NCBI GenBank assembly: GCA_026874595.1
Contig: CM049314.1
Span: 52,683,812 to 52,747,811 of the forward strand
Direction: 5' to 3'
Length of the DNA stretch: 64,000 nt
Source: Sipunculus nudus
Lineage: Eukaryota; Annelida; Sipuncula; Golfingiida; Sipunculidae
Below, piece after piece: positions 1-64,000 of the stretch (its first letter is position 1; every line of letters begins with the position of its first letter). The notes under the pieces were generated by a model. That model worked only from the letters and a program-made list of their open reading frames with translations. It was not told the origin of the DNA and searched no databases. The translations under genes were made by a program, and so were the position numbers.

Positions 1-375
1 TACATAAAATCCAGGGTGGGCCTTGGCAAATGTCCGTGGAAACATGAGATTAGGTCATTGTGACCTATAATCTTCAACCTACATGGAAAGAGGTGTCATG
101 TGAGCACCCTGAATGTCAGAAGGGCACAAATTGTATGCATTAGGCCTAGAATCATCCAGGGAGCAACATATAGGCAAATCTGTTGGAAACCAGAAATAAG
201 GTCATGCAGCACAGGCTATATTCTAGTGAGCTATAAGCCATTGAAATATGAATTTGAGCACCCAGACAGACAAGGATCTTATTGTATCTATTTTTCTTTG
301 AACCTTCTTTTGAAAAGTCTAGGGAGGACCTTGGCTCATCTCCTATGAATCCTGAAATTTTTATTTTCCATCCTT
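1..375 (+). repeat. Three diverged units of a dispersed repeat family
   Basis: Three degenerate units of about 150 bp follow one another, the first cut by the window edge. Shared landmarks are a CCAGGGTGGG / CCAGGGAGC / TCTAGGGAGG box near 11, 156 and 316, followed each time by a GGAAAC-like stretch and an AAATTAGGTC-like stretch. A GGCACAAAT-like box near 123 precedes the second unit. The same family recurs at about 1,985 and 2,303. Units are old, with many substitutions and indels. No coding capacity is recognisable; the 82-codon open frame at 100-348 crosses unit boundaries and resembles nothing I know. Confidence 0.6.
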
Positions 376-458
376 TTTCAACATAGTAACATTAGCCATA
401 GGCTGTTCTCACAGACAATATATAACATTAATAAAAGAAATGAGCCCCCAGTGAAATT

Positions 459-640
459 CAGCTGAGCGTCATGGGCTGTGGGCCACTTGTTAAATATTTA
501 AAAAGTTTCTGGTCTCACTTTTTGATTAACTGTAAAACCGTGTATTCTGCCATACTCAGATCAATGTGATATCTGATGTACATCCTGATATCAGACATGT
601 TCAGACAAGGTCATACCAGTTTATAGGTGGTACAAATGAG
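459..640 (+). repeat. Diverged duplicate segment with one minisatellite unit
   Basis: This segment begins with CAGCTGAGCGTCATG (459-473), continues through a CTTGTT end and a TTTAAAAAGTTTCTGGTCTC stretch near 500, and contains a single copy of a CATCCTGATATCAGACATG element (about 582-607). It then runs into AAGGTCATACCAG. The order matches the segment at about 905-1,440, where the same element is expanded about elevenfold. It looks like a diverged paralogue of that segment, probably part of an old non-autonomous mobile element. Confidence 0.6.
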
Positions 641-904
641 AAGATGTTCAGTCTAATGAGCTGCAGGCTCAAGGTTAAACAGATTGTAGGATGTTTTTTT
701 TTATATTGTTTTGTATCCCAGTTGTCATAGGGTATGTTTTAATGGGAGGAGTGAACAAATTGGTTTTAGAAGTTTTGTTTCCTGGGATTAGAAGAAAGAA
801 AAATGGTGAGATGGGTTAATTGTATTCATATCAAATAGCATGGTCTATTTTAATATTGTAATCTATTTAATTTAATGAACGCATGTGGTCTTTGGTAATT
901 AATT
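641..904. other. AT-rich sequence, nothing recognised
   Basis: About 260 bp of AT-rich DNA with short T runs. I see no open frame of useful length, no RNA-gene box pair and no repeat relation to the rest of the window. Confidence 0.5.
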
Positions 905-1002
905 TTGGTCTCAGCATTGGTCTTTTGTTTAAAAAGATTCTTGTCTCACTTTTTGAATATCTGTAAAGCAACATTTTATGTTATATTAATGTAACTACTG
1001 AA
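905..1002 (+). repeat. Left part of second duplicate segment
   Basis: The TTTAAAAAGATTCTTGTCTC stretch followed by CACTTTTTGAATATCTGTAA parallels 495-540 of the upstream copy. It leads directly into the 34-bp minisatellite, as the upstream copy leads into a single unit of it. Confidence 0.6.
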
Positions 1003-1386
1003 ATCAGGCATGTTCAGACTGGTGTATCATCCTGATATCAGGCATGTTCAGACTGGTGTATCATCCTGACATCAGGCATGTTTAGACTGGTCTGTCATCC
1101 TGACATCAGGCATGTTCAGACTGGTGTATCATCCTGACATCAGGCATGTTCAGACTGGTGTATCATCCTGACATCAGGCATGTTCAGACTGGTGTATCAT
1201 CCTGACATCAGGCATGTTCAGACTGGTATATCATCCTGACATCAGGCATGTTCAGACTGGTGTATCATCCTGACATCAGGCATGTTCAGACTGGTGTATT
1301 ATCCTAACATCAGGCATGTTCAGACTGGTGTATCATCCTGACATCAGGCATGTTCAGACTGATGTATCATCCTGACATCAGACATC
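1003..1386 (+). repeat. 34-bp minisatellite, about 11 copies
   Basis: The core CAGGCATGTTCAGACTGG recurs every 34 bp (for example at 1005, 1039 and 1073) up to about 1,386, joined by TGTATCATCCTGACAT. Internal copies are nearly identical, with scattered single-base variants such as GATATC for GACATC, TTTAGAC for TTCAGAC and GTCTGTC for GTGTATC. The array is flanked on the right by AAGGTCATATCAGG and the CAGCTGAGCGTCATG motif. It is unrelated in unit length to the 81-bp satellite. Confidence 0.95.
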
Positions 1387-1405
1387 AAGGTCATATCAGG
1401 GTAGT

Positions 1406-1440
1406 CAGCTGAGCGTCATGACCAGTGAGTCTCTTGCTGT
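1406..1440 (+). repeat. Short conserved repeat-end motif
   Basis: CAGCTGAGCGTCATG at 1406-1420 is identical to 459-473 and close to CAGGTGAGTGTCATG at 2504-2518. Each is followed within about 20 bp by a CTTGTT / CTTGCT / ATTGTT hexamer. The three same-strand copies look like the terminus of a dispersed element. The likeness to bivalve repeat ends is from memory only. Confidence 0.5.
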
Positions 1441-1979
1441 TTGATAACACATCCTGTCTTATGTAAATAATTTACCAATCTGTATATTATTTTAATACTT
1501 TGGACCAGTCAGCAAATCAGGAACTTGACATTTGCAAGTAAAATTCTGTTACTCCATCATGGGTGTTTGACTTACTGAACGATGTTTACACCTTAAATGT
1601 GATGTTATAAAAATTCAAATTGGGTATTTTTGTTAGTGTTCAGTTTATAAGTATTTATTGCTGTGATGTAACTTTGGTCTTTAGCTGTTAGTGTATTTAA
1701 ATATGGTCACAAACAAACTGACCAAACTGCATTTATTTTGTTTGTTCTGTGAACTCTTTATTTATAAAACTCACTAGTACTTTATACTTAATAATAAGAC
1801 TCAGTGTTATGTGTATGTTAAATATATCTATTATTGTATTAAATGTACTTGCAGATCTGCTTTCTCCTTTTTTTCTTTGGGTGTTTTCTCATTTATATGA
1901 TTTTTATTTCGGCTGAGTGAAAGTCAACTCAGCTATATAGCGATCAGTCTGTGTTTGTCATGTGTCTGTCTGTCCATTA
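1441..1979. other. AT-rich intergenic sequence, no gene seen
   Basis: Stops are dense in all frames and the base composition is strongly AT-rich. I see no RNA gene, terminal inverted repeat or tandem repeat. Confidence 0.5.
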
Positions 1980-2115
1980 ACCAGGCTCAAATCGTAACCA
2001 CTGGACCTGGAATCTTCTTACTTGACATCCTTGGAGGTCCATAAAAAACCTGAAATTAGGTCTCATTTATCCATAATCTCTGAGATAGGGGCTCACAAGT
2101 ACCCCCCAGAATAAT
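1980..2115 (+). repeat. Dispersed repeat copy (same family as 1-375)
   Basis: GGCTCAAATCGTAACCACTG, then ACCTGGAATCTTCTTACTTG, GGAGGTCCATAAAAAACCTG and AAATTAGGTCTC, aligns box by box with the copy starting near 2,303. It also aligns with the older units at 1-375. The two copies here start about 318 bp apart. Confidence 0.7.
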
Positions 2116-2299
2116 TAAAAATTTGATAAAAATGCTCCAGTATCTGAACCACTAGTGCATTGACCACCATGATTATTAGCATGCATATTCATCATGGATT
2201 GTTTCATCAGTTCCTGGGGACTGTTGGTGCTACCTTGAATTTTTCAGGTTTTTTTTGGCATTTTCCCTCTATTTTTGAGACCTTCAAAGATGTGGTCGT

Positions 2300-2440
2300 C
2301 TGTAAACAAGGCACAAATAGTAACCATTGGACCTGGTATCTTCTAACTTGGCTTCCAGGGAGGTCCATGAAAAATCTCCTTGGAAACCTGAACTTTTGTC
2401 TCTGTTACCCATATCCTTTGAGTTATGCTTCAGTTAAATT
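2300..2440 (+). repeat. Dispersed repeat copy (same family as 1-375)
   Basis: AAGGCACAAATAGTAACCAT, then GGACCTGGTATCTTCTAACT, CCAGGGAGGTCCATGAAAAA and GGAAACCTGAAC, matches the copy at 1,980-2,115 with roughly one change in five to six bases by eye. It accounts for part of the 104-codon open frame at 2,160-2,474, which I therefore do not call a gene. Confidence 0.7.
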
Positions 2441-2503
2441 GGGATACCACCTACAAAATTTGGAATTCAGATGATAAAATTCTTTTTGTGAAGTCTTTCT
2501 AGA

Positions 2504-2536
2504 CAGGTGAGTGTCATGACCCCTGGATCAATTGTT
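2504..2536 (+). repeat. Third copy of the repeat-end motif
   Basis: CAGGTGAGTGTCATG, then ACCCCTGGATCAATTGTT, parallels 459-491 and 1406-1437. It lies about 60 bp beyond the dispersed repeat copy ending near 2,440, consistent with being its right end. Confidence 0.45.
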
Positions 2537-4530
2537 CAGCTTTGTTTTATTGAATACCTGATATTGAGTCACAGAGAATATTAAATTTGATGCTCACAGT
2601 TCAAAATGCAGGCCTTCCAGATCCTTTGCCACACTAACATATACTGTAGGGGACGATTGACTTAACACAAAAAGCAGATAGAACCCTCTGACAAGATTTA
2701 TACCAAAATGCTACATTGGGTGTTAGTCATGTACAGGTACATAGAAAGGTTCACTGGAAAATAAAAGAAACAAGATACAAAAATACTGCTACCGGTAACT
2801 AACTTCATAGATAGTAAAATCAAATAAAATATATGTCAACGAATTGATCCATCACTATACTGTCTGAACACCTTGTGTATTTTCAGTTTGACTTGATGTC
2901 TGTTGACTGTTTAGAACAATAAATAATCCAGTTTGACATATGACTAGTTACAGCATTTAAGTAACCAATTAAATAGCACTTAAATGTGTCATATTGTAAC
3001 ATTAAAACATATCTTCAAATGGGAATAATTTGATATAACATGAACATGAAAGGCAAAGCAAGCCACTTCTTAACTGACATACACTATATGATCATATGGT
3101 TTCTGTTGAAGCCTTTAAGATAACTATGGTCATTATAACATAAAACATGTAAAACTTTGGGCTTTTGCTTGTCTGTAAGGCAAGTAGTTATTTAAACTAC
3201 AGTTTATGAATAAAAACAATTTATACTGACATAACACTGCTATAACACTGATCGACCGTCTTAAAGTCAACTGAATATAGTCTACTACTGAATACTGTGC
3301 TTGTAAAAAATCACATATACCAGGCCCTCCACTGTTTTCCCACTGTCCAAAAAAACGGAGAGAGGAACAACATCGCAATAATACCCCACCCTGACTACAG
3401 AAAGCTGGTAATCAAATCACCTGACTTTATATACAAACACTGTAACTCAGTTACATTTACCATTCATCATCACTAGTCCTGCTCAAAATTTCAATTATAT
3501 TTTGTCCTTTATTCTTTATCATTTTCAAGTTTTTTTTAAGTATTGTCACTTATACAAGGATGATAGGTATTTTTGTCTCCAGTACCCTGCAGGATGACCC
3601 ACCAGAAACATGAGACCAGGTACAGCAATATTAACACAAAGTGTAATGTCAAAATGTCATGGATATCCAGGTGTCAAGATTTTATCTATAAAGCCCGGGC
3701 CTGAAGCATCTTGCCCCAGGTTCTTTTATAGCTTAGGTATATAGTAAGGAAATGTTTGAGCAATTTAGTACAAATGAAAAATAACTGATTTAAAACAATT
3801 TTAATGAATGAAAGTGCAATTTATTAACAATCGAAGTGTCAGGTCTTTACTGTGACAATAGCTGGTTATACTGCACAGCTTCTGCAGTATAGAAATAACA
3901 CTGCATAAACAGTTGAATAGTGGCCTCCCTTGAGTACCCAGACATGGAGTGAGTACAGATCATCGCAAAGAGAAACTGGAGTCGAATGAACCGATCGTCT
4001 GAAGTAAATAGACAAACCCATCACTGGATGCACACCAAATACCACAAGGATCCCCCTGTAAAGAGAAAGTATAACTGTCCGAGCTCAAAGAAGAATCAAA
4101 GAACTCTAGTCACTGAATAAAACAGGTCTAGTATTTTAGCAGTAAAACAGGATATAAAAGAATGGTCATTACACTGGATCCTGACAGGTATAATATGTTT
4201 TCTATATATTTTAGGACAAGGGCACCAAGTATACCTAGTGGCTACAAAATTTATATAACAATATTTCAATAAATAGCAAGAATAGTAATATTAATTTTTT
4301 TCACTTTATGGGGCTACCATATAGGAAGTTCTACTTCTGGGTACCGAAAAACAATTATAGAATGGCTCACCTTTCACGCAAGAAGTATCACAGTCTCAGA
4401 TCCAATTTCTTATTACTTCACTTCTTACAGATGACAATACCATACAAAGTTGTAATAAACAGCTCTTGCTCTTTGGTCTCAGTGTAGTATGTAGTAAAAA
4501 GGATGTTATACAGCACTCACTTCAATTTGA
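2537..4530. other. Flanking AT-rich sequence without a recognisable gene
   Basis: About 2 kb of AT-rich DNA between the last dispersed repeat and the satellite. The only open frame of note, 81 codons on the minus strand at 3,133-3,378, has no motif, signal peptide or family likeness I recognise. I see no tandem repeat, tRNA-like structure or transposon terminus. The last bases before the array (near 4,511-4,534) are not a degraded monomer. Confidence 0.55.
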
Positions 4531-4536
4531 CAGAGG
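4531..4536. other. Left junction of the satellite array
   Basis: Unique sequence ends in TTCAATTTGACAGAGG and the first monomer starts at GG in 4535-4536. The first monomer is full length (4535-4615) and matches an ordinary ISFKKF-type unit from its first base. There is no zone of decayed monomers. ACAGA just before the junction is shared with the end of the monomer, so the breakpoint is ambiguous by a few bases. Confidence 0.85.
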
Positions 4537-4615
4537 TTCATGTTCACACCAGCACAGCTGCTGGCCAAATGACGATTTCTTTCAAGAAGTTTCATAACAA
4601 TTCTCCACACAGAAA

Positions 4616-4696
4616 GGTTCATGTTCACACCAGCACAGCTGCTGGCCAAATGACTGAATCTTGCCAGAAGAATCATAACAATTCTCCACACAGAAA
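4616..4696 (+). repeat. Representative monomer, ESCQKN type
   Basis: The variable block reads GACTGAATCTTGCCAGAAG followed by AATCATAAC. This is one of the two commonest types throughout the array. Its left arm GAATCTT makes the second inverted repeat imperfect compared with the DSLKKN type. Confidence 0.95.
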
Positions 4697-4939
4697 GGTT
4701 CATGTTCACACCAGCACAGCTGCTGGCCAAATGACGGATTCTTTCAAGAAGTTTCATAACAATTCTCCACAAAGAAAGGTTCATGTTCACACCAGCACAG
4801 CTGCTGGCCAAATGACGGATTCTTTGAAGAAGAATCATAACAATTCTCCACACAGAAAGGTTCATGTTCACATCAGCACAGCTGCTGGCCAAATGACCGA
4901 TTCTTTGAAGAAGAATCATAACAATTCTCGACACAGAAA

Positions 4940-5020
4940 GGTTCATGTTCACACCAGCACAGCTGCTGGCCAAATGACATATTCTTCCAAGAAGAATCAT
5001 AACAATTCTCCACACAGAAA
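4940..5020 (+). repeat. Representative monomer, YSSKKN type
   Basis: The variable block reads GACATATTCTTCCAAGAAG followed by AATCATAAC. The type occurs in pairs here and again near 15.1, 17.8, 26.7, 32.9, 39.1, 46.9, 49.8 and 57.7 kb, usually with GTTAACACC in the second member. Confidence 0.9.
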
Positions 5021-5115
5021 GGTTCATGTTAACACCAGCACAGCTGCTGGCCAAATGACATATTCTTCCAAGAAGAATCATAACAATTCTCCACACAGAA
5101 AGGTTCATGTTCACA

Positions 5116-5131
5116 CCAGCACAGCTGCTGG
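5116..5131. other. Inverted repeat 1 (CCAGCA-N4-TGCTGG), example
   Basis: CCAGCACAGCTGCTGG has perfect 6-bp arms around a 4-base centre and includes CAGCTG. It recurs in most monomers. The centre varies (CAGC, GAGC, GACC, CAAC, CAGT) while both arms stay intact. Exceptions include CCGGCACAGCTACTGG near 16.38 kb and units reading CACGATCAGAG near 15.81 kb. Confidence 0.9.
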
Positions 5132-5141
5132 CCAAATGACG

Positions 5142-5160
5142 GATTCTTTGAAGAAGAATC
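5142..5160. other. Inverted repeat 2 (GATTCTT-N5-AAGAATC), example
   Basis: GATTCTTTGAAGAAGAATC has perfect 7-bp arms in DSLKKN monomers. YSSKKN monomers keep 6 bp (ATTCTT/AAGAAT). ESCQKN monomers have one mismatch and DSFKKF monomers keep only the inner part. The centre of this dyad is 27.5 bp from that of inverted repeat 1. Confidence 0.85.
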
Positions 5161-5911
5161 ATAACAATTCTCCACACAGAAAGGTTCATGTTCACACCAG
5201 CACAGCTGCTGGCCAAATGACGGATTCTTTCAAGAAGTTTCATAACAATTCTCCACAAAGAAAGGTTCATGTTCACACCAGCACAGCTGCTGGCCAAATG
5301 ACGGATTCTTTGAAGAAGAATCATAACAATTCTCCACACAGAAAGGTTCATGTTCACATCAGCACAGCTGCTGGCCAAATGACCGATTCTTTGAAGAAGA
5401 ATCATAACAATTCTCGACACAGAAAGGTTCATGTTCACACCAGCACAGCTGCTGGCCAAATGACATATTCTTCCAAGAAGAATCATAACAATTCTCCACA
5501 CAGAAAGGTTCATGTTAACACCAGCACAGCTGCTGGCCAAATGACATATTCTTCCAAGAAGAATCATAACAATTCTCCACACAGAAAGGTTCATGTTCAC
5601 ACCAGCACAGCTGCTGGCCAAATGACGGATTCTTTGAAGAAGAATCATAACAATTCTCCACACAGAAAGGTTCATGTTCACACCAGCACAGCTGCTGGCC
5701 AAATGACTGAATCTTGCCAGAAGAATCATAACAATTCTCCACACAGAAAGGTTCATGTTCACACCAGCACAGCTGCTGGCCAAATGACGGATTCTTTGAA
5801 GAAGAATCATAACAATTCTCCACACAGAAAGGTTCATGTTCACACACGCAGACCTGCTGGCCAAATGACTGAATCTTGCCAGAAGAATCATAACAATTCT
5901 CCACAAAGAAA

Positions 5912-5991
5912 GGTTCATGTCACACCAGCAGAGCTGCTGGCCAACAAACGGATTCTTCGAAGAAGAATCATAACAATTCTCCACACAGAAA
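5912..5991 (+). repeat. 80-bp landmark monomer (GTCACACC deletion)
   Basis: GTTCATGTCACACC lacks one base of the usual GTTCATGTTCACACC, and the unit has CCAACAAACGG in place of CCAAATGACGG. Its second dyad becomes the perfect 12-bp palindrome TTCTTCGAAGAA (5953-5964). The same unit recurs near 6.16, 15.56, 18.24, 21.24, 27.17, 28.06, 33.34, 34.23, 39.51, 40.40, 45.67, 47.38, 50.30, 51.19, 56.46, 58.16 and 59.05 kb. It shifts the + frame by one each time. Confidence 0.95.
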
Positions 5992-8900
5992 GGTTCATGT
6001 TCACAACAGCACAGCTGCTGGCCAAATGACGGATACTTTGAAGAAGAATTATAACAATTCTCCACACAGAAAGGTTCATGTTCACACCAGCACAGCTGCT
6101 GGCCAAATGACGGATTCTTGCCAGAAGAATCATAACAATTCTCCACAAAGAAAGGTTCATGTCACACCAGCAGAGCTGCTGGCCAACAAACGGATTCTTC
6201 GAAGAAGAATCATTACAATTCTCCACACAGAAAGGTTCATGTTCACAACAGCACAGCTGCTGGCCAAATGACGGATTCTTTGAAGAAGAATCATAACAAT
6301 TCTCCACACAGAAAGGTTCATGTTCACACCAGCACAGCTGCTGGCCAAATGACGGATTCTTTGAAGAAGAATCATAACAATTCTCCACACAGAAAGGTTC
6401 ATGTTCACACCAGCACAGCTGCTGGCCAAATGACGGATTCTTTCAAGAAGTTTCATAACAATTCTCCACACAGAAAGGTTCATGTTCACACCAGCACAGC
6501 TGCTGGCCAAATGACTGAATCTTGCCAGAAGAAACATTACCATTCTCCACACAGAAAGGTTCATGTTCACACCAGCACAGCTGCTGGCCAAATGACGGAT
6601 TCTTTGAAGAAGAATCATAACAATTCTCCACACAGAAAGGTTCATGTTCACACCGGCACAGCTGCTGGCCAAATGACGATTTCTTTCAAGAAGAATCATA
6701 ACAATTCTCCACACAGAAAGGTTCATGTTCACACCAGCACAGCTGCTGGCCAAATGACTGAATCTTGCCAGAAGAATCATAACAATTCTCCACACAGAAA
6801 GGTTCATGTTCACACCAGCACAGCTGCTGGCCAAATGACGATTTCTTTCAAGAAGTTTCATAACAATTCTCCACACAGAAAGGTTCATGTTCACACCAGC
6901 ACAGCTGCTGGCCAAATGACTGAATCTTGCCAGAAGAATCATAACAATTCTCCACACAGAAAGGTTCATGTTCACACCAGCACAGCTGCTGGCCAAATGA
7001 CGGATTCTTTCAAGAAGTTTCATAACAATTCTCCACAAAGAAAGGTTCATGTTCACACCAGCAGAGCTGCTGGCCAAATGACGATTTCTTTCAAGAAGAA
7101 TCATAACTATTCTCCACACAGAGAGGTTCATGTTCAACCAGCACAGCTGCTGGCCAAATGACGGATTCTTTGAAGAAGAATCATAACAATTCTCCACACA
7201 AAAAGGTTCATGTTCACACCAGCACAGCTGCTGGCCAAATGACTGAATCTTGCCAGAAGAATCATAACAATTCTCCACAAAGAAAGGTTCATGTTCACAC
7301 CAGCACAGCTGCTGGCCAAATGACGATTTCTTTCAAGAAGAATCATTACAATTCTCCACACAGAAAGGTTCATGTTCACACCAGCACAGCTGCTGGCCAA
7401 ATGACTGAATCTTGCCAGAAGAATCATAACAATTCTCCACACAGAAAGGTTCATGTTCACACCAGCACAACTCCTGGCCAAATGACGGATTCTTTGAAGA
7501 AGAATCATAACAATTCTCCACACAGAAAGGTTCATGTTCACACCAGCAGAGCTGCTGGCCAAATGACGGATTCTTTCAAGAAGTTTCATAACAATTCTCC
7601 ACACAGAAAGGTTCATGTTCACACCAGCACAGCTGCTGCCCAAATAACGATTTTTTTTCAAGAAGAATCATAACAATTCTCCACACAGAAAGGTTCATGT
7701 TCACACCAGCACAGCTGCTGGCCAAATGACTGAATCTTGCCAGAAGAATCATAACAATTCTCCACACAGAAAGGTTCATGTTCACACCAGCACAGCTGCT
7801 GGCCAAATGACGATTTCTTTCAAGAAGTTTCATAACAATTCTCCACACAGAAAGGTTCATGTTCACACCAGCACAGCTGCTGGCCAAATGACGATTTCTT
7901 TCAAGAAGAATCATAACTATTCTCCACACAGAGAGGTTCATGTTCAACCAGCACAGCTGCTGGCCAAATGACGGATTCTTTGAAGAAGAATCATAACAAT
8001 TCTCCACACAAAAAGGTTCATGTTCACACCAGCACAGCTGCTGGCCAAATGACTGAATCTTGCCAGAAGAATCATAACGATTCTCCACAAAGAAAGGTTC
8101 ATGTTCACACCTAGCAGAGCTGCTGGCCAAATGACGGATTCTTTCAAGAAGTTTCATAACAATTCTCCACACAGAAAGGTTCATGTTACACCAGCACAGC
8201 TGCTGGCCAAATGACGAATTCTTTCAAGAAGAATCATAACAATTCTCCACACAGAAAGGTTCATGTTCACACCAGCACAGCTGCTGGCCAAATGACTGAA
8301 TCTTGCCAGAAGAATCATAACAATTCTCCCCACAGAAAGGTTCATGTTCACACCAGCACAGCTGCTGGCCAAATGACGATTTCTTTCAAGAAGTTTCATA
8401 ACAATTCTCCACACAGAAAGGTTCATGTTCACACCAGCACAGCTGCTGGCCAAATGACGATTTCTTTCAAGAAGAATCATTACAATTCTCCACACAGAAA
8501 GGTTCATGTTCACACCAGCACAGCTGCTGGCCAAATGACTGAATCTTGCCAGAAGAATCATAACAATTCTCCACACATAAAGGTTCATGTTCACACCAGC
8601 ACAACTGCTGGCCAAATGACGGATTCTTTGAAGAAGAATCATAAAAATTCTCCACACAGAAAGGTTCATGTTCACACCAGCAGAGCTGCTGGCCAAATGA
8701 CTGAATCTTGCCAGAAGAATCATAACAATTCTCCACACAGAAAGGTTCATGTTCACACCAGCACAGCTGCTGGCCAAATAACGATTTTTTTCAAGAAGAA
8801 TCATAACAATTCTCCACACAGAAAGGTTCATGTTCACACCAGCACAGCTGCTGGCCAAATGACTGAATCTTGCCAGAAGAATCATAACAATTCTCCACAC

Positions 8901-9340
8901 AGAAAGGTTCATGTTCACACCAGCACAGCTGCTGGCCAAATGACGATTTCTTTCAAGAAGTTTCATAACAATTCTCCACACAGAAAGGTTCATGTTCACA
9001 CCAGCACAGCTGCTGGCCAAATGACTGAATCTTGCCAGAAGAATCATAACAATTCTCCACACAGAAAGGTTCATGTTCACACCAGCACAGCTGCTGGCCA
9101 AATGACGGATTCTTTCAAGAAGTTTCATAACAATTCTCCACACAGAAAGGTTCATGTTCACACCAGCACAGCTGCTGGCCAAATGACGATTTCTTTCAAG
9201 AAGAATCATAACTATTCTCCACACAGAGAGGTTCATGTTCAACCAGCACAGCTGCTGGCCAAATGACGGATTCTTTGAAGAAGAATCATAACAATTCTCC
9301 ACACAAAAAGGTTCATGTTCACACCAGCACAGCTGCTGGC

Positions 9341-11940
9341 CAAATAACTGAATCTTGCCAGAAGAATCATAACCATTCTCCACACAGAAAGGTTCATGTT
9401 CACACCAGCAGAGCTGCTGGCCAAATGACGGATTCTTTGAAGAAGAATCATAACAATTCTCCACACAGAAAGGTTCATGTTCACACCAGCACAGCTGCTG
9501 GCCAAATGACTGAATCTTGCCAGAAGAATCATAACAATTCTCCACACAGAAAGGTTCATGTTCACACCAGCACAGCTGCTGGCCAAATGACTGAATCTTG
9601 CCAGAAGAATCATAACAATTCTCCACACAGAAAGGTTCATGTTCACACCAGCACAGCTGCTGGCCAAATGAGGATTGCTTTCAAGAAGAATCATTACTAT
9701 TCTCCACACAGAAAGGTTCATGTTCACACCAGCACAGCTGCTGGCCAAATGACTGAATCTTGCCAGAAGAATCATAAGAATTCTCCACACAGAAAAGTTC
9801 ATGTTCACACCAGCACAACTGCTGGCCAAATGACTGAATCTTGCCAGAAGAATCATAACAATTCTCCACACAGAAAGGTTCATGTTCACACCAACACAGT
9901 TCCTGGCCAAATGACGATTTCTTTCAAGAAGTTTCATAACAATAATTCTTAGCACAGAAAGGTTCATGTTCACACCAGCACAGCTGCTGGCCAAATGACG
10001 GATTCTTTCAAGAAGTTTCATAACAATTCTCCACACAGAAAGGTTCATGTTCACACCAGCACAGCTGCTGGCCAAATGACGAATTCTTTCAAGAAGAATC
10101 ATAACAATTCTCCACACAGAAAGGTTCATGTTCACACCAGCACAGCTGCTGGCCAAATGACGGATTCTTTGAAAAAGAATCATAACAATTCTCCACACAG
10201 AAATGTTCATGTTCACACCAGCACAGCTGCTGGCCAAATGACGGATTCTTTCAAGAAGTTTCATAACAATTCTCCACACAGAAAGGTTCATGTTCACACC
10301 AGCACAGCTGCTGGCCAAATGACGATTTCTTTCAAGAAGAATCATAACTATTCTCCACACAGAGAGGTTCATGTTCAACCAGCACAGCTGCTGGCCAAAT
10401 GACGGATTCTTTGAAGAAGAATCATAACAATTCTCCACACAAAAAGGTTCATGTTCACACCAGCACAGCTGCTGGCCAAATGACTGAATCTTGCCAGAAG
10501 AATCATAACAATTCTCCACAAAGAAAGGTTCATGTTCACACCTAGCAGAGCTGCTGGCCAAATGACGGATTCTTTCAAGAAGTTTCATAACAATTCTCCA
10601 CACAGAAAGGTTCATGTTACACCAGCACAGCTGCTGGCCAAATGACGAATTCTTTCAAGAAGAATCATAACAATTCTCCACAAAGAAAGGTTCATGTTCA
10701 CACCAGCACAGCTGCTGGCCAAATGACGGATTCTTTGAAAGAGAATCATAACAATTCTCCACACAGAAAGGTTCATGTTCACACCAGCACAGCTGCTGGC
10801 CAAATAACTGAATCTTGCCAGAAGAATCATAACCATTCTCCACACAGAAAGGTTCATGTTCACACCAGCAGAGCTGCTGGCCAAATGACGGATTCTTTGA
10901 AGAAGAATCATAACAATTCTCCACACAGAAAGGTTCATGTTCACACCAGCACAGCTGCTGGCCAAATGACTGAATCTTGCCAGAAGAATCATAACAATTC
11001 TCCACACAGAAAGGTTCATGTTCACACCAGCACAGCTGCTGGCCAAATGACTGAATCTTGCCAGAAGAATCATAACAATTCTCCACACAGAAAGGTTCAT
11101 GTTCACACCAGCACAGCTGCTGGCCAAATGAGGATTGCTTTCAAGAAGAATCATTACTATTCTCCACACAGAAAGGTTCATGTTCACACCAGCACAGCTG
11201 CTGGCCAAATGACTGAATCTTGCCAGAAGAATCATAAGAATTCTCCACACAGAAAAGTTCATGTTCACACCAGCACAACTGCTGGCCAAATGACTGAATC
11301 TTGCCAGAAGAATCATAACAATTCTCCACACAGAAAGGTTCATGTTCACACCAGCACAGTTCCTGGCCAAATGACGATTTCTTTCAAGAAGTTTCATAAC
11401 AATAATTCTTAGCACAGAAAGGTTCATGTTCACACCAGCACAGCTGCTGGCCAAATGACGGATTCTTTCAAGAAGTTTCATAACAATTCTCCACACAGAA
11501 AGGTTCATGTTCACACCAGCACAGCTGCTGGCCAAATGACGAATTCTTTCAAGAAGAATCATAACAATTCTCCACACAGAAAGGTTCATGTTCACACCAG
11601 CACAGCTGCTGGCCAAATGACGGATTCTTTGAAAAAGAATCATAACAATTCTCCACACAGAAAGGTTCATGTTCACACCAGCACAGCTGCTGGCCAAATG
11701 ACGGATTCTTTCAAGAAGTTTCATAACAATTCTCCACAAAGAAAGGTTCATGTTCACACCAGCACAGCTGCTGGCCAAATGACGATTTCTTTCAAGAAGA
11801 ATCATAACTATTCTCCACACAGAGAGGTTCATGTTCAACCAGCACAGCTGCTGGCCAAATGACGGATTCTTTGAAGAAGAATCATAACAATTCTCCACAC
11901 AAAAAGGTTCATGTTCACACCAGCACAGCTGCTGGCCAAA
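9341..11940 (+). repeat. 18-mer duplication, offset 1,460 bp
   Basis: The block starting with CAAATAACTGAATC at 9341 recurs at 10801, with the same order of rare units: an AGGATTGCTTTC monomer, an AATCATAAGAATTC monomer, a CACAGTTCCTGG monomer, an 84-bp TAG unit, an AACGAATTC-like NSFKKN unit and a GTTCAACCAGC unit. The offset equals 18 x 81 plus the net +2 of its four length variants (+3, -1, +1, -1). Identity ends near 11,940. Confidence 0.9.
9877..9960 (+). repeat. 84-bp landmark monomer with in-frame TAG
   Basis: AACAATAATTCTTAGCACAG replaces AACAATTCTCCACACAG, adding 3 bp and a stop in the + frame. Copies end with TAG at 9952, 11412, 14656, 22443, 24879, 26263, 31048, 32432, 37217, 38601, 42816, 49389, 53604 and 61470. 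Because it is so distinctive, it is a good tag for counting higher-order repeats. Confidence 0.95.
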
Positions 11941-13039
11941 TGACTGAATGTTGCCAGAAGAATCATAACAATTCTCCACACAGAAAGGTTCATGTTCACA
12001 CCAGCACAGCTGCTGGCCAAATGACTGAATCTTGCCAGAAGAATCATAACAATTCTCCACACAGAAAGGTTCATGTTCACACCAGCACAGCTGCTGGCCA
12101 AATGACGGATTCTTTCAATAAGTTTCATAACAATTCTCCACACAGAAAGGTTCATGTTCACACCAGCACAGCTGCTGGCCAAATGACGATTTCTTTCAAG
12201 AAGAATCATAACAATTCTCCACACAGAGAGGTTCATGTTCAACCAGCACAGCTGCTGGCCAAATGACGGATTCTTTGAAGAAGAATCATAACAATTCTCC
12301 ACACAAAAAGGTTCATGTTCACACCAGCACAGCTGCTGGCCAAATGACTGAATCTTGCCAGAAGAATCATAACAATTCTCCACACAAAAAGGTTCATGTT
12401 CACACCTAGCAGAGCTGCTGGCCAAATGACGGATTCTTTCAAGAAGAATCATAACAATTCTCCACAAAGAAAGGTTCATGTTCACACCAGCACAGCTGCT
12501 GGCCAAATGACGGATTCTTTGAAAAACAATCATAATAATTCTCCACACAGAAAGGTTCATGTTCACACCAGCACAGCTGCTGGCCAAATAACTGAATCTT
12601 GCCAGAAGAATCATAACCATTCTCCACACAGAAAGGTTCATGTTCACACCAGCACAGCTGCTGGCCAAATGACTGAATCTTGCCAGAAGAATCATAACCA
12701 TTCTCGACACAGAAAGGTTCATGTTCACACTAGCACAGCTGCTGGCCAAATGACGGATTCTTTGAAGAAGAATCATAACAATTCTCCACACAGAAAGGTT
12801 CATGTTCACACCAGCACAGCTGCTGGCCAAATGACTGAATCTTGCCAGAAGAATCATAACAATTCTCCACACAGAAAGGTTCATGTTCACACCAGCACAG
12901 CTGCTGGCCAAATGACTGAATCTTGCCAGAAGAATCATAACAATTCTCCACACAGAAAGGTTCATGTTCACACCAGCACAGCTGCTGGCCAAATGACTGA
13001 ATCTTGCCAGAAGAATCAAAACCATTCTCCAGACAGAAA

Positions 13040-13120
13040 GGTTCATGTTCACACCAGCAGACCTGCTGGCCAAATGACGGAATCTTGCAAAAAGAATCAT
13101 AACAATTCTCCACACAGAAA
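13040..13120 (+). repeat. Representative monomer, ESCKKN type
   Basis: The variable block GACGGAATCTTGCAAAAAG comes with the dyad CCAGCAGACCTGCTGG. It is usually preceded by a unit ending in CTCCAGACAG. I do not see this combination before about 13.0 kb; from there it recurs in clusters to the end of the window. Confidence 0.9.
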
Positions 13121-13687
13121 GGTTCATGTTCACACCAGCACAGCTGCTGGCCAAATGACTGAATCTTTCCAGAAGAATCATAACAATTCTCCACACAGAA
13201 AGGTTCATGTTCACACCAGCACAGCTGCTGGCCAAATGACTGAATCTTGCCAGAAGAATCAAAACCATTCTCCAGACAGAAAGGTTCATGTTCACACCAG
13301 CAGACCTGCTGGCCAAATGACGGAATCTTGCAAAAAAAATCATAACAATTCTCCACACAGAAAGGTTCATGTTCACACCAGCACAGCTGCTGGCCAAATG
13401 ACTGAATCTTGCAAGAAGAATCAAAACCATTCTCCACACAGAAAGGTTCATGTTCACACCAGCAGACCTGCTGGCCAAATGACGGAATCTTGCAAAAAGA
13501 ATCAAAACCATTCTCCAGACAGAAAGGTTCATGTTCACACCAGCAGACCTGCTGGCCAAATGACGGAATCTTGCAAAAAGAATCATAACAATTCTCCACA
13601 CAGAAAGGTTCATGTTTACACCAGCACAGCTGATGGCCAAATGACTGAATCTTGCCAGAAGAATCATAACAATTCTCCACACAGAAA

Positions 13688-13769
13688 GGTTCATGTTCAC
13701 ACCAGCACAGCTGCTGGCCAAATGACTGAATCTTGCCAGAAGAATAAAAAACCATTCTCCAGACAGAAA
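13688..13769 (+). repeat. 82-bp landmark monomer (AATAAAAAACCATTC)
   Basis: AAGAATAAAAAACCATTCTC has one base more than the AAGAATCAAAACCATTCTC seen in ESCKKN-linked units, shifting the + frame. It recurs singly or in pairs near 17.07, 17.24, 19.75, 19.91, 23.80, 25.68, 25.84, 29.97 and 31.84 kb, and so on through the higher-order repeats. Confidence 0.9.
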
Positions 13770-13850
13770 GGTTCATGTTCACACCAGCAGAGCTGCTGGC
13801 CAAATGACTGAATCTTGCCAGAAGAATTATAACAATTCTCCACACAGAAA

Positions 13851-13932
13851 GGTTCATGTTTTACACCAGCACAGCTGCTGGCCAAATGACTGATTCTTTG
13901 AAGAAGAATCATAACAATTCTCCACACAAAAA
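13851..13932 (+). repeat. 82-bp landmark monomer (ATGTTTTACACC)
   Basis: CATGTTTTACACCAGC replaces CATGTTCACACCAGC, a one-base gain. I count 33 such units, the first here and the last near 63.11 kb. Their irregular but repeating spacing (649, 891, 1,384, 1,542 and 1,703 bp, then again) exposes the 6,169-bp higher-order repeat directly. Confidence 0.95.
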
Positions 13933-15105
13933 GGTTCATGTTCACACCAGCACAGCTGCTGGCCAAATGACTGAATCTTTCAAGAAGAATCATAACAATT
14001 CTCCACACAGAAAGGTTCATGTTCACACCAGCACAGCTGCTGGCCAAATGACGGATTCTTTGAAGAAGAATCATAACAATTCTCCACACAGAACGGTTCA
14101 TGTTCACACCAGCAGAGCTGCTTGCCAAATGACTGAATCTTGCCAGAAGAAACATTACCATTCTCCACACAAAAAGGTTCATGTTCACACCAGCACAGCT
14201 GCTGGCCAAATGACGGAATCTTGCAAAAATAATCAAAACCATTCTCCAGACAGAAAGGTTCATGTTCACACCAGCAGACCTGCTGGCCAAATGACGGAAT
14301 CTTGCAAAAAGAATCATAACAGTTCTCCACACAGGAAGGTTCATGTTCACACCAGCACAGCTGCTGGCCAAATGACGGATTCTTTCAAGAAGAATCATAA
14401 CAATTCTCCACACAGAAAGGTTCATGTTCACACCAGCAGAGCTGCTGGCCAAATGACTGAATCTTGCCAGAAGAATCATAACAATTCTCCACACAGAAAG
14501 GTTCATGTTCACACCAGCACAGCTGCTGGCCAAATGACGGATTCTTTGAAGAAGAATCATAACAATTCTCCACACAGAAAGGTTCATGTTCACACCAGCA
14601 CAGCTGCTGGCCAAATGACGGATTCTTTCAAGAAGTTTCATAACAATAATTCTTAGCACAGAAAGGTTCATGTTCACACCAGCAGAGCTGCTGGCCAAAT
14701 GACTGAATCTTGCCAGAAGAAACAATACCATTCTCCACACAGAAAGGTTCATGTTCACACCAGCACAGCTGCTGGCCAAATGACGGATTCTTTGAAGAAG
14801 AATCATAACAATTCTCCACACAGAAAGGTTCATGTTCACACCAGCACAGCTGCTGGCCAAATGACGGATTCTTGCCAGAAGAATCATAACAATTCTCCAC
14901 ACAGAAAGGTTCATGTTCACACAAGTACAGCTGCTGGCTAAATGACGATTTCTTTCAAGAAGAATCATAACAATTCTCCACACAGAAAGGTTCATGTTCA
15001 CACCAGCACAGCTGCTGGCCAAATGACTGAATCTTGCCAGAAGAATCATAACAATTCTCGACAAAGAAAGGTTCATGTTCACACCAGCACAGCTGCTGGC
15101 CAAAT

Positions 15106-18100
15106 GACATATTCTTCCAAGAAGAATCATAACAATTCTCCACACAGAAAGGTTCATGTTAACACCAGCACAACTGCTGGCCAAATGACATATTCTTCCA
15201 AGAAGAATCATAACAATTCTCCACACAGAAAGGTTCATGTTCACACCAGCACAGCTGCTGGCCAAATGACGGATTCTTTGAAGAAGAATCATAACAATTC
15301 TCCACACAGAAAGGTTCATGTTCATACCAGCACAGCTGCTGGCCAAATGACTGAATCTTGCCAGAAGAATCATAACAATTCTCCACACAGAAAGGTTCAT
15401 GTTCACACCAGCACAGCTGCTGGCCAAATGACGGATTCTTTGAAGAAGAATCATAACAATTCTCCACAGAGAAAGGTTCATGTTCACACACGCAGACCTG
15501 CTGGCCAAATGACTGAATCTTGCCAGAAGAATCATAACAATTCTCCACAAAGAAAGGTTCATGTCACAGCAGCAGAGCTGCTGGCCAACAAACGGATTCT
15601 TCGAAGAAGAATCATAACAATTCTCCACACAGAAAGGTTCATGTTCACAACAGCACAGCTGCTGGCCAAATGACGGATTCTTTGAAGAAGAATTATAACA
15701 ATTCTCCACACAGAAAGGTTCATGTTCACACCAGCACAGCTGCTGGCCAAATGACGGATTCTTTGAAGAAGAATCATAACAATTCTCCACACAGAAAGGT
15801 TCATGTTCACACGATCAGAGCTGCTGGCCAAATGACTGAATCTTGCCAGAAGAATCATAACAATTCTCCACACAGAAAGGTTCATGTTTTACACCAGCAC
15901 AGCTGCTGGCCAAATGACTGATTCTTTGAAGAAGAATCATAACAATTGTCCACACAGAAAGGTTCATGTTCACACCAGCACAGCTGCTGGCCAAATGACT
16001 GAATCTTGCCAGAAGAATCATAACAATTCTCCACACAGAAAGGTTCATGTTCACACCAGCACAGCTGCTGGCCAAATGACTGATTCTTTGAAGAAGAATC
16101 ATAACAATTCTCCACACAGAAAGGTTCATGTTCACACCAGCACAGCTGCTGGCCAAATGACGGATTCTTTCAAGAAGGTTCATAACAATTCTCCACACAG
16201 AAAGGTTCATGTTCACACCAGCACAGCTGCTGGCCAAATGACTGAATCTTGCCAGAAGAAACATTACCATTCTCCACACAGAAAGGTTCATGTTCACACC
16301 AGCACAGCTGCTGGCCAAATGACGGATTCTTTGAAGAAGAATCATAACAATTCTCCACACAGAAAGGTTCATGTTCACACCGGCACAGCTACTGGCCAAA
16401 TTACGATTTCTTTCAAGAAGAATCATAACAATTCTCCACACAGAAAGGTTCATGTTCACACCAGCACAGCTGCTGGCCAAATGACTGAATCTTGCCAGAA
16501 GAATCATAACAATTCTCCACACAGAAAGGTTCATGTTCACACCAGCACAGCTGCTGGCCAAATGACGGAATCTTGCCAGAAGAATCATAACCATTCTCCA
16601 GACAGAAAGGTTCATGTTCACACCAGCAGACCTGCTGGCCAAATGACGGAATCTTGCAAAAAAAAATCATAACAATTCTCCACACAGAAAGGTTCATGTT
16701 CACACCAGCACAGCTGCTGGCCAAATGACTGAATCTTGCCAGAAGAATCAAAACCATTCTCCACACAGAAAGGTTCATGTTCACACCAGCAGACCTGCTG
16801 GCCAAATGACGGAATCTTGCAAAAAGAATCAAAACCATTCTCCAGACAGAAAGGTTCATGTTCACACCAGCAGACCTGCTGGCCAAATGACGGAATCTTG
16901 CAAAAAGAATCATAACAATTCTCCACACAGAAAGGTTCATGTTCACACCAGCACAGCTGCTGGCCAAATGACTGAATCTTGCCAGAAGAATCATAACAAT
17001 TCTCCACACAGAAAGGTTCATGTTCACACCAGCACAGCTGCTGACCAAATGACTGAATCTTGCCAGAAGAATAAAAAACCATTCTCCAGACAGAAAGGTT
17101 CATGTTCACACCAGCAGAGCTGCTGGCCAAATGACTGAATCTTGCCAGAAGAATCATAACAATTCTCCACACAGAAAGGTTCATGTTCACACCAGCACAG
17201 CTGCTGACCAAATGACTGAATCTTGCCAGAAGAATAAAAAACCATTCTCCAGACAGAAAGGTTCATGTTCACACCAGCAGAGCTGCTGGCCAAATGACTG
17301 AATCTTGCCAGAAGAATTATAACAATTCTCCACACAGAAAGGTTCATGTTTTACACCAGCACAGCTGCTGACCAAATGACTGATTCTTTGAAGAAGAATC
17401 ATAACAATTCTCCACACAAAAAGGTTCATGTTCACACCAGCACAGCTGCTGGCCAAATGACTGAATCTTTCCAGAAGAATCATAACAATTCTCCACACAG
17501 AGAGGTTCATGTTCACACCAGCACAGCTGCTGGCCAAATGACGGATTCTTTGAAGAAGAATCATAACAATTCTCCACACAGAACGGTTCATGTTCACACC
17601 AGCAGAGCTGCTGGCCAAATGACTGAATCTTGCCAGAAGAAACATTACCATTCTCCACACAAAAAGGTTCATGTTCACACCAGCACAGCTGCTGGCCAAA
17701 TGACGGATTCTTTGAAGAAGAATCATAACAATTCTCCACACAGAAAGGTTCATGTTCACACCAGCACAGCTGCTGGCCAAATGACATATTCTTCCAAGAA
17801 GAATCATAACAATTCTCCACACAGAAAGGTTCATGTTAACACCAGCACAACTGCTGGCCAAATGACATATTCTTCCAAGAAGAATCATAACAATTCTCCA
17901 CACAGAAAGGTTCATGTTCACACCAGCACAGCTGCTGGCCAAATGACGGATTCTTTGAAGAAGAATCATAACAATTCTCCACACAGAAAGGTTCATGTTC
18001 ATACCAGCACAGCTGCTGGCCAAATGACTGAATCTTGCCAGAAGAATCATAACAATTCTCCACACAGAAAGGTTCATGTTCACACCAGCACAGCTGCTGG

Positions 18101-20459
18101 CCAAATGACGGATTCTTTGAAGAAGAATCATAACAATTCTCCACAGAGAAAGGTTCATGTTCACACACGCAGACCTGCTGGCCAAATGACTGAATCTTGC
18201 CAGAAGAATCATAACAATTCTCCACAAAGAAAGGTTCATGTCACAGCAGCAGAGCTGCTGGCCAACAAACGGATTCTTCGAAGAAGAATCATAACAATTC
18301 TCCACACAGAAAGGTTCATGTTCACAACAGCACAGCTGCTGGCCAAATGACGGATTCTTTGAAGAAGAATTATAACAATTCTCCACACAGAAAGGTTCAT
18401 GTTCACACCAGCACAGCTGCTGGCCAAATGACGGATTCTTTGAAGAAGAATCATAACAATTCTCCACACAGAAAGGTTCATGTTCACACGATCAGAGCTG
18501 CTGGCCAAATGACTGAATCTTGCCAGAAGAATCATAACAATTCTCCACACAGAAAGGTTCATGTTTTACACCAGCACAGCTGCTGGCCAAATGACTGATT
18601 CTTTGAAGAAGAATCATAACAATTGTCCACACAGAAAGGTTCATGTTCACACCAGCACAGCTGCTGGCCAAATGACTGAATCTTGCCAGAAGAATCATAA
18701 CAATTCTCCACACAGAAAGGTTCATGTTCACACCAGCACAGCTGCTGGCCAAATGACGGATTCTTTGAAGAAGAATCATAACAATTCTCCACACAGAAAG
18801 GTTCATGTTCACACCAGCACAGCTGCTGGCCAAATGACGGATTCTTTCAAGAAGGTTCATAACAATTCTCCACACAGAAAGGTTCATGTTCACACCAGCA
18901 CAGCTGCTGGCCAAATGACTGAATCTTGCCAGAAGAAACATTACCATTCTCCACACAGAAAGGTTCATGTTCACACCAGCACAGCTGCTGGCCAAATGAC
19001 GGATTCTTTGAAGAAGAATCATAACAATTCTCCACACAGAAAGGTTCATGTTCACACCGGCACAGCTACTGGCCAAATTACGATTTCTTTCAAGAAGAAT
19101 CATAACAATTCTCCACACAGAAAGGTTCATGTTCACACCAGCACAGCTGCTGGCCAAATGACTGAATCTTGCCAGAAGAATCATAACAATTCTCCACACA
19201 GAAAGGTTCATGTTCACACCAGCACAGCTGCTGGCCAAATGACTGAATCTTGCCAGAAGAATCATAACCATTCTCCAGACAGAAAGGTTCATGTTCACAC
19301 CAGCAGACCTGCTGGCCAAATGACGGAATCTTGCAAAAAAAATCATAACAATTCTCCACACAGAAAGGTTCATGTTCACACCAGCACAGCTGCTGGCCAA
19401 ATGACTGAATCTTGCCAGAAGAATCAAAACCATTCTCCACACAGAAAGGTTCATGTTCACACCAGCAGACCTGCTGGCCAAATGACGGAATCTTGCAAAA
19501 AGAATCAAAACCATTCTCCAGACAGAAAGGTTCATGTTCACACCAGCAGACCTGCTGGCCAAATGACGGAATCTTGCAAAAAGAATCATAACAATTCTCC
19601 ACACAGAAAGGTTCATGTTCACACCAGCACAGCTGCTGGCCAAATGACTGAATCTTGCCAGAAGAATCATAACAATTCTCCACACAGAAAGGTTCATGTT
19701 CACACCAGCACAGCTGCTGACCAAATGACTGAATCTTGCCAGAAGAATAAAAAACCATTCTCCAGACAGAAAGGTTCATGTTCACACCAGCAGAGCTGCT
19801 GGCCAAATGACTGAATCTTGCCAGAAGAATCATAACAATTCTCCACACAGAAAGGTTCATGTTCACACCAGCACAGCTGCTGACCAAATGACTGAATCTT
19901 GCCAGAAGAATAAAAAACCATTCTCCAGACAGAAAGGTTCATGTTCACACCAGCAGAGCTGCTGGCCAAATGACTGAATCTTGCCAGAAGAATTATAACA
20001 ATTCTCCACACAGAAAGGTTCATGTTTTACACCAGCACAGCTGCTGACCAAATGACTGATTCTTTGAAGAAGAATCATAACAATTCTCCACACAAAAAGG
20101 TTCATGTTCACACCAGCACAGCTGCTGGCCAAATGACTGAATCTTTCCAGAAGAATCATAACAATTCTCCACACAGAGAGGTTCATGTTCACACCAGCAC
20201 AGCTGCTGGCCAAATGACGGATTCTTTGAAGAAGAATCATAACAATTCTCCACACAGAACGGTTCATGTTCACACCAGCAGAGCTGCTGGCCAAATGACT
20301 GAATCTTGCCAGAAGAAACATTACCATTCTCCACACAAAAAGGTTCATGTTCACACCAGCACAGCTGCTGGCCAAATGACGGATTCTTTGAAGAAGAATC
20401 ATAACAATTCTCCACACAGAAAGGTTCATGTTCACACCAGCACAGCTGCTGGCCAAATG
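15106..20459 (+). repeat. 33-mer tandem duplication, 2,677 bp x 2
   Basis: 15106-17782 and 17783 to about 20459 carry the same order of about 33 monomers, including the 80-bp, 82-bp and CACGATCAGAG landmark units. Visible differences are few: GACTGATTC at 16078 against GACGGATTC at 18755, GACGG against GACTG near 16.57/19.24 kb, and a run of nine A near 16.66 kb against eight near 19.34 kb. The last makes the offset 2,676 after that point. Confidence 0.9.
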
Positions 20460-21730
20460 ACTGAATCTTGCCAGAAGAATCATAACAATTCTCCACACAG
20501 AAAGGTTCATGTTCACACCAGCACAGCTGCTGGCCAAATGACGGATTCTTTGAAGAAGAATCATAACAATTCTCCACACAGAAAGGTTCATGTTCACACC
20601 AGCACAGCAGCTGGCCAAATGACGGATTCTTTCAAGAAGTTTCATAACAATTCTCCACACAGAAAGGTTCATGTTCACACCAGCAGAGCTGCTGGCCAAA
20701 TGACTGAATCTTGCCAGAAGAAACAATACCATTCTCCACACAGAAAGGTTCATGTTCACACCAGCACAGCTGCTGGCCAAATGACGGATTCTTTGAAGAA
20801 GAATCATTACAATTATCCACACAGAAAGGTTCATGTTCACACCAGCACAGCTGCTGGCCAAATGACGGATTCTTGCCAGAAGAATCATAACAATTCTCCA
20901 CACAGAAAGGTTCATGTTCACACAAGCACAGCTGCTGGCTAAATGACGATTTCTTTCAAGAAGAATCATAACAATTCTCCACACAGAAAGGTTCATGTTC
21001 ACACCAGCACAGCTGCTGGCCAAATGACTGAATCTTGCCAGAAGAATCATAACAATTCTCGACAAAGAAAGGTTCATGTTCACACCAGCACAGCTGCTGG
21101 CCAAATGACATATTCTTCCAAGAAGAATCATAACAATTCTCCACAGAGAAAGGTTCATGTTCACACACGCAGACCTGCTGGCCAAATGACTGAATCTTGC
21201 CAGAAGAATCATAACAATTCTCCACAAAGAAAGGTTCATGTCACACCAGCAGAGCTGCTGGCCAACAAACGGATTCTTCGAAGAAGAATCATAACAATTC
21301 TCCACACAGAAAGGTTCATGTTCACAACAGCACAGCTGCTGGCCAAATGACGGATTCTTTGAAGAAGAATTATAACAATTCTCCACACAGAAAGGTTCAT
21401 GTTCACACCAGCACAGCTGCTGGCCAAATGATGGATTCTTTGAAGAAGAATCATAACAATTCTCCACACAGAAAGGTTCATGTTCACACCATCAGAGCTG
21501 CTGGCCAAATGACTGAATCTTGCCAGAAGAATCATAACAATTCTACACACAGAAAGGTTCATGTTTTACACCAGCACAGCTGCTGGCCAAATGACTGATT
21601 CTTTGAAGAAGAATCATAACAATTGTCCACACAGAAAGGTTCATGTTCACACCAGCACAGCTGCTGGCCAAATGACTGAATCTTGCCAGAAGAATCATAA
21701 CAATTCTCCACACAGAAAGGTTCATGTTCA
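19672..21730 (+). repeat. 2-kb segment shared with about 44.1-46.2 kb
   Basis: The monomer order in this segment, including an AATTATCCACAC unit, an AACAATTCTACACAC unit and a CACCATCAGAG unit, reappears 24,433 bp downstream at about 44,105-46,163, with only a few substitutions visible. It is embedded in different neighbours there, so it moved or was copied as a block. Confidence 0.8.
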
Positions 21731-22915
21731 CACCAGCAGAGCTGCTGGCCAAATGACGGATTCTTTGAAAAAGAATCATAACAATTCTCCACACAGAAAG
21801 GTTCATGTTCACACCAGCACAGCTGCTGGCCAAATAACTGAATCTTGCCAGAAGAATCATAACCATTCTCCACACAGAAAGGTTCATGTTCACACCAGCA
21901 CAGCTGCTGGCCAAATGACGGATTCTTTGAAGAAGAATCATAACAATTCTCCACACAGAAAGGTTCATGTTCACACCAGCACAGCTGCTGGCCAAATGAC
22001 TGAATCTTGCCAGAAGAATCATAACAATTCTCCACACAGAAAGGTTCATGTTCACACCAGCACAGCTGCTGGCCAAATGACTGAATCTTGCCAGAAGAAT
22101 CATAAAAATTCTCCACACAGAAAGGTTCATGTTCACACCAGCACAGCTGCTGGCCAAATGACGATTTCTTTCAAGAAGAATCATTACTATTCTCCACACA
22201 GAAAGGTTCATGTTCACACCAGCACAGCTGCTGGCCAAATGACTGAATCTTGCCAGAAGAATCATAACAATTCTCCACACAGAAAAGTTCATGTTCACAC
22301 CCATCACAACTGCTGGCCAAATGACTGAATCTTGCCAGAAGAATCATAACAATTCTCCACACAGAAAGGTTCATGTTCACACCAGCACAGTTGCTGGCCA
22401 AATGACGATTTCTTTCAAGAAGTTTCATAACAATAATTCTTAGCACAGAAAGGTTCATGTTCACACCAGCACAGCTGCTGGCCAAATGACGGATTCTTTC
22501 AAGAAGTTTCATAACAATTCTCCACACAGAAAGGTTCATGTTCACACCAGCACAGCTGCTGGCCAAATGACGAATTCTTTCAAGAAGAATCATAACAATT
22601 CTCCACACAGAAAGGTTCATGTTCACACCAGCACAGCTGCTGGCCAAATGACGGATTATTTGAAAAAGAATCATAACAATTCTCCACACAGAAAGGTTCA
22701 TGTTCACACCAGCACAGCTGCTGGCCAAATGACTGAATCTTGCCAGAAGAATCATAACCATTCTCCACACAGAAAGGTTCATGTTCACACTAGCACAGCT
22801 GCTGGCCAAATGACGGATTCTTTGAAGAAGAATCATAACAATTCTCCACACAGAAAGGTTCATGTTCACACCAGCACAGCTGCTGGCCAAATGACTGAAT
22901 CTTGCCAGAAGAATC

Positions 22916-25900
22916 ATAACAATTCTCCACACAGAAAGGTTCATGTTCACACCAGCACAGCTGCTGGCCAAATGACTGAATCTTGCCAGAAGAATCATAA
23001 CAATTCTCCACACAGAAAGGTTCATGTTCACACCAGCACAGCTGCTGGCCAAATGACTGAATCTTGCCAGAAGAATCAAAACCATTCTCCAGACAGAAAG
23101 GTTCATGTTCACACCAGCAGACCTGCTGGCCAAATGACGGAATCTTGCAAAAAGAATCATAACAATTCTCCACACAGAAAGGTTCATGTTCACACCAGCA
23201 CAGCTGCTGGCCAAATGACTGAATCTTTCCAGAAGAATCATAACAATTCTCCACACAGAAAGGTTCATGTTCACACCAGCACAGCTGCTGGCCAAATGAC
23301 TGAATCTTGCCAGAAGAATCAAAACCATTCTCCAGACAGAAAGGTTCATGTTCACACCAGCAGACCTGCTGGCCAAATGACGGAATCTTGCAAAAAAAAT
23401 CATAACAATTCTCCACACAGAAAGGTTCATGTTCACACCAGCACAGCTGCTGGCCAAATGACTGAATCTTGCAAGAAGAATCAAAACCATTCTCCACACA
23501 GAAAGGTTCATGTTCACACCAGCAGACCTGCTGGCCAAATGACGGAATCTTGCAAAAAGAATCAAAACCATTCTCCAGACAGAAAGGTTCATGTTCACAC
23601 CAGCAGACCTGCTGGCCAAATGACGGAATCTTGCAAAAAGAATCATAACAATTCTCCACACAGAAAGGTTCATGTTCACACCAGCACAGCTGCTGGCCAA
23701 ATGACTGAATCTTGCCAGAAGAATCATAACAATTCTCCACACAGAAAGGTTCATGTTCACACCAGCACAGCTGCTGGCCAAATGACTGAATCTTGCCAGA
23801 AGAATAAAAAACCATTCTCCAGACAGAAAGGTTCATGTTCACACCAGCAGAGCTGCTGGCCAAATGACTGAATCTTGCCAGAAGAATTATAACAATTCTC
23901 CACACAGAAAGGTTCATGTTTTACACCAGCACAGCTGCTGGCCAAATGACTGATTCTTTGAAGAAGAATCATAACAATTCTCCACACAAAAAGGTTCATG
24001 TTCACACCAGCACAGCTGCTGGCCAAATGACTGAATCTTTCCAGAAGAATCATAACAATTCTCCACACAGAAAGGTTCATGTTCACACCAGCACAGCTGC
24101 TGGCCAAATGACGGATTCTTTGAAGAAGAATCATAACAATTCTCCACACAGAACGGTTCATGTTCACACCAGCAGAGCTGCTGGCCAAATGACTGAATCT
24201 TGCCAGAAGAAACATTACCATTCTCCACACAAAAAGGTTCATGTTCACACCAGCACAGCTGCTGGCCAAATGACGGAATCTTGCAAAAATAATCAAAACC
24301 ATTCTCCAGACAGAAAGGTTCATGTTCACACCAGCAGACCTGCTGGCCAAATGACGGAATCTTGCAAAAAGAATCATAACAGTTCTCCACACAGGAAGGT
24401 TCATGTTCACACCAGCACAGCTGCTGGCCAAATGACGGATTCTTTCAAGAAGAATCATAACAATTCTCCACACAGAAAGGTTCATGTTCACACCAGCAGA
24501 GCTGCTGGCCAAATGACTGAATCTTGCCAGAAGAATCATAACAATTCTCCACACAGAAAGGTTCATGTTTTACACCAGCACAGCTGCTGGCCAAATGACT
24601 GATTCTTTGAAGAAGAATCATAACAATTCTCCACACAGAAAGGTTCATGTTCATACCAGCACAGCTGCTGGCCAAATGACTGAATCTTGCCAGAAGAATC
24701 ATAACAATTCTCCACACAGAAAGGTTCATGTTCACACCAGCACAGCTGCTGGCCAAATGACGGATTCTTTGAAGAAGAATCATAACAATTCTCCACACAG
24801 AAAGGTTCATGTTCACACCAGCACAGCTGCTGGCCAAATGACGGATTCTTTCAAGAAGTTTCATAACAATAATTCTTAGCACAGAAAGGTTCATGTTCAC
24901 ACCAGCAGAGCTGCTGGCCAAATGACTGAATCTTGCCAGAAGAAACAATACCATTCTCCACACAGAAAGGTTCATGTTCACACCGACACAGCTACTGGCC
25001 AAATTACGATTTCTTTCAAGAAGAATCATAACAATTCTCCACACAGAAAGGTTCATGTTCACACCAGCACAGCTGCTGGCCAAATGACTGAATCTTGCCA
25101 GAAGAATCATAACAATTCTCCACACAGAAAGGTTCATGTTCACACCAGCACAGCTGCTGGCCAAATGACTGAATCTTGCCAGAAGAATCATAACCATTCT
25201 CCAGACAGAAAGGTTCATGTTCACACCAGCAGACCTGCTGGCCAAATGACGGAATCTTGCAAAAAAAAATCATAACAATTCTCCACACAGAAAGGTTCAT
25301 GTTCACACCAGCACAGCTGCTGGCCAAATGACTGAATCTTGCCAGAAGAATCAAAACCATTCTCCACACAGAAAGGTTCATGTTCACACCAGCAGACCTG
25401 CTGGCCAAATGACGGAATCTTGCAAAAAGAATCAAAACCATTCTCCAGACAGAAAGGTTCATGTTCACACCAGCAGACCTGCTGGCCAAATGACGGAATC
25501 TTGCAAAAAGAATCATAACAATTCTCCACACAGAAAGGTTCATGTTCACACCAGCACAGCTGCTGGCCAAATGACTGAATCTTGCCAGAAGAATCATAAC
25601 AATTCTCCACACAGAAAGGTTCATGTTCACACCAGCACAGCTGCTGACCAAATGACTGAATCTTGCCAGAAGAATAAAAAACCATTCTCCAGACAGAAAG
25701 GTTCATGTTCACACCAGCAGAGCTGCTGGCCAAATGACTGAATCTTGCCAGAAGAATCATAACAATTCTCCACACAGAAAGGTTCATGTTCACACCAGCA
25801 CAGCTGCTGACCAAATGACTGAATCTTGCCAGAAGAATAAAAAACCATTCTCCAGACAGAAAGGTTCATGTTCACACCAGCAGAGCTGCTGGCCAAATGA

Positions 25901-28900
25901 CTGAATCTTGCCAGAAGAATTATAACAATTCTCCACACAGAAAGGTTCATGTTTTACACCAGCACAGCTGCTGACCAAATGACTGATTCTTTGAAGAAGA
26001 ATCATAACAATTCTCCACACAAAAAGGTTCATGTTCACACCAGCACAGCTGCTGGCCAAATGACTGAATCTTGCCAGAAGAATCATAACAATTCTCCACA
26101 CAGAAAGGTTCATGTTCACACCAGCACAGCTGCTGGCCAAATGACGGATTCTTTGAAGAAGAATCATAACAATTCTCCACACAGAAAGGTTCATGTTCAC
26201 ACCAGCACAGCTGCTGGCCAAATGACGGATTCTTTCAAGAAGTTTCATAACAATAATTCTTAGCACAGAAAGGTTCATGTTCACACCAGCAGAGCTGCTG
26301 GCCAAATGACTGAATCTTGCCAGAAGAAACAATACCATTCTCCACACAGAAAGGTTCATGTTCACACCAGCACAGCTGCTGGCCAAATGACGGATTCTTT
26401 GAAGAAGAATCATAACAATTCTCCACACAGAAAGGTTCATGTTCACACCAGCACAGCTGCTGGCCAAATGACGGATTCTTGCCAGAAGAATCATAACAAT
26501 TCTCCACACAGAAAGGTTCATGTTCACACAAGCACAGCTGCTGGCTAAATGACGATTTCTTTCAAGAAGAATCATAACAATTCTCCACACAGAAAGGTTC
26601 ATGTTCACACCAGCACAGCTGCTGGCCAAATGACTGAATCTTGCCAGAAGAATCATAACAATTCTCGACAAAGAAAGGTTCATGTTCACACCAGCACAGC
26701 TGCTGGCCAAATGACATATTCTTCCAAGAAGAATCATAACAATTCTCCACACAGAAAGGTTCATGTTAACACCAGCACAACTGCTGGCCAAATGACATAT
26801 TCTTCCAAGAAGAATCATAACAATTCTCCACACAGAAAGGTTCATGTTCACACCAGCACAGCTGCTGGCCAAATGACGGATTCTTTGAAGAAGAATCATA
26901 ACAATTCTCCACACAGAAAGGTTCATGTTCATACCAGCACAGCTGCTGGCCAAATGACTGAATCTTGCCAGAAGAATCATAACAATTCTCCACACAGAAA
27001 GGTTCATGTTCACACCAGCACAGCTGCTGGCCAAATGACGGATTCTTTGAAGAAGAATCATAACAATTCTCCACAGAGAAAGGTTCATGTTCACACACGC
27101 AGACCTGCTGGCCAAATGACTGAATCTTGCCAGAAGAATCATAACAATTCTCCACAAAGAAAGGTTCATGTCACACCAGCAGAGCTGCTGGCCAACAAAC
27201 GGATTCTTCGAAGAAGAATCATAACAATTCTCCACACAGAAAGGTTCATGTTCACAACAGCACAGCTGCTGGCCAAATGACGGATTCTTTGAAGAAGAAT
27301 TATAACAATTCTCCACACAGAAAGGTTCATGTTCACACCAGCACAGCTGCTGGCCAAATGACGGATTCTTTGAAGAAGAATCATAACAATTCTCCACACA
27401 GAAAGGTTCATGTTCACACGATCAGAGCTGCTGGCCAAATGACTGAATCTTGCCAGAAGAATCATAACAATTCTCCACACAGAAAGGTTCATGTTTTACA
27501 CCAGCACAGCTGCTGGCCAAATGACTGATTCTTTGAAGAAGAATCATAACAATTGTCCACACAGAAAGGTTCATGTTCACACCGGCACAGCTGCTGGCCA
27601 AATGACTGAATCTTGCCAGAAGAATCATAACAATTCTCCACACAGAAAGGTTCATGTTCACACCAGCACAGCTGCTGGCCAAATGACGGATTCTTTGAAG
27701 AAGAATCATAACAATTCTCCACACAGAAAGGTTCATGTTCACACCAGCACAGCTGCTTGCCAAATGACGGATTCTTTCAAGAAGGTTCATAACAATTCTC
27801 CACACAGAAAGGTTCATGTTCACACCAGCACAGCTGCTGGCCAAATGACTGAATCTTGCCAGAAGAATCATAACAATTCTCCACACAGAAAGGTTCATGT
27901 TCACACCAGCACAGCTGCTGGCCAAATGACGGATTCTTTGAAGAAGAATCATAACAATTCTCCACAGAGAAAGGTTCATGTTCACACACGCAGACCTGCT
28001 GGCCAAATGACTGAATCTTGCCAGAAGAATCATAACAATTCTCCACAAAGAAAGGTTCATGTCACACCAGCAGAGCTGCTGGCCAACAAACGGATTCTTC
28101 GAAGAAGAATCATAACAATTCTCCACACAGAAAGGTTCATGTTCACAACAGCACAGCTGCTGGCCAAATGACGGATTCTTTGAAGAAGAATTATAACAAT
28201 TCTCCACACAGAAAGGTTCATGTTCACACCAGCACAGCTGCTGGCCAAATGACGGATTCTTTGAAGAAGAATCATAACAATTCTCCACACAGAAAGGTTC
28301 ATGTTCACACGATCAGAGCTGCTGGCCAAATGACTGAATCTTGCCAGAAGAATCATAACAATTCTCCACACAGAAAGGTTCATGTTTTACACCAGCACAG
28401 CTGCTGGCCAAATGACTGATTCTTTGAAGAAGAATCATAACAATTGTCCACACAGAAAGGTTCATGTTCACACCAGCACAGCTGCTGGCCAAATGACTGA
28501 ATCTTGCCAGAAGAATCATAACAATTCTCCACACAGAAAGGTTCATGTTCACACCAGCACAGCTGCTGGCCAAATGACGGATTCTTTGAAGAAGAATCAT
28601 AACAATTCTCCACACAGAAAGGTTCATGTTCACACCAGCACAGCTGCTTGCCAAATGACGGATTCTTTCAAGAAGGTTCATAACAATTCTCCACACAGAA
28701 AGGTTCATGTTCACACCAGCACAGCTGCTGGCCAAATGACTGAATCTTGCCAGAAGAAACATTACCATTCTCCACACAGAAAGGTTCATGTTCACACCAG
28801 CACAGCTGCTGGCCAAATGACGGATTCTTTGAAGAAGAATCATAACAATTCTCCACACAGAAAGGTTCATGTTCACACCGGCACAGCTACTGGCCAAATT

Positions 28901-29084
28901 ACGATTTCTTTCAAGAAGAATCATAACAATTCTCCACACAGAAAGGTTCATGTTCACACCAGCACAGCTGCTGGCCAAATGACTGAATCTTGCCAGAAGA
29001 ATCATAACAATTCTCCACACAGAAAGGTTCATGTTCACACCAGCACAGCTGCTGGCCAAATGACGATTTCTTTCAAGAAGTTTC
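22916..29084 (+). repeat. 76-mer higher-order repeat, copy 1 (6,169 bp)
   Basis: This is the first of three tandem copies. Length variants inside are three AATAAAAAACC units (+1 each), five TTTTACACC units (+1 each), two TAG units (+3 each), one A9 unit (+1) and two GTCACACC units (-1 each). They sum to +13, and 76 x 81 + 13 = 6,169, the observed offset. It differs from copies 2 and 3 by at least ACCGACACA at about 24,983 (ACCGGCACA elsewhere) and AAGAAGAATC near 26,728 (AAGAAAAATC elsewhere). Start and end are set where homology with the following copy begins. Confidence 0.92.
26950..28731 (+). repeat. 11-mer duplication, 891 bp x 2
   Basis: Two tandem blocks with offset exactly 891 bp (11 x 81) each contain one GTCACACC unit (-1) and, four monomers later, one TTTTACACC unit (+1), so the block length is balanced. 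The pair is carried inside each 6,169-bp repeat and in later duplications, near 33.1-34.9, 39.3-41.0, 50.0-51.8 and 57.9-59.7 kb. Confidence 0.9.
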
Positions 29085-32000
29085 ATAACAATTCTCCACA
29101 CAGAAAGGTTCATGTTCACACCAGCACAGCTGCTGGCCAAATGACTGAATCTTGCCAGAAGAATCATAACAATTCTCCACACAGAAAGGTTCATGTTCAC
29201 ACCAGCACAGCTGCTGGCCAAATGACTGAATCTTGCCAGAAGAATCAAAACCATTCTCCAGACAGAAAGGTTCATGTTCACACCAGCAGACCTGCTGGCC
29301 AAATGACGGAATCTTGCAAAAAGAATCATAACAATTCTCCACACAGAAAGGTTCATGTTCACACCAGCACAGCTGCTGGCCAAATGACTGAATCTTTCCA
29401 GAAGAATCATAACAATTCTCCACACAGAAAGGTTCATGTTCACACCAGCACAGCTGCTGGCCAAATGACTGAATCTTGCCAGAAGAATCAAAACCATTCT
29501 CCAGACAGAAAGGTTCATGTTCACACCAGCAGACCTGCTGGCCAAATGACGGAATCTTGCAAAAAAAATCATAACAATTCTCCACACAGAAAGGTTCATG
29601 TTCACACCAGCACAGCTGCTGGCCAAATGACTGAATCTTGCAAGAAGAATCAAAACCATTCTCCACACAGAAAGGTTCATGTTCACACCAGCAGACCTGC
29701 TGGCCAAATGACGGAATCTTGCAAAAAGAATCAAAACCATTCTCCAGACAGAAAGGTTCATGTTCACACCAGCAGACCTGCTGGCCAAATGACGGAATCT
29801 TGCAAAAAGAATCATAACAATTCTCCACACAGAAAGGTTCATGTTCACACCAGCACAGCTGCTGGCCAAATGACTGAATCTTGCCAGAAGAATCATAACA
29901 ATTCTCCACACAGAAAGGTTCATGTTCACACCAGCACAGCTGCTGGCCAAATGACTGAATCTTGCCAGAAGAATAAAAAACCATTCTCCAGACAGAAAGG
30001 TTCATGTTCACACCAGCAGAGCTGCTGGCCAAATGACTGAATCTTGCCAGAAGAATTATAACAATTCTCCACACAGAAAGGTTCATGTTTTACACCAGCA
30101 CAGCTGCTGGCCAAATGACTGATTCTTTGAAGAAGAATCATAACAATTCTCCACACAAAAAGGTTCATGTTCACACCAGCACAGCTGCTGGCCAAATGAC
30201 TGAATCTTTCCAGAAGAATCATAACAATTCTCCACACAGAAAGGTTCATGTTCACACCAGCACAGCTGCTGGCCAAATGACGGATTCTTTGAAGAAGAAT
30301 CATAACAATTCTCCACACAGAACGGTTCATGTTCACACCAGCAGAGCTGCTGGCCAAATGACTGAATCTTGCCAGAAGAAACATTACCATTCTCCACACA
30401 AAAAGGTTCATGTTCACACCAGCACAGCTGCTGGCCAAATGACGGAATCTTGCAAAAATAATCAAAACCATTCTCCAGACAGAAAGGTTCATGTTCACAC
30501 CAGCAGACCTGCTGGCCAAATGACGGAATCTTGCAAAAAGAATCATAACAGTTCTCCACACAGGAAGGTTCATGTTCACACCAGCACAGCTGCTGGCCAA
30601 ATGACGGATTCTTTCAAGAAGAATCATAACAATTCTCCACACAGAAAGGTTCATGTTCACACCAGCAGAGCTGCTGGCCAAATGACTGAATCTTGCCAGA
30701 AGAATCATAACAATTCTCCACACAGAAAGGTTCATGTTTTACACCAGCACAGCTGCTGGCCAAATGACTGATTCTTTGAAGAAGAATCATAACAATTCTC
30801 CACACAGAAAGGTTCATGTTCATACCAGCACAGCTGCTGGCCAAATGACTGAATCTTGCCAGAAGAATCATAACAATTCTCCACACAGAAAGGTTCATGT
30901 TCACACCAGCACAGCTGCTGGCCAAATGACGGATTCTTTGAAGAAGAATCATAACAATTCTCCACACAGAAAGGTTCATGTTCACACCAGCACAGCTGCT
31001 GGCCAAATGACGGATTCTTTCAAGAAGTTTCATAACAATAATTCTTAGCACAGAAAGGTTCATGTTCACACCAGCAGAGCTGCTGGCCAAATGACTGAAT
31101 CTTGCCAGAAGAAACAATACCATTCTCCACACAGAAAGGTTCATGTTCACACCGGCACAGCTACTGGCCAAATTACGATTTCTTTCAAGAAGAATCATAA
31201 CAATTCTCCACACAGAAAGGTTCATGTTCACACCAGCACAGCTGCTGGCCAAATGACTGAATCTTGCCAGAAGAATCATAACAATTCTCCACACAGAAAG
31301 GTTCATGTTCACACCAGCACAGCTGCTGGCCAAATGACTGAATCTTGCCAGAAGAATCATAACCATTCTCCAGACAGAAAGGTTCATGTTCACACCAGCA
31401 GACCTGCTGGCCAAATGACGGAATCTTGCAAAAAAAAATCATAACAATTCTCCACACAGAAAGGTTCATGTTCACACCAGCACAGCTGCTGGCCAAATGA
31501 CTGAATCTTGCCAGAAGAATCAAAACCATTCTCCACACAGAAAGGTTCATGTTCACACCAGCAGACCTGCTGGCCAAATGACGGAATCTTGCAAAAAGAA
31601 TCAAAACCATTCTCCAGACAGAAAGGTTCATGTTCACACCAGCAGACCTGCTGGCCAAATGACGGAATCTTGCAAAAAGAATCATAACAATTCTCCACAC
31701 AGAAAGGTTCATGTTCACACCAGCACAGCTGCTGGCCAAATGACTGAATCTTGCCAGAAGAATCATAACAATTCTCCACACAGAAAGGTTCATGTTCACA
31801 CCAGCACAGCTGCTGACCAAATGACTGAATCTTGCCAGAAGAATAAAAAACCATTCTCCAGACAGAAAGGTTCATGTTCACACCAGCAGAGCTGCTGGCC
31901 AAATGACTGAATCTTGCCAGAAGAATCATAACAATTCTCCACACAGAAAGGTTCATGTTCACACCAGCACAGCTGCTGACCAAATGACTGAATCTTGCCA

Positions 32001-35000
32001 GAAGAATAAAAAACCATTCTCCAGACAGAAAGGTTCATGTTCACACCAGCAGAGCTGCTGGCCAAATGACTGAATCTTGCCAGAAGAATTATAACAATTC
32101 TCCACACAGAAAGGTTCATGTTTTACACCAGCACAGCTGCTGACCAAATGACTGATTCTTTGAAGAAGAATCATAACAATTCTCCACACAAAAAGGTTCA
32201 TGTTCACACCAGCACAGCTGCTGGCCAAATGACTGAATCTTGCCAGAAGAATCATAACAATTCTCCACACAGAAAGGTTCATGTTCACACCAGCACAGCT
32301 GCTGGCCAAATGACGGATTCTTTGAAGAAGAATCATAACAATTCTCCACACAGAAAGGTTCATGTTCACACCAGCACAGCTGCTGGCCAAATGACGGATT
32401 CTTTCAAGAAGTTTCATAACAATAATTCTTAGCACAGAAAGGTTCATGTTCACACCAGCAGAGCTGCTGGCCAAATGACTGAATCTTGCCAGAAGAAACA
32501 ATACCATTCTCCACACAGAAAGGTTCATGTTCACACCAGCACAGCTGCTGGCCAAATGACGGATTCTTTGAAGAAGAATCATAACAATTCTCCACACAGA
32601 AAGGTTCATGTTCACACCAGCACAGCTGCTGGCCAAATGACGGATTCTTGCCAGAAGAATCATAACAATTCTCCACACAGAAAGGTTCATGTTCACACAA
32701 GCACAGCTGCTGGCTAAATGACGATTTCTTTCAAGAAGAATCATAACAATTCTCCACACAGAAAGGTTCATGTTCACACCAGCACAGCTGCTGGCCAAAT
32801 GACTGAATCTTGCCAGAAGAATCATAACAATTCTCGACAAAGAAAGGTTCATGTTCACACCAGCACAGCTGCTGGCCAAATGACATATTCTTCCAAGAAA
32901 AATCATAACAATTCTCCACACAGAAAGGTTCATGTTAACACCAGCACAACTGCTGGCCAAATGACATATTCTTCCAAGAAGAATCATAACAATTCTCCAC
33001 ACAGAAAGGTTCATGTTCACACCAGCACAGCTGCTGGCCAAATGACGGATTCTTTGAAGAAGAATCATAACAATTCTCCACACAGAAAGGTTCATGTTCA
33101 TACCAGCACAGCTGCTGGCCAAATGACTGAATCTTGCCAGAAGAATCATAACAATTCTCCACACAGAAAGGTTCATGTTCACACCAGCACAGCTGCTGGC
33201 CAAATGACGGATTCTTTGAAGAAGAATCATAACAATTCTCCACAGAGAAAGGTTCATGTTCACACACGCAGACCTGCTGGCCAAATGACTGAATCTTGCC
33301 AGAAGAATCATAACAATTCTCCACAAAGAAAGGTTCATGTCACACCAGCAGAGCTGCTGGCCAACAAACGGATTCTTCGAAGAAGAATCATAACAATTCT
33401 CCACACAGAAAGGTTCATGTTCACAACAGCACAGCTGCTGGCCAAATGACGGATTCTTTGAAGAAGAATTATAACAATTCTCCACACAGAAAGGTTCATG
33501 TTCACACCAGCACAGCTGCTGGCCAAATGACGGATTCTTTGAAGAAGAATCATAACAATTCTCCACACAGAAAGGTTCATGTTCACACGATCAGAGCTGC
33601 TGGCCAAATGACTGAATCTTGCCAGAAGAATCATAACAATTCTCCACACAGAAAGGTTCATGTTTTACACCAGCACAGCTGCTGGCCAAATGACTGATTC
33701 TTTGAAGAAGAATCATAACAATTGTCCACACAGAAAGGTTCATGTTCACACCGGCACAGCTGCTGGCCAAATGACTGAATCTTGCCAGAAGAATCATAAC
33801 AATTCTCCACACAGAAAGGTTCATGTTCACACCAGCACAGCTGCTGGCCAAATGACGGATTCTTTGAAGAAGAATCATAACAATTCTCCACACAGAAAGG
33901 TTCATGTTCACACCAGCACAGCTGCTTGCCAAATGACGGATTCTTTCAAGAAGGTTCATAACAATTCTCCACACAGAAAGGTTCATGTTCACACCAGCAC
34001 AGCTGCTGGCCAAATGACTGAATCTTGCCAGAAGAATCATAACAATTCTCCACACAGAAAGGTTCATGTTCACACCAGCACAGCTGCTGGCCAAATGACG
34101 GATTCTTTGAAGAAGAATCATAACAATTCTCCACAGAGAAAGGTTCATGTTCACACACGCAGACCTGCTGGCCAAATGACTGAATCTTGCCAGAAGAATC
34201 ATAACAATTCTCCACAAAGAAAGGTTCATGTCACACCAGCAGAGCTGCTGGCCAACAAACGGATTCTTCGAAGAAGAATCATAACAATTCTCCACACAGA
34301 AAGGTTCATGTTCACAACAGCACAGCTGCTGGCCAAATGACGGATTCTTTGAAGAAGAATTATAACAATTCTCCACACAGAAAGGTTCATGTTCACACCA
34401 GCACAGCTGCTGGCCAAATGACGGATTCTTTGAAGAAGAATCATAACAATTCTCCACACAGAAAGGTTCATGTTCACACGATCAGAGCTGCTGGCCAAAT
34501 GACTGAATCTTGCCAGAAGAATCATAACAATTCTCCACACAGAAAGGTTCATGTTTTACACCAGCACAGCTGCTGGCCAAATGACTGATTCTTTGAAGAA
34601 GAATCATAACAATTGTCCACACAGAAAGGTTCATGTTCACACCAGCACAGCTGCTGGCCAAATGACTGAATCTTGCCAGAAGAATCATAACAATTCTCCA
34701 CACAGAAAGGTTCATGTTCACACCAGCACAGCTGCTGGCCAAATGACGGATTCTTTGAAGAAGAATCATAACAATTCTCCACACAGAAAGGTTCATGTTC
34801 ACACCAGCACAGCTGCTTGCCAAATGACGGATTCTTTCAAGAAGGTTCATAACAATTCTCCACACAGAAAGGTTCATGTTCACACCAGCACAGCTGCTGG
34901 CCAAATGACTGAATCTTGCCAGAAGAAACATTACCATTCTCCACACAGAAAGGTTCATGTTCACACCAGCACAGCTGCTGGCCAAATGACGGATTCTTTG

Positions 35001-35253
35001 AAGAAGAATCATAACAATTCTCCACACAGAAAGGTTCATGTTCACACCGGCACAGCTACTGGCCAAATTACGATTTCTTTCAAGAAGAATCATAACAATT
35101 CTCCACACAGAAAGGTTCATGTTCACACCAGCACAGCTGCTGGCCAAATGACTGAATCTTGCCAGAAGAATCATAACAATTCTCCACACAGAAAGGTTCA
35201 TGTTCACACCAGCACAGCTGCTGGCCAAATGACGATTTCTTTCAAGAAGTTTC
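29085..35253 (+). repeat. 76-mer higher-order repeat, copy 2 (6,169 bp)
   Basis: Every landmark unit lies 6,169 bp after its counterpart in copy 1: TTTTACACC units near 30085, 30734, 32118, 33660 and 34551, and TAG units ending at 31048 and 32432. Comparing the open-frame translations, I find no difference from copy 3. Confidence 0.92.
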
Positions 35254-38200
35254 ATAACAATTCTCCACACAGAAAGGTTCATGTTCACACCAGCACAGCT
35301 GCTGGCCAAATGACTGAATCTTGCCAGAAGAATCATAACAATTCTCCACACAGAAAGGTTCATGTTCACACCAGCACAGCTGCTGGCCAAATGACTGAAT
35401 CTTGCCAGAAGAATCAAAACCATTCTCCAGACAGAAAGGTTCATGTTCACACCAGCAGACCTGCTGGCCAAATGACGGAATCTTGCAAAAAGAATCATAA
35501 CAATTCTCCACACAGAAAGGTTCATGTTCACACCAGCACAGCTGCTGGCCAAATGACTGAATCTTTCCAGAAGAATCATAACAATTCTCCACACAGAAAG
35601 GTTCATGTTCACACCAGCACAGCTGCTGGCCAAATGACTGAATCTTGCCAGAAGAATCAAAACCATTCTCCAGACAGAAAGGTTCATGTTCACACCAGCA
35701 GACCTGCTGGCCAAATGACGGAATCTTGCAAAAAAAATCATAACAATTCTCCACACAGAAAGGTTCATGTTCACACCAGCACAGCTGCTGGCCAAATGAC
35801 TGAATCTTGCAAGAAGAATCAAAACCATTCTCCACACAGAAAGGTTCATGTTCACACCAGCAGACCTGCTGGCCAAATGACGGAATCTTGCAAAAAGAAT
35901 CAAAACCATTCTCCAGACAGAAAGGTTCATGTTCACACCAGCAGACCTGCTGGCCAAATGACGGAATCTTGCAAAAAGAATCATAACAATTCTCCACACA
36001 GAAAGGTTCATGTTCACACCAGCACAGCTGCTGGCCAAATGACTGAATCTTGCCAGAAGAATCATAACAATTCTCCACACAGAAAGGTTCATGTTCACAC
36101 CAGCACAGCTGCTGGCCAAATGACTGAATCTTGCCAGAAGAATAAAAAACCATTCTCCAGACAGAAAGGTTCATGTTCACACCAGCAGAGCTGCTGGCCA
36201 AATGACTGAATCTTGCCAGAAGAATTATAACAATTCTCCACACAGAAAGGTTCATGTTTTACACCAGCACAGCTGCTGGCCAAATGACTGATTCTTTGAA
36301 GAAGAATCATAACAATTCTCCACACAAAAAGGTTCATGTTCACACCAGCACAGCTGCTGGCCAAATGACTGAATCTTTCCAGAAGAATCATAACAATTCT
36401 CCACACAGAAAGGTTCATGTTCACACCAGCACAGCTGCTGGCCAAATGACGGATTCTTTGAAGAAGAATCATAACAATTCTCCACACAGAACGGTTCATG
36501 TTCACACCAGCAGAGCTGCTGGCCAAATGACTGAATCTTGCCAGAAGAAACATTACCATTCTCCACACAAAAAGGTTCATGTTCACACCAGCACAGCTGC
36601 TGGCCAAATGACGGAATCTTGCAAAAATAATCAAAACCATTCTCCAGACAGAAAGGTTCATGTTCACACCAGCAGACCTGCTGGCCAAATGACGGAATCT
36701 TGCAAAAAGAATCATAACAGTTCTCCACACAGGAAGGTTCATGTTCACACCAGCACAGCTGCTGGCCAAATGACGGATTCTTTCAAGAAGAATCATAACA
36801 ATTCTCCACACAGAAAGGTTCATGTTCACACCAGCAGAGCTGCTGGCCAAATGACTGAATCTTGCCAGAAGAATCATAACAATTCTCCACACAGAAAGGT
36901 TCATGTTTTACACCAGCACAGCTGCTGGCCAAATGACTGATTCTTTGAAGAAGAATCATAACAATTCTCCACACAGAAAGGTTCATGTTCATACCAGCAC
37001 AGCTGCTGGCCAAATGACTGAATCTTGCCAGAAGAATCATAACAATTCTCCACACAGAAAGGTTCATGTTCACACCAGCACAGCTGCTGGCCAAATGACG
37101 GATTCTTTGAAGAAGAATCATAACAATTCTCCACACAGAAAGGTTCATGTTCACACCAGCACAGCTGCTGGCCAAATGACGGATTCTTTCAAGAAGTTTC
37201 ATAACAATAATTCTTAGCACAGAAAGGTTCATGTTCACACCAGCAGAGCTGCTGGCCAAATGACTGAATCTTGCCAGAAGAAACAATACCATTCTCCACA
37301 CAGAAAGGTTCATGTTCACACCGGCACAGCTACTGGCCAAATTACGATTTCTTTCAAGAAGAATCATAACAATTCTCCACACAGAAAGGTTCATGTTCAC
37401 ACCAGCACAGCTGCTGGCCAAATGACTGAATCTTGCCAGAAGAATCATAACAATTCTCCACACAGAAAGGTTCATGTTCACACCAGCACAGCTGCTGGCC
37501 AAATGACTGAATCTTGCCAGAAGAATCATAACCATTCTCCAGACAGAAAGGTTCATGTTCACACCAGCAGACCTGCTGGCCAAATGACGGAATCTTGCAA
37601 AAAAAAATCATAACAATTCTCCACACAGAAAGGTTCATGTTCACACCAGCACAGCTGCTGGCCAAATGACTGAATCTTGCCAGAAGAATCAAAACCATTC
37701 TCCACACAGAAAGGTTCATGTTCACACCAGCAGACCTGCTGGCCAAATGACGGAATCTTGCAAAAAGAATCAAAACCATTCTCCAGACAGAAAGGTTCAT
37801 GTTCACACCAGCAGACCTGCTGGCCAAATGACGGAATCTTGCAAAAAGAATCATAACAATTCTCCACACAGAAAGGTTCATGTTCACACCAGCACAGCTG
37901 CTGGCCAAATGACTGAATCTTGCCAGAAGAATCATAACAATTCTCCACACAGAAAGGTTCATGTTCACACCAGCACAGCTGCTGACCAAATGACTGAATC
38001 TTGCCAGAAGAATAAAAAACCATTCTCCAGACAGAAAGGTTCATGTTCACACCAGCAGAGCTGCTGGCCAAATGACTGAATCTTGCCAGAAGAATCATAA
38101 CAATTCTCCACACAGAAAGGTTCATGTTCACACCAGCACAGCTGCTGACCAAATGACTGAATCTTGCCAGAAGAATAAAAAACCATTCTCCAGACAGAAA

Positions 38201-41200
38201 GGTTCATGTTCACACCAGCAGAGCTGCTGGCCAAATGACTGAATCTTGCCAGAAGAATTATAACAATTCTCCACACAGAAAGGTTCATGTTTTACACCAG
38301 CACAGCTGCTGACCAAATGACTGATTCTTTGAAGAAGAATCATAACAATTCTCCACACAAAAAGGTTCATGTTCACACCAGCACAGCTGCTGGCCAAATG
38401 ACTGAATCTTGCCAGAAGAATCATAACAATTCTCCACACAGAAAGGTTCATGTTCACACCAGCACAGCTGCTGGCCAAATGACGGATTCTTTGAAGAAGA
38501 ATCATAACAATTCTCCACACAGAAAGGTTCATGTTCACACCAGCACAGCTGCTGGCCAAATGACGGATTCTTTCAAGAAGTTTCATAACAATAATTCTTA
38601 GCACAGAAAGGTTCATGTTCACACCAGCAGAGCTGCTGGCCAAATGACTGAATCTTGCCAGAAGAAACAATACCATTCTCCACACAGAAAGGTTCATGTT
38701 CACACCAGCACAGCTGCTGGCCAAATGACGGATTCTTTGAAGAAGAATCATAACAATTCTCCACACAGAAAGGTTCATGTTCACACCAGCACAGCTGCTG
38801 GCCAAATGACGGATTCTTGCCAGAAGAATCATAACAATTCTCCACACAGAAAGGTTCATGTTCACACAAGCACAGCTGCTGGCTAAATGACGATTTCTTT
38901 CAAGAAGAATCATAACAATTCTCCACACAGAAAGGTTCATGTTCACACCAGCACAGCTGCTGGCCAAATGACTGAATCTTGCCAGAAGAATCATAACAAT
39001 TCTCGACAAAGAAAGGTTCATGTTCACACCAGCACAGCTGCTGGCCAAATGACATATTCTTCCAAGAAAAATCATAACAATTCTCCACACAGAAAGGTTC
39101 ATGTTAACACCAGCACAACTGCTGGCCAAATGACATATTCTTCCAAGAAGAATCATAACAATTCTCCACACAGAAAGGTTCATGTTCACACCAGCACAGC
39201 TGCTGGCCAAATGACGGATTCTTTGAAGAAGAATCATAACAATTCTCCACACAGAAAGGTTCATGTTCATACCAGCACAGCTGCTGGCCAAATGACTGAA
39301 TCTTGCCAGAAGAATCATAACAATTCTCCACACAGAAAGGTTCATGTTCACACCAGCACAGCTGCTGGCCAAATGACGGATTCTTTGAAGAAGAATCATA
39401 ACAATTCTCCACAGAGAAAGGTTCATGTTCACACACGCAGACCTGCTGGCCAAATGACTGAATCTTGCCAGAAGAATCATAACAATTCTCCACAAAGAAA
39501 GGTTCATGTCACACCAGCAGAGCTGCTGGCCAACAAACGGATTCTTCGAAGAAGAATCATAACAATTCTCCACACAGAAAGGTTCATGTTCACAACAGCA
39601 CAGCTGCTGGCCAAATGACGGATTCTTTGAAGAAGAATTATAACAATTCTCCACACAGAAAGGTTCATGTTCACACCAGCACAGCTGCTGGCCAAATGAC
39701 GGATTCTTTGAAGAAGAATCATAACAATTCTCCACACAGAAAGGTTCATGTTCACACGATCAGAGCTGCTGGCCAAATGACTGAATCTTGCCAGAAGAAT
39801 CATAACAATTCTCCACACAGAAAGGTTCATGTTTTACACCAGCACAGCTGCTGGCCAAATGACTGATTCTTTGAAGAAGAATCATAACAATTGTCCACAC
39901 AGAAAGGTTCATGTTCACACCGGCACAGCTGCTGGCCAAATGACTGAATCTTGCCAGAAGAATCATAACAATTCTCCACACAGAAAGGTTCATGTTCACA
40001 CCAGCACAGCTGCTGGCCAAATGACGGATTCTTTGAAGAAGAATCATAACAATTCTCCACACAGAAAGGTTCATGTTCACACCAGCACAGCTGCTTGCCA
40101 AATGACGGATTCTTTCAAGAAGGTTCATAACAATTCTCCACACAGAAAGGTTCATGTTCACACCAGCACAGCTGCTGGCCAAATGACTGAATCTTGCCAG
40201 AAGAATCATAACAATTCTCCACACAGAAAGGTTCATGTTCACACCAGCACAGCTGCTGGCCAAATGACGGATTCTTTGAAGAAGAATCATAACAATTCTC
40301 CACAGAGAAAGGTTCATGTTCACACACGCAGACCTGCTGGCCAAATGACTGAATCTTGCCAGAAGAATCATAACAATTCTCCACAAAGAAAGGTTCATGT
40401 CACACCAGCAGAGCTGCTGGCCAACAAACGGATTCTTCGAAGAAGAATCATAACAATTCTCCACACAGAAAGGTTCATGTTCACAACAGCACAGCTGCTG
40501 GCCAAATGACGGATTCTTTGAAGAAGAATTATAACAATTCTCCACACAGAAAGGTTCATGTTCACACCAGCACAGCTGCTGGCCAAATGACGGATTCTTT
40601 GAAGAAGAATCATAACAATTCTCCACACAGAAAGGTTCATGTTCACACGATCAGAGCTGCTGGCCAAATGACTGAATCTTGCCAGAAGAATCATAACAAT
40701 TCTCCACACAGAAAGGTTCATGTTTTACACCAGCACAGCTGCTGGCCAAATGACTGATTCTTTGAAGAAGAATCATAACAATTGTCCACACAGAAAGGTT
40801 CATGTTCACACCAGCACAGCTGCTGGCCAAATGACTGAATCTTGCCAGAAGAATCATAACAATTCTCCACACAGAAAGGTTCATGTTCACACCAGCACAG
40901 CTGCTGGCCAAATGACGGATTCTTTGAAGAAGAATCATAACAATTCTCCACACAGAAAGGTTCATGTTCACACCAGCACAGCTGCTTGCCAAATGACGGA
41001 TTCTTTCAAGAAGGTTCATAACAATTCTCCACACAGAAAGGTTCATGTTCACACCAGCACAGCTGCTGGCCAAATGACTGAATCTTGCCAGAAGAAACAT
41101 TACCATTCTCCACACAGAAAGGTTCATGTTCACACCAGCACAGCTGCTGGCCAAATGACGGATTCTTTGAAGAAGAATCATAACAATTCTCCACACAGAA

Positions 41201-41561
41201 AGGTTCATGTTCACACCGGCACAGCTACTGGCCAAATTACGATTTCTTTCAAGAAGAATCATAACAATTCTCCACACAGAAAGGTTCATGTTCACACCAG
41301 CACAGCTGCTGGCCAAATGACTGAATCTTGCCAGAAGAATCATAACAATTCTCCACACAGAAAGGTTCATGTTCACACCAGCACAGCTGCTGGCCAAATG
41401 ACGATTTCTTTCAAGAAGTTTCATAACAATTCTCCACACAGAAAGGTTCATGTTCACACCAGCACAGCTGCTGGCCAAATGACTGAATCTTGCCAGAAGA
41501 ATCATAACAATTCTCCACACAGAAAGGTTCATGTTCACACCAGCACAGCTGCTGGCCAAAT
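35254..41561 (+). repeat. 76-mer higher-order repeat, copy 3 (6,169 bp plus a short overhang)
   Basis: Landmarks are again offset by 6,169 bp (TTTTACACC units near 36254, 36903, 38287, 39829 and 40720). Homology with the start of copy 2 continues about 140 bp past one full period and stops near 41,561, where GACCGATTCTTTCAAG replaces the expected GACTGAATC unit. The array holds 3.02 copies. Confidence 0.92.
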
Positions 41562-44500
41562 GACCGATTCTTTCAAGAAGTTTCATAACAATTCTCCACA
41601 AAGAAAGGTTCATGTTCACACCAGCACAGCTGCTGGCCAAATGACGATTTCTTTCAAGAAGAATCAGAACTATTCTCCACACAGAGAGGTTCATGTTCAA
41701 CCAGCACAGCTGCTGGCCAAATGACTGAATCTTGCCAGAAGAATCATAACAATTCTCCACACAGAAAGGTTCATGTTCACACCAGCACAACTGCTGGCCA
41801 AATGACGGATTCTTTGAAGAAGAATCATAACAATTCTCCACACAGAAAGGTTCATGTTCACACCAGCAGAGCTGCTGGCCAAATGACGGATTCTTTCAAG
41901 AAGTTTCATAACAATTCTCCACACAGAAAGGTTCATGTTCACACCAGCACAGCTGCTGGCCAAATAACGATTTTTTTCAAGAAGAATCATAACAATTCTC
42001 CACACAGAAAGGTTCATGTTCACACCAGCACAGCTGCTGGCCAAATGACTGAATCTTGCCAGAAGAATCATAACAATTCTCCACACAGAAAGGTTCATGT
42101 TCACACCAGCACAGCTGCTGGCCAAATGACGATTTCTTTCAAGAAGTTTCATAACAATTCTCCACACAGAAAGGTTCATGTTCACACCAGCACAGCTGCT
42201 GGCCAAATGACTGAATCTTGCCAGAAGAATCATAACAATTCTCCACAAAGAAAGGTTCATGTTCACACCTAGCAGAGCTGCTGGCCAAATGACGGATTCT
42301 TTGAAGAAGAATCATAACAATTCTCCACACAGAAAGGTTCATGTTCACACCAGCACAGCTGCTGGCCAAATGACTGAATCTTGCCAGAAGAATCATAACA
42401 ATTCTCCACACAGAAAGGTTCATGTTCACACCAGCACAGCTGCTGGCCAAATGACTGAATCTTGCCAGAAGAATCATAAAAATTCTCCACACAGAAAGGT
42501 TCATGTTCACACCAGCACAGCTGCTGGCCAAATGACGATTTCTTTCAAGAAGAATCATTACTATTCTCCACACAGAAAGGTTCATGTTCACACCAGCACA
42601 GCTGCTGGCCAAATGACTGAATCTTGCCAGAAGAATCATAACAATTCTCCACACAGAAAAGTTCATGTTCACACCAGCACAACTGCTGGCCAAATGACTG
42701 AATCTTGCCAGAAGAATCATAACAATTCTCCACACAGAAAGGTTCATGTTCACACCAGCACAGTTGCTGGCCAAATGACGATTTCTTTCAAGAAGTTTCA
42801 TAACAATAATTCTTAGCACAGAAAGGTTCATGTTCACACCAGCACAGCTGCTGGCCAAATGACGGATTCTTTCAAGAAGTTTCATAACAATTCTCCACAC
42901 AGAAAGGTTCATGTTCACACCAGCACAGCTGCTGGCCAAATGACGAATTCTTTCAAGAAGAATCATAACAATTCTCCACACAGAAAGGTTCATGTTCACA
43001 CCAGCACAGCTGCTGGCCAAATGACGGATTCTTTGAAAAAGAATCATAACAATTCTCCACACAGAAAGGTTCATGTTCACACCAGCACAGCTGCTAGCCA
43101 AATGACTGAATCTTGCCAGAAGAATCATAACCATTCTCCACACAGAAAGGTTCATGTTCACACCAGCACAGCTGCTGGCCAAATGACGGATTCTTTGAAG
43201 AAGAATCATAACAATTCTCCACACAGAAAGGTTCATGTTCACACCAGCACAGCTGCTGGCCAAATGACTGAATCTTGCCAGAAGAATCATAACAATTCTC
43301 CACACAGAAAGGTTCATGTTCACACCAGCACAGCTGCTGGCCAAATGACTGAATCTTGCCAGAAGAATCATAACAATTCTCCACACAGAAAGGTTCATGT
43401 TCACACCAGCACAGCTGCTGGCCAAATGACTGAATCTTGCCAGAAGAATCAAAACCATTCTCCAGACAGAAAGGTTCATGTTCACACCAGCAGACCTGCT
43501 GGCCAAATGACTGAATCTTGCAAAAAGAATCATAACAATTCTCCACACAGAAAGGTTTATGTTCACACCAGCACAGCTGCTGGCCAAATGACTGAATCTT
43601 GCCAGAAGAATCATAACAATTCTCCACACAGAAAGGTTCATGTTCACACCAGCACAGCTGCTGGCCAAATGACTGAATCTTGCCAGAAGAATCATAACCA
43701 TTCTCCAGACAGAAAGGTTCATGTTCACACCAGCAGACCTGCTGGCCAAATGACGGAATCTTGCAAAAAAAAAATCATAACAATTCTCCACACAGAAAGG
43801 TTCATGTTCACACCAGCACAGCTGCTGGCCAAATGACTGAATCTTGCCAGAAGAATCAAAACCATTCTCCACACAGAAAGGTTCATGTTCACACCAGCAG
43901 ACCTGCTGGCCAAATGACGGAATCTTGCAAAAAGAATCAAAACCATTCTCCAGACAGAAAGGTTCATGTTCACACCAGCAGACCTGCTGGCCAAATGACG
44001 GAATCTTGCAAAAAGAATCATAACAATTCTCCACACAGAAAGGTTCATGTTCACACCAGCACAGCTGCTGGCCAAATGACTGAATCTTGCCAGAAGAAAT
44101 CATAACAATTCTCCACACAGAAAGGTTCATGTTCACACCAGCACAGCTGCTGACCAAATGACTGAATCTTGCCAGAAGAATAAAAAACCATTCTCCAGAC
44201 AGAAAGGTTCATGTTCACACCAGCAGAGCTGCTGGCCAAATGACTGAATCTTGCCAGAAGAATCATAACAATTCTCCACACAGAAAGGTTCATGTTCACA
44301 CCAGCACAGCTGCTGACCAAATGACTGAATCTTGCCAGAAGAATAAAAAACCATTCTCCAGACAGAAAGGTTCATGTTCACACCAGCAGAGCTGCTGGCC
44401 AAATGACTGAATCTTGCCAGAAGAATTATAACAATTCTCCACACAGAAAGGTTCATGTTTTACACCAGCACAGCTGCTGACCAAATGACTGATTCTTTGA

Positions 44501-47500
44501 AGAAGAATCATAACAATTCTCCACACAAAAAGGTTCATGTTCACACCAGCACAGCTGCTGGCCAAATGACTGAATCTTTCCAGAAGAATCATAACAATTC
44601 TCCACACAGAGAGGTTCATGTTCACACCAGCACAGCTGCTGGCCAAATGACGGATTCTTTGAAGAAGAATCATAACAATTCTCCACACAGAACGGTTCAT
44701 GTTCACACCAGCAGAGCTGCTGGCCAAATGACTGAATCTTGCCAGAAGAAACATTACCATTCTCCACACAAAAAGGTTCATGTTCACATCAGCACAGCTG
44801 CTGGCCAAATGACGGATTCTTTGAAGAAGAATCATAACAATTCTCCACACAGAAAGGTTCATGTTCACACCAGCACAGCTGCTGGCCAAATGACTGAATC
44901 TTGCCAGAAGAATCATAACAATTCTCCACACAGAAAGGTTCATGTTCACACCAGCACAGCTGCTGGCCAAATGACGGATTCTTTGAAGAAGAATCATAAC
45001 AATTCTCCACACAGAAAGGTTCATGTTCACACCAGCACAGCTGCTGGCCAAATGACGGATTCTTTCAAGAAGTTTCATAACAATTCTCCACACAGAAAGG
45101 TTCATGTTCACACCAGCAGAGCTGCTGGCCAAATGACTGAATCTTGCCAGAAGAAACAATACCATTCTCCACACAGAAAGGTTCATGTTCACACCAGCAC
45201 AGCTGCTGGCCAAATGACGGATTCTTTGAAGAAGAATCATAACAATTATCCACACAGAAAGGTTCATGTTCACACCAGCACAGCTGCTGGCCAAATGACG
45301 GATTCTTGCCAGAAGAATCATAACAATTCTCCACACAGAAAGGTTCATGTTCACACAAGCACAGCTGCTGGCTAAATGACGATTTCTTTCAAGAAGAATC
45401 ATAACAATTCTCCACACAGAAAGGTTCATGTTCACACCAGCACAGCTGCTGGCCAAATGACTGAATCTTGCCAGAAGAATCATAACAATTCTCGACAAAG
45501 AAAGGTTCATGTTCACACCAGCACAGCTGCTGGCCAAATGACATATTCTTCCAAGAAGAATCATAACAATTCTCCACAGAGAAAGGTTCATGTTCACACA
45601 CGCAGACCTGCTGGCCAAATGACTGAATCTTGCCAGAAGAATCATAACAATTCTCCACAAAGAAAGGTTCATGTCACACCAGCAGAGCTGCTGGCCAACA
45701 AACGGATTCTTCGAAGAAGAATCATAACAATTCTCCACACAGAAAGGTTCATGTTCACAACAGCACAGCTGCTGGCCAAATGACGGATTCTTTGAAGAAG
45801 AATTATAACAATTCTCCACACAGAAAGGTTCATGTTCACACCAGCACAGCTGCTGGCCAAATGACGGATTCTTTGAAGAAGAATCATAACAATTCTCCAC
45901 ACAGAAAGGTTCATGTTCACACCATCAGAGCTGCTGGCCAAATGACTGAATCTTGCCAGAAGAATCATAACAATTCTACACACAGAAAGGTTCATGTTTT
46001 ACACCAGCACAGCTGCTGGCCAAATGACTGATTCTTTGAAGAAGAATCATAACAATTGTCCACACAGAAAGGTTCATGTTCACACCAGCACAGCTGCTGG
46101 CCAAATGACTGAATCTTGCCAGAAGAATCATAACAATTCTCCACACAGAAAGGTTCATGTTCACACCAGCACAGCTGCTGGCCAAATGACGGATTCTTTG
46201 AAGAAGAATCATAACAATTCTCCACACAGAAAGGTTCATGTTCACACCAGCACAGCTGCTGGCCAAATGACGGATTCTTTCAAGAAGGTTCATAACAATT
46301 CTCCACACAGAAAGGTTCATGTTCACACCAGCACAGCTGCTGGCCAAATGACTGAATCTTGCCAGAAGAAACATTACCATTCTCCACACAGAAAGGTTCA
46401 TGTTCACACCAGCACAGCTGCTGGCCAAATGACGGATTCTTTGAAGAAGAATCATAACAATTCTCCACACAGAAAGGTTCATGTTCACACCGGCACAGCT
46501 ACTGGCCAAATTACGATTTCTTTCAAGAAGAATCATAACAATTCTCCACACAGAAAGGTTCATGTTCACACCAGCACAGCTGCTGGCCAAATGACTGAAT
46601 CTTGCCAGAAGAATCATAACAATTCTCCACACAGAAAGGTTCATGTTCACACCAGCACAGCTGCTGGCCAAATGACGATTTCTTTCAAGAAGTTTCATAA
46701 CAATTCTCCACACAGAAAGGTTCATGTTCACACCAGCACAGCTGCTGGCCAAATGACTGAATCTTGCCAGAAGAATCATAACCATTCTCCACACAGAAAG
46801 GTTCATGTTCACACCAGCACAGCTGCTGGCCAAATGACTGAATCTTGCCAGAAGAATCATAACAATTCTCGACAAAGAAAGGTTCATGTTCACACCAGCA
46901 CAGCTGCTGGCCAAATGACATATTCTTCCAAGAAGAATCATAACAATTCTCCACACAGAAAGGTTCATGTTAACACCAGCACAACTGCTGGCCAAATGAC
47001 ATATTCTTCCAAGAAGAATCATAACAATTCTCCACACAGAAAGGTTCATGTTCACACCAGCACAGCTGCTGGCCAAATGACGGATTCTTTGAAGAAGAAT
47101 CATAACAATTCTCCACACAGAAAGGTTCATGTTCATACCAGCACAGCTGCTGGCCAAATGACTGAATCTTGCCAGAAGAATCATAACAATTCTCCACACA
47201 GAAAGGTTCATGTTCACACCAGCACAGCTGCTGGCCAAATGACGGATTCTTTGAAGAAGAATCATAACAATTCTCCACAGAGAAAGGTTCATGTTCACAT
47301 TCGCAGACCTGCTGGCCAAATGACTGAATCTTGCCAGAAGAATCATAACAATTCTCCACAAAGAAAGGTTCATGTCACACCAGCAGAGCTGCTGGCCAAC
47401 AAACGGATTCTTCGAAGAAGAATCATAACAATTCTCCACACAGAAAGGTTCATGTTCACAACAGCACAGCTGCTGGCCAAATGACGGATTCTTTGAAGAA

Positions 47501-48084
47501 GAATTATAACAATTCTCCACACAGAAAGGTTCATGTTCACACCAGCACAGCTGCTGGCCAAATGACGGATTCTTTGAAGAAGAATCATAACAATTCTCCA
47601 CACAGAAAGGTTCATGTTCACACGATCAGAGCTGCTGGCCAAATGACTGAATCTTGCCAGAAGAATCATAACAATTCTCCACACAGAAAGGTTCATGTTT
47701 TACACCAGCACAGCTGCTGGCCAAATGACTGATTCTTTGAAGAAGAATCATAACAATTGTCCACACAGAAAGGTTCATGTTCACACCGGCACAGCTGCTG
47801 GCCAAATGACTGAATCTTGCCAGAAGAATCATAACAATTCTCCACACAGAAAGGTTCATGTTCACACCAGCACAGCTGCTGGCCAAATGACGGATTCTTT
47901 GAAGAAGAATCATAACAATTCTCCACACAGAAAGGTTCATGTTCACACCAGCACAGCTGCTTGCCAAATGACGGATTCTTTCAAGAAGGTTCATAACAAT
48001 TCTCCACACAGAAAGGTTCATGTTCACACCAGCACAGCTGCTGGCCAAATGACTGAATCTTGCCAGAAGAATCATAACAATTCT
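38400..48084 (+). repeat. Source block of 133-mer offset duplication
   Basis: About 9.7 kb of monomer order here is found again 10,788 bp downstream (about 49,188-58,872). This includes the 11-mer pair, the CACACCTAGCAG unit, the GCTAGCCAAATG unit, the AGGTTTATG unit and the A10 unit. The offset is 133 x 81 plus a net +15. It overlaps copy 3 of the 6,169-bp repeat, so it postdates or cuts across it. Confidence 0.85.
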
Positions 48085-49187
48085 CCAGACAGAAAGGTTC
48101 ATGTTCACACCAGCAGACCTGCTGGCCAAATGACGGAATCTTGCAAAAAGAATCATAACAATTCTCCACACAGAAAGGTTCATGTTCACACCAGCACAGC
48201 TGCTGGCCAAATGACTGAATCTTGCCAGAAGAATCATAACAATTCTCCACACAGAAAGGTTCATGTTCACACCAGCACAGCTGCTGGCCAAATGACTGAA
48301 TCTTGCCAGAAGAATAAAAAACCATTCTCCAGACAGAAAGGTTCATGTTCACACCAGCAGAGCTGCTGGCCAAATGACTGAATCTTGCCAGAAGAATTAT
48401 AACAATTCTCCACACAGAAAGGTTCATGTTTTACACCAGCACAGCTGCTGGCCAAATGACTGATTCTTTGAAGAAGAATCATAACAATTCTCCACACAAA
48501 AAGGTTCATGTTCACACCAGCACAGCTGCTGGCCAAATGACTGAATCTTTCCAGAAGAATCATAACAATTCTCCACACAGAAAGGTTCATGTTCACACCA
48601 GCACAGCTGCTGGCCAAATGACGGATTCTTTGAAGAAGAATCATAACAATTCTCCACACAGAACGGTTCATGTTCACACCAGCAGAGCTGCTGGCCAAAT
48701 GACTGAATCTTGCCAGAAGAAACATTACCATTCTCCACACAAAAAGGTTCATGTTCACACCAGCACAGCTGCTGGCCAAATGACGGAATCTTGCAAAAAT
48801 AATCAAAACCATTCTCCAGACAGAAAGGTTCATGTTCACACCAGCAGACCTGCTGGCCAAATGACGGAATCTTGCAAAAAGAATCATAACAGTTCTCCAC
48901 ACAGGAAGGTTCATGTTCACACCAGCACAGCTGCTGGCCAAATGACGGATTCTTTCAAGAAGAATCATAACAATTCTCCACACAGAAAGGTTCATGTTCA
49001 CACCAGCAGAGCTGCTGGCCAAATGACTGAATCTTGCCAGAAGAATCATAACAATTCTCCACACAGAAAGGTTCATGTTTTACACCAGCACAGCTGCTGG
49101 CCAAATGACTGATTCTTTGAAGAAGAATCATAACAATTCTCCACACAGAAAGGTTCATGTTCATACCAGCACAGCTGCTGGCCAAAT

Positions 49188-52100
49188 GACTGAATCTTGC
49201 CAGAAGAATCATAACAATTCTCCACACAGAAAGGTTCATGTTCACACCAGCACAGCTGCTGGCCAAATGACGGATTCTTTGAAGAAGAATCATAACAATT
49301 CTCCACACAGAAAGGTTCATGTTCACACCAGCACAGCTGCTGGCCAAATGACGGATTCTTTCAAGAAGTTTCATAACAATAATTCTTAGCACAGAAAGGT
49401 TCATGTTCACACCAGCAGAGCTGCTGGCCAAATGACTGAATCTTGCCAGAAGAAACAATACCATTCTCCACACAGAAAGGTTCATGTTCACACCAGCACA
49501 GCTGCTGGCCAAATGACGGATTCTTTGAAGAAGAATCATAACAATTCTCCACACAGAAAGGTTCATGTTCACACCAGCACAGCTGCTGGCCAAATGACGG
49601 ATTCTTGCCAGAAGAATCATAACAATTCTCCACACAGAAAGGTTCATGTTCACACAAGCACAGCTGCTGGCTAAATGACGATTTCTTTCAAGAAGAATCA
49701 TAACAATTCTCCACACAGAAAGGTTCATGTTCACACCAGCACAGCTGCTGGCCAAATGACTGAATCTTGCCAGAAGAATCATAACAATTCTCGACAAAGA
49801 AAGGTTCATGTTCACACCAGCACAGCTGCTGGCCAAATGACATATTCTTCCAAGAAGAATCATAACAATTCTCCACACAGAAAGGTTCATGTTAACACCA
49901 GCACAAATGCTGGCCAAATGACATATTCTTCCAAGAAGAATCATAACAATTCTCCACACAGAAAGGTTCATGTTCACACCAGCACAGCTGCTGGCCAAAT
50001 GACGGATTCTTTGAAGAAGAATCATAACAATTCTCCACACAGAAAGGTTCATGTTCATACCAGCACAGCTGCTGGCCAAATGACTGAATCTTGCCAGAAG
50101 AATCATAACAATTCTCCACACAGAAAGGTTCATGTTCACACCAGCACAGCTGCTGGCCAAATGACGGATTCTTTGAAGAAGAATCATAACAATTCTCCAC
50201 AGAGAAAGGTTCATGTTCACACACGCAGACCTGCTGGCCAAATGACTGAATCTTGCCAGAAGAATCATAACAATTCTCCACAATGAAAGGTTCATGTCAC
50301 ACCAGCAGAGCTGCTGGCCAACAAACGGATTCTTCGAAGAAGAATCATAACAATTCTCCACACAGAAAGGTTCATGTTCACAACAGCACAGCTGCTGGCC
50401 AAATGACGGATTCTTTGAAGAAGAATTATAACAATTCTCCACACAGAAAGGTTCATGTTCACACCAGCACAGCTGCTGGCCAAATGACGGATTCTTTGAA
50501 GAAGAATCATAACAATTCTCCACACAGAAAGGTTCATGTTCACACGATCAGAGCTGCTGGCCAAATGACTGAATCTTGCCAGAAGAATCATAACAATTCT
50601 CCACACAGAAAGGTTCATGTTTTACACCAGCACAGCTGCTGGCCAAATGACTGATTCTTTGAAGAAGAATCATAACAATTGTCCACACAGAAAGGTTCAT
50701 GTTCACACCGGCACAGCTGCTGGCCAAATGACTGAATCTTGCCAGAAGAATCATAACAATTCTCCACACAGAAAGGTTCATGTTCACACCAGCACAGCTG
50801 CTGGCCAAATGACGGATTCTTTGAAGAAGAATCATAACAATTCTCCACACAGAAAGGTTCATGTTCACACCAGCACAGCTGCTTGCCAAATGACGGATTC
50901 TTTCAAGAAGGTTCATAACAATTCTCCACACAGAAAGGTTCATGTTCACACCAGCACAGCTGCTGGCCAAATGACTGAATCTTGCCAGAAGAATCATAAC
51001 AATTCTCCACACAGAAAGGTTCATGTTCACACCAGCACAGCTGCTGGCCAAATGACGGATTCTTTGAAGAAGAATCATAACAATTCTCCACAGAGAAAGG
51101 TTCATGTTCACACACGCAGACCTGCTGGCCAAATGACTGAATCTTGCCAGAAGAATCATAACAATTCTCCACAAAGAAAGGTTCATGTCACACCAGCAGA
51201 GCTGCTGGCCAACAAACGGATTCTTCGAAGAAGAATCATAACAATTCTCCACACAGAAAGGTTCATGTTCACAACAGCACAGCTGCTGGCCAAATGACGG
51301 ATTCTTTGAAGAAGAATTATAACAATTCTCCACACAGAAAGGTTCATGTTCACACCAGCACAGCTGCTGGCCAAATGACGGATTCTTTGAAGAAGAATCA
51401 TAACAATTCTCCACACAGAAAGGTTCATGTTCACACGATCAGAGCTGCTGGCCAAATGACTGAATCTTGCCAGAAGAATCATAACAATTCTCCACACAGA
51501 AAGGTTCATGTTTTACACCAGCACAGCTGCTGGCCAAATGACTGATTCTTTGAAGAAGAATCATAACAATTGTCCACACAGAAAGGTTCATGTTCACACC
51601 GGCACAGCTGCTGGCCAAATGACTGAATCTTGCCAGAAGAATCATAACAATTCTCCACACAGAAAGGTTCATGTTCACACCAGCACAGCTGCTGGCCAAA
51701 TGACGGATTCTTTGAAGAAGAATCATAACAATTCTCCACACAGAAAGGTTCATGTTCACACCAGCACAGCTGCTTGCCAAATGACGGATTCTTTCAAGAA
51801 GGTTCATAACAATTCTCCACACAGAAAGGTTCATGTTCACACCAGCACAGCTGCTGGCCAAATGACTGAATCTTGCCAGAAGAAACATTACCATTCTCCA
51901 CACAGAAAGGTTCATGTTCACACCAGCACAGCTGCTGGCCAAATGACGGATTCTTTGAAGAAGAATCATAACAATTCTCCACACAGAAAGGTTCATGTTC
52001 ACACCGGCACAGCTACTGGCCAAATTACGATTTCTTTCAAGAAGAATCATAACAATTCTCCACACAGAAAGGTTCATGTTCACACCAGCACAGCTGCTGG

Positions 52101-55100
52101 CCAAATGACTGAATCTTGCCAGAAGAATCATAACAATTCTCCACACAGAAAGGTTCATGTTCACACCAGCACAGCTGCTGGCCAAATGACGATTTCTTTC
52201 AAGAAGTTTCATAACAATTCTCCACACAGAAAGGTTCATGTTCACACCAGCACAGCTGCTGGCCAAATGACTGAATCTTGCCAGAAGAATCATAACAATT
52301 CTCCACACAGAAAGGTTCATGTTCACACCAGCACAGCTGCTGGCCAAATGACCGATTCTTTCAAGAAGTTTCATAACAATTCTCCACAAAGAAAGGTTCA
52401 TGTTCACACCAGCACAGCTGCTGGCCAAATGACGATTTCTTTCAAGAAGAATCAGAACTATTCTCCACACAGAGAGGTTCATGTTCAACCAGCACAGCTG
52501 CTGGCCAAATGACTGAATCTTGCCAGAAGAATCATAACAATTCTCCACACAGAAAGGTTCATGTTCACACCAGCACAACTGCTGGCCAAATGACGGATTC
52601 TTTGAAGAAGAATCATAACAATTCTCCACACAGAAAGGTTCATGTTCACACCAGCAGAGCTGCTGGCCAAATGACGGATTCTTTCAAGAAGTTTCATAAC
52701 AATTCTCCACACAGAAAGGTTCATGTTCACACCAGCACAGCTGCTGGCCAAATAACGATTTTTTTCAAGAAGAATCATAACAATTCTCCACACAGAAAGG
52801 TTCATGTTCACACCAGCACAGCTGCTGGCCAAATGACTGAATCTTGCCAGAAGAATCATAACAATTCTCCACACAGAAAGGTTCATGTTCACACCAGCAC
52901 AGCTGCTGGCCAAATGACGATTTCTTTCAAGAAGTTTCATAACAATTCTCCACACAGAAAGGTTCATGTTCACACCAGCACAGCTGCTGGCCAAATGACT
53001 GAATCTTGCCAGAAGAATCATAACAATTCTCCACAAAGAAAGGTTCATGTTCACACCTAGCAGAGCTGCTGGCCAAATGACGGATTCTTTGAAGAAGAAT
53101 CATAACAATTCTCCACACAGAAAGGTTCATGTTCACACCAGCACAGCTGCTGGCCAAATGACTGAATCTTGCCAGAAGAATCATAACAATTCTCCACACA
53201 GAAAGGTTCATGTTCACACCAGCACAGCTGCTGGCCAAATGACTGAATCTTGCCAGAAGAATCATAAAAATTCTCCACACAGAAAGGTTCATGTTCACAC
53301 CAGCACAGCTGCTGGCCAAATGACGATTTCTTTCAAGAAGAATCATTACTATTCTCCACACAGAAAGGTTCATGTTCACACCAGCACAGCTGCTGGCCAA
53401 ATGACTGAATCTTGCCAGAAGAATCATAACAATTCTCCACACAGAAAAGTTCATGTTCACACCAGCACAACTGCTGGCCAAATGACTGAATCTTGCCAGA
53501 AGAATCATAACAATTCTCCACACAGAAAGGTTCATGTTCACACCAGCACAGTTGCTGGCCAAATGACGATTTCTTTCAAGAAGTTTCATAACAATAATTC
53601 TTAGCACAGAAAGGTTCATGTTCACACCAGCACAGCTGCTGGCCAAATGACGGATTCTTTCAAGAAGTTTCATAACAATTCTCCACACAGAAAGGTTCAT
53701 GTTCACACCAGCACAGCTGCTGGCCAAATGACGAATTCTTTCAAGAAGAATCATAACAATTCTCCACACAGAAAGGTTCATGTTCACACCAGCACAGCTG
53801 CTGGCCAAATGACGGATTCTTTGAAAAAGAATCATAACAATTCTCCACACAGAAAGGTTCATGTTCACACCAGCACAGCTGCTAGCCAAATGACTGAATC
53901 TTGCCAGAAGAATCATAACCATTCTCCACACAGAAAGGTTCATGTTCACACCAGCACAGCTGCTGGCCAAATGACGGATTCTTTGAAGAAGAATCATAAC
54001 AATTCTCCACACAGAAAGGTTCATGTTCACACCAGCACAGCTGCTGGCCAAATGACTGAATCTTGCCAGAAGAATCATAACAATTCTCCACACAGAAAGG
54101 TTCATGTTCACACCAGCACAGCTGCTGGCCAAATGACTGAATCTTGCCAGAAGAATCATAACAATTCTCCACACAGAAAGGTTCATGTTCACACCAGCAC
54201 AGCTGCTGGCCAAATGACTGAATCTTGCCAGAAGAATCAAAACCATTCTCCAGACAGAAAGGTTCATGTTCACACCAGCAGACCTGCTGGCCAAATGACG
54301 GAATCTTGCAAAAAGAATCATAACAATTCTCCACACAGAAAGGTTTATGTTCACACCAGCACAGCTGCTGGCCAAATGACTGAATCTTGCCAGAAGAATC
54401 ATAACAATTCTCCACACAGAAAGGTTCATGTTCACACCAGCACAGCTGCTGGCCAAATGACTGAATCTTGCCAGAAGAATCATAACCATTCTCCAGACAG
54501 AAAGGTTCATGTTCACACCAGCAGACCTGCTGGCCAAATGACGGAATCTTGCAAAAAAAAAATCATAACAATTCTCCACACAGAAAGGTTCATGTTCACA
54601 CCAGCACAGCTGCTGGCCAAATGACTGAATCTTGCCAGAAGAATCAAAACCATTCTCCACACAGAAAGGTTCATGTTCACACCAGCAGACCTGCTGGCCA
54701 AATGACGGAATCTTGCAAAAAGAATCAAAACCATTCTCCAGACAGAAAGGTTCATGTTCACACCAGCAGACCTGCTGGCCAAATGACGGAATCTTGCAAA
54801 AAGAATCATAACAATTCTCCACACAGAAAGGTTCATGTTCACACCAGCACAGCTGCTGGCCAAATGACTGAATCTTGCCAGAAGAAATCATAACAATTCT
54901 CCACACAGAAAGGTTCATGTTCACACCAGCACAGCTGCTGACCAAATGACTGAATCTTGCCAGAAGAATAAAAAACCATTCTCCAGACAGAAAGGTTCAT
55001 GTTCACACCAGCAGAGCTGCTGGCCAAATGACTGAATCTTGCCAGAAGAATCATAACAATTCTCCACACAGAAAGGTTCATGTTCACACCAGCACAGCTG

Positions 55101-58100
55101 CTGACCAAATGACTGAATCTTGCCAGAAGAATAAAAAACCATTCTCCAGACAGAAAGGTTCATGTTCACACCAGCAGAGCTGCTGGCCAAATGACTGAAT
55201 CTTGCCAGAAGAATTATAACAATTCTCCACACAGAAAGGTTCATGTTTTACACCAGCACAGCTGCTGACCAAATGACTGATTCTTTGAAGAAGAATCATA
55301 ACAATTCTCCACACAAAAAGGTTCATGTTCACACCAGCACAGCTGCTGGCCAAATGACTGAATCTTTCCAGAAGAATCATAACAATTCTCCACACAGAGA
55401 GGTTCATGTTCACACCAGCACAGCTGCTGGCCAAATGACGGATTCTTTGAAGAAGAATCATAACAATTCTCCACACAGAACGGTTCATGTTCACACCAGC
55501 AGAGCTGCTGGCCAAATGACTGAATCTTGCCAGAAGAAACATTACCATTCTCCACACAAAAAGGTTCATGTTCACATCAGCACAGCTGCTGGCCAAATGA
55601 CGGATTCTTTGAAGAAGAATCATAACAATTCTCCACACAGAAAGGTTCATGTTCACACCAGCACAGCTGCTGGCCAAATGACTGAATCTTGCCAGAAGAA
55701 TCATAACAATTCTCCACACAGAAAGGTTCATGTTCACACCAGCACAGCTGCTGGCCAAATGACGGATTCTTTGAAGAAGAATCATAACAATTCTCCACAC
55801 AGAAAGGTTCATGTTCACACCAGCACAGCTGCTGGCCAAATGACGGATTCTTTCAAGAAGTTTCATAACAATTCTCCACACAGAAAGGTTCATGTTCACA
55901 CCAGCAGAGCTGCTGGCCAAATGACTGAATCTTGCCAGAAGAAACAATACCATTCTCCACACAGAAAGGTTCATGTTCACACCAGCACAGCTGCTGGCCA
56001 AATGACGGATTCTTTGAAGAAGAATCATAACAATTATCCACACAGAAAGGTTCATGTTCACACCAGCACAGCTGCTGGCCAAATGACGGATTCTTGCCAG
56101 AAGAATCATAACAATTCTCCACACAGAAAGGTTCATGTTCACACAAGCACAGCTGCTGGCTAAATGACGATTTCTTTCAAGAAGAATCATAACAATTCTC
56201 CACACAGAAAGGTTCATGTTCACACCAGCACAGCTGCTGGCCAAATGACTGAATCTTGCCAGAAGAATCATAACAATTCTCGACAAAGAAAGGTTCATGT
56301 TCACACCAGCACAGCTGCTGGCCAAATGACATATTCTTCCAAGAAGAATCATAACAATTCTCCACAGAGAAAGGTTCATGTTCACACACGCAGACCTGCT
56401 GGCCAAATGACTGAATCTTGCCAGAAGAATCATAACAATTCTCCACAAAGAAAGGTTCATGTCACACCAGCAGAGCTGCTGGCCAACAAACGGATTCTTC
56501 GAAGAAGAATCATAACAATTCTCCACACAGAAAGGTTCATGTTCACAACAGCACAGCTGCTGGCCAAATGACGGATTCTTTGAAGAAGAATTATAACAAT
56601 TCTCCACACAGAAAGGTTCATGTTCACACCAGCACAGCTGCTGGCCAAATGACGGATTCTTTGAAGAAGAATCATAACAATTCTCCACACAGAAAGGTTC
56701 ATGTTCACACCATCAGAGCTGCTGGCCAAATGACTGAATCTTGCCAGAAGAATCATAACAATTCTACACACAGAAAGGTTCATGTTTTACACCAGCACAG
56801 CTGCTGGCCAAATGACTGATTCTTTGAAGAAGAATCATAACAATTGTCCACACAGAAAGGTTCATGTTCACACCAGCACAGCTGCTGGCCAAATGACTGA
56901 ATCTTGCCAGAAGAATCATAACAATTCTCCACACAGAAAGGTTCATGTTCACACCAGCACAGCTGCTGGCCAAATGACGGATTCTTTGAAGAAGAATCAT
57001 AACAATTCTCCACACAGAAAGGTTCATGTTCACACCAGCACAGCTGCTGGCCAAATGACGGATTCTTTCAAGAAGGTTCATAACAATTCTCCACACAGAA
57101 AGGTTCATGTTCACACCAGCACAGCTGCTGGCCAAATGACTGAATCTTGCCAGAAGAAACATTACCATTCTCCACACAGAAAGGTTCATGTTCACACCAG
57201 CACAGCTGCTGGCCAAATGACGGATTCTTTGAAGAAGAATCATAACAATTCTCCACACAGAAAGGTTCATGTTCACACCGGCACAGCTACTGGCCAAATT
57301 ACGATTTCTTTCAAGAAGAATCATAACAATTCTCCACACAGAAAGGTTCATGTTCACACCAGCACAGCTGCTGGCCAAATGACTGAATCTTGCCAGAAGA
57401 ATCATAACAATTCTCCACACAGAAAGGTTCATGTTCACACCAGCACAGCTGCTGGCCAAATGACGATTTCTTTCAAGAAGTTTCATAACAATTCTCCACA
57501 CAGAAAGGTTCATGTTCACACCAGCACAGCTGCTGGCCAAATGACTGAATCTTGCCAGAAGAATCATAACCATTCTCCACACAGAAAGGTTCATGTTCAC
57601 ACCAGCACAGCTGCTGGCCAAATGACTGAATCTTGCCAGAAGAATCATAACAATTCTCGACAAAGAAAGGTTCATGTTCACACCAGCACAGCTGCTGGCC
57701 AAATGACATATTCTTCCAAGAAGAATCATAACAATTCTCCACACAGAAAGGTTCATGTTAACACCAGCACAACTGCTGGCCAAATGACATATTCTTCCAA
57801 GAAGAATCATAACAATTCTCCACACAGAAAGGTTCATGTTCACACCAGCACAGCTGCTGGCCAAATGACGGATTCTTTGAAGAAGAATCATAACAATTCT
57901 CCACACAGAAAGGTTCATGTTCATACCAGCACAGCTGCTGGCCAAATGACTGAATCTTGCCAGAAGAATCATAACAATTCTCCACACAGAAAGGTTCATG
58001 TTCACACCAGCACAGCTGCTGGCCAAATGACGGATTCTTTGAAGAAGAATCATAACAATTCTCCACAGAGAAAGGTTCATGTTCACACACGCAGACCTGC

Positions 58101-58872
58101 TGGCCAAATGACTGAATCTTGCCAGAAGAATCATAACAATTCTCCACAAAGAAAGGTTCATGTCACACCAGCAGAGCTGCTGGCCAACAAACGGATTCTT
58201 CGAAGAAGAATCATAACAATTCTCCACACAGAAAGGTTCATGTTCACAACAGCACAGCTGCTGGCCAAATGACGGATTCTTTGAAGAAGAATTATAACAA
58301 TTCTCCACACAGAAAGGTTCATGTTCACACCAGCACAGCTGCTGGCCAAATGACGGATTCTTTGAAGAAGAATCATAACAATTCTCCACACAGAAAGGTT
58401 CATGTTCACACGATCAGAGCTGCTGGCCAAATGACTGAATCTTGCCAGAAGAATCATAACAATTCTCCACACAGAAAGGTTCATGTTTTACACCAGCACA
58501 GCTGCTGGCCAAATGACTGATTCTTTGAAGAAGAATCATAACAATTGTCCACACAGAAAGGTTCATGTTCACACCGGCACAGCTGCTGGCCAAATGACTG
58601 AATCTTGCCAGAAGAATCATAACAATTCTCCACACAGAAAGGTTCATGTTCACACCAGCACAGCTGCTGGCCAAATGACGGATTCTTTGAAGAAGAATCA
58701 TAACAATTCTCCACACAGAAAGGTTCATGTTCACACCAGCACAGCTGCTTGCCAAATGACGGATTCTTTCAAGAAGGTTCATAACAATTCTCCACACAGA
58801 AAGGTTCATGTTCACACCAGCACAGCTGCTGGCCAAATGACTGAATCTTGCCAGAAGAATCATAACAATTCT
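49188..58872 (+). repeat. Second block of 133-mer offset duplication
   Basis: This is the counterpart of about 38,400-48,084. Private changes include CCACAATGAAAGG at 50,281 (CCACAAAGAAAGG in the counterpart), which adds a stop to the + frame, CACAAATGCTGG near 49,905, and AAGAAGAATC where the counterpart has AAGAAAAATC near 39,065. The last is the copy-1 state of the 6,169-bp repeat, suggesting exchange among non-adjacent copies. Confidence 0.85.
49706..55700 (+). repeat. Source block of 97-mer offset duplication
   Basis: About 6 kb is repeated 7,866 bp downstream (about 57,572-63,566). The offset is 97 x 81 plus a net +9. The block is nested within the second block of the 10,788-bp duplication. 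Confidence 0.85.
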
Positions 58873-61800
58873 CCACACAGAAAGGTTCATGTTCACACCA
58901 GCACAGCTGCTGGCCAAATGACGGATTCTTTGAAGAAGAATCATAACAATTCTCCACAGAGAAAGGTTCATGTTCACACACGCAGACCTGCTGGCCAAAT
59001 GACTGAATCTTGCCAGAAGAATCATAACAATTCTCCACAAAGAAAGGTTCATGTCACACCAGCAGAGCTGCTGGCCAACAAACGGATTCTTCGAAGAAGA
59101 ATCATAACAATTCTCCACACAGAAAGGTTCATGTTCACAACAGCACAGCTGCTGGCCAAATGACGGATTCTTTGAAGAAGAATTATAACAATTCTCCACA
59201 CAGAAAGGTTCATGTTCACACCAGCACAGCTGCTGGCCAAATGACGGATTCTTTGAAGAAGAATCATAACAATTCTCCACACAGAAAGGTTCATGTTCAC
59301 ACGATCAGAGCTGCTGGCCAAATGACTGAATCTTGCCAGAAGAATCATAACAATTCTCCACACAGAAAGGTTCATGTTTTACACCAGCACAGCTGCTGGC
59401 CAAATGACTGATTCTTTGAAGAAGAATCATAACAATTGTCCACACAGAAAGGTTCATGTTCACACCGGCACAGCTGCTGGCCAAATGACTGAATCTTGCC
59501 AGAAGAATCATAACAATTCTCCACACAGAAAGGTTCATGTTCACACCAGCACAGCTGCTGGCCAAATAACGGATTCTTTGAAGAAGAATCATAACAATTC
59601 TCCACACAGAAAGGTTCATGTTCACACCAGCACAGCTGCTTGCCAAATGACGGATTCTTTCAAGAAGGTTCATAACAATTCTCCACACAGAAAGGTTCAT
59701 GTTCACACCAGCACAGCTGCTGGCCAAATGACTGAATCTTGCCAGAAGAAACATTACCATTCTCCACACAGAAAGGTTCATGTTCACACCAGCACAGCTG
59801 CTGGCCAAATGACGGATTCTTTGAAGAAGAATCATAACAATTCTCCACACAGAAAGGTTCATGTTCACACCGGCACAGCTACTGGCCAAATTACGATTTC
59901 TTTCAAGAAGAATCATAACAATTCTCCACACAGAAAGGTTCATGTTCACACCAGCACAGCTGCTGGCCAAATGACTGAATCTTGCCAGAAGAATCATAAC
60001 AATTCTCCACACAGAAAGGTTCATGTTCACACCAGCACAGCTGCTGGCCAAATGACGATTTCTTTCAAGAAGTTTCATAACAATTCTCCACACAGAAAGG
60101 TTCATGTTCACACCAGCACAGCTGCTGGCCAAATGACTGAATCTTGCCAGAAGAATCATAACAATTCTCCACACAGAAAGGTTCATGTTCACACCAGCAC
60201 AGCTGCTGGCCAAATGACCGATTCTTTCAAGAAGTTTCATAACAATTCTCCACAAAGAAAGGTTCATGTTCACACCAGCACAGCTGCTGGCCAAATGACG
60301 ATTTCTTTCAAGAAGAATCAGAACTATTCTCCACACAGAGAGGTTCATGTTCAACCAGCACAGCTGCTGGCCAAATGACTGAATCTTGCCAGAAGAATCA
60401 TAACAATTCTCCACACAGAAAGGTTCATGTTCACACCAGCACAACTGCTGGCCAAATGACGGATTCTTTGAAGAAGAATCATAACAATTCTCCACACAGA
60501 AAGGTTCATGTTCACACCAGCAGAGCTGCTGGCCAAATGACGGATTCTTTCAAGAAGTTTCATAACAATTCTCCACACAGAAAGGTTCATGTTCACACCA
60601 GCACAGCTGCTGGCCAAATAACGATTTTTTTCAAGAAGAATCATAACAATTCTCCACACAGAAAGGTTCATGTTCACACCAGCACAGCTGCTGGCCAAAT
60701 GACTGAATCTTGCCAGAAGAATCATAACAATTCTCCACACAGAAAGGTTCATGTTCACACCAGCACAGCTGCTGGCCAAATGACGATTTCTTTCAAGAAG
60801 TTTCATAACAATTCTCCACACAGAAAGGTTCATGTTCACACCAGCACAGCTGCTGGCCAAATGACTGAATCTTGCCAGAAGAATCATAACAATTCTCCAC
60901 AAAGAAAGGTTCATGTTCACACCTAGCAGAGCTGCTGGCCAAATGACGGATTCTTTGAAAAAGAATCATAACAATTCTCCACACAGAAAGGTTCATGTTC
61001 ACACCAGCACAGCTGCTGGCCAAATGACTGAATCTTGCCAGAAGAATCATAACAATTCTCCACACAGAAAGGTTCATGTTCACACCAGCACAGCTGCTGG
61101 CCAAATGACTGAATCTTGCCAGAAGAATCATAAAAATTCTCCACACAGAAAGGTTCATGTTCACACCAGCACAGCTGCTGGCCAAATGACGATTTCTTTC
61201 AAGAAGAATCATTACTATTCTCCACACAGAAAGGTTCATGTTCACACCAGCACAGCTGCTGGCCAAATGACTGAATCTTGCCAGAAGAATCATAACAATT
61301 CTCCACACAGAAAAGTTCATGTTCACACCAGCACAACTGCTGGCCAAATGACTGAATCTTGCCAGAAGAATCATAACAATTCTCCACACAGAAAGGTTCA
61401 TGTTCACACCAGCACAGTTGCTGGCCAAATGACGATTTCTTTCAAGAAGTTTCATAACAATAATTCTTAGCACAGAAAGGTTCATGTTCACACCAGCACA
61501 GCTGCTGGCCAAATGACGGATTCTTTCAAGAAGTTTCATAACAATTCTCCACACAGAAAGGTTCATGTTCACACCAGCACAGCTGCTGGCCAAATGACGA
61601 ATTCTTTCAAGAAGAATCATAACAATTCTCCACACAGAAAGGTTCATGTTCACACCAGCACAGCTGCTCGCCAAATGACGGATTCTTTGAAAAAGAATCA
61701 TAACAATTCTCCACACAGAAAGGTTCATGTTCACACCAGCACAGCTGCTAGCCAAATGACTGAATCTTGCCAGAAGAATCATAACCATTCTCCACACAGA

Positions 61801-63545
61801 AAGGTTCATGTTCACACCAGCACAGCTGCTGGCCAAATGACGGATTCTTTGAAGAAGAATCATAACAATTCTCCACACAGAAAGGTTCATGTTCACACCA
61901 GCACAGCTGCTGGCCAAATGACTGAATCTTGCCAGAAGAATCATAACAATTCTCCACACAGAAAGGTTCATGTTCACACCAGCACAGCTGCTGGCCAAAT
62001 GACTGAATCTTGCCAGAAGAATCATAACAATTCTCCACACAGAAAGGTTCATGTTCACACCAGCACAGCTGCTGGCCAAATGACTGAATCTTGCCAGAAG
62101 AATCAAAACCATTCTCCAGACAGAAAGGTTCATGTTCACACCAGCAGACCTGCTGGCCAAATGACGGAATCTTGCAAAAAGAATCATAACAATTCTCCAC
62201 ACAGAAAGGTTTATGTTCACACCAGCACAGCTGCTGGCCAAATGACTGAATCTTGCCAGAAGAATCATAACAATTCTCCACACAGAAAGGTTCATGTTCA
62301 CACCAGCACAGCTGCTGGCCAAATGACTGAATCTTGCCAGAAGAATCATAACCATTCTCCAGACAGAAAGGTTCATGTTCACACCAGCAGACCTGCTGGC
62401 CAAATGACGGAATCTTGCAAAAAAAAAATCATAACAATTCTCCACACAGAAAGGTTCATGTTCACACCAGCACAGCTGCTGGCCAAATGACTGAATCTTG
62501 CCAGAAGAATCAAAACCATTCTCCACACAGAAAGGTTCATGTTCACACCAGCAGACCTGCTGGCCAAATGACGGAATCTTGCAAAAAGAATCAAAACCAT
62601 TCTCCAGACAGAAAGGTTCATGTTCACACCAGCAGACCTGCTGGCCAAATGACGGAATCTTGCAAAAAGAATCATAACAATTCTCCACACAGAAAGGTTC
62701 ATGTTCACACCAGCACAGCTGCTGGCCAAATGACTGAATCTTGCCAGAAGAAATCATAACAATTCTCCACACAGAAAGGTTCATGTTCACACCAGCACAG
62801 CTGCTGACCAAATGACTGAATCTTGCCAGAAGAATAAAAAACCATTCTCCAGACAGAAAGGTTCATGTTCACACCAGCAGAGCTGCTGGCCAAATGACTG
62901 AATCTTGCCAGAAGAATCATAACAATTCTCCACACAGAAAGGTTCATGTTCACACCAGCACAGCTGCTGACCAAATGACTGAATCTTGCCAGAAGAATAA
63001 AAAACCATTCTCCAGACAGAAAGGTTCATGTTCACACCAGCAGAGCTGCTGGCCAAATGACTGAATCTTGCCAGAAGAATTATAACAATTCTCCACACAG
63101 AAAGGTTCATGTTTTACACCAGCACAGCTGCTGACCAAATGACTGATTCTTTGAAGAAGAATCATAACAATTCTCCACACAAAAAGGTTCATGTTCACAC
63201 CAGCACAGCTGCTGGCCAAATGACTGAATCTTTCCAGAAGAATCATAACAATTCTCCACACAGAGAGGTTCATGTTCACACCAGCACAGCTGCTGGCCAA
63301 ATGACGGATTCTTTGAAGAAGAATCATAACAATTCTCCACACAGAACGGTTCATGTTCACACCAGCAGAGCTGCTGGCCAAATGACTGAATCTTGCCAGA
63401 AGAAACATTACCATTCTCCACACAAAAAGGTTCATGTTCACATCAGCACAGCTGCTGGCCAAATGACGGATTCTTTGAAGAAGAATCATAACAATTCTCC
63501 ACACAGAAAGGTTCATGTTCACACCAGCACAGCTGCTGGCCAAAT
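57572..63545 (+). repeat. Second block of 97-mer offset duplication
   Basis: Counterpart of about 49,706-55,680. Private changes include CAAATAACGGATTC near 59,563 (CAAATGACGGATTC in the counterpart), GAAAAAGAATC near 60,956 (GAAGAAGAATC) and GCTCGCCAAATG near 61,668 (GCTGGCCAAATG). Homology ends at 63,546, where the order switches. Confidence 0.85.
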
Positions 63546-64000
63546 GACTGAATCTTGCCAGAAGAATCAAAACCATTCTCCAGACAGAAAGGTTCATGTT
63601 CACACCAGCAGACCTGCTGGCCAAATGACGGAATCTTGCAAAAAGAATCATAACAATTCTCCACACAGAAAGGTTTATGTTCACACCAGCACAGCTGCTG
63701 GCCAAATGACTGAATCTTGCCAGAAGAATCATAACAATTCTCCACACAGAAAGGTTCATGTTCACACCAGCACAGCTGCTGGCCAAATGACTGAATCTTG
63801 CCAGAAGAATCATAACCATTCTCCAGACAGAAAGGTTCATGTTCACACCAGCAGACCTGCTGGCCAAATGACGGAATCTTGCAAAAAAAAAATCATAACA
63901 ATTCTCCACACAGAAAGGTTCATGTTCACACCAGCACAGCTGCTGGCCAAATGACTGAATCTTGCCAGAAGAATCAAAACCATTCTCCACACAGAAAGGT
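63546..64000 (+). repeat. Partial repeat of 62,082 onwards, offset 1,464 bp
   Basis: From GACTGAATC at 63,546 the monomers repeat those beginning at 62,082: an ESCQKNQ unit, an ESCKKN unit, an AGGTTTATG unit, an A10 unit and so on. The offset is 18 monomers plus 6 bp, and the block runs off the window edge. The length of this 18-mer and the number of copies cannot be seen. Confidence 0.85.

Follow-up and report, generated by a model that had tools for sequence, protein, structure and literature searches.

How has a long array of 81-bp tandem repeats in the genome of Sipunculus nudus come to contain neighbouring multi-kilobase blocks that are nearly identical to one another? For the 64,000-nucleotide stretch analysed here (hereafter, the window), the initial annotation had proposed three tandem copies of a higher-order repeat (HOR), set against those of alpha satellite and attributed to either very recent amplification or an assembly duplication. 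The array to which these copies belong is the following:

4534 to 64000 in the window and on to 78272, plus strand: 81-bp tandem array (TRF, monomer segmentation, flanks).

Segmentation of the window and its flanks (10 kb before, 40 kb after) into monomers yielded 909 full units in a single orientation, occupying ~73.7 kb between the left edge placed by TRF at 4534 and the end of the last full monomer at 78272, past the window end; this continuation had not been part of the earlier description. Neither the window nor the 50 kb of flanks contains any N letters, which has no bearing on copy number. All 909 monomers measure 80-84 bp, and none is cut short. They represent 161 distinct types, including 68 singletons, with a mean likeness of 91.9% between random pairs and 91.6% between neighbours. 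Paired stretches of 1 kb or longer, at 99% identity or above, cover 80% of the array. Self-comparison, restricted to diagonals scoring 800 or more and to offsets where an exact run reaches 400 or more, returned 121 near-identical diagonals, many of which re-describe the same blocks.

Exact self-comparison with the window shifted by 6,169 bp gave one maximal diagonal (22914-35395; 12,482 bp with 2 mismatches), so that 22914-41564 holds 3.02 tandem copies of a 76-monomer unit, i.e. three full copies and 144 bp:

22914 to 29082, plus strand: copy 1 of the 6,169-bp block (self-comparison, monomer typing).
29083 to 35251, plus strand: copy 2 of the 6,169-bp block (self-comparison, monomer typing).
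35252 to 41420, plus strand: copy 3 of the 6,169-bp block, identical to copy 2 (self-comparison).
41421 to 41564, plus strand: further perfect identity beyond copy 3, 144 bp (12,482 = 2 x 6,169 + 144).

Each copy is made up of 63 monomers of 81 bp, nine of 82 bp, two of 84 bp and two of 80 bp (n = 76), and one such 76-mer contains 41 monomer types. The three near-identical copies had been placed at 22916-41561, no more than 3 bp from our boundaries at either end; the proposed landmark offset of 6,169 bp corresponds to the single diagonal above, and the monomer lengths of each copy indeed sum to 6,169 bp, in line with the suggested unit of 76 x 81 + 13. At the nucleotide level, copies 2 and 3 show zero differences across 6,313 bp, as the annotation had said, and the "at least two" substitutions it assigned to copy 1 turn out to be exactly two, at positions 24986 (A in copy 1 vs G in copies 2 and 3) and 26731 (G vs A). 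The longest stretch over which identical monomers recur in the same order comprises 106 units, at a lag of 76, compared with a mean of 3.4 and a maximum of 5 when monomer order was permuted 200 times, which excludes a chance origin.

The two variant sites bear on the order in which the copies arose. At 24986, A is confined to copy 1, and G is found in copies 2 and 3 as well as in the paralogous positions 16383 and 49496. Conversely, at 26731 copy 1 shares its G with five paralogues (15124, 17801, 46935, 49857 and 57723), and A occupies the equivalent positions 32900 in copy 2 and 39069 in copy 3; across the array, 17 of the 909 monomers carry A at this marker column. As the two variants fall on opposite branches, the duplication looks stepwise, and on the simplest reading a first duplication would have separated copy 1 from the ancestor of copies 2 and 3, with a second producing copies 2 and 3. 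We consider this order of the two latest steps likely, with one site per branch to support it and correspondingly small numbers; gene conversion could mimic the variant pattern, shift the marker variants or have homogenised copies 2 and 3. Assuming that neutral sites change at a rate between 1e-8 and 1e-9 per site per year, 2 differences in 6,313 bp would correspond to roughly 16-160 thousand years, an estimate of recency that, like the copy number, derives from one assembly of one individual.

Of the two explanations offered at the outset, recency is supported (2 differences in 12,482 bp), with the variants pointing to two successive duplications. Copy-specific variants on both branches speak for at least two real copies. 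The third copy may still be an assembly duplication: nothing tells copy 2 from copy 3, and the 14,833 bp from 26732 to 41564 are perfectly 6,169-periodic, so that reads shorter than this stretch cannot count the copies. Perfect periodicity over 14.8 kb makes the copy number of an assembly hard to trust, and the identity of copies 2 and 3 across 6,313 bp is likewise what would be seen if the assembler had over-counted, i.e. if only copy 1 and one of copies 2 and 3 existed. However, the adjoining duplications described below do carry differences (7 in 10,788 bp and 5 in 5,998 bp), which suggests that real block duplication takes place at this locus, and we regard an over-count as unlikely, if still to be reckoned with. 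Far less probable is a false tandem duplication in which two haplotypes were joined end to end. The two single-base sites at which copy 1 departs from copies 2 and 3 could be allelic, but a joining of haplotypes by itself explains neither the presence of three copies nor a variant common to copies 2 and 3 only, and haplotypes in many outbred animals usually differ at more than 2 sites per 6,313 bp.

Several nested block duplications occur in the array, the 6,169-bp unit among them. Beyond what had been annotated, self-comparison revealed further multi-kilobase near-identical blocks, at offsets of 12,172/10,788 bp and 7,866 bp, whose units overlap the triplication or sit to its right:

35908 to 48079, plus strand: block A, 12,172-bp tandem duplication overlapping copy 3 (self-comparison).
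48080 to 58867, plus strand: block B, without 1,384 bp (17 monomers) present in A (self-comparison).
57572 to 63569, plus strand: block C, truncated repeat (the second copy) of the 7,866-bp unit that begins at 49706 (self-comparison).

Block B directly abuts block A and differs from it by 7 substitutions in 10,788 compared bases, a count that leaves out the extra 1,384 bp (17 monomers) of A. Before trimming, the diagonal at an offset of 10,788 bp shows 12 mismatches over 9,922 bp, the additional five being found towards one or the other end, beyond the part used for the A/B count. The 17 monomers absent from B are present in copies 1, 2 and 3 of the 76-mer. Block C in turn shows 5 differences in 5,998 bp from the unit starting at 49706. 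The A/B duplication and this 7,866-bp one together make up much of the window's right-hand portion. With only 2 differences in 12,482 bp, the 6,169-bp block would be younger than the A/B and B/C duplications, and blocks A, B and C would represent earlier rounds. In agreement with this order, blocks B and C retain the older G (at 49857 and 57723), which suggests that they parted from the copy lineage before the G-to-A change.

Close relatives of the monomer are found at one locus. A 32-base probe allowing up to 3 mismatches gave 850 matches genome-wide, with 850 in the array and 0 on the reverse strand; a 27-base probe at the same stringency gave 890 and 890, and an exact 27-base probe 252 genome-wide and 252 in the 114 kb of window and flanks. 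By these equal counts of genome and array, which cover relatives at up to 3 mismatches in the part of the assembly not masked by N, the monomer has no close relatives elsewhere in the genome, and the array, on contig C9, behaves as a single-locus minisatellite: a tandem array of a unit tens of bases long (81 bp, 909 monomers) at one place.

Taken together, we favour a noncoding single-locus minisatellite with an 81-bp unit that has grown, probably neutrally, by repeated in-register block duplication, a reading to which we assign a probability of roughly 0.82. Since no monomer is cut short (all 909 at 80-84 bp), each block boundary keeps the monomer register, which fits recombination between misaligned monomers. 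Offsets amounting to whole numbers of monomers had also been considered as evidence of register and were dropped, being integers by construction; the monomer lengths are the real test. We infer that sister chromatids misaligned by whole monomers and that unequal exchange then copied multi-kilobase blocks. Alternatively, break-induced replication could have restarted some monomers away and copied blocks in that manner. Both processes are discussed for satellites in PMC8122249, and their outcomes would be indistinguishable from one sequence. Under either process, the three 6,169-bp copies would be the product of the two most recent large steps, taken in succession, and the 144 bp of perfect identity could be the homology within which block exchange occurred. 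Exact runs of at least 144 bp were found for 2.5% of ~20,000 random in-register point pairs, the median run being 24 bp. At the A/B boundary, homology extends over just 36 bp with 1 mismatch, arguing that long homology is no rule at this array; A and B also differ by the 17-monomer length change.

We next consider readings that ascribe a role to the array. It might serve the neighbouring ABCC-type transporter gene as a rapidly evolving macrosatellite with a regulatory or chromatin-organising role, in which case length changes by kilobase blocks would alter expression of that gene between individuals. Our tests gave no support for function, which is not proof of its absence, and we consider such a role very improbable. 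Within the 64-kb window, no Rfam family of structured RNA reached its gathering score. Along the monomer, no uneven spread of rare or of common alleles emerged across three column groups (p = 0.81 and 0.40), groups that had been picked after column diversity was known. A hairpin, CCAGCA/TGCTGG, is intact in 766 of the 909 monomers and in 128 of the 161 types; yet its 12 columns hold 15 rare alleles, compared with 35 in the other 69, and being thus relatively richer in rare alleles, the hairpin does not look conserved.

Also hard to sustain is the proposal that the array encodes all or part of a protein built of 27-residue repeats. Admittedly, 81 bp equal 27 codons, the consensus is free of stops in one plus frame and two minus frames, and the window contains 73 open reading frames (ORFs) of at least 250 amino acids, reaching 552 on the plus and 697 on the minus strand. 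Moreover, PF25523, PF18883 and PF14709 scored above their Pfam cut-offs on two plus-strand ORFs among the four scanned of the 73. However, in a control, six reversed repeats also passed one Pfam cut-off (PF16076), with six plain forward repeats passing none; repetition evidently yields such matches, and we judge them spurious. We rejected the coding reading on two grounds: length changes do not keep the frame, which 117 of the 909 monomers shift, their lengths not being divisible by 3, and nucleotide diversity at the three codon positions (0.067, 0.091 and 0.085) follows no codon-position pattern.

The assembly comprises 1.43 Gb in 153 contigs and, given that C17 measures 61 Mb and C18 to C21 less than 0.1 Mb each (nine contigs sized), probably includes 17 chromosome-sized ones. 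The interpretation as a centromeric satellite organised in HORs like alpha satellite, suggested by tandem monomers in multi-monomer near-identical blocks, can practically be set aside. One C9 locus accounts for the probe counts, where a satellite of that kind would be expected at many or all centromeres; the end of an ABCC-type transporter gene lies ~8.5 kb from the array; and the block has three copies only. The near-identical multi-monomer unit with differing monomers that defines an HOR is present, but its copies span 18.7 of 73.7 kb and do not fill most of the array in many copies; the 76-mer is therefore not the main unit of the array, and the alpha-satellite frame of the initial annotation does not carry over to a single locus with several nested block duplications.

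Comparison with known systems places the single-locus minisatellite among familiar repeats. The nearest precedent identified is the human 61-bp VNTR of pseudoautosomal Xp22.33 (PMC2588610), which spans 18 kb, has HORs of 1.6 and 2.5 kb and has in common with the present array a short VNTR unit, irregular HORs and a complex arrangement. By description, the array reported here looks to be of the same sort but is the longer (73.7 kb), with an 81-bp unit and larger blocks (6.2, 7.9 and 12.2 kb). The human HsatII and GAATG families are multi-locus classical satellites. According to PMC2588610, HsatII on chromosome 16 and GAATG on the Y likewise have kilobase-scale HORs (~3.4-5.8 kb) over a short monomer. 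In contrast to these families, close relatives of the present monomer were found at one locus. Alpha satellite, with 171-bp monomers, is centromeric, present on many chromosomes and organised in many block copies; it, too, repeats blocks of differing monomers near-identically. Its monomers within an HOR are ~70% alike (PMC8122249), whereas ours are ~92% alike, at one locus and in three block copies. Among the titles listed by full-text searches on topics such as higher-order repeats, satellites, macrosatellites and unequal exchange, none concerned a comparable 81-bp array.

The surroundings of the array contain repeats of their own. Upstream, a second array (L005:2070-5553; about -7930 to -4447 in window coordinates) comprises 61.7 copies of 57 bp according to TRF. 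Each unit joins the last part of an ABCC-type transporter exon to its 5' splice site and the first bases of the intron, and the array sits in the intron between exons matching ABCC4 (8bjf) chain positions 1212-1245 and 1246-1293; the exon matching 1212-1245 has its best match in ABCC5. Including the exon's own, there are 60 exon-end/GT junctions, 39 of them with GTAAGT, and the exon frame stays open 242 codons into the array, which would make it a natural many-fold repetition of a predicted splice donor. A 34-bp minisatellite (11.4 copies, 95% matches) lies at 998-1385. Just left of the 81-bp array, at 4254-4404, is an interspersed repeat (40 of 55 candidates scored) with four pairs of genome matches 6.6-6.7 kb apart on the same strand, as the LTRs of a retrotransposon would be. 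To the right, L002:4299-4700 (about 78299-78700 in the window) is another, with at least 46 matches (40 of 250 candidates scored); most of the matches listed start about 100 bp in, and six pieces start 27-41 bp after the last full monomer. With regard to a transposon origin, inspection by eye of the matches listed found no other place, this locus excepted, where the left and right repeats lie within 10 kb. Further downstream, retrotransposon fragments with reverse transcriptase and integrase domains occur at L003:1763-2749 (plus strand), L003:8966-9860 (minus) and L004:861-1124 (minus), the last with a match below the Pfam cut-off.

The evolution of the 81-bp array is of an ordinary kind for repeats and calls for no new kind of system. 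It is of interest because the growth of a long tandem array can be read from its overlapping duplications of 6.2, 7.9 and 12.2 kb: variants common to several copies probably give the order of the last two steps, and 144 bp of perfect homology bound the youngest block.
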